Positions 1 to 64,000 of a DNA stretch of 64,000 nt are shown in pieces. Every line of letters starts with the position of its first letter. The first letter of the stretch is position 1. Location of the stretch: NCBI GenBank assembly GCA_020846975.1, contig JADLCX010000050.1:1-64000 (forward strand), given 5' to 3'. Below the pieces are notes generated by a model, which saw nothing but the letters and a program-made list of their open reading frames with translations, was not told the origin of the DNA and made no database searches. Origin of the DNA: Phycisphaerales bacterium. Lineage in GTDB: Bacteria; Planctomycetota; Phycisphaerae; Phycisphaerales; UBA1924. Made by a program: the position numbers and the translations under genes.

Positions 1-418
1 GCGCGTAGGACGGCAGCCATTCGACCATCACGCGGGGAGCGCCCTTGGATCGGTTGGCGAGCCAGCGCTTCACCGCGGCCTTGTGCACGTTGAGCTTGTC
101 CTGCACGACGATCAGCGGCCCCTTGACGTGCCGCTCCAACGCCCGCAGGAACTCCGTCGCCTGCGGGGTCTTGATGTTGCGGGTGTGGATGCGGAAGACC
201 GCCGAGAGCCGGTGACGGCGGGCCGCGTGCGCTTTGGTCCGCAGCGTCGAGCGCGGCACGATGATCCCGCCGATCACGCTCAGCCGGTCACGCCGGTCCC
301 AGCAGCGCACGATCGGCGTGACGCCGCGCTGGGCCCAGGTCTGACGCACCAAAGGCCGCAGCATGAAGCCGGATTCGTCGTAGAACACGATGGCCGCGTT
401 CAGCCGCCGCGCGTTTCT
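1..418 (-). CDS. IS630 transposase DDE domain (orfB), partial at window edge
   Basis: This frame encodes the catalytic part of an IS630-type transposase, which cuts and joins transposon ends. The first catalytic aspartate is in FYDESGFM. The second is in VVQDKLNVH, followed by the usual helix and then VEWLPSYA just before the edge; the family's final glutamate would lie outside the window. It is in the -1 frame relative to the upstream helix-turn-helix part and has no obvious start of its own, so it is probably reached by a -1 shift near 418, where the run is ATCAAAGAAAC. That is not a classical slippery heptamer, so a disabling frameshift is equally possible. The DDE assignment is secure; activity is not. 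Confidence 0.7.
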
Positions 419-879
419 TTGATGCGCGGCCAGTCGTGCTTCCGCCAGTTGGCGATCGCCTTCTCGTCGCGCTCGCGGGCCCGGGCCTCGGGCTTCTGCA
501 CGCTGAAGCCCAGGGCGTGCAGGATGCGTCCGACGTGGTTGAGGTCGTACCACACGCCGAAGGTCTTGCCGATCAGGTCGCGCACGCGTCGGCAGGTCCA
601 CAGGTCGCCGTCGTACCCCGCGGCCGCGGCGCCCCGCTTGATCGCGGCAGCCAACCGCCGCCTCTGCGCGGCGCTGAGCCGGGGCTTGCGTCCCGGGAGC
701 GGCTTGGCCCGGAGCCCCTCGACGCCGCGCTTGCGCAGAGCCTTCTTCCACTTGCTCACACACGACGGCGTGACGCCGATCAGCCCCGCAACCTCGCCCG
801 TGCCCTTGCCGCGGCCCAGCAGCTCCGCCGCACGAAGCCGCCGTGCCTCCAGCTCCGCCGGAGTACCCTTGGTTCGCAT
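400..879 (-). CDS. IS630 transposase N-terminal helix-turn-helix part (orfA)
   Basis: A 159-residue protein that would bind the ends of the IS. The N-terminal half holds a Psq/winged-helix style DNA-binding segment with GEVAGLIGVTPSCVSKWKKA as the recognition helix region, followed by the WTCRRVRDLIGKTFGVWY and HVGRILHALGFSVQKP blocks typical of IS630 proteins. I prefer the ATG at 879; the frame could extend back only to a TTG at 906. The C-terminus runs into the next frame, where the DDE domain continues. It is transcribed away from the island remnants at 930-1859. Confidence 0.7.
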   Translation of the reverse strand: MRTKGTPAELEARRLRAAELLGRGKGTGEVAGLIGVTPSCVSKWKKALRKRGVEGLRAKPLPGRKPRLSAAQRRRLAAAIKRGAAAAGYDGDLWTCRRVRDLIGKTFGVWYDLNHVGRILHALGFSVQKPEARARERDEKAIANWRKHDWPRIKETRGG

Positions 880-929
880 CCCCACTTCATCGGCACAATC
901 GGTCAAATGTCTTTTGTTGCGCAGCTGTC

Positions 930-1050
930 AATAAGGATTTCGACCGGATCGCTGGTTCCCTTCAGGAACCGCTTGCTGATGCGGCGGCCCAGCCAATCGT
1001 ACCCGAACTCCAGCCGCACCCAGTAGTTGTTGGCCCCCAGCGCGACGACC
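930..1050 (-). pseudogene. Fragment of an Rhs-repeat gene
   Basis: About 120 bases read on the minus strand as VALGANNYWVRLEFGYDW and LGRRISKRFLKG, close to the Rhs protein encoded at 10246-17349 (matching bases near 11561-11690). The fragment is flanked by the IS630 element on one side and joined directly to an integrase 3' portion on the other. It cannot encode a useful protein. It is best read as what remains of a second copy of the Rhs cargo gene after an internal deletion. Confidence 0.8.
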
Positions 1051-1052
1051 GC

Positions 1053-1859
1053 GACTACGCCAAGAACCGCCGCCGGGACACACTTCCGATTCGACCGGAA
1101 CTGGCTGCGGCCTTACGCGCGCACGCAGCCAAGCTCGCACCCGTCGCGCCGCTCTTCAAGCTGCCGCACCCCGACACCGTCGTGGACATGCTCAAGGCCG
1201 ACCTCAAGGCCGCGGGCATCCCGTACGAGCTGGACGGCAAGTTCGCCGACATGCACGCGCTCCGGCACACCTGCGGAACGTGGCTGGCGGCGGCCGGGGT
1301 TCACCCGAAAGTCATCCAGCGGGTGCTCAGGCACTCGACCATCACGCTGACGCTCGACCGCTACACGCACGCGTTCCGCGGTGACGAGGTCGCAGCGGTT
1401 GCGAAGCTCCCGTCGCTGTCCGAGGCGGTACCGCTGCGTGCAACTGGCACCGATGGCGCTCCCACCGCGGCGAACAAGCCGCCTGGTGACTTGGCGCTCT
1501 GCTTGGCGTCACTGGGGCGACCCGTGGAGCCTTGTGGAGACGCAGATAGACTCCGGGCGGGCTCGCGGTTCATCGAGGAACACCGCGAGATTCCCGCGAA
1601 ACACCACGATTCCTCGGGAAAAACCGAAGCGCGGCCGGCGGGATTCGAACCCACGACCTGCGGTTTAGGAAACCGCAGGTCGAAGCGCGCAAGTCGCGCA
1701 GAGGGCGAGAGTTGCGAACCTGCGCCCGTTGACTTGGCGCGTTGCTTGGCGGACCTCGCCGATGCCCGGCCCGAGCTTGGCGCGCTGCTCGCGGCGTGGG
1801 ACCAACTGCCCGCGGCGATTCGTGCCGGCATACGTGCAATGGTGTCTGCCGCCAAGTAA
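1053..1859 (+). pseudogene. 3' portion of a tyrosine recombinase with its native C-terminal tail
   Basis: The frame encodes the C-terminal catalytic half of a site-specific tyrosine integrase: HALRHTCGTWL, VLRHSTITLTLDRYTH, then a linker, then the antisense of a tRNA 3' half (GFEPTTCGLGNRRS), then a tail ending DLADARPELGALLAAWDQL and a stop at 1859. It is nearly identical to the complete integrase starting at 19747 up to the tRNA-derived stretch, after which the two differ. The N-terminal domain and the first catalytic arginine are missing, replaced by the Rhs fragment, so it is inactive. The frame can be read upstream into unrelated sequence. It probably belongs to a neighbouring tandem island, while the tail beyond 1677 may be the displaced tail of the intact integrase. 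Confidence 0.8.
1630..1676 (-). other. Attachment-site copy: tRNA-Arg 3' half
   Basis: Minus-strand bases match the anticodon arm, variable loop, T arm and acceptor 3' strand of the tRNA-Arg at 21173-21246, with anticodon loop TTCCTAA and T loop TTCGAAT. The D arm and 5' acceptor strand are absent; the sequence departs from tRNA after the anticodon stem. The flanking 20 bases on the 3' side (through GCTTCGGTTTTTCC) also match. It is in the same orientation as the intact tRNA, as expected for the distal att site of an integrated island. Confidence 0.8.
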
Positions 1860-2050
1860 GCTGTTGGCAACGGATACCGGGGTGGGGTCTCAGCTTTGAA
1901 GGTCGAAGCATGTTTCAGTTCGGACCAAGTGGCGGTGACGGTGGGGTGCGGGTGAACGCCGCCGCCTAGCAAGTACGTCACGCGGGACCGTGAGCACGCG
2001 CATTCAACGCGCGACCTCAGCGCACAGAACGCTCGCGTCACTTCAATCGA

Positions 2051-3427
2051 TCATGCGCGGCGCCCTGCCTTGGGTTTGCCCACCATGTCCCACTGTCTGA
2101 GCGCATTAGGCTCGCCGCTCTCGCAGCCATCGAGGTAGGCTTCCAATGCTGGGCGATCGACGCGCTCCAGCAGTTGCGTAACGGGTACCGATTCAACGAT
2201 CTCTTCCGGAGCGATGAATCCGGGAACGCCATACTCGGCCTCCGCCGCGCCGATTGTGTCTGCCAGCGCAATTCGAGTGATCGGAAGCACCGACCGGGCC
2301 GTCGCCACGACGTGTACAACACCCTCGTTCTGCGGCGAGCTACAGCGGGAGTAAACATCTGCCCAGTTCACTGTGAACTTGTCGTCAAACTTTGAGAAAT
2401 AGCCCGACGCATAGAGCATCGCCGTGCGTAGGCTCGTTGTCGTTGAAACGAATGGATTCGGGACAAAGTCCCTGACAATGCCGCCCGGCCCGACCAATGG
2501 GACGGGCAGCTCATAGTCTGTCAGGTGTGCGACGTACTCTCGAACGAAGCCGGTTGGTAAAGCGTTCAGCGTCGTGCTAATCACATGTTCGCCAGCATGC
2601 ACGCCGGCCTGGACGGCCTCCTCCAAAGTGTGCCCGCCCCGAAACAGCTTCAGGTGGAACGGGGTTGCGAGCGCAAAGCGGAGGCCAGACTCTTGTTCGT
2701 CGCCACCCCAGTTCGAGTGCATCCCCACCCGTGTGTTCATGGAGAGGTTCAGCGTGAACCGAGCGAGGATCTGGCCCATGTCCATCGGTGTCCGCAAACC
2801 GTGAACGGTGTCCTCGTAAAGCGGCGCCCTGCTCACCGCGTGGCTCTGGGAGAAGTCGCTCGTGAGAGACTCGTCCCATCCCAGAATCTGTAGACGAAAA
2901 CCGTCGGTGTTGGGGTCAAGAAGAGAACGCGCCATCGGGCTCAGAATGTGAGCGGTCGGTCGCTGCTGTCCTCGGAAGAGCAGGCGATGGGAGTTCGATG
3001 GCCCTGCGCGTCCCGTGGACGATGTCTGAAGTGCGTTCAGAAAGGCGTCCGGGTTGGCGTACTTTGCGATGGTCTGGCGGGAGCCAACCAAGCCAGTGAA
3101 CAGGTGCATCCAGTATTCGGTGAGCTTGGGGAACTTTGGGTATATCTGCCACAGAGGCTTGCCAAGCAGCATGGCGTAGTTATGCGTGATGGAGCCCGGG
3201 TCGGTGGCAAGTCCAAGGTTGCCGACCGGCAGGCTGACATGCGCTCTGCAGAAGTGGCGGTAGAACTCAAAGAGTCGATCCGAACTCTTGAAACGCTCAT
3301 CGTCCAGGAGCCACTCTGGTGCCCCCGCCTTGCCGAGGTAATCCTTCAGAAGCGGCAGGGCCGCTTGGTCTTCAGCGTGTAGTTCGGGGATGACATCCCA
3401 CAGCGCGAAGTCGGATGGCAAGGGCAT
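2051..3427 (-). CDS. Unknown protein, possibly ADP-ribosyltransferase-like
   Basis: A 458-residue protein with no signal peptide or membrane segment. The start is an ATG preceded by GAGGTGA at good spacing. I do not recognise the family with confidence. Three blocks are spaced like the R-S-E motif of arginine-type ADP-ribosyltransferases: LLFRGQQ (arginine), NPFVSTTTSLRTAMLYA (Ser-Thr-Ser), and PEEIVESV near the C-terminus (acidic). If that is right, it would transfer ADP-ribose from NAD to a protein or nucleic acid. The gene is the first cargo inside the left att site and is divergent from the zinc-motif gene at 3479 across about 50 bases, which suggests shared control. A fold comparison would decide the matter; treat the enzymatic reading as a hypothesis. 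Confidence 0.55.
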   Translation of the reverse strand: MPLPSDFALWDVIPELHAEDQAALPLLKDYLGKAGAPEWLLDDERFKSSDRLFEFYRHFCRAHVSLPVGNLGLATDPGSITHNYAMLLGKPLWQIYPKFPKLTEYWMHLFTGLVGSRQTIAKYANPDAFLNALQTSSTGRAGPSNSHRLLFRGQQRPTAHILSPMARSLLDPNTDGFRLQILGWDESLTSDFSQSHAVSRAPLYEDTVHGLRTPMDMGQILARFTLNLSMNTRVGMHSNWGGDEQESGLRFALATPFHLKLFRGGHTLEEAVQAGVHAGEHVISTTLNALPTGFVREYVAHLTDYELPVPLVGPGGIVRDFVPNPFVSTTTSLRTAMLYASGYFSKFDDKFTVNWADVYSRCSSPQNEGVVHVVATARSVLPITRIALADTIGAAEAEYGVPGFIAPEEIVESVPVTQLLERVDRPALEAYLDGCESGEPNALRQWDMVGKPKAGRRA

Positions 3428-3468
3428 CGACTCACCTCACGTCTCGCGGGCACGAGGTCGTATCCGGA

Positions 3469-3499
3469 GCATACGGGAGTGTATGCGAACGTGGTATGC
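3469..3499. promoter_or_regulatory. Candidate operator between divergent genes
   Basis: GCATAC and GTATGC form a perfect 6-base inverted repeat around a 6-base spacer, and GTATGC occurs again 13 bases further on. The repeats sit between the two divergent starts and overlap the presumed GTG start of the rightward gene. They could bind a regulator of one or both genes, but short repeats like this also occur by chance. Confidence 0.3.
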
Positions 3500-4258
3500 A
3501 CAAGAGTACCACCTCTCGATGGTCTCCTCCGCGAGGACCACGCCAATCCGATCGGCTTTGCAAAGGCGCGAGAATTGGCGGACAAGGCCAACGCGCCGAC
3601 AGCGGTTGTTCCGGAGATCGTGAACTCGAGGAAGGGCAGCGCATCGGCCCTGTTGCTTGCTGCCACCGAACTTCGCGACAAGTCCAAGTGCCAAGGGTGT
3701 TTGGGGAAGGGCACAGTCAGCCGGCGTACCACCAACGGAACCACGACGGGAGACGGATACGGGCCAACGGCCTATCGCGAGGTCACCGAGAAATGCAGGT
3801 CTTGCAACGGTTCGCTGCTGAACAAGCCTGAGAAGCTCTCGGCATATCTCGAGCGAGTAGTCGTTGCCCTCAATTCGCTCAACGCTGCTGATCCGAAAGC
3901 GAAACACGCACGGTCGTTCGCAAAGGACCTGTTGGAGCAGTTTGCAGCCAGTCGCGGGTCAGCCGATGCCTTGAACCCTGCCGCCATCACCGCTGTGACC
4001 GGAACAGACCCGAAGCGAGGTCGGTGCGTGGCTTTCGTTGGAACGCTACGAGCCGACATCGAACTGGATGGACGCATGGATCGTCTGATCATGGTTGATG
4101 TATTGGGCACCGAGACCGCGATTGCGATCACCCTTCCAGAGATCGTTGACGGCGGAGCTGGAGACACGGTGCTGGTAGGCGGTCAGCTGCGCGGCGTTGT
4201 CGGAACGGAGTCTGGTCCCGTCGGAGTTCTGCAGGGCGGCTTTGTCTTGAAGCGATAG
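3479..4258 (+). CDS. Unknown protein with paired CxxC zinc-type motifs
   Basis: A 259-residue protein using a GTG start without a clear ribosome binding site, so the N-terminus is uncertain. The middle holds CQGCLGKG and, about 35 residues on, CRSCNGSL. These resemble the CxxCxGxG repeats of the DnaJ cysteine-rich domain and suggest one zinc site; no J domain is present. The C-terminal 90 residues are predicted beta-rich (VAFVGTLRADIELDGRMD, IMVDVLGTETAIAITLP) and could be a small OB- or barrel-like domain. It is divergent from the gene at 2051-3427 and lies within the island. I cannot assign a function. Confidence 0.6.
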   Translation: MYANVVCTRVPPLDGLLREDHANPIGFAKARELADKANAPTAVVPEIVNSRKGSASALLLAATELRDKSKCQGCLGKGTVSRRTTNGTTTGDGYGPTAYREVTEKCRSCNGSLLNKPEKLSAYLERVVVALNSLNAADPKAKHARSFAKDLLEQFAASRGSADALNPAAITAVTGTDPKRGRCVAFVGTLRADIELDGRMDRLIMVDVLGTETAIAITLPEIVDGGAGDTVLVGGQLRGVVGTESGPVGVLQGGFVLKR

Positions 4259-4366
4259 AACGCGACATCACCACACCTGATCATGCGGTACAATTGCATC
4301 AACGTCGTCTATGGAAGGCCGGCGTGCCGCAACCCCTCGGGGACTCTCAGGGTCAGGGTGAACAAC

Positions 4367-5746
4367 ATGCAGCTGAACGATCTGACGGTCGAGCTTCGTC
4401 CAATTGAGTCGATCAAGCCGTACGAAAAAAACCCACGCAAGAACGACCTGGCGGTGGAGGCGGTGGCGCGGTCCATCACTGACTATGGGTTCCGCCAGCC
4501 CATCGTGGTGGATGAGGAGGGCGTGATCGTCGTCGGTCACACGCGGTACAAAGCCGCGCAGAAGCTCGGGCTCGCGCGCGTGCCGGTGCACGTGGCGACG
4601 GACCTGACGCCGGACAAGGCGAAGGCGTACCGCATCGCCGACAATCAGACCGCAACCATCGCAGACTGGGATCTGGACATCCTGCCGATCGAACTGGCGG
4701 AGCTGAAGGACCTCGGTGTGGACATCCGTCACCTCGGGTTCGATGACGATGAACTCGCCGAGATCATGGCCCCGCCTGGGAACGCCGGATTGGTCGATCC
4801 CGACGAGGTGCCTGCGCCACCCGACGCGGCGATCACGCAGCCGGGTGACCTGATCATCCTCGGCAACCACCGCCTGCTCTGCGGAGACTCATCAAGGGTT
4901 GAGGATGTGGATCGTCTGCTCGATGGTCAGCCCATCCACCTCTGCAACACCGACCCGCCCTACAACGTCAAAGTCGAGCCCCGCAGCAACAACGCGATCG
5001 CGGCGGGCCTCAGTTCCTTCACAGCCGCCAAGGGCACAGCCGAGTCACAGTTCCACACGCAGGGCATGGATGTGGCCCTCCACCCCGAGAAGGCCAAGCC
5101 CACCGGCCGCAAGCTCAGGGCGAAGGACCGCCCCCTGGCCAACGACTTCCTGCCCCCCGAGGAGTTCGATCGCCTGTTGCGCATGTGGTTCGGCAACATC
5201 GCGCGTGTGCTGATTCCCGGTGGAGGGTTCTATTGCTGGGGTGGTTACGGCAACCTCGGCAACTACCCGCCCGCTCTTGCCGACAGCGGGTTGTACTTCT
5301 CGCAGGGGATCGTGTGGGTCAAGGAGCACCCCGTGCTGACCCGCAAGGATTTTATGGGCAACTTCGAACTCGCGTTCTACGGCTGGAAGGAAGGGGCAGC
5401 GCACAGGTTCTTCGGGCCTGCCAACATCCCCGACACGTGGCATGTGAAGAAGGTCAACCCGCAGTCCATGATCCATTTGACGGAGAAGCCCGTCGAACTC
5501 GCCGCCCGCGCCATGGCCTACTCCAGCAAGCCCGGCGAGAACGTGCTCGACCTCTTCGGCGGCTCAGGCTCGACGCTCATCGCCGCGGAGCAGCAGGGCC
5601 GCCGCGCGTTCCTCATGGAGTTGGACCCGCTCTACTGCGATGTCATCGTCCAGCGGTACGAGTCGTTCAGCGGGGAGAAGGCCGAACGCATCTCAGCCGC
5701 CACACCGGCCACGGCGTTGGCCCACGACGCGGAGTCCCGCGCGTGA
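4367..5746 (+). CDS. ParB-like nuclease domain / DNA adenine or cytosine-N4 methyltransferase
   Basis: About 459 residues. The first 95 form a ParB/sulfiredoxin-like domain (PIESIKPYEKNPRKND, then VGHTRYKAAQKLG), a common partner of phage and island methyltransferases. The rest is an amino-methyltransferase: catalytic DPPY near residue 195 precedes the SAM-binding FGGSG near residue 396, the order seen in beta-class N6-adenine or N4-cytosine enzymes. It would transfer a methyl group from S-adenosylmethionine to a specific DNA base. The ATG at 4367 fits where family similarity starts; the frame is open further upstream to 4283. The stop overlaps the next start (GTGA), so the two genes are probably cotranscribed. 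No restriction endonuclease is recognisable nearby, so an orphan or protective role is likely. Confidence 0.85.
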   Translation: MQLNDLTVELRPIESIKPYEKNPRKNDLAVEAVARSITDYGFRQPIVVDEEGVIVVGHTRYKAAQKLGLARVPVHVATDLTPDKAKAYRIADNQTATIADWDLDILPIELAELKDLGVDIRHLGFDDDELAEIMAPPGNAGLVDPDEVPAPPDAAITQPGDLIILGNHRLLCGDSSRVEDVDRLLDGQPIHLCNTDPPYNVKVEPRSNNAIAAGLSSFTAAKGTAESQFHTQGMDVALHPEKAKPTGRKLRAKDRPLANDFLPPEEFDRLLRMWFGNIARVLIPGGGFYCWGGYGNLGNYPPALADSGLYFSQGIVWVKEHPVLTRKDFMGNFELAFYGWKEGAAHRFFGPANIPDTWHVKKVNPQSMIHLTEKPVELAARAMAYSSKPGENVLDLFGGSGSTLIAAEQQGRRAFLMELDPLYCDVIVQRYESFSGEKAERISAATPATALAHDAESRA

Positions 5747-6327
5747 CCGCCCTGGCTCCCCGTTCCCCCCGCACCCGCGCCTTCGCCCGCGTGGCCCGTC
5801 TCGAGGCCAACGCCGCGGTCCGTAGCGCCGTCGATCCCCGCGAGGCGGCCGTCCGATGGACCGAGCGATTCCGACGCGCCCACCCCGAACTGATCCAGCA
5901 GGTGTACGACCGCGCCAAGACCAGCCCCACGATCCTGCTCGACCCAACCCCGGATGGCCGCATGGCACACGCGGGCAAGATGTGGATGTTCCTCATGTAC
6001 GAGATTCCGCACTTGTGGGTCCAGGACGACACCCCCGAGTACGGCAAGCTCCCGCCGCACCCGCCCGTCGTGCCCGACCCGGAAGTCGCCGCCACGCTCT
6101 TCCGCGAGTTCATGATCACCGCCGCGCTGTACCAGGCCGACCATAACGACCTGTTTCCGCTCTTCGGCTACCGGCTGCAAGAGATCGGGAAGATGGCGAT
6201 CAACCACCGCCGCGAAGAAGCGCTGGAAGCACGCGCCGCCGTCGAAGAAGGCAGTGCTTCGCTTTGGCGTTTGAAGCGACCCACTGAGAAAACCCCGACC
6301 GAAGCCGGGGTGATAGAGGGGGCGTGA
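5743..6327 (+). CDS. Hypothetical protein cotranscribed with methyltransferase
   Basis: A 194-residue protein starting at a GTG that overlaps the methyltransferase stop by four bases. The sequence is soluble and mixed alpha/beta, with an Arg-rich start (RSPRTRAFARVARLEA) and a block with many aromatics (MWMFLMYEIPHLWVQDD). No motif is recognised. Translational coupling implies that it works with, or is expressed beside, the methyltransferase. The gene converges with the minus-strand cluster that ends at 6337, leaving under 10 bases between them. Confidence 0.65.
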   Translation: MTALAPRSPRTRAFARVARLEANAAVRSAVDPREAAVRWTERFRRAHPELIQQVYDRAKTSPTILLDPTPDGRMAHAGKMWMFLMYEIPHLWVQDDTPEYGKLPPHPPVVPDPEVAATLFREFMITAALYQADHNDLFPLFGYRLQEIGKMAINHRREEALEARAAVEEGSASLWRLKRPTEKTPTEAGVIEGA

Positions 6328-6336
6328 GCGATGTGT

Positions 6337-6588
6337 TCAAGCGGCGGGCTTCGGTTCGACGGGTGCTGGTTCGGGCGCATCAACCCTGCGCCGGAGCTTC
6401 GCGGCCGAAGCGAACGTGGTCTTGCGGCCGGTCCGCTCGTTGACCACGTCGATGCGCTTCCGCCAGCCGCCCTTGTCGTTGTGCCACGCGGGCGGAACCT
6501 CGCGGATGGCCAGCACGCGCACGGTCGTGATGACGCCCGAGACCTTGGCGGCGTAGCGGCCGCCGACTTCGACTTCGTGGAGCTTCAT
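6337..6588 (-). CDS. Small hypothetical protein
   Basis: An 83-residue protein, probably soluble, beginning MKLHEVEVGGRYAAKVSG and ending in a Pro/Ala/Glu-rich tail. The first 60 residues look like a small beta-barrel of the type that binds nucleic acid or a partner (alternating hydrophobic strands, VTTVRVLAIREVP), but I cannot name a family. The start lies just after the stop of the HARE-HTH gene, so the two are likely translated from one message. Similar small proteins are common in planctomycete mobile islands, an impression from memory rather than a search. Confidence 0.6.
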   Translation of the reverse strand: MKLHEVEVGGRYAAKVSGVITTVRVLAIREVPPAWHNDKGGWRKRIDVVNERTGRKTTFASAAKLRRRVDAPEPAPVEPKPAA

Positions 6589-6591
6589 GGG

Positions 6592-7239
6592 TTAGTTCGC
6601 CCCCTTCCCGGCCACGAAGAGGCCCCGGTCGTGTTTCTTGAAGCGGGCCTCGCGCCCCTTCGCGGCGATCTCGCGGATGATGGCGGCGTACAGCGTGGCC
6701 TCGGGCGTCAGGCCCTTGCCGGTCTTCCACAGCCCTTTGGCCTCCATCGCGGCGATCATGTCGGTCGCCTTCATGGGCGCTTCGCTGGCGGCGAGCACCT
6801 GCGCGGCGGCATCAAGGCAGGAGACCTTCTTCACCTTCGGGGGCTTGGCAGCCTTCTCCTTCTTGGCCTTCGGTTGCTTCGCGGCCTTCGGTGCTGCGAT
6901 GCGCTTGCCGCCCGGGCCGACGTGGCGTTTGCGGGCGGGCTTGCCCTCGGGCGCGCCGTCGGGCAACGTCCCGGCCGCGTCGGCGGGTGGGACCACTTCG
7001 GGCGCGGTTGGGTCGGGGCCGGGCGCATCGGCGTCGTCGGCCGGAACCGAGACCTTCACCTTCTTGCCGTCGCCACGGGTGATTTCGCCCTCGTGCAGCG
7101 CACCGCCGCCGGCGAGTTTGGCGAGCGCGGCCGCGCGGCCCTTGTCCAACTCGCTGGGCTTGCCGCCGGCGGCCTTGGTCTTGTCCTTGTTCGTGGGTTT
7201 CGCGCTGGCGCGCACCGATGGCTTCTTCTTGCTGGGCAT
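6592..7239 (-). CDS. HARE-HTH domain protein with Lys/Ala-rich N-terminus
   Basis: A 215-residue protein. Residues about 145-212 match the HARE-HTH (HB1/ASXL/restriction-endonuclease HTH) fold: CLDAAAQVLAASEAPMKATD, then LYAAIIREIAAKG and FKKHDRGLF. This winged-helix domain occurs in chromatin proteins, RNA polymerase delta and restriction enzymes, and is thought to link DNA binding to modification sensing. The first 140 residues are low-complexity and rich in Lys, Ala, Pro and Gly, with runs such as KAAKQPKAKKEKAAKPPKVK, like histone H1 tails or bacterial nucleoid proteins. It probably binds DNA non-specifically. GGAG precedes the ATG. It lies in the island near the methyltransferase, but no direct link is shown. 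Confidence 0.75.
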   Translation of the reverse strand: MPSKKKPSVRASAKPTNKDKTKAAGGKPSELDKGRAAALAKLAGGGALHEGEITRGDGKKVKVSVPADDADAPGPDPTAPEVVPPADAAGTLPDGAPEGKPARKRHVGPGGKRIAAPKAAKQPKAKKEKAAKPPKVKKVSCLDAAAQVLAASEAPMKATDMIAAMEAKGLWKTGKGLTPEATLYAAIIREIAAKGREARFKKHDRGLFVAGKGAN

Positions 7240-7344
7240 GGTCGTCTCCGATACGTGGGGTTGAACGCCCGCCGCACCGCGCGTCGGGCAAGCGTGGCCG
7301 GTGCGCTTCCGCGCGCCGCCGCGTCGGGGAAGGGCGGGGCTCGG

Positions 7345-7656
7345 CTACTTCGTTCCGACCGCCTTCAGGTACTCGAACAGTTCCGCGGCCGTCCAGCCGC
7401 CGCCGTCGTCGGCATCGTGCTCGTTCGGGCCGTCCATCGCATCCCAGTCCATCTCGAAGAGCCGGAAGCGGCCGAGCAGCCTCGCGCCGGGCACAGGCCC
7501 CCAACTCCCGTCGGCCCGCTGGCCCGTGCCCAGCGGCACCGGCGCGACGTTCCAGCAGCGGCCGTCGGGCGTGCGGACCTCGACGGCGCGGATGTCGAAC
7601 CCGGCGTGCACGAGGGTTTTGGCGAGGTTGAGCGTGGTGTTGGCGGTCGCGTTCAT
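7345..7656 (-). CDS. Small hypothetical protein
   Basis: A 103-residue protein with a strong ribosome binding site (AAAGGAGAT) before its ATG. It starts NATANTTLNLAKTLVHAGFD and contains WNVAPVPLGTG and a Trp/Asp-rich C-terminal half (MDWDAMDGPNEHDADDGGG). It is acidic, soluble and without known motifs. It sits in a run of minus-strand genes, each with its own good binding site, between 6337 and 8169. About 100 bases separate it from the HARE-HTH gene downstream. Confidence 0.6.
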   Translation of the reverse strand: MNATANTTLNLAKTLVHAGFDIRAVEVRTPDGRCWNVAPVPLGTGQRADGSWGPVPGARLLGRFRLFEMDWDAMDGPNEHDADDGGGWTAAELFEYLKAVGTK

Positions 7657-7698
7657 GTTCGAGATCTCCTTTGGGGGGGCGGTGATGCGTTGGTTGGT

Positions 7699-8169
7699 TC
7701 AGCCGCCGAAGATGTGGTCGGCCAGCCCGTCGGCCAAGAGGTCGGTGATGTGCCGCGCGGCCTGCGTGCGGGGGCTGATGCTCCAGCCCCGGTCGAACTC
7801 GCAGACCACCTCGTTGGTGAGCAGGTCCCGCAGCCAGAACTTGCTGATGCGGCTGCCGTCCATCTCGTACGCCGGGTTCTCCGCGTGCTCGGCGAACACC
7901 AGCGCCTCGAACTCGTGGCGGGCCAGCGTGCCCGACACCCATCGGCCCCCCGCGCTGCGGCGGCCTTCGTTCTTGGTGATGCGCAGGTCGTCGAGCATCT
8001 CGTCAACCGGAATCTCGCGCTCGCCGAGCAGGTCCAGCACGCGGCCCGCGGCCTCGCGCTGGGCGGCGGCCTGCTTGTAGCAGAATGCGTCCACCATCTT
8101 GCGGCACGCTTCGGCGAGCGCGGTGTATTCGGGCGTCTGGGTGGCGGGGTTGTTCGTCGTGTTCGTCAT
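7699..8169 (-). CDS. Hypothetical protein of the island
   Basis: I place the start at the ATG 8169, because AAGGAG lies eight bases upstream; the frame is open further, to 8274. The 156-residue product begins MTNTTNNPATQTPEYTALAE, has a helical N-terminal half (CRKMVDAFCYKQAAAQREAA) and a more mixed C-terminal half ending LADGLADHIFGG. No known domain, signal or membrane segment is seen. It is the first gene of the minus-strand block and is divergent from the HTH operon beginning at 8531. Confidence 0.6.
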   Translation of the reverse strand: MTNTTNNPATQTPEYTALAEACRKMVDAFCYKQAAAQREAAGRVLDLLGEREIPVDEMLDDLRITKNEGRRSAGGRWVSGTLARHEFEALVFAEHAENPAYEMDGSRISKFWLRDLLTNEVVCEFDRGWSISPRTQAARHITDLLADGLADHIFGG

Positions 8170-8530
8170 GGTCGTGGTCTCCTTCGCGGGTTTGCGTTCT
8201 TCGCCCCGCGTTGGACACATGAAGCCATGACAACCGCGACGCAGCAAGGCGATTCCGCGCACAATCTCGAACATGTGGGCAACTTCTTCGGCGCGCCTAA
8301 CACGCGCCTAGTTCATCCCGTACTTCAGCCCCACGGCCCATTTGCGCATGGTGCTTCCGCGCCGTTGGGCGACGTTGGCCCACGGCGGGCCGAGCGCACG
8401 ACGCGGTCGCGTTGCCGCCGAGCTTTGCCGCTCGCGGCCACAACGCCGCGTCGCGGGGGCGGGGCCAACCACGCGGCCGCGCGGGCCGTATCGCTATCAA
8501 CGCAACCATCACCACCACGGGGGTGCATTC
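8170..8530. other. Divergent intergenic region
   Basis: The space between the leftward block and the rightward HTH operon. Reading frames cross it, but none has a good ribosome binding site or a recognisable product. It presumably contains promoters for both directions; I see no convincing -35/-10 pair and no stable hairpin. Confidence 0.4.
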
Positions 8531-8944
8531 ATGGAGTTCACGTTCGATGAAGGGCTGACGCCCGAGCAGGAGGCCGCGATCGCGGCGTTGCTCACCCAGC
8601 CCACGCTCGCCAAGGCCGCGAAGGCCGCGGATGTCAGCGACCGTACGCTGCGGCGCTGGCTCAGGGAGCCGGTGTTCCGCGAGGCCTTCCGCTCGGCGCG
8701 CCGCCAGATGTTCGCGCAGGCCATTGCGCTCACGCAGCACTACACCCCGCTGGCGGTGAACGTGCTGGCGAAGGTGATGACCGACCCGCTCAGCGCGAGC
8801 CCGTCAAAGGTCGCCGCGGCCGCCGCGATGATGCGCTTCGGCCGCGAGTCGATTGAACTCGACGACCTCGTGGAGCGCATCGAGCGGCTGGAGGACGGGC
8901 AGCAGGGTGGCGACAAGCGCGAGGGCGAGCAATGGCGCGGTTGA
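8531..8944 (+). CDS. Helix-turn-helix protein, phage terminase small-subunit-like
   Basis: A 137-residue protein. Residues 20-55 form a helix-turn-helix (AKAAKAADVSDRTLRRWLRE) of the kind seen in small terminase subunits and phBC6A51-type phage proteins; a helical region and a C-terminal coiled coil (DDLVERIERLED) follow. In phages such proteins recognise DNA for packaging; in an island without capsid genes it may act as a DNA-binding regulator. The start is the internal ATG at 8531; the frame upstream is Arg-rich and unlike coding sequence. The 3' end overlaps the next gene, giving a three-gene operon. Confidence 0.65.
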   Translation: MEFTFDEGLTPEQEAAIAALLTQPTLAKAAKAADVSDRTLRRWLREPVFREAFRSARRQMFAQAIALTQHYTPLAVNVLAKVMTDPLSASPSKVAAAAAMMRFGRESIELDDLVERIERLEDGQQGGDKREGEQWRG

Positions 8945-9201
8945 ACGCGCGAGTCGGCCGGCTGGAGCGAACGCACGCAGCGATCGCGCGGGCGACGATG
9001 CCGCGCCTGTGCACGTGCTGCGGTGGTGTTGATCCCGAGACCGGCACGGGGCCCTTGCGCGGCTGCACGGCGATGGATCAGGGCGACGGCACCGATCTGG
9101 TGATCTGCCGCATGTGTCCGCGCGCGTGGCGCGGGAGGCTCGACGAGTCGGGCGGTAAGCTGGTGCTCACCGGCGGCGTGCCGGCGGAGACCCCGTTCTG
9201 A
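8932..9201 (+). CDS. Small zinc-binding protein
   Basis: An 89-residue protein beginning with a short coiled coil (LNARVGRLERTHAAIA), then CTCCGG and, about 35 residues later, CRMCPRAW. The two CxxC pairs would bind one zinc ion. It overlaps the HTH gene at its start and the next gene at its stop (ATG/TGA overlap). Its role is unknown; small zinc ribbons in islands are often DNA-binding or partner-binding adaptors. The coiled coil plus zinc-ribbon plan is shared with the following gene. Confidence 0.55.
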   Translation: MARLNARVGRLERTHAAIARATMPRLCTCCGGVDPETGTGPLRGCTAMDQGDGTDLVICRMCPRAWRGRLDESGGKLVLTGGVPAETPF

Positions 9202-9440
9202 TGCGAGGCAGCGCGCTCCAACGACGCGTCGCGGCCATCGAGCGGAAGCTCGTGTCGGTCGCCGCGCGCTGCGATCTGTGCGGCGGGAACGGTCCCGGCG
9301 GTCTGGTCTTTGCCATCGAGCCCGACGAACCGAAGCCGCCGCCGCCATGCCCCGCGTGCGGCCGATCGGGCGATGCCATGCTCGTCCGAATCACGCTCGC
9401 ACCATCACCTACCAGCAATGATCGGGTGCCGGTCGGGTAG
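9201..9440 (+). CDS. Small zinc-ribbon protein
   Basis: A 79-residue protein built like its upstream neighbour: an N-terminal helix (LQRRVAAIERKL), CDLCGGNGPGG, then CPACGRSGDAM, giving a likely single zinc site. The start shares a base with the upstream stop, so translation is coupled. The two may be diverged duplicates acting together with the HTH protein. The function is unknown. Confidence 0.5.
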   Translation: MRGSALQRRVAAIERKLVSVAARCDLCGGNGPGGLVFAIEPDEPKPPPPCPACGRSGDAMLVRITLAPSPTSNDRVPVG

Positions 9441-9738
9441 CAAACGCACGCTCGTCATGATCACGCTCGCGACGCCCTTGCCGCATCGCCAGAGGGCATT
9501 TGTCGGCAACATGTCCCCGCTACCGGGGAGATGCACACGGCGGCAAACCCGCCGTTAAGCGGCCAAAACCGGACATTCCGACGGCCGACCACAGGAGGTC
9601 GAGTTGAAGGGGTGAAGGTAGCGGTGTAGGTGGTTGAGTCGATGAATGCCGCCATTGAAGCGGGGCATGCCGCGGGATTACCAATTATGGAACTCCGCGG
9701 CCCGGCACCATCCCATCACCCATCACGTTAAATGGGAC
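9441..9738. other. Intergenic region between convergent genes
   Basis: About 300 bases between the zinc-ribbon operon and the lipoprotein gene read from the other strand. Short ORFs occur but have no features of real genes. A GC-rich repeat (AACCCGCCGTTAAGCGG) is visible, but no hairpin followed by a U tract. Confidence 0.3.
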
Positions 9739-10239
9739 CTACTGCCGACCCCGATCCAAAGTCAAGTCCGGCACGCTGATAGCGGATCCTTCTCCAGAAT
9801 GGAGAACCGAACTGCTCTCTATGAGTCGCTGCGCGTGCTCAGCATCGCTTTGAGTTCCCACGACGAAATAGGCCAAGTTATCTCCAAACACACCGACAGA
9901 CCTTAGCGCAAACGTGCCGGGCGCGACTTGTGCATCTAAGCCTTCGGTCAGTACTACAGATCCGTCATCAAATTGACACTTAAGCTCGTGTGGTGTAAAG
10001 ACTATATTCCAGTCATTAATGCCAACCTTCCCAGACATTGGTATATCTAAACGCGCAACTCCAGATGATGAAACGGGCACATGCACTCCATTATCCAGAT
10101 CTTCATAGATAAGTATTACCTGCTTTCCAGCTTTCGGCAGCACAAGAAGAAGAACGTCTTGTTTATTACTGCATGCTACGAGCAGCAATGCAGGCATTGC
10201 GCTCGCAGCAATATGTAAGAGCTTAGGCTTCAGAGACAT
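9739..10239 (-). CDS. Small lipoprotein following the Rhs gene; candidate immunity protein
   Basis: A 166-residue protein with a signal peptide and lipobox (ALLLVACS, cysteine near residue 23), so it should be a lipid-anchored periplasmic or outer-membrane protein. The mature part is beta-rich with no recognised family. It starts six bases after the Rhs stop and must be on the same message. Base composition here is clearly more AT-rich than the flanking genes and matches the Rhs tip. Rhs and other polymorphic toxins are normally followed by a small immunity gene, which fits. A Sec-exported immunity protein would protect against a toxin acting in the periplasm or envelope. Immunity is inferred from position only. 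Confidence 0.6.
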   Translation of the reverse strand: MSLKPKLLHIAASAMPALLLVACSNKQDVLLLVLPKAGKQVILIYEDLDNGVHVPVSSSGVARLDIPMSGKVGINDWNIVFTPHELKCQFDDGSVVLTEGLDAQVAPGTFALRSVGVFGDNLAYFVVGTQSDAEHAQRLIESSSVLHSGEGSAISVPDLTLDRGRQ

Positions 10240-10245
10240 AATCTG

Positions 10246-13200
10246 TTACCTGTTTCGTGGACTCACGGGACGGCCAGAGCGTGTCATGCACTGACACTCA
10301 TCCCGCGTATCACCAAGAATGCTGGTGCCAATTTGCGGAATGCGATCGGATCGAGCATTCAGATTGGACAGTGTTGGTCCCGGATCTGGAGAGCTCCAAG
10401 TCCACAGCAGATCGCCATCCACATATGACTCATAGTCAGGGAAAAAATCATGTTTGCCATCTTGCCAAACGGTAACCGCGCCATCTCGTGCGACCATCAA
10501 ATAAATGATCCATTCGTAGTCGATTGCAGGGGCAATCTTAAGAAATGGATAGGCGGCACGGGCCTTGACACTAATTCGACTCTTGCACCACTTATGTGCA
10601 TTCCATTCATCTGGTGCAAGTGCGTCAAACTGATTATCTATAATACTTACTTGTTGGCTTGGTGTTGATACTTTTGTTGCATCAAGCTTCCAGACAAGAG
10701 AAGATGTCCAGATGTACCTTGTAGAGACACCAGTCTGAGTAACAATAACGGGGCGATTCTGCCGCAGAGCTCCAACATCCTGCGTATCGAAATCCACTCG
10801 AGTTGCGAGTCGGGCGTTCGGTCGTGAGCCGTCGTTCCAAATCAATTGGCCGTGAAGCCGATCGTCTGTGCCGAAACCGATACCGAGAAAGTCGCCGTGG
10901 AAAGGCTCCGAGAGTACGGCTCCGCGAAAGCCGCTAATGAATGCATCAAATTCCAATCTCACTTTGCGCAAACCCAACGCGTCAACAAAGTTGGGGGCAC
11001 CATTGCCAATGAAGGTGCTCAAGGCAGGCCCGTCAGACTCCCCAATGCGATCCCGGTTCAACCATCTGCCAACTGTCGCCGCATAGTACCGATACCCGTA
11101 GTACACCAGCCCCGTCTCCGCATCCGTCCACTTGGTGCTCCACCGCATCGGGTTGCGGTGGCCTTGCACGCCGTTCATCGCGCGCAGTTCTCCGAACGGC
11201 CCATATTCGTAACTGGCCATCACCGAATCGCCGGGCGTGAAATCCACCGTGTGCAACCGCAGGATGTTGCCGTTACCGTCGTACAGCGGGACCATGCCGA
11301 CGCCTGTGCCGGGACCGGCGGCGGGGCTGCTCCCGTCATCGTCGGCGTACACCGCCAGGCCGCCGATGCCGCCCGCGCCGCCGAGGCCGCCAGAGAGGTC
11401 CGGGCCCCACGCAAAGCTCTGGCACGGGCCGATGAACTCCTCGGTGTCGATGTCGGCGTAGTAGCTCATGGAGACGTTCCAGCTCCCCGGCTCGTACACG
11501 TACTTCTCGCACCACATGGTCCCGAAGAGCGCCAGTTGCTTGCCGTTGGATTCGATGATCTCCACCGGGTCACTGCTGCCCTTCATGAACCGCTTGCTGA
11601 TCCGCCGGCCCAGCCAATCGTACCCGAACTCCAGTCGCACCCAGTAGTTGTTGGTCCCCAGCGCGACGATCGCCACCTCCGGCCGCATCGACATCGCCGT
11701 CAGGCGGTTCTCGGCATCCCACTCGTAGTCCCAGATGCCGTCCTGGGTGAGGTTGCCGGACAGGTCGTAGGAGAAGGTCTCGGGCGTCTCGGGCAGGAAG
11801 ACGTTGTAGCTGAACGGCGGCTGGCCGGGGATCTCGGCGATGTCGATCTGCGTCAACGAGGGTGAGGTGCTGTTGTCCGAGCCCTCAACACGCTTGTGGA
11901 AGAGGCCGTGGCACTTCCAGGCTGTGCTGGCGTTGACAGTGAAGGCCTGCGTGTCGCTCGGGAAGAGGCTGCCGACACCGGCGACCTCGATGTTCCTCGA
12001 CACGGCGCGCTCGGTGTACTGGTTGAGGTCGTTGGAGGTGTAGCCGCTGGTGTAGGTGTCGTCGCCCTCGGTGTCGCCGCCCTCCTCGACGCCGGTGCGG
12101 TTGCCGATGTCGTCGTAGCTGTACCCGAAGTACTCGCCGGGCATATACGGGCCGGGGTTGCCCGAGCACGGTTCATCGAACAACCGCTTCGCGCTGGTGA
12201 GCTGGCCGAGATCGTCGTACTCGTAGGCCCAGCGCAGCGTCAGGTCCGACTTCGCGTCGGTCCGCTGCGTGCGGCGGCCCCACTTGTCGTAGGTGTAGTC
12301 GTACCACGCAATCATGTCCGAGCCGGCATCGTTCCAGCGGATGCCGGTCAGCCTGCCGAGCTTGTCGAACGACCGATCGCCCGCAGCCTTCAGGGCATTG
12401 CTGTTCGCGTTGTCGCGGTACTCGGTCGTGCCCACCTGCCCGGTTGGGTCGTGGTACTGGTACGCGACCTTCACGTTGTTCTTGATCAGGTGGGCGATGC
12501 GCCACTGGCTGTCGTAGCCGTAGTCCACGAACGTGGAGTGAGCGGCGAGGCTCGGGCTCGCGGGCACGGTGCCGTTCGCGCCGATGCTGGTGGTCAACTT
12601 GTCCCGGCGGCCGGTGGAATCGTAGTGGTTGTCCACGCGCACGCCGGCGAGGTGGTCCTCGATGCTGCCCGAGTGAGCGGCGATGGTCTCCAGCAGCGTG
12701 CGGCCCGCATCGTCATACGACATCGAGCGCTCGCCCGCGGCGTCAATCAAGGTCTTCAACCGGCCGCGGCGGTCGTAGGCCAGTTCGACATCCTGCGTGA
12801 CGTCGGAGTAGTCCACGGATTCGAGTTCTCCGAAGGCGGTATACCCGTAGGTGGTGGTAACGGTTGTGGAAGAGGTCCGGGGCGCGGTCCGCTCCGCCAG
12901 CCGCCCCCCGGCCGTGTACTCGTAGGTCGTTTCGGTGTTGTCGGCGTAGTCCTTGCTCGTCAGCCAGCCCCGCGCGGCATCGTAGTTCCAGGTGGTCACG
13001 GCCTCCCCGGCCCAGCCGCTGGTGCCGCCGGGTGTGGTCGGGCCGGTCTTGAAGGTGTGCAGTTCGCTCAGCCGACCGTGGTCGTCGTACACGTAGCGAA
13101 CCGGGTTCGCGCCGAAGCCCGAGACCTCCTTCACCTCGCCGGTTGGGAAGTACTTGGTGACGGTGTCCTTGCCGGTGCCGTGATTGACATTGGTTACGCG

Positions 13201-16200
13201 GCCGCGCTGATCATATGTGTACGTCGTCACGCGCTGGCCGACGTACGGCGAGGCCGTGTTCGGCTCGGGATCGGTCTGGGTGAGCGTCCGATCCAGCGCG
13301 TCGTACGTGAACGTTGTCGTCGCGTTGAGCGCGCTGTTGGTCTCATCCGCGATGAACGTGGTGCCGCTCACGCGCCCGTGCGGGTCGTAACTGGTCGTCG
13401 TCGCCCGCAGGAACTCGCTGCTCGGACCCGTCGATTCGGACCCGACGTCGCGGCCGTACTCCGACAGGGACAGGGATGACACCCCGTTGGGGAGAATCGT
13501 CGTCGTTGATCGCGTCGCCGTGCTCGGCGTGATGAGCGTCTGCGAAGTGGTCACCTTTCCGTCGGCTTCGCTCCACGATCGTCGCCCGTCGAGGCTCTGG
13601 TCCTGAGTGGCGACCAGGTATGTTGCGTCCCAGTCGCTGTCGGTGGTCCATACGCGGGTCTCGGAACGACGGACGATCTCATCGCCGGTGCTGAACGGCG
13701 CGCTGCTCCGCTCCACGAGGTAGCTGCGGGTCATCGTGATCCGGTCCGTCCCGTCGAAGTCGATAACGCCGTCCTGGTCCCCGTCCTGCACCGACAACGA
13801 CCACCGCCCGTCCCAATCCACGCCCTGACTCGCGCCGGGGGCACCGGACGGAACGTTGACGGTCCCGTACCCCTGAGCGTGCAGCGCAATGTACCCGTCG
13901 GGGTCGATCTGCTGAACGAGATGTCCACGCTTGTCATAGATCGACCAGGCGTAGACACTCGAAGTGCCCGGATAGGCCGTGCAGACGCTTTGGCCCAGCC
14001 CGTTGACATAGGTCTTGACCCACTGCGTGCCCGCGGTCCCGACCGACTGTTTGCTCACGCGCATCGGAATGGCGGTCGTTGCGCCGGGGGTGGTGACCAT
14101 CTCGACACCCGAGTCATGAGCGGTGGGATGGGTCCCGGTGCCGTTGACGTGCGAAGGTGAACCGTCACGATATGACCATTGCACGATGTTGACGGTCGTG
14201 GTCTCGCCCGTCACCGCGGGGAGAATCGTTTCCTGATACACGAGGCCGCTGGTGATGCCATAGCTGTAGGTGGTTTGGTTTTCGAGGGCATCCTCCGTCA
14301 TGGTCACACGCCCCGCCTGGTCGTACTCGGTGCTCCCAAGGTCGATGACGGACGAATCGGTGCCCGTGCGCCACGAATGCACGACTCGGCCCGCTGCGTC
14401 GTACTCGCTGTGCGTCGTGATCGACGCGGACGCCGAGACCTTGCGGGCGACGGCTGTTGTGCGCCCCAAAAGGTCGTAGGTGTACGTGGTCAAGATTCCC
14501 TCGCCGTCGGTCTCAGACTCAAGATGGCAGCAGCCGTACACCGAAGTCGTCACGGTGCCGTCGAAGTGATGGCGGCGCAGGATGCGACCAAAAGCATCCA
14601 CATCATCATCATCTTCGGGGTCGGACATCATGCCGCCGATCTGTATCCAGTCCGTCCCGTCCCACTCGAACGACTCGGTGCTGCTGAGCACGCCCGTGGG
14701 CTGCCGGGTGGAGACGGTCATCGTGCCGCCCAGGACGCCGGTCATGGTGGAGTTGCCGGGACCGCTGACCGACTCGGTCGTGACCACGCCACCACTGTTC
14801 GTTCGCTCGGTCAGCGAAAGAGTGCCGTCGGGCGAGATGCTCTTGACGTGCCGGTAGGTCGTGAACGATGTGCCCGGAATCGTCTCCGGATCGCTCCAGC
14901 TGCGGGTGACCAGCCAATCCAGCGAGCCCGGGTCGCTGACGACCTGGCCGATGAACGTAGCCTCGCTGCTAGGCGCGGCTGGGTTCTTGCAGCGAATGGT
15001 CCAGACTTCGCGGCGCGTGTTGCTGACCGCATCAAAGCCATGCACGGTGTAGGTACGCGAGACGTTGTACCCCAGGAGCTTCTCGGTGTGGATCTCGACC
15101 AGGTCGGTCGCGCTGCTCCCGATGACGTTGAGGTTGGTGATGTACGTCCACTCGTCAACCCTGTTCTGGCTCTCGGTAGTCGTGGCGGCGTTGCTCTTGT
15201 GCTGCGACACCACCTTGCTCAGGCGGCCGCGCGAATCGTAGTGGTACACCTTCCAGTGCCCCGTCGCCGAGAACTCTCGCATCAGCTTGCCGTAGCTCGG
15301 GCTGGTGGTTGCGACGATGGTGTCGTCATAGAACTCGCGCGTGGAGATGAGTTCCTGGCCGGAGGCGCCGATGCCCTCCTCGATGATCTCCGTGCCCCAC
15401 GCGAACTCGTGCCGGGTTTCGTACCGGCGGAGCGCAACGTTGCCGGAGGCGTCGCTCAGGATGCGGGTCTCCTTGAGGTCGCCGTTGGTGAGCGTGTCGG
15501 TGAGCTTGACCTCGATCGTGGTCGGAACGCCGCTGCTGTTGATGCCGCTGCGCAGCATCCAGTCCGAGTGCGCGCCGTTTGCGACGCGAACGAACTGCCA
15601 CAGGCCCGCGCCGGCCCCGGTCGCCTTGAGCGTGATGCGGTCGCCCGTGGTCGTCGAGGCGAGATTGCGCGGGTCCGGGACCGTGACGCCCTGCTCACGG
15701 ATGATGCAACTGCTGGCGAAGGCAGGACCCTCCACGTCATAGAGCCCATCCACCAGTTCCTCGCTCATGTTCTCGCGCAGGTAGAAGTGGATCTGGAAGC
15801 CGCACTGGTTGCCTGCGGGTTCGCATGCTCCCGGCACGATGTCCACGATGTACCGGCCGGTGTTGAGTTGACGCAGCACTTTGCGAAGCGCGGTGGTGGC
15901 GGGCGCGGTCGGCGGCAGGTTCGGCAGGGGTGGGCAAGCACCAACATCCTGGTAGACCCACAGCAGATCGACATCGTCCGTATCTACGTTGGCGATCAAG
16001 TGCTCGGGCAGGCACAGGCCCTCGATCGCATCAAAGTCACGCAAATAGAGATATCCAGCAGGTTCTCCGTTAAGCAGCCGGCCCAACGGGAAGTACCCCG
16101 ATGTGTTGGCGAGGTCCGGCATCGGCTGGCCGGGGATGCAGGAGGTGCAGTCCCCGCCGCAGTCCCGGTACTCAGGCCGCTTGTCGAGTTCGGGCGACAG

Positions 16201-17349
16201 CATCGGCTTGGCGGTCTGTACCGCCCAGCCTCGAGTCAACGAGCCTACGTTCGGGAGGTCGTTGCATCCTACTGGCCCCGATCCTGAGTAGGGTTGAATC
16301 ACACCGTAATCGCCACCGCCGTATAGAGGGCTGTACCAGACCCCGGCAGATTGCTGAGTCAGCCCCGTGTCGTGCATCTTGCCGTCCAGTTGATCCGGCT
16401 CGAAAGGGTGCCCTCCCGGTGTGGTCTCTTCAGGGTCACAACCGGCGACGGGCTCGGAGTAGGCCGACATGATCGACACCACGCTCCCTCGCTCCTGTTG
16501 CAAGTCGATCTTGAGACGACCCCGCACCTGCTCCAACTCGACACTCACGGAATAGTCAGGCGCACAGTCCGTAGAGCTTGTGGCCATCTGACGGAACATC
16601 GGGAAAGGCCCTCCAGGAGCCCATTGCCGATTGAACATCGCTCGCGCGTGCGCTTCCGCGGCACTCCAGGAACCCGCTAGTGATGTGCTACACCACCAGT
16701 CATCGCCGGTACCTGCTGCCCACGCTGATTGAATGCAGCACGGATCAGAACAGTCTGTCACCGCAGCGAAGTCGCTTGACGAGTTGGCCCCGCGCGCGTT
16801 GCACACAGCATCTTCGGGACCGACCCAGGTGCGCTGGCACTCTTGGAGATCCACGAATTGCATCTTGCGGATCAGCAACGCTAGCTTCTCGAACTCCTCG
16901 CAGTAGTTGGCGAGCGTGATCGGGGTGGCGTCGCCAGGAAACTCCGGGTCGATGCTCGCGCTGCTGATCTTGAGCAGATCCATTTGACCCGGCGTAAGCC
17001 CAAGAAAGTCTCCGACCGATTCGGCCTGGTAGTAAGATCCGAAGAACGGTGCTGTGTACAGCAATCCGTCGCGGAGCGCACGGACGATGTCGGGTCCTAA
17101 GTCCGGGTTGTTCCGCAGGGCGTCCCGGTAGTACCCGTCCTGCGGATAACGCGAGGCTTTGGAATCGGGGCAGCAGGGCGGCCAGTCCATCTCCTTGTCG
17201 GTCATTTTCTTGGCGCGGGCCTGCGCTTCACGCAGCGTCCGCTCCACGTTGTACAGGCATCCCGCGTCCCCCTGGCCATGGGCATAACTGCCGAAACCGA
17301 TGACGCAGATCAGGCCGGTGACCAGGAAACGCCAGAAATGGTGTGGCAT
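10246..17349 (-). CDS. Secreted Rhs/YD-repeat protein with variable C-terminal tip
   Basis: A 2367-residue protein. Residues 1-26 form a Sec signal peptide. A Cys-rich N-terminal region of roughly 600 residues follows, then many YD repeats (TYTYDLLGRTT, TTYSYGITSG, FTYDALDRTL). The Rhs core ends with YYGYRYYAATVGRWLNRDRI and NGAPNFVDALGL. In Rhs proteins the repeats form a shell that encloses the C-terminal tip, which is released by self-cleavage after the core motif. The tip here is about 245 residues, has no toxin motif I recognise, and is encoded by AT-rich DNA unlike the rest of the gene. The product is probably exported and surface-bound or released. A GAGG precedes the ATG. A shorter match at 930-1050 shows a former second copy. 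Confidence 0.9.
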   Translation of the reverse strand: MPHHFWRFLVTGLICVIGFGSYAHGQGDAGCLYNVERTLREAQARAKKMTDKEMDWPPCCPDSKASRYPQDGYYRDALRNNPDLGPDIVRALRDGLLYTAPFFGSYYQAESVGDFLGLTPGQMDLLKISSASIDPEFPGDATPITLANYCEEFEKLALLIRKMQFVDLQECQRTWVGPEDAVCNARGANSSSDFAAVTDCSDPCCIQSAWAAGTGDDWWCSTSLAGSWSAAEAHARAMFNRQWAPGGPFPMFRQMATSSTDCAPDYSVSVELEQVRGRLKIDLQQERGSVVSIMSAYSEPVAGCDPEETTPGGHPFEPDQLDGKMHDTGLTQQSAGVWYSPLYGGGDYGVIQPYSGSGPVGCNDLPNVGSLTRGWAVQTAKPMLSPELDKRPEYRDCGGDCTSCIPGQPMPDLANTSGYFPLGRLLNGEPAGYLYLRDFDAIEGLCLPEHLIANVDTDDVDLLWVYQDVGACPPLPNLPPTAPATTALRKVLRQLNTGRYIVDIVPGACEPAGNQCGFQIHFYLRENMSEELVDGLYDVEGPAFASSCIIREQGVTVPDPRNLASTTTGDRITLKATGAGAGLWQFVRVANGAHSDWMLRSGINSSGVPTTIEVKLTDTLTNGDLKETRILSDASGNVALRRYETRHEFAWGTEIIEEGIGASGQELISTREFYDDTIVATTSPSYGKLMREFSATGHWKVYHYDSRGRLSKVVSQHKSNAATTTESQNRVDEWTYITNLNVIGSSATDLVEIHTEKLLGYNVSRTYTVHGFDAVSNTRREVWTIRCKNPAAPSSEATFIGQVVSDPGSLDWLVTRSWSDPETIPGTSFTTYRHVKSISPDGTLSLTERTNSGGVVTTESVSGPGNSTMTGVLGGTMTVSTRQPTGVLSSTESFEWDGTDWIQIGGMMSDPEDDDDVDAFGRILRRHHFDGTVTTSVYGCCHLESETDGEGILTTYTYDLLGRTTAVARKVSASASITTHSEYDAAGRVVHSWRTGTDSSVIDLGSTEYDQAGRVTMTEDALENQTTYSYGITSGLVYQETILPAVTGETTTVNIVQWSYRDGSPSHVNGTGTHPTAHDSGVEMVTTPGATTAIPMRVSKQSVGTAGTQWVKTYVNGLGQSVCTAYPGTSSVYAWSIYDKRGHLVQQIDPDGYIALHAQGYGTVNVPSGAPGASQGVDWDGRWSLSVQDGDQDGVIDFDGTDRITMTRSYLVERSSAPFSTGDEIVRRSETRVWTTDSDWDATYLVATQDQSLDGRRSWSEADGKVTTSQTLITPSTATRSTTTILPNGVSSLSLSEYGRDVGSESTGPSSEFLRATTTSYDPHGRVSGTTFIADETNSALNATTTFTYDALDRTLTQTDPEPNTASPYVGQRVTTYTYDQRGRVTNVNHGTGKDTVTKYFPTGEVKEVSGFGANPVRYVYDDHGRLSELHTFKTGPTTPGGTSGWAGEAVTTWNYDAARGWLTSKDYADNTETTYEYTAGGRLAERTAPRTSSTTVTTTYGYTAFGELESVDYSDVTQDVELAYDRRGRLKTLIDAAGERSMSYDDAGRTLLETIAAHSGSIEDHLAGVRVDNHYDSTGRRDKLTTSIGANGTVPASPSLAAHSTFVDYGYDSQWRIAHLIKNNVKVAYQYHDPTGQVGTTEYRDNANSNALKAAGDRSFDKLGRLTGIRWNDAGSDMIAWYDYTYDKWGRRTQRTDAKSDLTLRWAYEYDDLGQLTSAKRLFDEPCSGNPGPYMPGEYFGYSYDDIGNRTGVEEGGDTEGDDTYTSGYTSNDLNQYTERAVSRNIEVAGVGSLFPSDTQAFTVNASTAWKCHGLFHKRVEGSDNSTSPSLTQIDIAEIPGQPPFSYNVFLPETPETFSYDLSGNLTQDGIWDYEWDAENRLTAMSMRPEVAIVALGTNNYWVRLEFGYDWLGRRISKRFMKGSSDPVEIIESNGKQLALFGTMWCEKYVYEPGSWNVSMSYYADIDTEEFIGPCQSFAWGPDLSGGLGGAGGIGGLAVYADDDGSSPAAGPGTGVGMVPLYDGNGNILRLHTVDFTPGDSVMASYEYGPFGELRAMNGVQGHRNPMRWSTKWTDAETGLVYYGYRYYAATVGRWLNRDRIGESDGPALSTFIGNGAPNFVDALGLRKVRLEFDAFISGFRGAVLSEPFHGDFLGIGFGTDDRLHGQLIWNDGSRPNARLATRVDFDTQDVGALRQNRPVIVTQTGVSTRYIWTSSLVWKLDATKVSTPSQQVSIIDNQFDALAPDEWNAHKWCKSRISVKARAAYPFLKIAPAIDYEWIIYLMVARDGAVTVWQDGKHDFFPDYESYVDGDLLWTWSSPDPGPTLSNLNARSDRIPQIGTSILGDTRDECQCMTRSGRPVSPRNR

Positions 17350-17725
17350 GAAAGCCTCGCTGTACGCCCCCCCGACGCGACTCAGAATACAAGATCAACG
17401 CTGAAACGTGCGACCCATCGAGGTGTCGTCAACAACTTCTTGACCATGCCTTCACACGCAGTCACGTGAGAGATTTGCAGACCGTGCGGGGTGGAATCGT
17501 GGTGTGACGCGGTGAACGCGCGACGGTCTCGTTCCGCGCTTCATGGTATCGACACCCTCTGATGCGAAGCCTGCGCCAACTTGTCCCACGGAAAATCCAC
17601 AATCCTTCTTGATTCCATGTTCCGAGGTATAACCGAAAGTCGTGGATGGCGTACTGACACAGCGGCGTACTTTCAGGGTGTGGTTGAAGCACCTGAACGG
17701 CCAACGAGGCCAGGAGTACGCGCTG
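17350..17725. other. Region upstream of Rhs gene and IS256-type transposase
   Basis: Contains the leader of the leftward Rhs gene and the left end of the rightward transposase. The stretch near 17640-17725 is probably inside the IS, but I could not identify its terminal inverted repeat. No further gene is supported. Confidence 0.35.
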
Positions 17726-18937
17726 ATGAACCAGAGTAGCAAGGCATGGGCGGGCGGGGTGGAGGGGTCTTTCCAGTCGGGCGTGCGGCGTGGCGCCGGC
17801 TCAACCGATGAAGGCGGCGGGGGCGACGGGCCCGTGCCCGGGTCGATCGGTCAGATTGCGGGCGTCGGCTCGCGGGACGTGCTGACGGACATTCTCCGTC
17901 GGGGCGCCTCGGAGCTGCTGGCGGCGGCGGTTCAGGCGGAGGTGGCCGCGTGGATCGAGGATCATTCGCACCTCACCGACGCCCGCGGCCGCCGTGTGGT
18001 GGTCCGCAACGGCTCGCTGCCCGAGCGTGAGGTCGTCACCGGGATCGGGCCGGTGAAGGTGAAGCAGCCGCGTGTGCACGATCGACGCGCGCCCGACGAG
18101 GGCCGAGAGACGTTCAGCAGCGCGATCCTGCCTCCGTACCTGCGGAAGGCGCGGTCGATGGAAGAGTTGATCCCGTGGCTCTATCTCAAGGGCGTGTCCA
18201 CGGGCGACTTCTCCGAGGCCCTGGCCGCGTTGATCGGCGCGGACACGCCGGGCTTCTCGGCCTCGACGGTGACGCGGCTGAAGGAATCGTGGGAGTCCGA
18301 GCACGCGGCGTGGAGCACCCGAGGCCTGACGGGCAAGAACTACGTGTATGTCTGGGTGGACGGCATCCACTTCAACATCCGCCTGGGGGAGCAGGACCGC
18401 CAGTGCATCCTGGTGGTCATGGGCGCCACCGCCGAAGGTGACAAAGAACTCATCGCCATCGCCGACGGCTTCCGCGAGAGCGAGCAATCCTGGAAGGAGC
18501 TGCTGCTGGACGTGAAGAGTCGCGGCTTGACCATCGATCCGAAGCTGGCGATCGGCGACGGGGCGCTGGGCTTCTGGAAGGCGCTCCCGCAGGTCTTCAC
18601 GACGACCCGCACGCAGCGCTGCTGGGTGCACAAGACCGCCAACGTGCTCAACAAGCTGCCCAAGCGTCTGCACGGACAGGCCAAGGAGCATCTGCACCAG
18701 GTCTGGATGGCCGACACCAGGGCGCGGGCCGAGCAGGCGTTCGACCTGTTCGTGACGACCTACCAGGCCAAGTACCCCGGCGCCGCCGAGTGCCTGGCCA
18801 AGGACCGGGACGCGCTGCTGGCGTTCTACGACTTCCCGGCCGAGCACTGGCTGCACATCCGCACCACCAACCCGATCGAGAGCACGTTCGCGACGGTGGT
18901 CGCGCGCGAGGTTCGACGGCCGACGCGGATGCAGTGA
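17726..18937 (+). CDS. IS256-family transposase, C-terminus lost
   Basis: About 403 residues from the ATG preceded by AGGAG; the frame is also open to 17642. All three catalytic acids of the IS256 (Mutator-like) family are visible: VWVDGIHFN, LAIGDGALGFW and the glutamate of TTNPIESTFATV. Directly after FATV the sequence leaves the family pattern and stops 16 residues later. Roughly 60 residues of the usual C-terminus are missing, and so is the right end of the IS. The following frame is a fragment of another gene, so a deletion has joined the two. The enzyme is probably inactive. Confidence 0.85.
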   Translation: MNQSSKAWAGGVEGSFQSGVRRGAGSTDEGGGGDGPVPGSIGQIAGVGSRDVLTDILRRGASELLAAAVQAEVAAWIEDHSHLTDARGRRVVVRNGSLPEREVVTGIGPVKVKQPRVHDRRAPDEGRETFSSAILPPYLRKARSMEELIPWLYLKGVSTGDFSEALAALIGADTPGFSASTVTRLKESWESEHAAWSTRGLTGKNYVYVWVDGIHFNIRLGEQDRQCILVVMGATAEGDKELIAIADGFRESEQSWKELLLDVKSRGLTIDPKLAIGDGALGFWKALPQVFTTTRTQRCWVHKTANVLNKLPKRLHGQAKEHLHQVWMADTRARAEQAFDLFVTTYQAKYPGAAECLAKDRDALLAFYDFPAEHWLHIRTTNPIESTFATVVAREVRRPTRMQ

Positions 18938-19377
18938 ACTCCCCGCCGCCGCCACCGTGGACGGTGGAGAGGTTCGCCAACGAGATTGTCGGGTCGAAGC
19001 CGGACATCGAGATCAACATCGTCGATCGCGCCCGCGACGAGGCTGGCATGTCCGCCGCGCAAGCCAAGCGTTGGCTTGAAAAATGCGAAGAGGCCGGCTC
19101 AGTCTCTCGGATCGTCCCGGACGGCAACCAGAAGCATCGGTTCTGTAACCAAGCGCCGTTGCAGACCAATCTTCCGTTGGCCTCGGATGGGGGAGGGGAG
19201 GGGTCCCCCAAGCAGCAAGCCCCCCGTGCTCAACGCACGGGGGGTGTGGGGGGGCGCGCGCGCACCCCCCCTCCCCCCTGCGCAACTTCGCGCAAACGAC
19301 CCAAGGAACCCACGAAACCCCCCAAGAAACCGGCAAAAAAGCGTTCTTCAACCACTTCCGAAGGCCCCCAAACATGA
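18907..19377 (+). pseudogene. 3' fragment of a replication/primase-helicase-type gene
   Basis: The frame continues from inside the broken transposase and has no start of its own. It contains a winged-helix-like segment (WTVERFANEIVGSKPDIEIN, RARDEAGMSAAQAKRWLEKC), then a low-complexity Pro/Lys/Thr-rich tail. Such segments end the RepA- or primase-like ATPases of many integrative islands. Its stop overlaps the start of the AlpA-like gene (ATGA), the order rep-alpA-int being typical. The identity of the missing 5' part is an inference. Confidence 0.5.
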
Positions 19378-19688
19378 GCGCGCGCGACTTGAGCCAAAAA
19401 GAGCGCGTTCAGGGGTCACAAGAGGGCCAACCCATCGGCCTCGACGAGCCCCTCGCCGTCGCGGCCGAGGGCGTCGGCAGGCTGCTCGGCGTCAGCCGGG
19501 CGCAGGTGTTCAAGCTCAATGCCACCGGCAAGCTGCCGATGCCCGTGCGGCTCGGCAGCAAGACACCCCGCTGGCCGGTGGCCGAACTCCGCGATTGGCT
19601 CGCCGCTGGATGCCCCGACCGCCTCGCATGGGACCGCATGCGCCGCGAGGTCGGCGAGTCGCCTCACAGTCCGCGCCGATCACCTTGA
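19374..19688 (+). CDS. AlpA/MerR-type helix-turn-helix protein (excisionase-like)
   Basis: A 104-residue protein with the helix-turn-helix typical of AlpA and Xis-like regulators: VGRLLGVSRAQVFKLNATGK, then RLGSKTPRWPVAELRDWLA. Such proteins bind near att sites and either promote excision or control the integrase gene. The start codon overlaps the stop of the preceding fragment, and the integrase starts about 60 bases downstream, so this is part of the recombination module. Confidence 0.8.
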   Translation: MSARDLSQKERVQGSQEGQPIGLDEPLAVAAEGVGRLLGVSRAQVFKLNATGKLPMPVRLGSKTPRWPVAELRDWLAAGCPDRLAWDRMRREVGESPHSPRRSP

Positions 19689-19746
19689 TCAATGTCAAAC
19701 GCGGAGGTAAGTCAGTCACGGGAACCTCAAGGAGCCCGAAGCCAAG

Positions 19747-22052
<2,306 letters not shown>

Positions 22053-22056
<4 letters not shown>

Positions 22057-22691
22057 TCGACCCGCGACACGACCACGACCGAAACGAAGCCGCCGACGAG
22101 CCTCGCGCCGCACGCGCCGGCGGGGTCGCGTGGTTCACGGTGTTCCTGGTCGTCGCGGCGCTCGCGCTCGCCGTCATCGCGATGCTTCTCGCCAGATCCA
22201 ACCGCGCCCTCCGCGGCCAGGTTCTCGCGGCGGAGCGGGCGCTGGCCATGGAACGAACGCGGGACTCGCTCGCGGTTGGGGAGTCGGTCGGTTCGCTGAC
22301 GCTGATCGACAGCGCGGGCGCTGAGCGTGCGCTCGCTTTCCCCGCTGAGCGTGCCATCCTCATGCTGCTGACCAGCGGGCACTGTCCCTATTGCGAGCAG
22401 ACCGCGCCGGTGTGGGAGCGCATCGTGCGCCAGACCGAGGGCGGCGTGCCGGCGGGGATCGAGGTGCTGTGTGTGCAGATCGACGCCCGGACCGCGACGG
22501 ACCTCAAGCCGCTGTCAAACCTGCCGCGATCGATGCTCGCGAAAGACCACGCAACGACATGGCTGCGGCGTGTGCCCATCTCGCCGGGCGCGGTGATGAT
22601 CGACCGCAACGGCGTGGTCCGCAAGGCGTGGTTCGGCGTGCCGTCGGAGCGAGACCAGGCTGAAATGGCGGCCGCGCTGCTGGGCGGCTGA
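22053..22691 (+). CDS. Membrane-anchored TlpA/thioredoxin-like protein
   Basis: A 212-residue protein with one N-terminal membrane segment (WFTVFLVVAALALAVIAMLL), so the rest should face the periplasm. It has a thioredoxin-fold domain with a CPYC redox pair in TSGHCPYCEQTAP and the cis-proline region VPISPGAVMIDRNGVV. TlpA/ResA-type proteins reduce or exchange disulfides in exported proteins. The start overlaps the comB stop by four bases, so the two genes are translationally coupled, although no functional link is known. Confidence 0.8.
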
Positions 22692-22766
22692 TGTCAACCC
22701 TCGCGGCGGATTCGGAAAGGGAGCCGGTGTGGGCTGTTCGCCCGCTCCGGCCCGAAGCGTCTTTGG

Positions 22767-23036
22767 TTACTCGGTGGCCTGGGACGTGCCCCCGGCCGTG
22801 CAGCCGGTCGCGCAGGCGACGTACGCGTAGCAACTGTTCGAGAACGTCTGCCGCTGGCCGAAGCGGTTGGTGCACTCCACCGGGTCGTAGACATCGAGGC
22901 AGTAGATCCCGCGACGCGGGCAGCCGCTGCCCGGCCGCGGCGGTGCGGCGAGCGTGATCGCCGTCGAAGCGGCGACACCGAGAATGCCGACCACCAGGCC
23001 GGCCTTGCTGAGACGGACCAACGTGTTCTTCCGCAT
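22767..23036 (-). CDS. Small exported protein with Kazal-like cysteine pattern
   Basis: An 89-residue protein. I chose the ATG at 23036 because GGAGAG lies upstream and a clean signal peptide follows (LVVGILGVAASTAITLA). The mature part of about 58 residues holds six cysteines arranged like a Kazal domain: CPRRGIYCLDVYDPVECTN, then QTFSNSCYAYVACATGC. Kazal domains inhibit serine proteases by inserting a loop into the active site. Bacterial members are uncommon and usually of unknown target. It converges with the TlpA-like gene. Confidence 0.6.
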   Translation of the reverse strand: MRKNTLVRLSKAGLVVGILGVAASTAITLAAPPRPGSGCPRRGIYCLDVYDPVECTNRFGQRQTFSNSCYAYVACATGCTAGGTSQATE

Positions 23037-23388
23037 AGGCAGTCTCTCCATGAAGGTGACAGGGCCTTGCGCACCGGCCAATCTCCACGAGATCGGCCGC
23101 GGCCCACACCGCCAAGTTACCGCGCCGCGGCGTGTTGTCAAACCTCAGGCGAACCCACAGGTGAGAATCACCTGAACAGGCTAGCCAAATGTGGGGGATT
23201 GACTAACGTCGGTTGCGCTCAGAGCACGGGGCGACGGTGCGAGCGCGACCCGAGACGCCTGACTCGAGGAAGCGGGCCGGATGAAAAGCGGGGATAAGAG
23301 AACGGCGATTGAACTCTTTTTGACCGGAATCGGGGGATGGAGCATGGCGGTGCGGCGGGCTGTTGATGGCGGCGAATAGGCTGGCGGG
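23037..23388. other. Intergenic region and left flank of a transposon
   Basis: Holds the leader of the Kazal-like gene and the upstream part of the DDE transposase element. No convincing gene, terminal inverted repeat or terminator was found. Confidence 0.3.
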
Positions 23389-24390
23389 ATGGTGGTGCTT
23401 TGGGCGTTCGTTCGCGGAATCTTGGCGAGCCACGGGGCATTGGCCGCGGAGAATGCGTTGTTGCGGCATCAACTGGCTGTTCTTCAGCGGTCCGTCAAGC
23501 GGCCGCGGCTGACGCGGCGGGATCGGATGGTGTGGGTTGTGGCGCGGCTGGTGCTGCGACGGTGGCGGGAGTGCCTGGTCATTGTCAAGCCGGCGACGGT
23601 GGTCGGGTGGCATCGGGCAGGGTTCCGGCTGTACTGGCGATGGAAGTCGCGGGGTGGACGGCCACCGGTCAGGATGAATGTTCGAGCACTCATCAAGCGG
23701 ATGGCGGCGGAGAATCCGCTCTGGGGGACGCCGCGGATTCAGGCGGAGTTGGCGATGCTCGGGCACAAGGTCGCTCGGGCGACGATCGCCAAGTACCTCG
23801 GCCTCCGGCCAACCGGTTCGCCTACGTGGCGGACCTTCATCCGCAACCACATGGACTGCACGGCGGCGATGGACTTCTTCACCGTGCCGACCATCACGGG
23901 GCGCGTGCTGTACGTGTTCGTGGTCTTGCACCATGCAAGACGGAAGATCACCCACTTCAACGTGACGGCTCATCCAACGGCGGAGTGGGTTGTGCGTCAA
24001 CTGCGAGAAGCCTTCCCGTTCGACTCCGCGCCGCGGTTCCTGATCCACGACAACGACTCGATCTTCGGGCAGGCCGTCGATCGGTGTCTCAGCACCATGC
24101 GGATCACGCAGATTCGGACCTCGCTCGGCTCGCCGTGGCAGAACGCCCACGCGGAGCGGGTCATCGGGACGATCCGGCGCGAATGTCTCGATCACGTCAT
24201 CGTGCTAAACGAGGCTCACCTGATCCGGGTAATCGATCAGTTCGTCACCTACTACAACGAAGCCCGCTGTCACCAGTCGCTCGGGCGAGACTCACCGAAC
24301 GGTCGAGCACCGGACCTTCCTGGTGACGGCCCGATCATCGCCGAGCCGATGGTCGGTGGCCTTCATCATCGCTATCGGAGGGCGGCGTGA
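23389..24390 (+). CDS. Integrase-core (rve) DDE transposase
   Basis: A 333-residue transposase. The N-terminal third has a helical DNA-binding part (ALAAENALLRHQLAVLQRSV) and NPLWGTPRIQAELAMLGHKV, as in IS3/IS481-related proteins. The catalytic core has all three acids: AMDFFTVPT, LIHDNDSIF, and the glutamate in NAHAERVIGTIRRECLDH, followed by YYNEARCHQSL. It appears full length and undamaged. Ends and target duplications could not be set by eye. It separates the host comB region from the island remnant at 24487. Confidence 0.85.
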   Translation: MVVLWAFVRGILASHGALAAENALLRHQLAVLQRSVKRPRLTRRDRMVWVVARLVLRRWRECLVIVKPATVVGWHRAGFRLYWRWKSRGGRPPVRMNVRALIKRMAAENPLWGTPRIQAELAMLGHKVARATIAKYLGLRPTGSPTWRTFIRNHMDCTAAMDFFTVPTITGRVLYVFVVLHHARRKITHFNVTAHPTAEWVVRQLREAFPFDSAPRFLIHDNDSIFGQAVDRCLSTMRITQIRTSLGSPWQNAHAERVIGTIRRECLDHVIVLNEAHLIRVIDQFVTYYNEARCHQSLGRDSPNGRAPDLPGDGPIIAEPMVGGLHHRYRRAA

Positions 24391-24486
24391 CCGCTGATTT
24401 GGGGGACGCGATGTGGTTTCTGACACCCACAGCCTCGCATACACCACTCCCCACCCATCTACAGAGCGCAATCTGCAACTGATGAT

Positions 24487-24737
24487 CAAAGTTTTCCCGT
24501 GGTGGCTGTCATCATCGCCCGGATGCCTGCTCGCGCGGGCGCGGGCAGTTGATCCCACGCCGCGAGGAGCGCGCCAAGCTCCGGACGTGCATCGGCGAGG
24601 TCCACCAAGCAACGCGCGAAGTCAACGGGCACACGTACGGAACTCTTGTCCTTTACGCGACTTGTTCGCTTCGACCGGCGGTTTCCAAAACCGCAGGCCG
24701 TGGGTTCGAATCCCGCCGGCCGCGCTTCGGTTTTTCC
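24487..24737 (-). pseudogene. Integrase C-terminal tail remnant with att core
   Basis: On the minus strand the frame reads through the antisense of a tRNA 3' half (GFEPTACGFGNRRSK), then a tail with DLADARPELGALLAAWDQL and a stop at 24487. It is homologous to the tail at 1677-1859 but in inverted orientation and with differences, so it comes from a related rather than identical island. No catalytic part is present: beyond the att core the sequence becomes host-like. Confidence 0.75.
24678..24724 (+). other. Third att copy: tRNA 3' half, inverted
   Basis: Anticodon arm, variable loop, T arm and 3' acceptor strand of the same tRNA family, followed by GCTTCGGTTTTTCC as at the other two copies. 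The anticodon loop is TTCCAAA, so it differs from the intact gene at one key base, and no D arm or 5' acceptor precedes it. It should not be called a functional tRNA. Confidence 0.75.
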
Positions 24738-24817
24738 TCATCCACTTCCCGGGGCACGCGTCCCGCCCGGCGCTGTCAGTTGCCCACGCCCCGTCCGGCG
24801 CACGCTACGCTGGCGGC

Positions 24818-25804
24818 ATGAGTTCCGCCCACGCCGCAGCGTCTTCTCCACCCTCCGGGACCACCTCGCCCAACCCGGCGCGTCCGGTTCAGGTGCAATC
24901 TCCCCGCTTCGCGATCGAGCGAACACCCTTCGAGTCGCCGACCTTTGATGTCATGGGCGGCGCCGCCCGGCACCACATCAAGATCCACGAGCACGGATTC
25001 GTCGCCCTCGTCGATGCGATGCCACGGCTCGTCCCGCAGGGTCAGACCGCCGATGCCGCGATCGTGCAGGCCGCGCGCGTCAGTTACGGACAGGGAACCA
25101 AGAAGGTCAACGAGGACCGCGGCCTGATCCGGTACCTGCTGCGCCATCGCCACACCACGCCGTTCGAGATGCTGGAGTTCAAGTTCCACGTCGCCATGCC
25201 GATCTTCGTCGCACGCCAGTGGATCCGGCACCGAACCGCCAACGTCAACGAGTACTCTGCGCGCTACTCGATCGTGCCCGACCGCTTCTACAAGCCCTCG
25301 CTCGATGCGGTCCGCAAGCAGAGCGCGAGCAACCGACAGGGCGGCGAGGATCGGTTCACGGCCGATCCCGCGGCCGCGCCCGACGAGGCCCGGACCGCCG
25401 AAGAGTTTCTGCGTTACCTCGACGATGCCGAGAAGATGTACGGGCGCTACGAGCACCTCACCCGGGCGGGGGTCAGCCGGGAGTTGGCGCGCATCGCCCT
25501 TCCCGTCAGCGTCTACACCGAGTGGTACTGGAAGTGTGACCTGCACAACATCCTGCGGTTCCTCTCCCTCCGCATGGACCCGCACGCGCAGGAGGAGATC
25601 CGCATCTACGCCGACGCGATGTACGCGCTGCTCGAACCGATCGTCCCGCTCACGATGGAAGCGTTCCGCGACTACGAGCTCGAGTCCGTCCGCCTGACGC
25701 GGCTGGAGATCGAAGCTCTCCGCGCCGGGTCCGCGACCATCGACAGCGACAACAGGCGCGAGCAGACCGAATGGGCACAGAAGCGCGCCAGTCTCGGCCT
25801 CTGA
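24818..25804 (+). CDS. thyX: Flavin-dependent thymidylate synthase
   Basis: Makes dTMP from dUMP with methylenetetrahydrofolate, using FAD and NADPH. The 328-residue protein contains the ThyX signature RHRTANVNEYSARYS (residues about 137-151) and downstream family blocks (ELARIALPVSVYTEWYWKCD, LHNILRFLSLRMD). An N-terminal extension of about 50 residues rich in Ser, Pro and Ala precedes the conserved part, so translation may start later than the ATG used here. There is also a charged insertion after YKPSLDAVRKQS. It stands alone on the plus strand. Confidence 0.93.
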   Translation: MSSAHAAASSPPSGTTSPNPARPVQVQSPRFAIERTPFESPTFDVMGGAARHHIKIHEHGFVALVDAMPRLVPQGQTADAAIVQAARVSYGQGTKKVNEDRGLIRYLLRHRHTTPFEMLEFKFHVAMPIFVARQWIRHRTANVNEYSARYSIVPDRFYKPSLDAVRKQSASNRQGGEDRFTADPAAAPDEARTAEEFLRYLDDAEKMYGRYEHLTRAGVSRELARIALPVSVYTEWYWKCDLHNILRFLSLRMDPHAQEEIRIYADAMYALLEPIVPLTMEAFRDYELESVRLTRLEIEALRAGSATIDSDNRREQTEWAQKRASLGL

Positions 25805-25868
25805 CGCTCTCAACCCCGACCTCAGGCCGCGCGACTCCCCCGTTTGGGAACGATTTGCCCTGAAATTG

Positions 25869-25882
25869 CAACGACGTCGTTG
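25869..25882. promoter_or_regulatory. Perfect 14-base palindrome, candidate operator
   Basis: CAACGACGTCGTTG is self-complementary and sits about 85 bases upstream of the CBM48-like gene in the otherwise featureless space after thyX. Such symmetry suits binding by a dimeric regulator, but no second copy was noticed. Confidence 0.3.
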
Positions 25883-25964
25883 AACATGTCCATCAACCCG
25901 GTAACAGTGAACCTGACGCGTGGATGCGGCATCGAAGCCGCCACAACGAGCAAGGAGGTTCCGC

Positions 25965-26264
25965 ATGGTTGACTGCGACCGCCTCACCACCGATCTCCTG
26001 ACCTTCAAGATCTATCTCCCGCACGCCGGGCGTGTCGAGGTGGTGGGCACTTTCACGGACTGGGAAGAGCGGCCCATCGCCATGAACCGCGGCGAGCGCG
26101 ATGAAGCGGGCTGGTGGTTCGCCAACGTCCGCGTCCCCGCCGGAGAGCACGAGTTCTCCTACCTGGTCGATGGCCAGTTCTGGATGCCCGATTACGCCGC
26201 CACCGGCGTTCATCGGAACCAGTTCGGCCACTGGACCAGCGACCTCAGCGTCGCGGCCGCCTGA
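25965..26264 (+). CDS. Stand-alone CBM48 / AMPK glycogen-binding-like protein
   Basis: A 99-residue protein consisting of one immunoglobulin-like domain of the CBM48 type: FKIYLPHAGRVEVVGTFTDW, then VRVPAGEHEFSYLVDGQFW and MPDYAATGVHRNQFG. Such domains bind alpha-glucans and are normally attached to branching enzymes or kinases; here it stands alone. AAGGAGG lies at ideal spacing before the ATG, which decides the start and suggests strong translation. No signal peptide is present, so it is probably cytoplasmic and could bind glycogen or regulate another enzyme. Confidence 0.75.
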   Translation: MVDCDRLTTDLLTFKIYLPHAGRVEVVGTFTDWEERPIAMNRGERDEAGWWFANVRVPAGEHEFSYLVDGQFWMPDYAATGVHRNQFGHWTSDLSVAAA

Positions 26265-26381
26265 CTTGGCGTGTCGGCACAACGCCCGCCGCACATCCCC
26301 AGTTAAGGGGGTTGTACGAGCGAGGCGCGCCACTCTCCTGCACGTTTGGGAGAATTTTGGTCAACTTGAGGCGTGTTTGGC

Positions 26382-26409
26382 TTGTCGGTACGGCATTTGT
26401 TCCTATACT
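26382..26409 (+). promoter_or_regulatory. Probable sigma-70-type promoter of uvrA
   Basis: TTGTCG and TATACT separated by 16 bases, ending 43 bases before the uvrA ATG. The surrounding sequence is more AT-rich than its neighbours. I saw no convincing LexA/SOS box. Confidence 0.5.
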
Positions 26410-26452
26410 TGGGATCATCTGCCCCATCGACCGCCGCACACGATTCAAGCCC

Positions 26453-29761
<3,309 letters not shown>

Positions 29762-29797
29762 TTCTTTCCAGCTCGACGCCCCGCGAACTTCGATCGG

Positions 29798-32700
29798 TCA
29801 ACAGCCGATGAAGTACGATGACAGATAATCGAAGATGTCCTGCACCGTGACACCGCCCTCGCCGTTGATATCCGCGCTGGACAGGCCCTGGAAGTAGGCC
29901 GTCAGGAAGTCGAAGATGTCCTGAACGGAGACGGAGCCGTCGGTGTTGAAATCCGCGATGCAGAACGAGGCGATGGAGATCGCTCCTGTTCCTGCGCCTC
30001 CCAGATAGCCCCCGACGCGCACGAGGTAGCTGCGCCCCGCGCCGGCCACGAAAACCGTTCGTGACAGGAACAGCGACGCGCCGCATCCCGATCCCACATC
30101 GTCGCTGCAGGCAATCGCCGTGTTGTCCGCGCCAGGGCAGGCCACCGGCATCCCGACCTCGCCGGCGCTGTACACCGCAAGTTTCGTGTCCAAGGAAGGA
30201 GCGGCGCTCGCGCACGTATCCACCTGCACACGCCGCGCCGTCGGCGCGTCATACCTCAACCACAGGTCCCGGTTCACCTGAAGATCGCCGAAACCGAAGC
30301 CGCACTGCCCTTCCATCGGCCCATCGGTCACGGCCCCGCAGGTGGTGAAGGGGTAGGTGCCGTCCGGCACGATCGGGGCGTCCTCGCACGCATCGGCCGC
30401 GACACCGGCGACATACCCGGCCAACAGCAATAACGCGCCCGATGCCCCGTTGAATCCCGAGACTCGGATCCAGTACGTGCTCCCCGGCGTCACCGCCAGT
30501 TGGAGGGCCGAATCCCGAAGGCCGGCACATCCACCCGCGCCGCCGTTGCCGTGGTCGTCGTTGCAGGCGAGTTGGTTGGCGCTGGTCCCAGGGCAACCCG
30601 AGTGCACCGAGAGCACCGTGTCGAACGACGACCCGCAGGTGTCGATCCGCAGGAGCCCGGCGCACGACGGATCAAGGCGGTACCACACGTCGGGTGCCGA
30701 CCCGGTCACTCCACAACCCGACGATCCGTCCACGCTCGCCCCCGAGGTGATCCCCGCCAGGCTCGTGCCGGGCGACACCCCAACCGCACCGGCACAAGTG
30801 TCATTGGCCGGGGCGATGTAGCCCGAGCGCAGCGTGAAGTACCCGACCGCGCCGGCGTACCCGCTCACGCGGATGAGGTAGGCGTTTCCCGCGATCACAC
30901 CGACATCCAGGGCCGAGGGCAACGGCGCCGTGCAGGTCCCGGTCGGCGCGTCGTCGTTGCATGCCACCTGCGACGGAAACGGACCCGGGCACGCCGAGTG
31001 AATCGAGAGAACCGTGTCGAATCCCGAACCACAGGTATCGACCCTCAGGTTGCCGGTCTGCGGCGCCACGAGCCGATACCACGCATCCGCACCGGCGGCG
31101 GACTGCCCACACGAGGCCGAGCCGTCGTTGGTCGCTCCCGCGAGCGTGCTCTGAACGGTCTGACCCACTCCATAGGGCGCGGCGTTGGCACAGTCATCGT
31201 TCGACGGCGCCACATACGCCGTCGACAACGCGTAGCCCCCCGTCGTACCTTGGAACCCGGCCAACCGCACCCAGTAGGTGTAGCCTCCCACCACGGGAAT
31301 CGCCACGGCGGAGTCGCGCAGGTTTGGGCAGCCAACGGCACCGGCCCCATGATCGTCGTTGCACCCGATCTGGTTCGCGGTCGTCCCCGGACACGCGGAG
31401 TGCACCGAGAGCACGGTGTCGTAGAGAGATCCGCACGTGTCGATCCGCAAACTCCCCGTCAGAGGCGCGAACACACGATACCACACATCCGGCCCCGCCG
31501 ACCCGCCACACGTCGCCGATCCGTCGCCGGTAGCGTTGGATGTGCTTCCAAAGGTCGTGATCCCCACCGAGCGGGCCAGCGCGTTTGCACACGCGTCGTT
31601 TGAGGGCGGGGGCGGGGGCGCCGCCGTCACGGTGATCGGCTGGGCGTCCCAGCTGTTGCTCGCGTTGTTCTGGGGAACGACATCGCTGGCGGGATCCAGG
31701 ATCACACCCAACCACCAGTCTCCGGGCGTCGCCGACGGCGGGATGGTCACGCCGCCATTGAGGTTCAACGGCACCGCCTCCATCGGCGCGAAATCGTGAC
31801 TGAAGGCGAACGTGCCCACGAGCGTGTCCGAGGGTGTGATCGTGCTGTTGTTCGAGAGATACACCCGCGCCGTGTACGACGCGCTGGGCGGGTCGGCATC
31901 GGTTGCGTTGACGAGCGTGACCGTGCACGCCGAAGTCGCGGTGCTGGCTTGAACTGTCGCGCTTCCGTTCAACCGGAACCGCAGCGACTCCAGATCGAAC
32001 ACCGTTCCGCGCGCGTCAGATCGGAATGTGTTGAGGTCGACGGTGAACTGCTCCCAGAGCTTGCAATAGCGGCCGTAGCTGTACCGGTCCGACGTGGAAC
32101 ACACGGCATGGGCCCAGCGCTCGGTTGCGTTGGCAAAGAAGTACGCGTTGCTGCCGCTCATCCCGCCCCACACCGCCGCCAGGCATCCCGGCGACGTGCT
32201 TGTCTGCAGGCGATTGCCCGGACACGGCCAGTCGAAGTGACCGGATCGAAAATAAAGAGTGCGGCCGGTGTGCAGGCCCGGCGTTCCGCACGCCTCTGCC
32301 GGGTACGAGTAGTTGTAATACGTGCGACCGAGGCTCTCAGAACATCCGTATCCCCACGCGTATCCATACCACCCGGTCAGCATTCCCACCATCCGGTTCG
32401 CGCCGCGATCAACCCTGATCGCCGCACAGTCACGGTTGAAATCGCCGTCGTTTATCCAGGCTGTTCCGGCGATGTACTGCGTGCCCCGGGTCCAACCCCA
32501 AGCCTGGATGACTTCCGCTGTGCCGGTGTTTCCCGCGGTGCCGATGCCATCCCAGCCTGGGTAGATCCAGATCTCGTCAGCCCAGTCGTAGATATCCGGT
32601 CCGTCAACGCTGCGGGCGTACACGCAATGGGCGGCCGTTAGAACAACGCCGCTGTCCTGCATCGCTCCCGAGCAAGAGAACCAGCGCGTGGCCCCGGTCT

Positions 32701-33208
32701 GATCGGTAAACCGCATGGCCAGCGCGCAGTTGGCCCGCTCGGGAAAGGCCGTGAACGTTGTGACGGGCGTCATCGCGCCGAGGCTTCGCATCAGTTCGGA
32801 CGGAAGCACCCGTCCGTCAGCGCCGTCGAATCCCGACCCCCCACCGCCTTCCAGACCCGAACGCAGCGCCGACGGCAGTTCCACGGTCACTCCAGTCATG
32901 GCATCGTGCATGGTGACGGTGTCGCTCGCCGGAAGCCGGAAGATGTCGTCGTCTACCGGCATGGGCATCGGCGGAATCTGATCGAGCGGCGGGTGATTCG
33001 GCACGGGTGCCGCCTGATCTTCGCCCGGCCCAATCACGGGCACCTGCGGACCTATGGGCGTGGCTGCGATCGGTTCACCTCGCTTTGGAACCGTCGCGGT
33101 CTGTCCGGAAGCCGCCTCGCTCGTCCAGCCAACCTCGATCACCGCTACCGACAGGACGGCGACCGCCCGACCCATTGCCGATACGCACAGACCTCGCTCA
33201 ACTCGCAT
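29798..33208 (-). CDS. Secreted trypsin-like serine protease with four repeats and dockerin
   Basis: About 1136 residues from the ATG preceded by GGGAGG; a signal peptide follows. The protease domain has His in [12 protein letters not shown] (about 193), Asp in [12 protein letters not shown] (about 261) and Ser in [10 protein letters not shown] (about 349). A beta-sandwich segment follows, then four repeats of about 125 residues, each with DxWYR, RIDTCGS.xDTVLSVHS and ACNDD, resembling PPC-type domains. The C-terminus is a dockerin-like pair of calcium loops ([18 protein letters not shown] and [18 protein letters not shown]). It probably cuts extracellular protein and is anchored or displayed through its C-terminal domain. 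It is convergent with uvrA. Confidence 0.85.
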
Positions 33209-33840
33209 AGGTTGCCTCCCAACTCGTGAAGCGATCACCACCGAAACTCTCCCCGCCAAGATGAAACCTATAACGGCGCCCGAAATTAGCCACCACGTTG
33301 TCCGTTGTATGTCGGACTGCGATGGCGACCCGCTTTCTCTTTCACCGCTCCCGTATACCCGACCGATATGCGAACCAAGATCGCCCCACTGGTGGCTTTC
33401 GGGTGCCGCTGAGCGGACCACGCGGCACCGAGCCCGAGCAACAGGGCAAGCCGGCCATCGCGCGACCTGCGTCCGATCCGGCCGGCGGGGTCATCGAACT
33501 GGCGATGGTCGGCAGGCTCCTTTCCGGCCGCTCGCTGCCCAGACGGAGCGATTTGGAACCCTGATATGCGGAGGAGCCGGGCGGGAAGGTGGTTGAGGAA
33601 CCCGGCCCATGTCGTGCTGCGCAGCCTGCAACAGAACAATCCCCTGAGGTTTGTTCGCGACGCCCGTGCCGATCGCACGCAACATCACCGCCTTGGTGAG
33701 TGCGCCGGACCCGTCACGGCCATCGAAGCAGTGGGAGCAAGTCGTCAGGGCGGATGTTGCACGGCACGTACTCGCAGGAACGGGCGACGCATCGCACCCC
33801 CGACGCCGGCCTTCGCACGAGCAGGCGTTCCGCCTTGGCT
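33209..33840. other. Gene-free spacer upstream of the protease
   Basis: About 630 bases between the HIT gene and the protease gene, both read leftward. Several overlapping reading frames cross it in both directions, rich in Arg and Pro and without ribosome binding sites, so I do not call a gene. The protease promoter should lie near the AT-richer stretch around 33220-33300. Confidence 0.4.
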
Positions 33841-34317
33841 TCATCTTCGCGCGAATGCACGCCTCAGCGCAGCGACGAGGTGGTCGCGCACGACCTCATC
33901 AACCCCGCACTCCAGCTCCGACGCCTGCCTCACCCACACCGTCGCCCCAGGCTCCGGGTCGATCGGTCGTGAATACCGCGGGATCAGGTGCCAGTGCACG
34001 TGCGCCACCACGTTCCCCAGACACTCGTAGTTGACCCGCCGCATCCCCAGCGGCCCGAGCGCTGCGTGCATCGCCCGCGCCACATCGCCAACATCCTCCG
34101 CCAGCCTCGCCTGCCGCTCGCGCGAGAGCAACCCGAGATGTTCCTGATGGTCCCGCAGCCACAGCGTGCACCACCCCCCCACCGCCAGGCCGCTGTCCGG
34201 CTGCACAAAGGGCTGATGCTTGTGCAGCACCGCCACCGATTCACGCAGGTCCGCGAGGAAGAACGGGTCGCTCTCGATCCGGGCACGCGCGACGCGTTCG
34301 CAGGCGGGGCAACTCAT
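33841..34317 (-). CDS. HIT-family nucleotide-binding protein
   Basis: A 158-residue protein of the histidine-triad superfamily with the active site HVHWHLIPR near residue 110, where the middle histidine attacks nucleotide phosphates. It begins with a Cys pair (MSCPACERV) that may bind zinc. Members hydrolyse dinucleoside polyphosphates or nucleotidyl conjugates; the exact substrate cannot be told from sequence. It follows murA by 70 bases on the same strand and may be cotranscribed. Confidence 0.85.
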   Translation of the reverse strand: MSCPACERVARARIESDPFFLADLRESVAVLHKHQPFVQPDSGLAVGGWCTLWLRDHQEHLGLLSRERQARLAEDVGDVARAMHAALGPLGMRRVNYECLGNVVAHVHWHLIPRYSRPIDPEPGATVWVRQASELECGVDEVVRDHLVAALRRAFARR

Positions 34318-34386
34318 GGGTGATTCTTATTACCGGGCTCGCGGGGACAAGGACGGCATCGTCCAACGCACCCGGCGCCCGGAACC

Positions 34387-35757
34387 TCACACCGCCACCG
34401 TCTCGCCCGCCGGCGCGGCCTGCTTCTCCCGCACACGCTCGATGCTCGCGCCCAGGGCACGCAGCCGTTCTTCCATCTGCTCGTACCCGCGGTCCAGGTG
34501 GTACACCCGGTTCACGATCGTCGTTCCCTCGGCCGCGAGCCCCGCCAGCACCAGGCACGCGCTCGCGCGCAGGTCGCTCGCCATCACCGGCGCGCCGACG
34601 AGCTTCCGCACACCCGTGATCACCGCCGTCGAGCCCTGCCGCACGATCTTCGCGCCCATGCGGCTCAACTCGGCCACGTGCAGGAACCGCTCGGGATAGA
34701 TGCGCTCGGTGATGATCGAGTTCCCGTCCGCCAGGCAGAGCAGCGCCATGATCTGCGCCTGCAGGTCTGTCGGAAACCCCGGGTGCGGCTGCGTCGTCAA
34801 CTCGACGGGGCTGAGCGCCCGCGCGCTGGTCACCCGAACCGTCTGCCGCATCGGGTCGCGACCGGCCGCGGCAGGCCCAGTCTCGGGCGCGACGATCAGC
34901 CCGATCCGCTCGAACGCGTCGCTCGCGGCCATCAGCGCGTCCATCGGGCAGTTGTCCAGCGTGATGTCCCCGTTGGTCATCGCCGACGCGCACATGTACG
35001 TCCCCGCCTCGATCCGATCCGGGATCACCCGATGCTCCGCGCCGCCCAGCGACTCCACCCCGTCGATGATGATCCGCGGCGAACCCGCCCCGCGGATCCT
35101 CGCACCCATCGCGTTCAGCAGTTTCGCGACATCCACCACTTCCGGCTCGCACGCCGCGCTCTCGATGATCGTCTGCCCTTCCGCAAGCGCGGCCGCCGAC
35201 ATCACGTTCGCCGTCCCCAGCACCGTCGAGCCCGACGGCCCGCCGAGGAAGATCCTCGCACCCCTCAGCCGGCCGCCCTTCCCGCCCGGCACCCGCGCCA
35301 CGATGTCGCCCTGGTGAAGCTGGATCTCCGCCCCCAGCGCGGCCAGCCCGCGCAGGTGCAGGTCCACCGGCCGGTCGCCGATCGCGCACCCGCCCGGCAT
35401 CGAGATCCGTGCGAACCCGCGCTTGGCCAGCATCGGCCCCAATGCGCAGATGCTCGCCCGCATCGTCCGCACGATCTCGTACCGCGCGTGGCTCTGGCTC
35501 TCGTCGGTCGCGTGCAGGAGCATCGTCCCGCCCGCCGCGTCCAGGCTCGTCGCAGGGGAGAAGTCCACCTTGCACCCCAGCTCGCTCAGCAAGCCGACCA
35601 TGTTGCGGATGTCCGCGAGGTCCGGGACATCCTGCAACATCACCGGCCGATCGGTCAAGAGCGCCGCCGCCATCAAGGGCAACGTCGCGTTCTTCGAGCC
35701 CTTGACCGTCAGCCGGCCGCACAAGCGGCTGCCGCCATTGATAACGAAGTGATCCAC
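34387..35757 (-). CDS. murA: UDP-N-acetylglucosamine 1-carboxyvinyltransferase
   Basis: First committed step of peptidoglycan synthesis: transfers enolpyruvate from PEP to UDP-GlcNAc in the cytoplasm. The 456-residue protein shows GGSRLCGRLTVKGSKNA at the start, the catalytic cysteine in MPGGCAIGDRPVDLHL (near residue 120, the residue targeted by fosfomycin) and AGTYMCASAMTNGDI further on. A GTG start is preferred, because AGGAGA lies about eight bases upstream and it fits the family N-terminus; the frame is open to 35952. It is about 35 residues longer than E. coli MurA. Its presence agrees with current knowledge that planctomycetes do make peptidoglycan. Confidence 0.95.
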   Translation of the reverse strand: MDHFVINGGSRLCGRLTVKGSKNATLPLMAAALLTDRPVMLQDVPDLADIRNMVGLLSELGCKVDFSPATSLDAAGGTMLLHATDESQSHARYEIVRTMRASICALGPMLAKRGFARISMPGGCAIGDRPVDLHLRGLAALGAEIQLHQGDIVARVPGGKGGRLRGARIFLGGPSGSTVLGTANVMSAAALAEGQTIIESAACEPEVVDVAKLLNAMGARIRGAGSPRIIIDGVESLGGAEHRVIPDRIEAGTYMCASAMTNGDITLDNCPMDALMAASDAFERIGLIVAPETGPAAAGRDPMRQTVRVTSARALSPVELTTQPHPGFPTDLQAQIMALLCLADGNSIITERIYPERFLHVAELSRMGAKIVRQGSTAVITGVRKLVGAPVMASDLRASACLVLAGLAAEGTTIVNRVYHLDRGYEQMEERLRALGASIERVREKQAAPAGETVAV

Positions 35758-36372
35758 GAGTCCGCTCTCCTGATGCGATCGAACTGTTGCGGGTGATGGC
35801 CGTTGTGATCGACAACCGACAGGCCGCGAGCCCGCGCCTGCGCGCACGCCCGCCGCCAATCCACTTTCATCGGCCACCCGCCTTCGCCGCCAACAACGGA
35901 CACCCTTGACCGGACCCGCCCGCCGCGCTGACCTTCGGCCGCCGTCCGACAACCCTGGGTCGCGCCCGAAAACGTCCGCGACTGCCGCCCTCCAAGCGTT
36001 CAGTCCTCAGCCACAGACCCCACCCGCGGCCGAGCCCGCCGATAAGAGCCGCTCTCCATCCGTCCAGCCGCGTGTCCGCGGTCGTTCCCGGACCCGCGCA
36101 GCCCGCCGATCCATGCCTGGCCCGCCGCGGCCGCTACAGACCAGCGCGTATCGCCAACCCACCCGAGCGCGGGGGTTGCTTCCGCCCTTCCCGAATCGGA
36201 AGTTTCACCCCATCGCGGCTCCGTGCCCGCCCTCACCGGCGGCACGGTGCACGCGAGGCGGCTCGGGGTGTGCCCGGCCGCAGGCAGAAGGTCGGTCACA
36301 GGCCCGAGCGATTGAGCACTGGCCGCCGGCCCGCGACTGTCGCGGGCGAGTCTCGAACTCAAGGAGCCAAGT
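35758..36372. other. Divergent spacer between murA and fibro-slime gene
   Basis: About 615 bases without a convincing gene. A short leftward frame (35709-35870) has no good binding site. A perfect hairpin (CCCGCGA...TCGCGGG, 36330-36346) stands just before the fibro-slime start and could affect its translation. Promoters for both neighbours are expected here but not clear. Confidence 0.4.
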
Positions 36373-37344
36373 ATGAACAGCAAGTATGTTCGCAACGGCG
36401 CGGCCGCGACTGCGGGTGCCCTGCTCATCGCCGCCGCCTGCACCACCATCCCCGGTTCCACCGCCTCCGCCCAGCCGCGGACCGGCGACGAGAGCGGCCT
36501 GGTCGGGCAAAACGGCCAGGACACCTTCTCCAGCCTCCCCGAGTCCATCACGCTCATGGGCGTGGTGCGCGACTTCAAGGGCAAGGACGAGGCCGGCGGC
36601 CATCCCGACTTTGAGATGGTGCCCAAGCGCGGCTACGGCCACTACGTCGAGCAGGTCGCCGATCAACTCGACGCCGACGGCAAGCCGGCCTTCCGCTCCA
36701 AGGGTGTGAAGGTCACCAGTGAGTACCGCGACCGCTCGGGCCGGAACATCATGCCCCCGCGTGACTACCTCACGCCGGGCCGCGGCGATGTCGCCGGCGC
36801 TGCCGAGACCGCCGACGGCGGCGCGTGCAACAGCGCCGAGCGCATGCACCAGTGGTTCCGCGACACCCAGGGCGTCAACCTCTCCATGCCCCTGCCCATC
36901 ACCCTGGTGCGCAACGCCGGCACCAACATGTACACCTTCAGCGACCGAACCGACGCCACCTACACCTCCCGCGGCGGGTTCTTCCCCGCCAACGGCCAGC
37001 TCTACGGCAACTTCGGTTCCACCGGCAAGAACTTCCACTTCACCTACGAACTCGACACCACGTTCGTGTACCGGCGCGGCTCGGGCCAGATCTTCACCTT
37101 CACCGGTGACGACGACGTGTGGGTCTACATCGACGGCAAGCTCGTGATCGACATCGGCGGCGTCCACTCCGCCGTCAGCCAGACCATCGAGCTCGACCGC
37201 TGCAACTGGCTCGAGGACGGACACCGCTACAGCTTCAAGTTCTTCTTCGCCGAGCGGCACACCACCCTCTCCAACTGCCGCATCGATACCAGCATCTCGC
37301 TCGAGAACGCCCAGGTGCCCACCACCTCGGCCCTCGCCGACTGA
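36373..37344 (+). CDS. Exported fibro-slime domain protein
   Basis: A 323-residue protein preceded by GGAG. Its signal peptide contains [17 protein letters not shown]; the cysteine could make it a lipoprotein, although the pattern is imperfect. The bulk matches the fibro-slime domain first noted in Fibrobacter and slime-mould surface proteins, a relative of PA14 beta-barrels: [12 protein letters not shown] near the start, [20 protein letters not shown] and [15 protein letters not shown] towards the end, then [14 protein letters not shown]. It probably binds carbohydrate or matrix at the cell surface. A strong terminator follows. Confidence 0.85.
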
Positions 37345-37428
37345 CCCCCTCACCCTCTCCTGCGGCCTCCCGGAGCGCGAGCGAGCTCCGGGAGCGGGAT
37401 CGACCGACTCGACATGCCGTGACCATCG

Positions 37429-37475
37429 AACCGCCCGGGTTCTGCCTCCGACCCGGGCGGTTTGTCATTTTTTGC
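37429..37475 (+). terminator. Rho-independent terminator after fibro-slime gene
   Basis: AACCGCCCGGGT and ACCCGGGCGGTT form a 12-base perfect stem with a 10-base loop, followed by TTGTCATTTTTT. Position and shape fit termination of the rightward gene that ends 85 bases earlier. Confidence 0.85.
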
Positions 37476-37627
37476 GTGTGTGGTGTGCCCCGCGTCTCCG
37501 ACGCGGGTGGCTTCTTCGTGGCATCGCCATCGGGAAGGGGGGCCGCGATGGTGTCTGACGAGCCGCGCACAAAGCAAGCGCGAAGTGCGCCCCACGTCCA
37601 TCCGTGCCATCGACCCACCACTGTGCC

Positions 37628-37655
37628 ATTGACCCGCTGCTCTGAGCGGGTCAAT
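37628..37655 (-). terminator. Hairpin at the 3' end of the FGE-like gene
   Basis: ATTGACCCGCT and AGCGGGTCAAT form an 11-base perfect stem with a six-base loop that overlaps the stop codon of the leftward gene. There is no clear U tract, so it may stabilise the 3' end or act as a factor-dependent stop rather than an intrinsic terminator. Confidence 0.4.
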
Positions 37656-38763
37656 GCGGGTTCACCACGGAACTTCCCTTGGCTGCGATGCGCCGGAATG
37701 GGCATTTCCGCGATCGTGCAAGCCAAAGAACAGCCGCCATCACCGGGATGCACATGCTCGGTGATGGAACAGAGGCCGCGAGCCGAAATCCGTACTGATA
37801 GAAAGGGATAGCGGGGTAGTCGCCACCTGGGTAGTAGATCAAGTCGCCGACGCCACTGGAGTTGCTCCCCCAGTAAGACCCATCGTGGAGGCGATCCCGA
37901 ACACCTGTGATTCGATCCTCAACATACGACTCAGTCCACTCCGCCGTAGCTCCGGACGTATCCTTCAACCCCCACGGACTGCTCCGTGTATACGCACCGA
38001 GCGGCACATTCTGCCAGCCTGGAAAATCTCGCCAGTTGGCGTTGCCGGTCCCGGGCGGTCCGCCCGCGGGAATGAAGTTCCCACCTTGCGGTCCCGTCCA
38101 CCAGCCGGGCTGACCCTCGCCGAACCTGTTGGGGTCGAAGTGTGTCGCCTTCAACCACTCGTCCCACGTCGGCAGGAAGTACGGCGCGCCTGGTGTGCGC
38201 GCGAGCTGGTCGGTGAAGATGTTGCCGTTCGCTCCGAAGCTCGAAACTTCGTAAGCCCCCGACAAAAACGCCTCTCGGTTCAGGGCCTTTCCGTTACAGA
38301 GCCAGTTTGTGTAGATGGCCGCCGTCCGCCAGGTGATGTTCCCCGTCGGCAGCAGCGCGGTATCGGGCGTCACGCGCCACCGCCTCCCCCCATTCATTGG
38401 CGTCGTCTCGATCCCGCCCCAGAAGGTCGGCGCGATCACGTGCGGAATCCGGTCATTTGCGGGTCGATCCAGAGCCGCATTGAAGAACTCCGTCCATTGC
38501 TGGCTCGTCACCTCCAGCCGTCCGATCCGGTATTCGTATCCCACGCTACCGCGCCCACGCGCGAAGTCATCCGGCGTCCCATCCCCCATCCACGGCGCAT
38601 TCCCCGCGTGCGTGATCGTCACAAAGTCCACGCCGCTCAATGGGTCGATGTCGGCTCGCGCCGCCCCCGCGAACAAACCCACCGCGGCGACCGCCGCGCA
38701 GCCACCGCGCACCCACTGCACGCAGTCCGATCTCCATTCGTGCTTCCGCCGGAACCTCACCAT
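37651..38763 (-). CDS. Exported FGE/SUMF1-like protein with PEP-CTERM-like anchor
   Basis: About 370 residues from an ATG preceded by GAGAGG. A signal peptide (AAVAAVGLFAGAARA) is followed by a sulfatase-modifying-factor fold: YEYRIGRLEVTSQQWTEFFN, then FLPTWDEWLKATHF, WGLKDTSGATAEWTES and YQYGFRLAAS. Members of this exported subgroup usually have no known formylglycine activity and may bind ligands. The end (VPSPSMCIPVMAAVLWLA then Arg/Lys) resembles a PEP-CTERM anchor, which in planctomycetes directs sorting to the surface. Confidence 0.8.
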   Translation of the reverse strand: MVRFRRKHEWRSDCVQWVRGGCAAVAAVGLFAGAARADIDPLSGVDFVTITHAGNAPWMGDGTPDDFARGRGSVGYEYRIGRLEVTSQQWTEFFNAALDRPANDRIPHVIAPTFWGGIETTPMNGGRRWRVTPDTALLPTGNITWRTAAIYTNWLCNGKALNREAFLSGAYEVSSFGANGNIFTDQLARTPGAPYFLPTWDEWLKATHFDPNRFGEGQPGWWTGPQGGNFIPAGGPPGTGNANWRDFPGWQNVPLGAYTRSSPWGLKDTSGATAEWTESYVEDRITGVRDRLHDGSYWGSNSSGVGDLIYYPGGDYPAIPFYQYGFRLAASVPSPSMCIPVMAAVLWLARSRKCPFRRIAAKGSSVVNPH

Positions 38764-38928
38764 CAGAGCCAGCCTCTCTTCGGACCACGCAATCCCCAAA
38801 ATCAGGACTGCGCCCCCCATTCGGGCAGCTCTCTCCGGCCGATCTCAATCTACCCCCCGGCAACCTCCGCCGCAACCCCTTGCTGCGCAAATACTTATCA
38901 TTTCCCAAACAAATCAGCCGAGTTTCCT

Positions 38929-38957
38929 TGACGCTCCTCCGTCCGTCTGGTATATTT
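38929..38957 (+). promoter_or_regulatory. Strong sigma-70-like promoter for the DUF1080 gene
   Basis: TTGACG and TATATT separated by exactly 17 bases in a locally AT-rich stretch of otherwise GC-rich DNA, about 140 bases before the downstream ATG. The same 330-base spacer must also hold the promoter of the divergent FGE-like gene. Confidence 0.65.
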
Positions 38958-39095
38958 GGATAATGATCTGCAAACAAAACACTTTCATTGTGCTTGGGCA
39001 CGGGCATCCACGCTGACCTCCCCACTACCAGCCCGCCGCCATCGAGCCCTGACCCCATCGTTACACTGCCTTCCCTAACCCGAAGGAGGCTCCGC

Positions 39096-40469
39096 ATGCC
39101 GCTCCCCACCCAGTTCCGCGTTCTCTGGCTCCAAGCCCTGTCCTGCGGCCTTGTCCTCGCCGCCGCGGCGTCTCTCGCCCCAGCCCAACCCGGCGCGACC
39201 GAGCACCTGACCAAAGACCCCGACTTCAAGCCGATCTTCAACGGCTCGAACCTCGACGGCTGGGTCAACATCAACACCGCGCCCTCCACCTGGCAGGTCA
39301 AGGAAGGGGTCATCGTCTGTTCCGGCAAGCCCACCGGCCTGCTCCGCACCCAGCGTTCGTTCGAGAACTTCATCCTCGAGTTCGAGTGGAAGCACCTCAG
39401 CGCCGAGGGCAACGGCGGCCTGTTCGTCTGCTCCGATGCCCTGCCCGTCCGCGGCCAGCCCTTCACCCGCGCCATCGAGGTCCAGGTCATGCTCGGCGGT
39501 GAGGGCGACTGGTACACCAGCGACGGCGACATCTTCCCAATCCACGGCGCGACGATGGTGCCTGAAAACCCACGCCCCAAGGGCGGCAGTCGAGCCTTCC
39601 CCACCGAGAAGCGCATGAAGCCCGCGGGCGAGTGGAACCACTACCGCGTCGAGGTCAACAACGGCGACATCTCGCTGGCCGTCAACGGCAAGGTCGTCAC
39701 CCGCGGCCGAAAACTCTCGCCGCGGATCGGCTACATCTGCCTCGAATCAGAGGGCTCGGAACTCCACTTCCGCAACCTCAAGGTCAAGGACCTTCCGGCT
39801 TCCGGCGGCTCGATGGACCCCGCCGCGGATCGCATCGAGATGTCCACGGACTTCAAGCCCCTCTTCACCGGCGTGGACTTCGCCGGCTGGAAGCACACCG
39901 ACAAGCACAAGGACCACTGGGAGGTCGATGACTGGACCATCGACTTCGACGGCCAGAGTGAAGACCTCTGGAGCGAGCAGTCGTACAAGGACTTCATCCT
40001 CATCGCCGATTGGCGCTGGACCGGCAAGGCCGTGGACAACGATCTGCCCGTCATCCTTCCCAACGGCGATCAGGCCAGGACCGACGACGGCAAGCCCAAG
40101 ACCCAGAAGACCCCCGAGGCCGGCGACAGCGGCATCTACCTCCGCGGCAGCAGCAAGTCCCAGGTCAACATGTGGTGCTGGCCCGTCGGCTCGGGCGAGG
40201 TCTACGGCTACCGCACCGATGCGGGCATGTCGCCCGAGGTCCGCGCCGGCGTCACGCCCAAACTCAACGCCGACAGCAAGATCGGCGACTGGAACCGTTT
40301 CGTCATCACAATGAAGGGCGACCGCCTCACCGTCGTGCTCAACGGAAAGACCGTGATCGACAAGGCCCAACTTCCGGGCGTGGCCGAGTCCGGGCCGATC
40401 GCGCTCCAGAAACACGGCAGCCCGATCCAGTTCGGGAACCTCTACATCAAGGAGTTGAAGGGGGATTGA
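39096..40469 (+). CDS. Exported protein with two DUF1080 (3-keto-disaccharide hydrolase-like) domains
   Basis: A 457-residue protein with GAAGGAGG before its ATG and a signal peptide (SCGLVLAAAASLAPAQ). Two concanavalin-like DUF1080 domains follow: the first begins FKPIFNGSNLDGWVN (about residue 42) and contains GGLFVCSD; the second begins FKPLFTGVDFAGWKH (about 250) and contains SGIYLRGS. DUF1080 is highly expanded in planctomycetes, and some members hydrolyse 3-keto-glycosides. It likely acts on sugars in the periplasm. Whether both domains are active cannot be told. Confidence 0.88.
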   Translation: MPLPTQFRVLWLQALSCGLVLAAAASLAPAQPGATEHLTKDPDFKPIFNGSNLDGWVNINTAPSTWQVKEGVIVCSGKPTGLLRTQRSFENFILEFEWKHLSAEGNGGLFVCSDALPVRGQPFTRAIEVQVMLGGEGDWYTSDGDIFPIHGATMVPENPRPKGGSRAFPTEKRMKPAGEWNHYRVEVNNGDISLAVNGKVVTRGRKLSPRIGYICLESEGSELHFRNLKVKDLPASGGSMDPAADRIEMSTDFKPLFTGVDFAGWKHTDKHKDHWEVDDWTIDFDGQSEDLWSEQSYKDFILIADWRWTGKAVDNDLPVILPNGDQARTDDGKPKTQKTPEAGDSGIYLRGSSKSQVNMWCWPVGSGEVYGYRTDAGMSPEVRAGVTPKLNADSKIGDWNRFVITMKGDRLTVVLNGKTVIDKAQLPGVAESGPIALQKHGSPIQFGNLYIKELKGD

Positions 40470-40571
40470 TCGGGCGTCGCGATCGACTCCGCGGCCGAGG
40501 GGGAAAGGGGTGACAAGTGTCCGATCGTTCTTGCAATTCTCGCCAGAGAGGGCAGACTTCACACCGCTCTC

Positions 40572-41189
40572 ATGCTTTCCAACCCCATCAACACCCGCCA
40601 CTCTGCCGTCTCCGCCGCGGTCGCGCTCTCGTTATGGGCCCTGCCCGCCGCGAACGCCGACATCATCTGGACCGAGCAGATCAACGGCGACTTCTCGGGG
40701 AATCGGCTGGCGCCGACCACGCTCGCGCTCGCCGAGGGCAACAACGCCATCTCGGCCCGGATCGAACCGATCAGCCAGGCGGGCGAGCTCGACCTCGACT
40801 ACTTCAGCGTGACCGTGCCCTCGGGCTTTCGCCTCACGGAAGTTCTCCTCGAGAACTACCTCTCGACCGACTTTGTCGCCTTCATCGCGATCGATCCGCA
40901 CGCGACATTCACGATCGCGCCGGAAGACGCCTCGATCGAGAACCTGTTCGGCTGGCTCCACTTCGGCGCGGCCGATGTGGGCCAGGACATTCTGACCCGG
41001 ATGGGCCAGAACGGCACGGGCTTTGCCACGCCGCTCCCGTCGGGCACCTACACCTTCTGGGCGCAGCAGATCGGCGACCTGACCGAGTACACCCCCGTGT
41101 TCGTAGTCGAGGCCATCCCCGCACCGGGCTCGCTGAGCGTGCTCGCGGCCGCCGGTTTGCTCTCGCTCCGCCGCCGCCGCGCTCACTGA
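40572..41189 (+). CDS. Exported PEP-CTERM protein
   Basis: A 205-residue protein with a signal peptide (AAVALSLWALPAANA) and a C-terminal sorting signal of the PEP-CTERM type: IPAPGSLSVLAAAGLLSLRR plus arginines. Between them is a beta-rich domain without a known name. Proteins of this class are exported, recognised by an exosortase and anchored or released. It is convergent with the beta-helix gene; the two stop codons overlap by seven bases, so transcription could interfere. Confidence 0.8.
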   Translation: MLSNPINTRHSAVSAAVALSLWALPAANADIIWTEQINGDFSGNRLAPTTLALAEGNNAISARIEPISQAGELDLDYFSVTVPSGFRLTEVLLENYLSTDFVAFIAIDPHATFTIAPEDASIENLFGWLHFGAADVGQDILTRMGQNGTGFATPLPSGTYTFWAQQIGDLTEYTPVFVVEAIPAPGSLSVLAAAGLLSLRRRRAH

Positions 41190-43399
41190 CCAACGGCCGT
41201 GATCTCCAGATCAAACGCGGCGTGCCCTTCGATCTGGAAGTATTCGACCACGATCTCGACCTCGCCGGCCTGGGATTGCGCGTACAGCCCTTGGTTGGTC
41301 TCGGGCGCGTGCAACGTCCAGTTTTCGATCACCGCCTGACCGGCGACGGTGATGCGCACGCCGTCGTCGCTGAGCGTCTTGAACCGCCACTTGCCCGCGG
41401 GCACGCTCAACTTGGTCCGGGCGATCAACCCGTACCGCGTCGGGCCCGGCAATCGGTCGTGGTATTCGCCCAGGAACGCGACCTCGCGCGGACCCCTGCT
41501 CCCGAAGTTCATCCACCCTCCGAGGCTGTCCACGCTGAACGCCACCGCCTTGTCCGTTGCGCCCTGCCTCCGCCACGCCTCCAGGCTCGTGCGGGGATCG
41601 CTCGCCTCGTCCCACGGGAAGATCCGCACCGCCCAGTTCGCGGCGATCAGCGTGCCGCGGACGATCTGATCGAACGATCCGCCCTGCACGCGGAACTCGT
41701 AGCCTCGCACGCCGATCACGCCCGGGCGCGTGCCGACCGTGAGCGAGCGCGGCGCACCGTCCATGGGCTCGCCGAACTGGGCCCCCACATCGCCGGCCCC
41801 GTCGAGCCCGATGAGCGCGATCGGCCCGACATCGCCGAACAGCTCGTACTGATCGCGCGAACCATCGCGCGAGCAGAGCCGCAGCATCCCCGACTTATGG
41901 TCCCACGGCCCCCACTCGCCCACGAAGATGTTCTCACGACCGTCGAGTTCCCGCCTCGCGCCGACGGGGCGTCGCTCTCCCAGCGCGTCGACCGCCGCGG
42001 GCGGAACGCTCACGCCGTCCGTGGCCGACGCCTCTACGCGGCTGTCCGTATCGGCGTCGATCGCGTCCTTGATCGCGGGAAGCGCGTCGGCCGCGATGTG
42101 CGTCAGCGGCGTGCGCCGCAGCCTGAGGTTCTGTCGCGTCCGCGACCACTCGTTGGCGCCGATGAAGTTGTCGCGCGAGCCCTTGTGGTTGGCCTCGGCC
42201 CACGGGAGTTTCATCAACCCCGCATCGTCATCATCCCACAGGGCGATGTCGATCGAGTTTTCCGAGAAGCGGTTGCCCCACACCTCGTTGCGGAACCCGT
42301 GCTCGATGTTGATCCCCCCGCCCTCTCGCGCCCCGAACGAACCATTGCCCTCGATCGAGTTCTGCGCGATCACCGTGCGCTGCGAGTACCCGCCCCACAC
42401 GCCGCAGATCGCGTTGCCCGCGATCCGGTTGCCGATGATCCAGTTGTCGAAACTGAACGTGGACTCCACGCCGTGGGCCGCGGCGAAGGAGAAATCGTTG
42501 CCGCGCAGCACGTTTCGGTTGCAGCCCAGACCCTGCCGATCGAGACCCGCGTCACCCTCGCCCTCGCCGAGCGCCTCCTTTCCCGCGAAGAGGAAGAACC
42601 CGTCGCCCCCGTGCGTGGCGGAGTTCTCGATGAAGTGGTTGTCCGAGCACTGCTCGAACACGAGGATGCCCGCGGAATCCTGGCCGCGGTTGTAGACGCC
42701 GTGCGAGTACCCGCGGATGCAGAAGTCCATCGCGTTGCGGCTGACGGTGTTGCGGCTGGACCGCCACATCGCCAGCCCCCATCCCGAGAGGAACGAGCAA
42801 TCGTTGTCATAGACGCGCCCGTCGTTGACGCGGTCGAGGACAATGCCGTTCTGCGAGCGACGGACGGTGATCTCTCGCAGCGTCACGCCGTCGGAATCCT
42901 CGACGTACACCCCCGCGCCGTACCGAGCCAGCCATTGGTTGTCGTCGTTCTGGTGCGGCCAGAGCCAGTCGGCCTGGTCTTCGGAGCGCGGCGTGGAGCG
43001 CAGGCGCTGGCGGAAGTTGCGGCCGATCTCGGCGTGATCGATCGTCAGCCCGGCGGCCCGCGTGGCGTACACGGCCGACTTGAACCCCTCGATCCGCGCG
43101 TTGCGGAGCGTGACGCCCTTGCGACCCTCGATCCGTACGCCCGCGCCGACGAGAAGGTCGTCGGCGACATCCGGCCCCGCGCCGCGAAGCACCGAGCCGT
43201 CCGCGAACTCGATGGTGATGTCGTCGGCCGTCGCGATGATGACGCCGCGCCCGTCGGTATCCTCGATGATCGCGTCCGGTTCGATCACGACCCGGCAGGA
43301 CTTGTCGATCGCGGTCCCTGCGTGCTCGACGCGGACCTCCGGCAGCACGGGCGGCTGCGCGGCGAGCACGAGAATCGCGGCAAGGATCGGACTCGGCAC
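41183..43399 (-). CDS. Exported right-handed beta-helix protein with C-terminal PA14-like domain
   Basis: About 738 residues from the GTG preceded by GGAGG; upstream frame is open but lies in the neighbour's 3' region. A short hydrophobic N-terminus (SPILAAILVLAA) is a likely signal peptide. Repeats with NxI/NxF ladders (VTLRNARIEGF, NHFIENSATHGGDGF, WIIGNRIAGNAICGV) form a parallel beta-helix like NosD/pectate-lyase proteins. The last 100 residues have a PA14-like plan (RYGLIARTKLSVPAGKWRF, SDDGVRITVAGQAVIENW). It probably binds or cleaves polysaccharide outside the cell; no catalytic residues can be assigned. Confidence 0.8.
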   Translation of the reverse strand: MPSPILAAILVLAAQPPVLPEVRVEHAGTAIDKSCRVVIEPDAIIEDTDGRGVIIATADDITIEFADGSVLRGAGPDVADDLLVGAGVRIEGRKGVTLRNARIEGFKSAVYATRAAGLTIDHAEIGRNFRQRLRSTPRSEDQADWLWPHQNDDNQWLARYGAGVYVEDSDGVTLREITVRRSQNGIVLDRVNDGRVYDNDCSFLSGWGLAMWRSSRNTVSRNAMDFCIRGYSHGVYNRGQDSAGILVFEQCSDNHFIENSATHGGDGFFLFAGKEALGEGEGDAGLDRQGLGCNRNVLRGNDFSFAAAHGVESTFSFDNWIIGNRIAGNAICGVWGGYSQRTVIAQNSIEGNGSFGAREGGGINIEHGFRNEVWGNRFSENSIDIALWDDDDAGLMKLPWAEANHKGSRDNFIGANEWSRTRQNLRLRRTPLTHIAADALPAIKDAIDADTDSRVEASATDGVSVPPAAVDALGERRPVGARRELDGRENIFVGEWGPWDHKSGMLRLCSRDGSRDQYELFGDVGPIALIGLDGAGDVGAQFGEPMDGAPRSLTVGTRPGVIGVRGYEFRVQGGSFDQIVRGTLIAANWAVRIFPWDEASDPRTSLEAWRRQGATDKAVAFSVDSLGGWMNFGSRGPREVAFLGEYHDRLPGPTRYGLIARTKLSVPAGKWRFKTLSDDGVRITVAGQAVIENWTLHAPETNQGLYAQSQAGEVEIVVEYFQIEGHAAFDLEITAVGQ

Positions 43400-43515
43400 G
43401 GTGAACCTCCGGTCGCGGCCTGGAAAACAGGGCGGGGCCCGCGACACGCGGACCCCGCTCGGGGGAGGCACTGTATGAACCGCGATCGCACGCGGCGTGT
43501 GGGCCGAGCGGCCGC

Positions 43516-46500
43516 TCAGCCGGCCTTCTCGGACGAGTCGATCTTGACCGACTGCTCCTCGAGCTCGCGGATGTCGGTCTTGAGGAACGTCTCGAACTGC
43601 TCGCGGGTGCCCAGCCCGTTGGGCCGGACCAGCCGCAGCACCGCGCTCTTGCACTTTCGGAGTTCGCGGCTGGTGAGACCGAGCAGTTCGATGTCGCGGA
43701 GCAGACCCTGGAGCTGCCGGGCGTGCGCCAGCGAGGCGGACTCCTCCGGCGCGCGCTCGATGTACTCGCGGAGCGCGACCGGATCGACTCGCTCGGTCGC
43801 CGCTGCGGTGCCCGCCCGGGTCCTGAACCGCTTGATGGATTCCTCGAAGGTCTTCTTGATCTCGGGCGCGAGGCTCTCGGCGCGGGCCTCGCCGGTCTGC
43901 GGATCGACGTTGGACTTGTAGAAGATCTTCTGGTGACGCGCAAGGACTGCGGTGGCCTCGGGCCCGGGCAGGCGGTTGACGGCGGTGCGGAAGTCGGCCT
44001 CGGTCGGCGCACCGGTCTCGGGATAGTCGTCGTAGGTGGACCAGCCGATCAGGCCCGCGACGCGCTCCTCGTCGGAGAGGTCGCGCGGGAAGACGCCGAG
44101 CTGCTCGAGCTCCGAGAAACTGGCGGCGTTAATGGTCTCGATCTGGCTCACGTCGTTCTCGCGCGACTCGCGCGGGATGGCCCCGGCCAGCGCGGTGGCG
44201 AAGTTCGTGTCGGACGGCCCGGAGGACTTGAGGTCCTGCGTGATGATCGGGTTGCCGACGTCGATCAGCGAGCGGTTGAAATCGGAGAAGGTCTGGAAGA
44301 TGAACGCGTTGAGCGCGCCCGCGGCGTCGCGGACGCCGCTGGAGTTGCCGAACTGCGGGTTGGCGCCCTCGCCGACGGCGACCGGCGTGCTGGTGAAGCG
44401 GAAGATCCCGCCCGCCACGTAGTCCACGCCGTTGTCCACGTCGTTGACGCGCACCCCTGTGCCGGTGAGACGGCTGGGGTCGCGGGCGCTGAGCGTTCCC
44501 GGGGCGCGGCGGAGCAGGCGGATGTCGGGGGAGTTGACGGTGAAGTCGCCCAGGGCGGCGACATCGCCGAGTGTCACGCGGTCGCCGCCGCGGATGCGGA
44601 CATGCCCGCCGACGGTCAACTTCTCGTTCTGGCCCATTCGGAACTCGTCGGTAGCGAGGAACTGGAAGGTCCGCAGCGCACCGGTGACCGGGGTGAAGTT
44701 GCCGTTGTTATCCACCGGGCGGGCGACGATGGTCGCGACGCGCGGGATCTCGTCACGGCCGTTGGCGCCGGTGCTCGGGTCGCAGTTGAGGTAGATGTTC
44801 CTGAGCCTGTGCGTGGCGCCGACATCCTCGGTGAACGTGATCGTCGGGAGGCTGTTGACCGTTTCGCTGGTGTTTCGGCGGGAAAGGACCGTGAGCGAGC
44901 GCGGCGTGCCGTCGTCGTCGCTGTCGATCGTGCCGCCGAACGCGACCCCGCTGCCCGAGTCGTTGATCTTGACGTCGTTGGTCAGGACCATCCGATCGTC
45001 GAAGGTGACGCCCTCGCGGGTCGTGAACACATCGGCTCCGAGCCGCGTCACGCCGTCGGCGTTGGTGAACAGGCCCGCGAGCCGGTCGTCGCCGCCGACC
45101 GTTCCGCGGAAGACGGTGGTGCCGCTCTCGTGGCTGTTGATCGTGAGCAGGCGGAACTCGCCCGCCGCGGAGTTGAGCCGGCTGTTGAAGGTGATGTCCT
45201 CGGCCTCGAGGGTCGGGTTTGCCCGCAGCCGCACGGGGCTGTTGAAGGTCAGGTCGAAGAAGTTCGCGGCGGTCGCTGTGCCGGTGGACGAGGCGATCAG
45301 CCCCGCGCCGAGGGCGACCAGACCGTCGTTCTTGTCGGTGGTGTTGGCGCCGCCATCGAGGGTCATGTTGCCGCTGTCGGTGACGAGCGAGACCTCGGTG
45401 ACGACGCGAGAATCGGCCTTGACGCTCAGGGCGTTGAACCGGGAGGCCGTGCCCTCGAACCGCACCTCGCCGTCGTTGCCCAGCGCGGAGAGGGTCAGCG
45501 TTCCCGCGATGGAGTTGCTGTTGGAGTCGGTCACGCCGTTGACCGTCATGTTGGTCGTGTTGGCTCCGCCGATGGTGAGGCCGGTCGCGACGATCCGGGC
45601 CAGTTCGGCGCCGGTGATGGTCATCGTGCCGCCCTGATCCGTGACCGCCCCGAGGGCGATGTTCCCCGCGGCGGAGCGGTCGATGCCGGCCGCGCCGCCG
45701 CCGGTGATGATGTTGCCGTTGAGCTCGATGTCGGCGGCGGTGAGCTCGAGGTTGCTGCCGCTGGTGTTGAGCACCGTGCTCGCGGGGAGGATGAAGCCTC
45801 CGGAGCCGTTGCCGTCGGTGTCGGCGGCGATGACGGTGTCGCCCGAGGTGGTGAGATTGTGGTTGATGCGGGCTTCGCCCGCGGCGCGGAGCGTCAGCGA
45901 GCCGAGCCCCTCGATCCCGCCGCGGGACGCGCTCAGGGTGAGGTTGCCCGCGGAGTCGATCGTGCGGCCGGAGCCGATCTCGATCCGGTCGTCCGTGTCG
46001 TCGGCGGCGTTGCCGTTGCCGTTGAGGGTGATGTCGCCGGCGGTGGTGGTCAGGTTGCCGTTGACGAGCACGAGGTTGTCGGACTTGCCGAGAAGTTCCT
46101 TGAAGGTCGAGGAACCGTTGAACGTGAGTTGGTCGTTGGCGTCGAAGGTGGTGATCCCGGCGATCCCCGCGCCGTCGGTCGCGGAGAAGTTGCGGACGGT
46201 CACGATGTCGGTCACGCCGCCGCCGATGGTGAGCCGGCCGCCGGTCAGCAGGGCCAGTTCCGAGTCATCAATCACCATGCGTCCCGCCGCGTCGGGAGCG
46301 TTATCGACCGTGATCGAGCCCGCCGCGCTCCGCGAGAAGGTGATGTCGCCCGTGCCCGCGTTGATCGCGGCTGTCAGGGCGAGATCGGTGCCGGTGCCGA
46401 TGAACTCCCCGTTGCCTGTGGCGATGGGCGCGGAGATGTTCAGCAGACCGGAGTCGTTGCTGTCCACATCGGCGTTGAGCGTGAGGGGGCCGTCGGTGTT

Positions 46501-49500
46501 GAGCCCGCCGGAGACGGTGATGTCCTGGTCGGCGTCGCCGCGCAGGCTGTTGAAGGTGGATGCGCCGCCGGAGAACGTGAGCGTCGTGCCCGCGTCGAGG
46601 GTTGTGAGCCCCGCGATGCCCATCGACTGCATGTCGGTCACGCCGTCCACGGCGATCGCGGCCGTCGGCCCGCCGCCGATGGTCAGCTCGCCCGCGGAGA
46701 TGCGCCCGAGTTCATCGCCGGTGATGGTCAGGCGGCCGGCCATGTCGGTGAACGCGCCGACCGCGATGTCCCCGGGCGTCGAGCGGGTGATCGTGACCTG
46801 CCCGGTTCCGGCGGCGATGCTGCCGTCGAGCACGATGTCGGCGGCGGTGATGTCGAGGTTGCCGTTGGAGGTGGTCAGGGTCTTGTCGGTCGCGAGCGTG
46901 AACGCGCCCATGCCGTCGTCGTCGGCGTCTGCGTCGATGCTGAGGTTGCCGCCCTGGTTGGTGACACTCTCGCCGAAGTTGATGCCGTTGTTGGCGGCGA
47001 TGTTGAGGACCATGCCCTCGCCCGCGCCGGCGAAGGTCACGGTCCCGCCCGCGTCGAGCGTGAGCGTGCCGTCAACGCTGATGGAACTGTTGATGACGAC
47101 ATCCTGGTTGGAATCGATGGCCAGATCGCCGTCGCTGAGGATGCCGGCGGTCATGCCCGATCCGCCGGCCGCGCCGCGGAGAACGACGTTGCCGCCGCCG
47201 GGCTGGGTGGTCAGCATCCGACCGGAGCGGATGAAGATCTGGTCCTGGTGCGCGCCCATGACGCCGGGAGCGTCGGCATCTGCGGCCATGTCGGCGTCGG
47301 CGTCGAGGTCGAGGGCGCCCGTGTCGGCGGTGATGTTGGAATCGACATCGATCCCGGCATCGGACCGCACGGTCAGGGCGTTGAACGTCGAAGCCGTGCC
47401 CGAGAAGGCGACGCTGGCGTTGTCGGCCAGGGCGCGGAGCGTGACCGTGCCGATGTTCTGCGAGTCGTCGGCGTCGACGTCGCGGGCGGTGATCCGGCTG
47501 GTGTGGTCGGAATCGCCGACGATGAGCTCCGCGGCGGTGATCGCGGCGAGTTCCTCGTTGGAGATGTTCATGTCCTCGGAGGCGATGTTCCCGACGCCGA
47601 TGGTGCCGTCGGTGGCGCGGGCGATCGTGACAACGCCGGCGCCCGCGTTGAGCGCGGTCCCGACGCCGCCGATCTGCAGGTCGTTGGCGGCAATCGAGAT
47701 GCCGCCGTTGTCGGCGGAGATGCTGTCGTTGATGGTGACGACGCCGTCGGGGGCCGCGCCGCCCGCGGTGACGACGAACGAATCGGCGGCCCAGGCGACA
47801 CCGTTGGTGCTGATGGACCCGCCGGAAGAGAGCACGGCCGCGCCCATATCGGCCGAGAGCGTGGCCCGGAGTGTGGCGGTCCCGGAGTTGGCGATGTTGA
47901 TGCCGCCGGGCGCGGTCGCGGTCAGCGACTGCGTGTTGGTCTTGAACTCACCCGCGCCGCCGGAAGCCGTGATCGAACCGGCGGTCGTGCCGAGCACGAC
48001 GGTGGCGGCGGTCACGGCGTCGCCCGAGGCGGTGGCGTCGGCGATCCCGTCGGCCGCGTTGAGCGTCACGACACCCGTGCCGGACGTGGCCACGGGCGAG
48101 GCGATCGAGAGCGCGCCGGCGGTGGTGATGGTGATGTCGCCGTCCATCGCCGCGGTCACGCCGTCGATCGAATCGATCGACCCGATCTCGAGGCCCGTCG
48201 CGGCGTTGTCGATGGTGATGTCGCCCGCGCCGGCGTTGACGGCGAGCCTCGCAGCGCTGATGTCGAGATCGACCCCGCCGGTCGAGTCGATGACCACGCG
48301 CCCGTTGGTCCCGCCGATGGTGACATCCGTGGAACCGCCGGTGCTGGAGATGGCGCCGACTTGGAGCGAGAGGAGCCGATCGGAGCCGAGGGTCAGGGCG
48401 TGGGCGAGACTGGTGGCCCCGCCGCGGAGGCCGAGGTCGTAGGTCTGGGCGCTGAGGTCGAGGTCGCTGATTCCGCCGACGGTGATCGCGCCGCTGTCGG
48501 CGGCGCCGATGACGACTCGACCGGTGGTCGAGAGTTCGCGGAGTTCGGCAAGGTCGAGGGAGAAGTCGGCGGCGGTGTCGAGGCCGATCGTCGCGCCCGC
48601 GGTCGAGGGCCGGAGGGTGATGTCGCTCGCGCCGACGGAGATGGCCGCGCCCATCGAACCGGTGTCGATGGCGATATCGGGAGCAACCAGCGTGACCGAG
48701 CCGGTGGTGCCGATGAGGGTCACATCCATCCGCGTGTTGCCGGGGATGGAGGTCTCGAAGATCGTGATGTCGCCCGCGGCATCGGCGGATCCGGCCCCGT
48801 CGCGGGAGCGGGCGGTGATCGCCCCGAACGTGTTCGTCGCGTTGTCGAGCGTGATGTCGGCGCCGGCGTTGGCGCGGGTGGTGAACGAGGCCGCCCCGCC
48901 GACGGTCATCGGGCCCGCGCCCGCGTCGGCGATCGCGCCCGTCGACACGACGGCGAGCGAGCCGCCGACTTCGGATGCGCCGAACGTTACGGGCCCCACG
49001 GCGTCGATCGAGGCGTTGCCGTCCGTGCCGCTCGTGTGGACGCCGAGCCCCGCCGAGGAGAGCTGCGTCACGGTGATGTCGGCATCGGCTGTCGAGGTCG
49101 TGAGGTTGGCGACATCGCCGACGGTGACCACCCCGGTGTTGGTGATGTTGCCCGTGGTCGCGGTGAGGGCGAGGCTGCCGCCGATACTCGCCGCGGCGAG
49201 CGTGACGCCCTGAGCGTTGACGATGTTGGCGTTGCCGGCGGGGCCCGCGGTCGAGAGCGAGATCGGGCCCGCCGCGTCGAGGGTGTTGAGATCGATGACC
49301 GCGTCGGCCGCGGCGGTGGTGAAACCGCTGGCGCCGCCGACGATCAGCGCGTTGTCGTCGAAGATGTTGCCGGTGGTCGCGGTCGCCGTCAGGTTGCCGC
49401 CGACCGCGGTGTCGGCGAAGGTGAGGCCCTGCGCGTTGGTGATTGTGGCGTGGCCCATCGAGCCGGAGGTGATGAGCGTGGTTGTGATGCCGGGGGCATC

Positions 49501-52185
49501 GGAGATGTCGCCGTTGGCGATGGTGATGGTCGCGTCGGGCTGGGTGGCCTCGATGTGGACCTTGCCCTGCGAGGCGAGCGTGCCGGTGGCGGTGATGTTG
49601 CCCCCCGCCGCCACGAGCTCGACGGTGCGGCCCATCGGCGAGGACTGGTTGGCCGTCAGATCGGTGATGTTGATCGCGCCCGTGGAGCGGATCGAGATCG
49701 CGCCGTCGGTGGTCGCGGCGTCGATGACGTCGATCCCGCCGGAGTCCTTGATGAACAGGCCTCCGGCCGCGGAGACCGCGGCGTCGAGTTCGCCGGCGTC
49801 GATGTCGAGCGGGCCCGTGCCCGTGCCGTCGTCGGTGCCGGGATCGCCGATGCCGGCGCCGGCGCGCAGCGTGAGCCGGCCGGAAACCTGGAGGTCGGTC
49901 AGGTCATCGGCGGCGACCTCGTCGATCTTGCCCGCGGTCTCGATGGTGAGGTTCGCCGCGCTCGGCGCGACCGGCACCATCGGGTCGGAGGAGTTGCCGA
50001 CGGTGATGTCGCCGGAGCCGGCGGAGCGGACGGCGAGGTTGGTCGAGGCGATGCCCGCGAGCTCGGCCGGATCGATCGAGAGATCGCCGGGCCCGCCCAG
50101 ACCGATCGTGCGGTTGCCGTTGGCGGTGACGGTCACGCTCTCGGCGGTGACGGTCGAACCGAGCGCAAGGTCATCGCCCTGCAAGTTGATCGCGCCGCCC
50201 GCGCCCGAGGCGGTGAGCGCGCCGGTGGTGGTGACGGAGCCGGAATCGGCCCGGAGCCCGAGCGTCTTGCCCGAAGCGACCTGCACGGCGTCGGCCGTGA
50301 CCGAGCCCGCGCGAACGCTGAGGTTGTAGCCGGTCGCGGACAGATCGATCGCGGCGATGCTCGCGGCGTCGTTTCGCGTTGTCGTGGAGATGGCGACATC
50401 GGAGGCCGTGATGGCGCCCAGTTCGGCGGACGAGACCTGGAACGCGCCCGCGCCGGTCTGGATGCCGATGGACTGGTCCGCGGAACTGTTGGCACGGAGA
50501 TTCACGGCCGCGCCGGCGATCGTGGACGAACCGTTGAGCTCGAAATCGACGCCCTCGGCGGTCACATCGCCCCCGTTGGCCGCGACGCGTCCGTCGGTGG
50601 TCACGCCGTCGTTGTTGAAGATGACCGAACCGGCCGTGTCGTCGGGGTCGGTGTTGCCGCCCGCGCCGTTGTTGGCGAGCAGATTCACGTTGAGCTCGCC
50701 CGAGGTCGAGGAGATCGCCTGGTTGACGGCGAGGTCGTTGGCGGCGCGGAGGGTCAGCGTGGCGTCTCCACCGGCGGTCTTGGCGATGGCCGCATCAACG
50801 GTGATGTTGCCCGCGTCGGCGCCGGCGGAGCCGGTCTCGATGGTGACATCGGTGCCGGTATCGAGGGAGGCGACGATGGCCGTGGCTGCGGCGCTGTCGA
50901 TGACCATGTCGGTCGGGTCGAGCAGCCATTGGCCGTTTCCGTCCTTGCCAGAGGCGTTCACACGCGCGCCGGCGATGTCGAGGGTGTTCTTTCCGGAGGT
51001 CTCGACGAACCCGCCGTCGCCGTGCTTGTCGCCACCGCCGGCCGAGGCCTTGCCGCCGAAACTCGTGTGATCGTCGGCATAGACAACGACCGAGCCGCCA
51101 TCGCCGCGGCGGAGGGCGTCGGCGCTGATGGACGAGCCGGAATCGACCGAGACGGTCTGCGCGTGGGGCAGTTCGCCCCCGCCGCGGGCGTCACCGCCGA
51201 TCCGGACCGCCCCGCCGGAACGGGAGCCGGACGCGTCGATGGTCGCGGAGTTGAGCGCGATGTCCTTGCCGGTGATGGTGACGTTCCCGCCGCGACCGCC
51301 GACGGATCGGTCGGAGGCGTCGAGCGTGCCGGAGACCTCGACGCGGCCCGATCCGCCCCGAATCTGGATGTCGTCGGCCCGGACCTTTCCGGTGTTCCTG
51401 ATGGCCAGCGCGTAGAGGTCGCCCGCGGCCATGAGGGTGCTGCCGCCGCGGGTGTTGATGACGCCCGAGTTGTCGATCGCGGCGCGGCCGTCACCGACCG
51501 CGTTCTGAGCCGACGCGTCGATCTTGACGCTGATCGAGCTTCCCTGGGGCGTGAGCGTGACCTCGTTGCCCGAGACCATGGCGACCACGCCCTCGCCGGA
51601 GTTGGGGATGATGATGCCGGAGTTGGCGACGTGGGCGCCGATCAACGCGGCGGTGTCGGCCTCGATGCGGCCCTGGTTGGTGACATCGCCGGTGACGCCG
51701 GTGAAGCGGTCAACCCCGGCCATGAAGTCCTGGTTCGAGATGTTGCCCGCCGCGGCGTACAGGTGCGCGACGTCGATGACGCTGCTGCCCGTGAAGATCA
51801 CGCCGTTGGGGTTGACGATGTAGACGCGGCCGTTGGAGCGGAGCGTGCCGTCGATCGTCGTGGGACGCGCGCTCTGGATGCGGTTGAGCACGCGCGAGTC
51901 GGAGTTGGGCTGGACGAAGCGGACGGTCTCGCCGCGCCCGATATCGAAACTGCGGTAATCGATCACCGCGCGATCGCTGGTGCGGATGATGGTGCGGTCG
52001 CCACGCTGGATGAAGCGGGCTCGCCCCTCGCGGACGCGCGCGCCCTCAGGCCCGGCCAACGCCGTGGTCGCGGCCAGCAGCAGCGCGACCCCTCCGCCGA
52101 CGAAGCGGAACTGTCCGAGGCCGAGTCCGATGACGCGGCCGCGCGAGGTGGGGCGGAAGTCCGATCGCCGAGTACGGTCGTGCAT
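43516..52185 (-). CDS. Giant two-partner-secretion exoprotein (TpsA / filamentous haemagglutinin-like)
   Basis: About 2889 residues from the ATG preceded by CAGGAG. After a signal peptide (FVGGGVALLLAATTALA) comes the TPS domain recognised by the TpsB partner: NSDSRVLNRIQSARPTTIDG, RVYIVNPNGVIFTGSSV. The body is a very long beta-helix of repeats in which an ELxxIxAxxLxIG-type motif recurs at least seven times (ELGRISAGELTIGGG, ELARIVATGLTIGGA). The last 300 residues are helical, charged and non-repetitive (LARHQKIFYKSNVDPQTGEA, RELRKCKSAVLRLV). It is exported across the outer membrane and probably mediates adhesion or contact. The TpsB gene lies 350 bases upstream on the same strand. Confidence 0.9.
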   Translation of the reverse strand: MHDRTRRSDFRPTSRGRVIGLGLGQFRFVGGGVALLLAATTALAGPEGARVREGRARFIQRGDRTIIRTSDRAVIDYRSFDIGRGETVRFVQPNSDSRVLNRIQSARPTTIDGTLRSNGRVYIVNPNGVIFTGSSVIDVAHLYAAAGNISNQDFMAGVDRFTGVTGDVTNQGRIEADTAALIGAHVANSGIIIPNSGEGVVAMVSGNEVTLTPQGSSISVKIDASAQNAVGDGRAAIDNSGVINTRGGSTLMAAGDLYALAIRNTGKVRADDIQIRGGSGRVEVSGTLDASDRSVGGRGGNVTITGKDIALNSATIDASGSRSGGAVRIGGDARGGGELPHAQTVSVDSGSSISADALRRGDGGSVVVYADDHTSFGGKASAGGGDKHGDGGFVETSGKNTLDIAGARVNASGKDGNGQWLLDPTDMVIDSAAATAIVASLDTGTDVTIETGSAGADAGNITVDAAIAKTAGGDATLTLRAANDLAVNQAISSTSGELNVNLLANNGAGGNTDPDDTAGSVIFNNDGVTTDGRVAANGGDVTAEGVDFELNGSSTIAGAAVNLRANSSADQSIGIQTGAGAFQVSSAELGAITASDVAISTTTRNDAASIAAIDLSATGYNLSVRAGSVTADAVQVASGKTLGLRADSGSVTTTGALTASGAGGAINLQGDDLALGSTVTAESVTVTANGNRTIGLGGPGDLSIDPAELAGIASTNLAVRSAGSGDITVGNSSDPMVPVAPSAANLTIETAGKIDEVAADDLTDLQVSGRLTLRAGAGIGDPGTDDGTGTGPLDIDAGELDAAVSAAGGLFIKDSGGIDVIDAATTDGAISIRSTGAINITDLTANQSSPMGRTVELVAAGGNITATGTLASQGKVHIEATQPDATITIANGDISDAPGITTTLITSGSMGHATITNAQGLTFADTAVGGNLTATATTGNIFDDNALIVGGASGFTTAAADAVIDLNTLDAAGPISLSTAGPAGNANIVNAQGVTLAAASIGGSLALTATTGNITNTGVVTVGDVANLTTSTADADITVTQLSSAGLGVHTSGTDGNASIDAVGPVTFGASEVGGSLAVVSTGAIADAGAGPMTVGGAASFTTRANAGADITLDNATNTFGAITARSRDGAGSADAAGDITIFETSIPGNTRMDVTLIGTTGSVTLVAPDIAIDTGSMGAAISVGASDITLRPSTAGATIGLDTAADFSLDLAELRELSTTGRVVIGAADSGAITVGGISDLDLSAQTYDLGLRGGATSLAHALTLGSDRLLSLQVGAISSTGGSTDVTIGGTNGRVVIDSTGGVDLDISAARLAVNAGAGDITIDNAATGLEIGSIDSIDGVTAAMDGDITITTAGALSIASPVATSGTGVVTLNAADGIADATASGDAVTAATVVLGTTAGSITASGGAGEFKTNTQSLTATAPGGINIANSGTATLRATLSADMGAAVLSSGGSISTNGVAWAADSFVVTAGGAAPDGVVTINDSISADNGGISIAANDLQIGGVGTALNAGAGVVTIARATDGTIGVGNIASEDMNISNEELAAITAAELIVGDSDHTSRITARDVDADDSQNIGTVTLRALADNASVAFSGTASTFNALTVRSDAGIDVDSNITADTGALDLDADADMAADADAPGVMGAHQDQIFIRSGRMLTTQPGGGNVVLRGAAGGSGMTAGILSDGDLAIDSNQDVVINSSISVDGTLTLDAGGTVTFAGAGEGMVLNIAANNGINFGESVTNQGGNLSIDADADDDGMGAFTLATDKTLTTSNGNLDITAADIVLDGSIAAGTGQVTITRSTPGDIAVGAFTDMAGRLTITGDELGRISAGELTIGGGPTAAIAVDGVTDMQSMGIAGLTTLDAGTTLTFSGGASTFNSLRGDADQDITVSGGLNTDGPLTLNADVDSNDSGLLNISAPIATGNGEFIGTGTDLALTAAINAGTGDITFSRSAAGSITVDNAPDAAGRMVIDDSELALLTGGRLTIGGGVTDIVTVRNFSATDGAGIAGITTFDANDQLTFNGSSTFKELLGKSDNLVLVNGNLTTTAGDITLNGNGNAADDTDDRIEIGSGRTIDSAGNLTLSASRGGIEGLGSLTLRAAGEARINHNLTTSGDTVIAADTDGNGSGGFILPASTVLNTSGSNLELTAADIELNGNIITGGGAAGIDRSAAGNIALGAVTDQGGTMTITGAELARIVATGLTIGGANTTNMTVNGVTDSNSNSIAGTLTLSALGNDGEVRFEGTASRFNALSVKADSRVVTEVSLVTDSGNMTLDGGANTTDKNDGLVALGAGLIASSTGTATAANFFDLTFNSPVRLRANPTLEAEDITFNSRLNSAAGEFRLLTINSHESGTTVFRGTVGGDDRLAGLFTNADGVTRLGADVFTTREGVTFDDRMVLTNDVKINDSGSGVAFGGTIDSDDDGTPRSLTVLSRRNTSETVNSLPTITFTEDVGATHRLRNIYLNCDPSTGANGRDEIPRVATIVARPVDNNGNFTPVTGALRTFQFLATDEFRMGQNEKLTVGGHVRIRGGDRVTLGDVAALGDFTVNSPDIRLLRRAPGTLSARDPSRLTGTGVRVNDVDNGVDYVAGGIFRFTSTPVAVGEGANPQFGNSSGVRDAAGALNAFIFQTFSDFNRSLIDVGNPIITQDLKSSGPSDTNFATALAGAIPRESRENDVSQIETINAASFSELEQLGVFPRDLSDEERVAGLIGWSTYDDYPETGAPTEADFRTAVNRLPGPEATAVLARHQKIFYKSNVDPQTGEARAESLAPEIKKTFEESIKRFRTRAGTAAATERVDPVALREYIERAPEESASLAHARQLQGLLRDIELLGLTSRELRKCKSAVLRLVRPNGLGTREQFETFLKTDIRELEEQSVKIDSSEKAG

Positions 52186-52536
52186 GGTCAACTCCTGCGC
52201 CGAGGATCCGGACGGCGGGTGGCTCGTCCGGGTGTGGTTCAACTCTGTCGTCTGATGCTCGCGGTGCGCCAGTCTGCCGGGGCCATCGTTGCAGCCCGGC
52301 ACGGATGCCGCCCCCCGTGCCCGCCCGCCCCCTCGCGCCCACCCATCCCCAGCCCCCACGCCCCGCTCCCTCCCGACCCGCCCATGACCCTCGCCTCGCC
52401 CGGCTCGGCCGGTTGGTTGCTCGCCCGCGAGCGGCAAGGCCCCGAGCCGGCCGACGGCGTCGGAAAATCCATTCCCCCCGAAGAAGTCCGTTTCATGTCT
52501 GTGTACGGGCCTCATGCCCATGAACCCACGGATTCT
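52186..52536. other. Spacer between tpsB and tpsA
   Basis: About 350 bases of very C-rich plus strand between two genes of one transcription unit. No gene is supported. A separate promoter for the exoprotein may be here, but no -35/-10 pair stands out. Confidence 0.4.
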
Positions 52537-54537
52537 CTAGAACAAGATTGTCGCGGAAATGTGGAAACGGTTGCTTCCCGAGGTCACTTCCCCTTCAATT
52601 TCGTCGAGAGCGATCCCCCAATCGACACGGACGTTCAGGTTTCGCCTGTAAAGCAGGTCCACACCGACGCCCGCGCCGATAAGGGTTTCGTCCGACTCGG
52701 TCCCCTGGGCGCTGTTGATGTTCGAGCTGCCCATGTCGAGGAAGCCCTTGAGAACAAGGTCCCAGTCGGCCCGCCCGTAGGGAACCTGTGGCCGATAACG
52801 GAAGGTCTCGCCGAAGAGCTTGCCGGGCGTGGCCTCGATCCCGAGGGCCTGCGGCAGGTGGAAGCGGTATTCGATTGTCCCCACGACGACCGAATCGCCG
52901 GCAACCACCGATTCCGGGTAGCCGCGCACCGTGTACATGCCGCCCAGGACATCCTGGAAGTTGGGGATGAGCCGGTAGTTGAACGCGTACTGGCCGCGAA
53001 CGGCGAGGGCGATCTCGTGGGCGAGTGTGGTGTTGGCGGCGGAGGAGTTCTCGATGAAGAACTGCTCGATGTAGAACGAGTGGCTGAGCAGGCCGTGGAA
53101 GGTGCCCCAGTCGGGGTCGGCGTTCTGGCGCTGGAGGTCGTCGAGATCGTCGGAGGTGTTGGCGACATCCTGGAGGTTGAACTCGAAACCGGCCTCGGCG
53201 TTGGTCGCGGAAGTATCGGTGAATCTCTCGAGTCGCAGCCCCACGTCGGGCAGGAAGAAGTCGTCGTCGCCCTCGGTGTCGAGCGCGTCGTTGGTGGTGG
53301 TGATGTGCTGCCAGCGCGCGCCCGCGTAGGCATCGAGGAACAGGGACTGGCGCTGGAGGATGTTGGCGATGATCTCGCCGCCGAAGGTCCAGCCGTCGCC
53401 GTCGAACTGCTCTTCCGTGGCGCCGACGTCGGAGGCCTGGAACGAGTTGGCGTTGCCGAACAGCCGCATCCTGAGCCAGTCGCCCCAGATCGGACGCTCG
53501 TAGTTGAGGCCGACGTACTGGGAATCCTCGAACCCGGCGGTCACGTAGTCGATGCTGAGGATGTCGTCCGCGCCGGTGAGCTGGTTGTGGACGAATCCGA
53601 AACGCTCGCGCCATTCGTTGGTCTGCGCTGTGCCGGTGTTGGAGATCTGGGCGTAGATCGACCAGGGCTTGTTCTCGTTGACGAGGTAGTCGAGCGCGAG
53701 TTCGCCCTCGCGCTCGCCCGCGGCGATCGCCAGGTCGACGCGCCGCCCGGGATGGCGGTTCAGGCGGTAGACGTAGTCGTCGAGCTTGTCCTTGCGGAGC
53801 AGGTCGGCCCGGCGCGGGTCGTCCTGCTCGAAGACCTTGACGGGGGAGTTCTTCAGGATCGGCGCGTGGAGCGGGTTGTTGATGCGCTCCTCGTACGGCA
53901 CGCGATCGCCGAACGCGAGCGTCCGCTCTTCGCCGACGACACCGGTGCGGACGATGAGCGTCACCGCCGTCGAGCCCTTGGGCCGCTGGTCGACGTACTG
54001 GGCCTCGCCCTCCTTGCGGGCATCGTTGGGCGCGAACTCCTGGTCCGAGAGCGTCACGAGCGTGGCGAAGATGCCCTCCTTCTCAAGGGCCTGCTTGACG
54101 GCGCGCTGGACCGCGAAGAGCGCGAACGTGGTGTATCGCTGCGGCGGCTGCGTGCACAACTCCTCGATCGAGTAGGTGGCCTTCGTCGTCGCGCTGGACG
54201 GCTTGGCGTACCCGCCATCCACCACGCCCAGCGTGACGCGGGCCTTCATCAGGTCATCGAGCGCGGGGAACTGGGGGTGCTCTACGGCATATCGGATCAC
54301 GAACGCGCCCACCAGGTAGCTGGGGGTCTCGGGGTCCGGCGAGTTGTCGGTCGGGGAGGCCTGGTCGGGCGCCTTGTAGTCCGTCGTGCGCTTGGGGTTC
54401 TCCACCGGAGCCGGCTCCGGCTTGCCGGCCGACTGCTGGGCGAGCGCAACGGTCGGGCAAACGCCCGCCGCGGCGACGAGCACCGCCGCGGAGAGCAGGG
54501 CGCTGCGTGGGGCAATCTTGGAACGGAAGTTCGGCAT
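52537..54537 (-). CDS. Outer-membrane transporter of two-partner secretion (TpsB, ShlB/FhaC/HecB family)
   Basis: About 666 residues from the ATG preceded by GAGG; signal peptide AVLVAAAGVCPTVALA. The N-terminal 280 residues contain POTRA-like segments that bind the exoprotein, ending YRLNRHPGRRVDLAIAAG, a hallmark of the family. The rest forms a beta-barrel (YAQISNTGTAQTNEW, YVTAGFEDSQYVGLNYERP) finishing in the aromatic end ISATILF used for outer-membrane assembly. It would carry the adjacent TpsA across the outer membrane without ATP. A Pro-rich linker of about 40 residues follows the signal. Confidence 0.9.
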   Translation of the reverse strand: MPNFRSKIAPRSALLSAAVLVAAAGVCPTVALAQQSAGKPEPAPVENPKRTTDYKAPDQASPTDNSPDPETPSYLVGAFVIRYAVEHPQFPALDDLMKARVTLGVVDGGYAKPSSATTKATYSIEELCTQPPQRYTTFALFAVQRAVKQALEKEGIFATLVTLSDQEFAPNDARKEGEAQYVDQRPKGSTAVTLIVRTGVVGEERTLAFGDRVPYEERINNPLHAPILKNSPVKVFEQDDPRRADLLRKDKLDDYVYRLNRHPGRRVDLAIAAGEREGELALDYLVNENKPWSIYAQISNTGTAQTNEWRERFGFVHNQLTGADDILSIDYVTAGFEDSQYVGLNYERPIWGDWLRMRLFGNANSFQASDVGATEEQFDGDGWTFGGEIIANILQRQSLFLDAYAGARWQHITTTNDALDTEGDDDFFLPDVGLRLERFTDTSATNAEAGFEFNLQDVANTSDDLDDLQRQNADPDWGTFHGLLSHSFYIEQFFIENSSAANTTLAHEIALAVRGQYAFNYRLIPNFQDVLGGMYTVRGYPESVVAGDSVVVGTIEYRFHLPQALGIEATPGKLFGETFRYRPQVPYGRADWDLVLKGFLDMGSSNINSAQGTESDETLIGAGVGVDLLYRRNLNVRVDWGIALDEIEGEVTSGSNRFHISATILF

Positions 54538-54729
54538 GAGCAATCCTCGACGTCGGACCAGACCGCGAACGGGAGAAGCCTCCGGATTCGCGCCCCCTTC
54601 GCCCGACCCAACCCCCGACCGTGGTCCGGCAAATGTAAGCACCCACAAGCTACCGGCAAAGCTCGCGCACCGTCAAACCCCCCGTTCACCCACAATGGCG
54701 ATCGGGCGGTTCCGACACCGACCGACCGA

Positions 54730-57700
54730 CTACTTGGCCTTCAGGTACGGTGTGGGCGTCAACAGCCGATCGAGGCGGGCGGCCATCGAATGGGCGTCAG
54801 CCCCGACATGCTTCCCCGTAAAAACCAACCGGAAGCCCACATCGCAATACCCCTCGGCGGCCTCGGCGAGGTTGACGGTGCGCGGCGTTTGCGGTGCCAT
54901 GGCCGGATCGGTGAGGGCCGAACCACCGATCACCTTGAAGCGTTCGGAGCAGGACCCGGCCAGTTCGACCGTCCGGGCGCCGCGCGGATCGGCGGGAAAA
55001 GCGACGGACGCATCGAGAACGTACTCGGCGACGTTGCCGATCATGTGCCGGGGCGCATCGACCGGGCTCTGGGGATCAGGCGCGAACCAGAGCCAGCCGT
55101 CATCAACGGGGACGATCGACTTTTGCCCGGACGAATCGAGTCGCTCACGGTCCAACGCCCCCGCATCGGCGGGTTGCACGGCCAGCCCGGATGCCGTGAG
55201 TCCGGCGATGTGATCGCGGTGTCGGGCCCAAGTCTGGTCGCGGAAGTTGCTCGGCTGAGGAACCGCCGCGAACGCGCCCGCGGCGGCGAGCCACTCGCCC
55301 GAGGTCGGGAGGCGACAGCCAACCAGCGAGGCGAAGCACGCCGCGGCAACCGGGGCGATGTGCTGCACGGGCGAAGCATCGACCGGACGGAGCGGAAACT
55401 GGCCGATGCCGTACTCGTCGATCCGTCCACCCTGGCTGATGAGCCACTCGTGGGCCGGTCGGATGCTTGTGCGATCGGGGTTCCACTCCCACGAGCGTGG
55501 ACCGAAGCGGGGGTCTTCATCGGGCGCGAAGGTCTGCAGGAACCGGGCGAGTCTCGGGGTCGAGACCGAGGAATCCGCCGCGGAGACCGCGTGCATGGAC
55601 GCGAAGGCGGCGACGCCGACCTCGGAGGTGCCGATGTAGAACGGCGCGACACCGGATCCCGCGGGAGGCCGGACCAGCACGAACTCGATCGGGAGGGCGT
55701 GGCCCCAATCCGAAAACTCCGCCTTCGGCGAGAAGACCAACCGGTCCCCGTCGCGCTCGGCCGACGCGGTGTAGCGGCCCGTCGCGGCGGGTCCGAGCGC
55801 CGCGTACCACGCGGGAAGGCTCGCGGGCTCCTTGCCACCGGCGATGAGTTCAAGGTCGGTCAGGACGGGCACGACCTCGGACCGGAACGAGACGCCGCCG
55901 GGAAGTTCGCGGGCCGCGGTGGCGAACCGCCGGATCTCGGCGCGAAGTTCGGCCTCTCCCAGGCGATCGACCGAAGCGCGAAGCCCTCGGAGGTGGAAGT
56001 TGTACCTGAGCCAGGGGTCGAGTTGATCCGGCGAAACGCCGAACTCCGCGAGCCGCGAGAACCCGGCGTCGATGTTGGCGGCATCCCGCGTGTACGACAG
56101 GAAGCGAATCAGCCGACGGGATTCCTCCTGGGCGAGGTGCTCCCGGAGCTGTCCACGACGGGCGGGATCGGGGAGCCGATCGATAACCCCGCGAACGCTG
56201 GCCGCGGCGGCCGCTTCCTGGTCGAGTTCCTCAACAGTCGCGGGCCAGAGCACGCCGGGGCGCTGAGAGAGCCGTCGCCACGAAGCGAGCGCGAGTTCGG
56301 GACGGGAAGGATCGGGGGTGTGTGCGCCGGAAACGAGGATCAGGGCGTCGTTGACGCCCTCGGCCGCACGAAGCCCTTCGACGCGCTCCAGCAACGGTCC
56401 GACGATCCGGCGGATGACGGGGTCGGACTTGGCACGCCCGGCCCATTCGCCGGAGAGTTCCTGGATCGTTTGTGCGGCGGCCGTTGCGTCGGATGAGGTT
56501 CGACGCTCCGCGCTGCCCCAGGCGTTGTCGAGGAGCGATTCGACGGCGGCCATCTGGTCCGCGGCGCGAGCCGCACGCCCGCAGAGATCGACGAACTCAG
56601 ACGCTTCGCGCTCGACATCGTCGGTGGAGCCCGCGAGCGCGGGATCAACCGGCGCCTCGGACCACGGGGCGAGGACCCGTTCGAGCCGCCGCTCTCGGGC
56701 GTTGGCAAGCTCGGCGTTGAGCCTCTCCATCCAGGCGGGCTGAGGATCGGGCCGGCGAATGCCGCGAGGCAGCGATCGATCGAGGCCGCGGAGGAACGCC
56801 TCGGTGCGTTGAAACTGCGCCCCCAGCGTCTCGGCCTGGGCCGGGACCAGGGCGATGCGCTGGCGGATCATCAAGGCCTGTCGGTGGAGGGCGGCGGCGA
56901 TCGCCGCCGATTCGATCGGTTTCGCCTCGCCAACCGCGCCGGTTGGCGGCTCTGCGCCCCCGGCTCGGTCGGGCAGCGGAGCCGCCGCGACGAGGATGTA
57001 GACCGCGACGGCCAGCAGCGCAAGGAGAATCACCACGATCGCGAGCGTTCGGGCGGCGGAGCGAGGCGCGATGGGAGCGACGACGGGCGCCGGCGGCCCG
57101 CCGGCCGAGTCCGGCGACGTCAGCGCGGAATCGATGGCCAGGTCCGCCGCGCGGATGAAGTCGGCGTCGAGGGTGTAGGGCACTTGGCTCACGAGGGGTA
57201 TGGCGGCCTGGGCTGCGCGCAGGCAGAACATCTGCGATCCGGTCGGTTCGCCGAAGATCGCATCGACCCACGCCCGGCCGCGCGGGTGGATGAGCATAAG
57301 CGGGTGCGCCGGGTCGATCCGAGTGTCGATGAACCGGGCCCACTGGGCGAGAACCTGGGCGTCGGCGGATCCGCACGCGGGGAGCCGGAGTTGGCGCGAG
57401 GCGGCCAGGCGGCCGCGGTCCTGCGAGTCGGCGCGACCGGCACGGAGGAAGGGGCCGAGTTCACGCTCAAACTGGAACATCACCCGGCGGATGCCCTGCC
57501 GCTCCGGCCCGAGGTCGGGGTGCTCGAGAAATCGCGTGAGCGACGGCGGCGGCGGGCTGGGCAACGAGCCGATCCGTGCGGCTTCTTCGGCGATGCGGCG
57601 TCGCTCAACATCGACGTAGGCGACCACTTCGGCGGGATCGACGGCCTGGCGGCAACGCGAGGCGAGCGCGTCGAGCGTGGGCAGGGCGAGTTGCAGCGCA

Positions 57701-58047
57701 TCGGGCAAGCCCATGTTCTGCGCGTGGACGGCGACGACCATCGGGTATTTGTCGCGGCCCTTGCCGTCACGGCTGGACCAGAGCCGCGCGATCAGGAAGT
57801 CGGTCGAGGGCGCGGCATCGCTTCCCGCGGCTCGCCACAGCAGGGTATGGTCAAACTCCGGCAGGGTCGCGCCCGGCGAGGTCTCCTCGAGCTTCTCCCA
57901 CTGGCCGCTCTCGACACACGCGGCGATCCCGTCCACGTACAGCACACGCTTGAGATCGGTCAATCGCTGCGTATCGAGCCCGAGGTCGTCGATGTGGTCG
58001 TTCCAACCCGGGTGCTTGCCGAAAACGCCGAGACTGGCCTGCGGCAC
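54730..58047 (-). CDS. tagF: T6SS TagF domain fused through a membrane segment to an FGE-like domain
   Basis: A 1105-residue protein from a GTG. Residues 1-280 match TagF: LGVFGKHPGWNDHIDDLGL, DFLIARLWSSRDGKGRDKYPM. Residues 335-355 form one transmembrane helix (LAIVVILLALLAVAVYILVA). About 400 residues of helical sequence follow, and residues about 770-1090 form a formylglycine-generating-enzyme-like domain (PFYIGTSEVGVAAFASM, GCRLPTSGEWLAAAGAF, MIGNVAEYVLDAS, YCDVGFRLVF). TagF represses type VI secretion post-translationally; in Pseudomonas the FGE-like protein TagR instead promotes it from the periplasm. Here both kinds of domain are in one protein that would span the inner membrane. It is the last gene of the visible T6SS operon. 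Domain calls are firm; the joint regulatory role is inferred. Confidence 0.85.
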   Translation of the reverse strand: MPQASLGVFGKHPGWNDHIDDLGLDTQRLTDLKRVLYVDGIAACVESGQWEKLEETSPGATLPEFDHTLLWRAAGSDAAPSTDFLIARLWSSRDGKGRDKYPMVVAVHAQNMGLPDALQLALPTLDALASRCRQAVDPAEVVAYVDVERRRIAEEAARIGSLPSPPPPSLTRFLEHPDLGPERQGIRRVMFQFERELGPFLRAGRADSQDRGRLAASRQLRLPACGSADAQVLAQWARFIDTRIDPAHPLMLIHPRGRAWVDAIFGEPTGSQMFCLRAAQAAIPLVSQVPYTLDADFIRAADLAIDSALTSPDSAGGPPAPVVAPIAPRSAARTLAIVVILLALLAVAVYILVAAAPLPDRAGGAEPPTGAVGEAKPIESAAIAAALHRQALMIRQRIALVPAQAETLGAQFQRTEAFLRGLDRSLPRGIRRPDPQPAWMERLNAELANARERRLERVLAPWSEAPVDPALAGSTDDVEREASEFVDLCGRAARAADQMAAVESLLDNAWGSAERRTSSDATAAAQTIQELSGEWAGRAKSDPVIRRIVGPLLERVEGLRAAEGVNDALILVSGAHTPDPSRPELALASWRRLSQRPGVLWPATVEELDQEAAAAASVRGVIDRLPDPARRGQLREHLAQEESRRLIRFLSYTRDAANIDAGFSRLAEFGVSPDQLDPWLRYNFHLRGLRASVDRLGEAELRAEIRRFATAARELPGGVSFRSEVVPVLTDLELIAGGKEPASLPAWYAALGPAATGRYTASAERDGDRLVFSPKAEFSDWGHALPIEFVLVRPPAGSGVAPFYIGTSEVGVAAFASMHAVSAADSSVSTPRLARFLQTFAPDEDPRFGPRSWEWNPDRTSIRPAHEWLISQGGRIDEYGIGQFPLRPVDASPVQHIAPVAAACFASLVGCRLPTSGEWLAAAGAFAAVPQPSNFRDQTWARHRDHIAGLTASGLAVQPADAGALDRERLDSSGQKSIVPVDDGWLWFAPDPQSPVDAPRHMIGNVAEYVLDASVAFPADPRGARTVELAGSCSERFKVIGGSALTDPAMAPQTPRTVNLAEAAEGYCDVGFRLVFTGKHVGADAHSMAARLDRLLTPTPYLKAK

Positions 58048-58146
58048 GCGCGCAAAGAGCGAGCGGGTGCGGAGCGACGGGGTTGTGGCGGGCGTGGAGG
58101 AGATGGTTGGGGCTCGCTTCGATTCGGCTCGTTCTCGGCCGCGGGA

Positions 58147-61100
58147 TCAGCGGTACCACGGTGCGGGAGGCAGGGGTTGATCGAACACAAGGCGCAGCCA
58201 CATGGAGTACCGCGTCGCACCGGAGGTGAAGACCACCTCGACATCCCACGCTTTGAGGTCATCGCCGGCCGGCTTGCCGGAGAACTCCTCGATCAAGCGA
58301 AGCGGGATCCACGGTCCCGGCGCGGTGTAGGGCGGACCCGCCGGGCGATCGCCCGATGCGCCGGAGCGCAGCTCGAAGAGAACGCTCTGGGCCAGCATCG
58401 GGATGGCGCCCAGGCTCTCGCCCGCGCGGATCGGAACGGTCTTGCCCGTGGGAGGCCCGCCCGCCCTCGCGATGAACATGCTGAGTTGCGAGAGCGTGGT
58501 GATGGGCCGAGCGCCGGCACGCGCCGGTCGGTCGGTCAGGATCGAGACCCGGCATTCGGCACGCGCGGGATCGGCGGGGAGCGCTTCGAGCATCCGACGC
58601 ATGCGAGCGATCGCGGCGGGCGCGGCGCCCGCGGGCGCGGCCGCCGCGCCGCCGCAGCCGAGCAGGGCACGCCCGGCGTCGTTGATCTCGGGATCATCGG
58701 AGATCGGACGATCGCAGGCCGGCGAGACGGCGGGCGAAGCAGCGGTCGGAGCACGCAAAACCGCGGCGCGGGCTTCGGCAAGTTCGGCGGCGGAAAGAGC
58801 CGCGACATCGGGCTGCGGACGATTCAGCGGAAAGCGATCAAGGGGACGGAGATCGAGCGTCGCGACGGGAGCCTGCCCGCCCGCGCCGGGACCGGCCGCG
58901 AGCGTGCGCATCCACGAGACCGTCAGGGACTGCCACGTCCGGCGAACAAAGTCGTCATCGGCCGCGCGGATGTAGTAGGGCTCCAGGGGCGATGGCCCGA
59001 GCGCGGTGGCGGCGATGGCGGCGCGAGCGGTGTCGGGGTTGTCGGACAGAGCCCTCCAGCGGCCGAGCACGCCCGCGCAGAGCTGGCGGAACTCGGGCGA
59101 CTCGACGGCCGATCGGGCCTTGGCGACCGATCGCCTCGCGCCGGCCAGCGCGGCGGCGAGGGTCTGATCGCTCGGCTCGACAAGCGGCGCAACCCGGTCG
59201 ACCGCCTCCTGCGAGAGCGCCTGGATCGCGGCCAGCGCATCCAGCACGGTCGCGGCCTGACCGACCGACGCGAAGTCGGTGCGGAGTTGCGGGTAGCCGG
59301 ACGGTGAAACGACCCTGACATGGCCCGCGAGATCGGAACTCCAGTGCGCGAGGTAGCGGGCCAGGTACTCCGAAGCCGCCGCGGATGCGCTGGTCAGGCG
59401 TGCGGCCGCCTCGCCGCCGGCCGAGCCCTGCGCCATCGCCTTGCGCACGGCCGCGAAATCGCCGAGCACCTTCGCGGCCGCGACGGGATCGAAGCGGGGA
59501 TCGAGCAGCCCCGCGCCGAACTGGAGCATCGCCGCGCGCGGCAGGCCGTCAGGCCGCGGCACGGCGGACTTGGCCACCGCGGCCGCGACGGCGTCGGCGG
59601 TCGTCGGAAGACTCTCGCCCGCGCGCCCCATGACCGCGGCGCGGCGGGACTGGGCCGCGAGGTTGGCCGCGGTCGTGGCCACGGCGCGCGCGGCGGCGAA
59701 CCTGGTGTTGGCATCGACGGCCTCGCGCGTGGCGCCGAGCCGTTCGCGGAGTTCATCCTCGATGATGCGCAGATCGCCGGCGAGATCGGACTCGATCGTG
59801 GCCAGCGGCGGCGGGGCGCTGGCGGGCGACGCCGGGTCTGGTTGAGCGACCTGGAATCGGTCGTTGAGCCGTGAATAGATCGCGTGACGGGTGACGTAGA
59901 ACGGACGGCCGGGGTCGCCGATGCACGAGGCATCCAGCCGGGCCAGGGAGAGCACGATGTCGGTCTGCGCTCTGGTGGCCGTCGCGAGGCGTTCCGCGCC
60001 GGAGGCGATGATGTCGCGGGCGGCGCGGAGCGCGGCGAGGCGGGCTCCGCCGGAGGCGGCATCGGCGGGGTCGATCGGCTTGAGTTCGTCCAGCAGGGTC
60101 CGCACCTCGCCGCCACGGGACTCGCGGTGGCGCGTCAGTTCGTCGGCGAAGGCCTTGGCGAGCGAGCGGTTGTCGAGCGCGGGGAAGGCCTCATCGACCT
60201 TCCTGCGTGCCTCGGACAGCGCCGTGAAGCGGGACTTCCACTCGCTCACCCAGTCGGGCGGCGGCTTGTCGGGATCGATGGAGACCAGCGCCTTCTCCGC
60301 TGCGTCAAACTCGCCGAGCGCCAGGGCGAGGCCGGTCATTCCTGCCAGACCGCTGGTCGGGGAAGGCTGGTCGAGGGACTCCACGAACGCCCCAGCCGCC
60401 GATTCGAGCTCGGTCGCGGAGAGTTGCGTGAGCCCCGCCGGCGCGGTAGGCGCGCCGTCGGCCGGCGCGAAGTACCAGCGTGAGAGCGCCTCGAGATCCG
60501 CGGTTTCGCCCGCCGCGCCGCCGGCCGTGTAGCCGTCGTTGGTCTCGAGCGAGAAACGCAGCAGCGAGTCGAGCGCCGGAAGCCGCCCCTTGCCCGTGAC
60601 GGACAGAGTCTGGGCGCGGAGCAACTGGGCGAGCGCGGCGGTCGTCTGGGCCGACCAGGCCCGCTTCTCGGCCATGTCGGCGTTGAGGCGCACACGCGAG
60701 GCATCGAGCAGCGCGCGAAGGATCCCGGACTCAAAGAGGGCGCGGCCCGCTTCGGCCCGCGCGTCGTGGGCGATGTCGCGGTCGCCCTCGCCGCCGAGCG
60801 CGGCCACCGGTGCATAGACCCAGGGCACGGGCAGTCGCTGCTCGATGCGGGCGCGAACTTCCTGATGGACCCGCGCGCGGGTCTTGCTCGCTTCATCGAT
60901 CGGGAGCGAGGCGAGAATCGGGTCGGCCGGGGACGCAGACCCGCGATAGAAGAACTCGGTCGAACCGCGGGCGTTGGGCGCGACGATCGGGAGGGTGCGG
61001 GCGGAGAGGCCCGTGACCGGATCGGCCGGATCCAGGCCCGCGCGCGCCGTCGAGGCGAGCGAGTTCCAGAACTCGGTCGGCCCGATCATGGTGCTGGACA

Positions 61101-62505
61101 TGCTGCGGTGGCCGAGAAAACTGAGCGCGGCGAGCACGGCCAGGCCCAGGCCGGCCGAGCCGTAGACCAGCCCCCGGCGCGCGGCCTGCTGCTTGCCGGT
61201 GTTGACGGCGCGGGTGACCAGCCCCCGCTCGCGGAAGACCTTGCCCATGAACAGGTCGCGGAGGAAGTAGGAGCGGTCTCGCTCCCAGACCTTGCCCTCG
61301 GGGAGCGACTCGACGGGGACTCCCAGCGCCTCCGCGAGCTTGGCGTCGAGGACGCTGCCCTCGCGCATCGAACTGGTGAAGTAGATGCCGCGGAGGAACA
61401 GCGGCTTGGCGGACCACTCCCCCGAGACAAAGATCATCGAGAGGTACCGCTTGAGCCGCGGGGCGATGTCCTGGAAAGCGTCGGGGAACTCGTAGAGGGC
61501 ATCGACCTGCGCGGCCCGGCTCTGCCGCGGGTCTTCGGTGTTGATCGGGTCGAGCAGGAGGCCCAGACGACGGCGCAGCAGGCGGCGCTTGACGACCAGC
61601 AGGTGCTGATCGACCATCTCGGGGTTGAAGGGCGCGTCGAGCGGCGCGGTGTTCGACCAGCCCATGATCTGGTGCTGGAGCTGCGGGTCGGCGATCTCGT
61701 CGAAGAACTCGCGGAAGCCGTTGAGCAGGTCGCACTTGGTGACGACGACGTAGACCGGGAATCGAACGCCGAGCGCACGCTGGATCTGATCGAGCTGCTG
61801 GGCGATGCGCGCCCCCTTGCGCTCGATGGCGTCGGCGGTGTCCCGCACCAGGCTCTCGGCGGGGATCACCAGCAGCATCCCGTTGACCGGGCAGTTGGGG
61901 CGGCTGCGGCGGAGAAGTTTGAGGAACTCCTGCCACTCGCTGGTGGCTCCGGGCTCGACCTCCTCGAACATCAGCCGCCCGGCGGTATCCAGCATGACCG
62001 CGTGGTTCGTGAACCACCAGTTCATGTTCAGCGTGCCGCCCGCGCCCTGCAACTGATCCTGCAGGCCGGGCGGGAACCCGACATTGCAGTGGCGGATCGC
62101 CTCGGTCTTGCCCGACCCGGGTTCGCCCACGACCAGGTACCACGGCAGCGCGTACAGGTTCTTGCCGGCGTCACGGAACTTCTGAAGCCCGGACTCGAAA
62201 CTGCGACGGAGGTCGTCAAGCCGGGCGCGCCGGGCGGGCTCGGAGATCGCGACAAACGAGGTCGAGGCGTTGCCTCGGATGGCCTGTTCGAGCGGCGCGG
62301 CCGCGCGCGACTGGGCCCGCGCGGCCATGTGCTCGTAGCCCACCAGCAGCAGGCCCGCGACGGCGAGGCACGCGACGAACGCCGCGATCGCCTTGACCGA
62401 TCCGAACAGCACGAACCCGCCGACGAGAATCGCGACGGCCGTAACCGCCAGCGTGGCCTGCGTGGCGCGTGGAAGCCGCTGGAAACGGTGGATCAGTTCG
62501 GTCAC
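58147..62505 (-). CDS. tssM: T6SS inner-membrane protein TssM (IcmF)
   Basis: A 1452-residue IcmF-family protein. Two membrane helices occur in residues 15-60 and a third near 445 (GSAGLGLAVLAALSFLGH). The cytoplasmic domain has a Walker A GEPGSGKTEAI near residue 127 and MLDTAGRL as Walker B; the long periplasmic part ends with the family domain (SGATRYSMWLRLVFDQPLPP). It forms the membrane complex with TssL and TssJ. The GTG start overlaps the tssL stop (GTGA), deciding the start and showing translational coupling. No TssJ lipoprotein is seen in the window. Confidence 0.93.
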   Translation of the reverse strand: MTELIHRFQRLPRATQATLAVTAVAILVGGFVLFGSVKAIAAFVACLAVAGLLLVGYEHMAARAQSRAAAPLEQAIRGNASTSFVAISEPARRARLDDLRRSFESGLQKFRDAGKNLYALPWYLVVGEPGSGKTEAIRHCNVGFPPGLQDQLQGAGGTLNMNWWFTNHAVMLDTAGRLMFEEVEPGATSEWQEFLKLLRRSRPNCPVNGMLLVIPAESLVRDTADAIERKGARIAQQLDQIQRALGVRFPVYVVVTKCDLLNGFREFFDEIADPQLQHQIMGWSNTAPLDAPFNPEMVDQHLLVVKRRLLRRRLGLLLDPINTEDPRQSRAAQVDALYEFPDAFQDIAPRLKRYLSMIFVSGEWSAKPLFLRGIYFTSSMREGSVLDAKLAEALGVPVESLPEGKVWERDRSYFLRDLFMGKVFRERGLVTRAVNTGKQQAARRGLVYGSAGLGLAVLAALSFLGHRSMSSTMIGPTEFWNSLASTARAGLDPADPVTGLSARTLPIVAPNARGSTEFFYRGSASPADPILASLPIDEASKTRARVHQEVRARIEQRLPVPWVYAPVAALGGEGDRDIAHDARAEAGRALFESGILRALLDASRVRLNADMAEKRAWSAQTTAALAQLLRAQTLSVTGKGRLPALDSLLRFSLETNDGYTAGGAAGETADLEALSRWYFAPADGAPTAPAGLTQLSATELESAAGAFVESLDQPSPTSGLAGMTGLALALGEFDAAEKALVSIDPDKPPPDWVSEWKSRFTALSEARRKVDEAFPALDNRSLAKAFADELTRHRESRGGEVRTLLDELKPIDPADAASGGARLAALRAARDIIASGAERLATATRAQTDIVLSLARLDASCIGDPGRPFYVTRHAIYSRLNDRFQVAQPDPASPASAPPPLATIESDLAGDLRIIEDELRERLGATREAVDANTRFAAARAVATTAANLAAQSRRAAVMGRAGESLPTTADAVAAAVAKSAVPRPDGLPRAAMLQFGAGLLDPRFDPVAAAKVLGDFAAVRKAMAQGSAGGEAAARLTSASAAASEYLARYLAHWSSDLAGHVRVVSPSGYPQLRTDFASVGQAATVLDALAAIQALSQEAVDRVAPLVEPSDQTLAAALAGARRSVAKARSAVESPEFRQLCAGVLGRWRALSDNPDTARAAIAATALGPSPLEPYYIRAADDDFVRRTWQSLTVSWMRTLAAGPGAGGQAPVATLDLRPLDRFPLNRPQPDVAALSAAELAEARAAVLRAPTAASPAVSPACDRPISDDPEINDAGRALLGCGGAAAAPAGAAPAAIARMRRMLEALPADPARAECRVSILTDRPARAGARPITTLSQLSMFIARAGGPPTGKTVPIRAGESLGAIPMLAQSVLFELRSGASGDRPAGPPYTAPGPWIPLRLIEEFSGKPAGDDLKAWDVEVVFTSGATRYSMWLRLVFDQPLPPAPWYR

Positions 62506-63230
62506 TTCGACCCCCCGGTTCCGCCGCCGCGCTCGGCGCCCGCGCTCGCATCCGGCGCGGCCAACCGCTTGATCTGGTCGAGCGCATCGACAAGATCGGC
62601 GCGGCGCTCGCGGTAGAGCACGATGTTGGCCGCGAACACGGCCAGCGCCAGCCCCGCGAGCACGATGCCCACGCCGACCAGCCGGCGCGCGGGCGGTTCG
62701 ATGAGATCGGACGTGTTCACGCCCTCGTAGGCCTCGGGGCAGACCCGCGCCGCACGATCGGCCTCCAGGCCGGAGCGGATGCGAGAGGCGATCTCGGTCA
62801 TCTTGCGGCGCAGGTGATCGGGCTGCCCGCGATACCAGCCGGCGAAGCCCAGGCCCATGCAGGTGTAGAACACGCTCAGCCGCTGCGTCGCCGCGTCGGA
62901 CTTGTCCGCGAGCGTCGATTCCAACTGGTCGAAGAAATCCTCGTCTCCCCCGGAAAACCCGCGGGCCGCCGCGATGTCCTTCCATTGGCCGGCGTAGGGC
63001 AACCGGCTCTCTCTCACGATCCCATCGACGAAGTACAGCAGGATCGGCTCGACACGGGTCAACTGCTGGGCGACGGCGGGCTCGGCGGCGGCCCGCGTGC
63101 GAGCATCCTGGAGCAGGCCGTCAACATCCTCGGCAACCTGCGCCGCGGGCGGGCAGGCCCCCTTGCGCGCGCCGCGGTGCAGCCGACAGGCGTACTGGAA
63201 GACGGGTTCGCACACTTCGAGCAGGGTCAT
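62502..63230 (-). CDS. tssL: T6SS membrane protein TssL (DotU)
   Basis: A 242-residue DotU-family protein: helical cytoplasmic domain with AVAQQLTRVEPILLYFVDGI, YTCMGLGFAGWYRGQPDHL and LRRKMTEIASRI, then one C-terminal membrane helix (GVGIVLAGLALAVFAANIVLY) and a short periplasmic tail. It is the short form without a peptidoglycan-binding domain. TssL and TssM form the base of the secretion channel. It overlaps tssM by four bases. Confidence 0.9.
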   Translation of the reverse strand: MTLLEVCEPVFQYACRLHRGARKGACPPAAQVAEDVDGLLQDARTRAAAEPAVAQQLTRVEPILLYFVDGIVRESRLPYAGQWKDIAAARGFSGGDEDFFDQLESTLADKSDAATQRLSVFYTCMGLGFAGWYRGQPDHLRRKMTEIASRIRSGLEADRAARVCPEAYEGVNTSDLIEPPARRLVGVGIVLAGLALAVFAANIVLYRERRADLVDALDQIKRLAAPDASAGAERGGGTGGSK

Positions 63231-63253
63231 GCGTGTTCAACTCGTGCGGGGCC

Positions 63254-64000
63254 TTACCTCGGCGGCGGGGTCGCGGCCGCGCCGCGCAGGAGGGCCTCGG
63301 CGTAGGCGGCCACGGCAGCCATGATCTCCAGTTGCATCGACTCCACATCGTTGACCGCGGCGAGCTGCTCGTACTTGGCCCAACTCCGGGCCTCGACGTT
63401 CCAGGTCCCTTCGTCTCGTGCGGCCCGCTCGATCTCCGCAGGCGCGAACCGTTGCTGGTGGCGTTGCGCAAACTGCCGACCAGCCTGCCCGACGGCCGCG
63501 GTGAGCGCGGCCGTCACCTGCCGCAGACGCTCAAGGTCCTGGGGCAGGCTCGACGCGGCCGCGTCTTCGCCGCAGATGTACTTCTCCAGCGCGGCCCTGA
63601 TCGGCGTTCCGCGCTTGATCGCCGACTCGGGCGAGATCGCCTTCCACGTGTTCCACACCAGTTGATCCAGGCTCGCCACGAACTCGACGAGGCGGATGGT
63701 CGCCTGAACCACGCGAGCCGGATCGACGGGCTCAGTGCCGCGGTGCTGCAGCGCGGCGACAAGCCCCGCGGTCTGCGCCGCGGACAGGCCCGAATCCGCC
63801 GCGGCGCCGGAACCGGAACGCTCGGCGAGCCCCGCGTCCCTGAGCCGGCGCACGACGACGGCTCGCTCGCCGGCGGAGAGCGACGGCGCCAGTTCGACCA
63901 GCCGCCCGACGAGCGCCCCGGCATCGGTGGCGCTCGCGAGCGATTGATCGGTGTAGCCCATCGAGCCCGCGACCGATCGCAACGCGGCCTGGGCATCGCT
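63254..64000 (-). CDS. C-terminal part of a T6SS-associated protein, TagH/FHA-like; partial
   Basis: The frame is open to the window edge, so only the last 248 residues are seen. They are helical, with FVASLDQLVWNTWKAISPES and GTPIRAALEKYICGEDAA, and resemble the C-terminal region of FHA-domain T6SS accessory proteins (TagH/ImpI). The forkhead-associated domain itself would be outside the window. FHA proteins bind phosphothreonine and connect kinase signalling to secretion. It is 23 bases upstream of tssL and probably in the same operon. The family call rests on weak similarity and context. Confidence 0.45.
   Translation of the reverse strand, partial: SDAQAALRSVAGSMGYTDQSLASATDAGALVGRLVELAPSLSAGERAVVVRRLRDAGLAERSGSGAAADSGLSAAQTAGLVAALQHRGTEPVDPARVVQATIRLVEFVASLDQLVWNTWKAISPESAIKRGTPIRAALEKYICGEDAAASSLPQDLERLRQVTAALTAAVGQAGRQFAQRHQQRFAPAEIERAARDEGTWNVEARSWAKYEQLAAVNDVESMQLEIMAAVAAYAEALLRGAAATPPPR

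What the first reader, a model, noticed from the sequence alone, without database searches (positions are those of the whole stretch)
54730..58047. TagF and an FGE-like domain joined in one membrane-spanning T6SS protein
TagF (negative post-translational regulator) and TagR (FGE-like positive factor in the threonine-phosphorylation pathway) are separate proteins in Pseudomonas. Here a TagF domain, one membrane helix, a long periplasmic helical region and an FGE-like domain are in a single chain. It could sense an envelope signal and relay it directly to the cytoplasmic repression domain, without the TagQRST relay.
Basis: partly seen in the sequence, partly recalled or inferred. Interest (0 to 1): 0.8.

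Follow-up and report, generated by a model that had tools for sequence, protein, structure and literature searches.

The report
Membrane TagF–FGE protein without injection sheath
A planctomycete gene joins the type VI secretion repressor TagF to a periplasmic sensor-like domain in one membrane protein, and it sits in a conserved locus that keeps the secretion system's membrane complex and a giant surface-protein exporter but, in this genome, has lost the contractile syringe it would normally restrain.

Summary
In detail: window 54730-58047 (-) is one intact 1105-aa reading frame with a TagF fold (1-310), one transmembrane helix (332-354), a helical stalk (379-740) and an FGE-like domain (750-1080). 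The best PDB match of the N-terminus is Acinetobacter TagF (Z 17.8); the C-terminus matches FGEs (Z 14.8) but lacks the catalytic cysteines. It is no artefact: 23 of 46 related genomes carry the fusion, and two relatives encode TagF and a signal-peptide-bearing FGE protein as adjacent genes, so the FGE part is periplasmic. "Without a relay" is too simple: the next gene but three encodes a PpkA-like pseudokinase with the same TM-stalk-FGE module. The larger finding is the locus: pseudokinase, TssL, TssM, TagF, TpsB, TpsA. In complete T6SS clusters of the order this block is followed by TssABC. In the window genome and 13 others TssC, TssK and TssF are absent; the TssM tree puts sheath loss at about five events, and kept genes are under purifying selection. 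So this TagF cannot be restraining a syringe; I think it controls a TssLM complex coupled to two-partner export (inferred). New variant of a known kind, with a possible new secretion arrangement behind it.

The parts
54730..58047 (-). TagF-TM-stalk-FGE fusion protein, 1105 aa, GTG start
   Evidence: ORF; codon bias; model; fold matches
57118..58047 (-). TagF domain, residues 1-310 (cytoplasmic side)
   Evidence: best PDB match TagF 9t0n Z 17.8; 7 of 17 relatives hit PF09867; GKxP and SxDxxGR motifs
56986..57054 (-). single transmembrane helix, residues 332-354
   Evidence: hydropathy; helix 332-354 in the model
55828..56913 (-). periplasmic helical stalk, residues 379-740
   Evidence: all-helical in the model, mostly pLDDT over 80 beyond residue 500
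54808..55800 (-). FGE-like domain, residues 750-1080, without the catalytic cysteines
   Evidence: PF03781 1.6e-8; profile to human FGE 4.9e-10; fold Z 14.8
58147..62985 (-). TssM (IcmF), ORF over-extended at its 5' end; Walker A GEPGSGKT and DTAGR intact
   Evidence: PF14331 1.9e-55, TIGR03348 7.5e-84; motifs
62502..63230 (-). TssL (DotU-like), 242 aa
   Evidence: 54% identical to the gene between TssK and TssM in sheathed relative G020
63254..64000 (-). conserved helical protein (F2/P0004, 331 aa; continues to contig position 64249), function unknown
   Evidence: homologues at the same place in the relatives; no credible Pfam or PDB match
52537..54648 (-). TpsB-type outer-membrane transporter (ShlB/FhaC)
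   Evidence: PF03865 3.9e-9; downstream of TagF in 39 of 46 genomes
43516..52521 (-). TpsA-type giant exported protein, 3001 aa, TPS domain at its N-terminus
   Evidence: PF05860 3.5e-24

Best explanation
This is an envelope-spanning TagF: a cytoplasmic T6SS-repressor domain anchored in the inner membrane and carrying a periplasmic stalk topped by a non-catalytic FGE-like head (shown by sequence, fold and comparison). It works as one of a pair with the PpkA-like pseudokinase encoded in the same locus, which bears the same TM-stalk-FGE module. The two FGE heads read the state of the periplasm or outer membrane, most simply the neighbouring TpsB/TpsA exporter or a lipoprotein, and the TagF end permits or blocks assembly of the TssL-TssM membrane complex (inferred). 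Because this genome has no sheath, tube or baseplate, what is being switched is a TssLM complex tied to two-partner export of a giant surface protein, not a contractile syringe (absence and gene linkage shown; coupling inferred).
For: Fold: TagF Z 17.8 and FGE Z 14.8 in one chain. Topology: TM with arginines on the N-terminal side; in G046 and G089 the same FGE part is a separate gene with a signal peptide, starting 30-35 nt after the tagF stop. TagF residues needed for Fha binding in A. tumefaciens (GK, SDR; PMC5995506) are kept in 45 and 44 of 46. Pseudokinase with the same module in the same locus. TagF adjoins TssM, as in other T6SSs; in Serratia TagF represses membrane-complex assembly (PMC6082577). 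TagF is followed by TpsB in 39 of 46 genomes, in sheathed and sheathless loci alike; the one T6SS without TagF (G009) also lacks TpsBA, F2 and the FGE proteins. Sheathless state: TssC, TssK, TssF absent in 14 of 47 TssM-bearing genomes, always together; five or more changes on the TssM tree, single clade rejected, p-AU 0.002; dN/dS 0.09-0.26 for kept genes.
Against: No ligand, binding or activity data. In about 20 of the 46 genomes TagF has no FGE part at all, so the FGE head is not needed for TagF's basic role. TagF's known partner Fha is not recognisable: no FHA domain on this contig, and the F2 protein does not match T6SS_FHA_C. The DW pair needed for Fha binding in A. tumefaciens has no clear counterpart in alignment A1. 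Linkage with TpsBA is positional only.
Confidence: 0.42

Rival explanations
1. The stalk and FGE head are a scaffold, not a sensor: they dock TagF constantly onto TssM, TpsB or the pseudokinase in the periplasm and only fix its place and copy number.
For: The FGE domain has lost its catalytic residues; FGE-like domains also act structurally, e.g. PorK of the T9SS, which the model matches at Z 13.7. The stalk length varies from almost none (812-820 aa proteins) to about 750 residues.
Against: A pair of single-pass proteins with a shared periplasmic module on a repressor and a pseudokinase looks like opposed signalling arms; a scaffold would not obviously need to be on both.
Confidence: 0.28
2. 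The locus is a decaying remnant of a T6SS that lost its sheath; the fusion has no function in this genome.
For: Sheathed relatives have the same block inside a full T6SS cluster.
Against: All kept genes are intact; dN/dS 0.09-0.26 in two sheathless pairs; the same block is kept after about five separate losses; TssM Walker A and DTAGR intact in the window.
Confidence: 0.08
3. A full T6SS exists but its sheath and baseplate genes lie in unassembled parts of this draft genome.
For: The genome is in 102 contigs and 95.8% complete.
Against: TssC, TssK and TssF are missing together in 14 of 14 such genomes, including one in a single contig (G035) and one in four contigs (G050); the window locus lies inside a 117-kb contig and its right flank holds unrelated genes.
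Confidence: 0.06
4. The fusion is an assembly or frameshift artefact joining two genes.
For: The split relatives G046 and G089 have a stop between the two parts.
Against: Even codon bias across the joint; 23 genomes with the fusion; a strong TM stands where the split relatives have a signal peptide.
Confidence: 0.02

Closest known systems
TagF of P. aeruginosa H1-T6SS (PA0076; PDB 2QNU, 6IZ8) and A. baylyi TagF (9T0N)
   Same: fold, GK and SxDxxGR motifs, gene next to tssM
   Different: known TagFs are soluble; here TagF is anchored in the membrane and carries a periplasmic module
TagF-PppA fusion of Agrobacterium tumefaciens (Atu4331; PMC5995506)
   Same: TagF as N-terminal half of a chimera
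   Different: the partner there is a phosphatase domain; here it is a TM-stalk-FGE module, and no PppA is found
TagR of P. aeruginosa
   Same: FGE-like protein on the periplasmic side acting upstream of T6SS regulation (family assignment of TagR from general knowledge); G046 and G089 have a free signal-peptide FGE protein beside tagF
   Different: TagR is separate and acts on PpkA; here the FGE part is fused to TagF, and the pseudokinase carries its own copy
PpkA (T6SS Ser/Thr kinase with periplasmic domain)
   Same: the neighbour has a kinase-like fold, one TM, a large periplasmic part, and lies in the T6SS locus
   Different: catalytic Asp missing in 13 of 13; periplasmic part ends in an FGE-like domain
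T6SS-iii of Bacteroidetes (PMC4793230)
   Same: a T6SS that lacks a whole sub-complex
   Different: T6SS-iii lacks the trans-envelope subcomplex; the window locus is the reverse, TssLM without sheath
Two-partner secretion (TpsB/TpsA, type Vb)
   Same: ShlB-type barrel and TPS-domain giant protein side by side
   Different: here the pair lies inside a T6SS locus, directly after tagF

Membership tests
TagF | TagF fold | tested here: met
   best PDB match 9t0n, Z 17.8 over 279 residues; P. aeruginosa TagF Z 11.5-11.7; Foldseek top hit 4.4e-7
TagF | sequence profile PF09867 above its curated cut-off | tested here: inconclusive
   7 of 17 family members hit at E down to 2e-4 but below the gathering score; the window protein itself does not. 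A divergent member is expected to fail here, so fold and motifs decide
TagF | GK and SxDxxxR residues used in Fha binding | tested here: met
   GKxP in 45 of 46, SxDxxGR in 44 of 46; residues from PMC5995506
TagF | represses T6SS after translation | not testable with these tools
   needs bench work
FGE-like (PF03781) | FGE-sulfatase profile and fold | tested here: met
   35 bits against cut-off 23.3; Z 14.8
FGE enzyme | the two copper-binding catalytic cysteines | tested here: not met
   the region aligned to human FGE SYCYRYRC has no cysteine in the window protein or in the consensus
TagR | separate secreted FGE-like protein acting on PpkA | tested here: not met
   in the window it is fused to TagF behind a TM; only G046 and G089 have a free secreted form
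PpkA kinase (neighbour) | catalytic HRD aspartate | tested here: not met
   HGxLxPxN loop, Asp absent in 13 of 13, although the profile matches Ser/Thr kinases (StkP 3e-6)
Type VI secretion system (this locus) | contractile sheath, tube and baseplate (TssB/C, Hcp, TssF, TssK) | tested here: not met
   no TssC, TssK, TssF or Hcp match in G000
Type VI secretion system (this locus) | TssL-TssM inner-membrane complex | tested here: met
   TIGR03348 7.5e-84, PF14331 1.9e-55, TssL homologue
Type VI secretion system (this locus) | TssJ lipoprotein | tested here: inconclusive
   PF12790 absent in 21 of 21, including sheathed genomes; a ~177-aa lipoprotein (F6) is a candidate in some
Two-partner secretion pair | ShlB-type barrel next to a TPS-domain protein | tested here: met
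   PF03865 3.9e-9; PF05860 3.5e-24

The most novel reading that the evidence does not exclude
A sheathless descendant of the T6SS: the TssL-TssM complex, switched by a membrane-anchored TagF and a pseudokinase that share FGE-headed periplasmic arms, has been turned into a trans-envelope machine that drives or gates export of a giant two-partner-secretion protein, a secretion arrangement not described in the papers I could search.
Probability: 0.3. Interest if true: 0.88.

Novelty: new variant of a known kind. Interest (0 to 1): 0.66.

Why it matters
TagF is a widespread brake on T6SSs, yet how envelope signals reach it is open; here nature has wired the two together in one chain, which makes the link directly testable. 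The locus also breaks a rule of thumb: TagF, TssL and TssM are kept together with a TpsBA exporter after the sheath was lost several times over, which suggests that the T6SS membrane complex has a job of its own.

Tried and rejected
P0004/F2 as the C-terminal domain of Fha: no PF20232 match at this locus, no credible Pfam hit, no significant PDB fold; dropped as unproven. PP2C (PppA) as the middle of the longer fusions: no such domain in those scanned; the extra length is helical stalk. Origin of the FGE module (TagF copy from the kinase copy or the reverse): the FGE tree has few supported branches, undecided. Phylum-wide search for TagF: 7 of 392 genomes, mostly from this order, no long fused frame outside it. 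Direct phmmer of the window protein against PDB gave only chance hits, and the TagF profile A1 found no PDB TagF by sequence; only the fold comparison did. TssJ by PF12790: nothing. Papers on FGE domains in T6SS proteins, on planctomycete T6SS loci with TPS genes, or on sheathless TssLM loci: none found. In my joined copy of G025 one base is doubled at a locus border; sequences for G025 were re-read from the single loci.

Full report
What is there. The minus-strand ORF 54730-58047 encodes 1105 residues. Codon-position GC is even along it and across the domain joint. Pfam finds FGE-sulfatase above its cut-off at 798-1075. TagF is too far diverged for Pfam in this member, but 7 of 17 relatives reach TagF_N with E down to 2e-4, below the curated cut-off. 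The structure settles it: an AF2 model from 28 aligned relatives (mean pLDDT 83.1) shows an alpha/beta domain at 1-310, a helix at 332-354, an all-helical stretch at 379-740 and an FGE fold from 750. Against the PDB the first match is TagF of Acinetobacter baylyi (Foldseek 4.4e-7; Z 17.8 over 279 residues), with P. aeruginosa TagF at Z 11.5-11.7; the C-terminus matches formylglycine-generating enzymes at Z 14.8 and the T9SS protein PorK at 13.7.

The FGE part is probably not an enzyme. A profile of 21 relatives matches human FGE at 4.9e-10, but the segment aligned to the catalytic cysteines has none, in the window protein and in the family consensus. What is kept are structural motifs (CRLPT.EW, GNVAE, GGSAL, DVGFRL).

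Topology. One strongly hydrophobic segment (335-353, hydropathy 3.33) follows arginines, so TagF faces the cytoplasm and the FGE part the periplasm. Independent support: in G046 and G089, near the window on the TssM tree, the FGE part is a gene of its own, starting 30-35 nt behind the tagF stop with a signal peptide ending in AHA|Q or AAA|Q. Two 812-820-aa fusions have a weak, signal-peptide-like segment at the joint; whether they are cut there is unknown.

Not an accident. Of 46 genomes with TagF in this family, 23 carry TagF and FGE in one chain, two carry them as adjacent genes, and most of the rest carry TagF alone (a few end at a contig edge). The fusion label changes nine times on the first TssM tree, so fusion and fission are frequent. 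In a sample of 392 genomes from the phylum only 7 had this TagF, and no long fused frame was seen outside the order. Related records are named Phycisphaerales or Phycisphaerae.

The twin. Just right of the window (contig 64769-69229) lies a 1486-aa protein with a kinase-like domain, one TM and the same stalk and FGE domain. The kinase-like profile matches bacterial Ser/Thr kinases (StkP, 3e-6), but the catalytic aspartate is missing in all 13 members aligned (HGxLxPxN), so it is a PpkA-like pseudokinase. FGE heads are thus found on both a TagF and a pseudokinase in one locus. No PP2C_2 phosphatase is found in the genome and no FHA domain on this contig.

The locus. In sheathed relatives the order is lipoprotein F6, pseudokinase-FGE, F2, TssK, TssL, TssM, TagF(-FGE), TpsB, giant TpsA, TssA, TssB, TssC, Hcp, ImpE, TssF, ClpV. 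TagF is followed by the TpsB gene (beyond the free FGE gene in G046 and G089) in 39 of 46 genomes; four of the other seven end at a contig edge. The window has the same block: F2, TssL (62502-63230), TssM, TagF-FGE, TpsB, TpsA (3001 aa, TPS domain 3.5e-24). The one T6SS in the set without TagF, G009, also lacks TpsBA, F2 and the FGE proteins, so these travel together.

The sheath is gone. TssC and TssK occur in exactly the same 33 of 150 genomes; TssM occurs in 47, and 14 of these, the window genome among them, have neither. TssF is missing in all 14, and Hcp in 13, with one weak match elsewhere in the other genome. Some are in one or four contigs, so gaps cannot explain it. A careful TssM tree of 42 genomes needs six changes of state, at least five forced by well-supported branches; holding the sheathless genomes together is rejected (p-AU 0.002). 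The window's sister, G049, has a sheath and a fused TagF. Losses are the natural reading, although transfer of TssM or of the sheath genes between lineages could blur the count. In two sheathless pairs the kept genes tested (TagF in both; the free FGE protein and TpsB in one; TssL and TssM in the other) show dN/dS of 0.09-0.26: they are in use.

How it probably works. TagF represses T6SSs after translation, by binding Fha in Agrobacterium and Pseudomonas (PMC5995506) and by blocking membrane-complex assembly in Serratia (PMC6082577). The residues needed for Fha binding, GK and SDR, are kept in nearly all members; the DW pair is not evident. With no sheath in the genome, the remaining target in the locus is TssLM. 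I therefore propose a receptor-like TagF that holds back TssLM assembly until its periplasmic head, or that of the pseudokinase twin, reads the right envelope state, with TpsBA as the export path that profits. Shown: domains, topology by sequence, gene order, absence of the sheath, selection. Inferred: sensing, TssLM as target, coupling to TpsBA.

What it is called. By fold and motifs it is a TagF family member with an added module; by sequence profile alone it would not pass. It is not an FGE enzyme and not TagR. The locus is not a T6SS in the strict sense, as sheath, tube and baseplate are missing; it is the mirror image of T6SS-iii of Bacteroidetes, which lacks the trans-envelope part (PMC4793230). 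I found no paper describing TagF-FGE fusions, T6SS loci with an embedded two-partner pair, or sheathless TssLM loci, but the library lacks most subscription journals.

Noticed in passing
contig C50 64497-64760 (+), just right of the window: An 87-aa lipoprotein-like ORF between F2 and the pseudokinase, on the opposite strand; similar small lipoproteins with a GD..GR-like motif lie at the same place in sheathless G035, G046, G086 and G089.
   Followed up: partly
L119 (G020:C42:65000-78000): G020 has, besides its T6SS locus with TagF alone, a second locus with a TagF-FGE fusion and a pseudokinase-FGE gene on opposite strands.
   Followed up: no
window 43723-56496 (+): A 4257-aa mirror ORF opposite TpsA, TpsB and part of TagF-FGE; with this GC content it is almost certainly a non-coding antisense frame.
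   Followed up: partly
L082:8497-9027, L084:3777-4307, L047:1524-2051 and others (family F6): A ~177-aa lipoprotein upstream of the pseudokinase in sheathed and some sheathless loci; a TssJ candidate, although PF12790 does not match it.
   Followed up: partly
L053:9241-12819 (G125) and L122 (G137): Proteins with stalk and FGE domain but neither TagF nor kinase domain, in genomes without a TssM match: the module also occurs alone.
   Followed up: no
G084:C8, G067:C1, G032:C42, G024:C4 and others: Second, weaker TssC-like sheath hits (about 1e-26 to 1e-51) away from the T6SS locus, probably other contractile injection systems.
   Followed up: no
G047:C8:51507-55958: In sheathless G047 the pseudokinase-FGE gene lies on another contig than the TssLM-TagF-TpsBA block, so the pair is not always linked.
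   Followed up: partly
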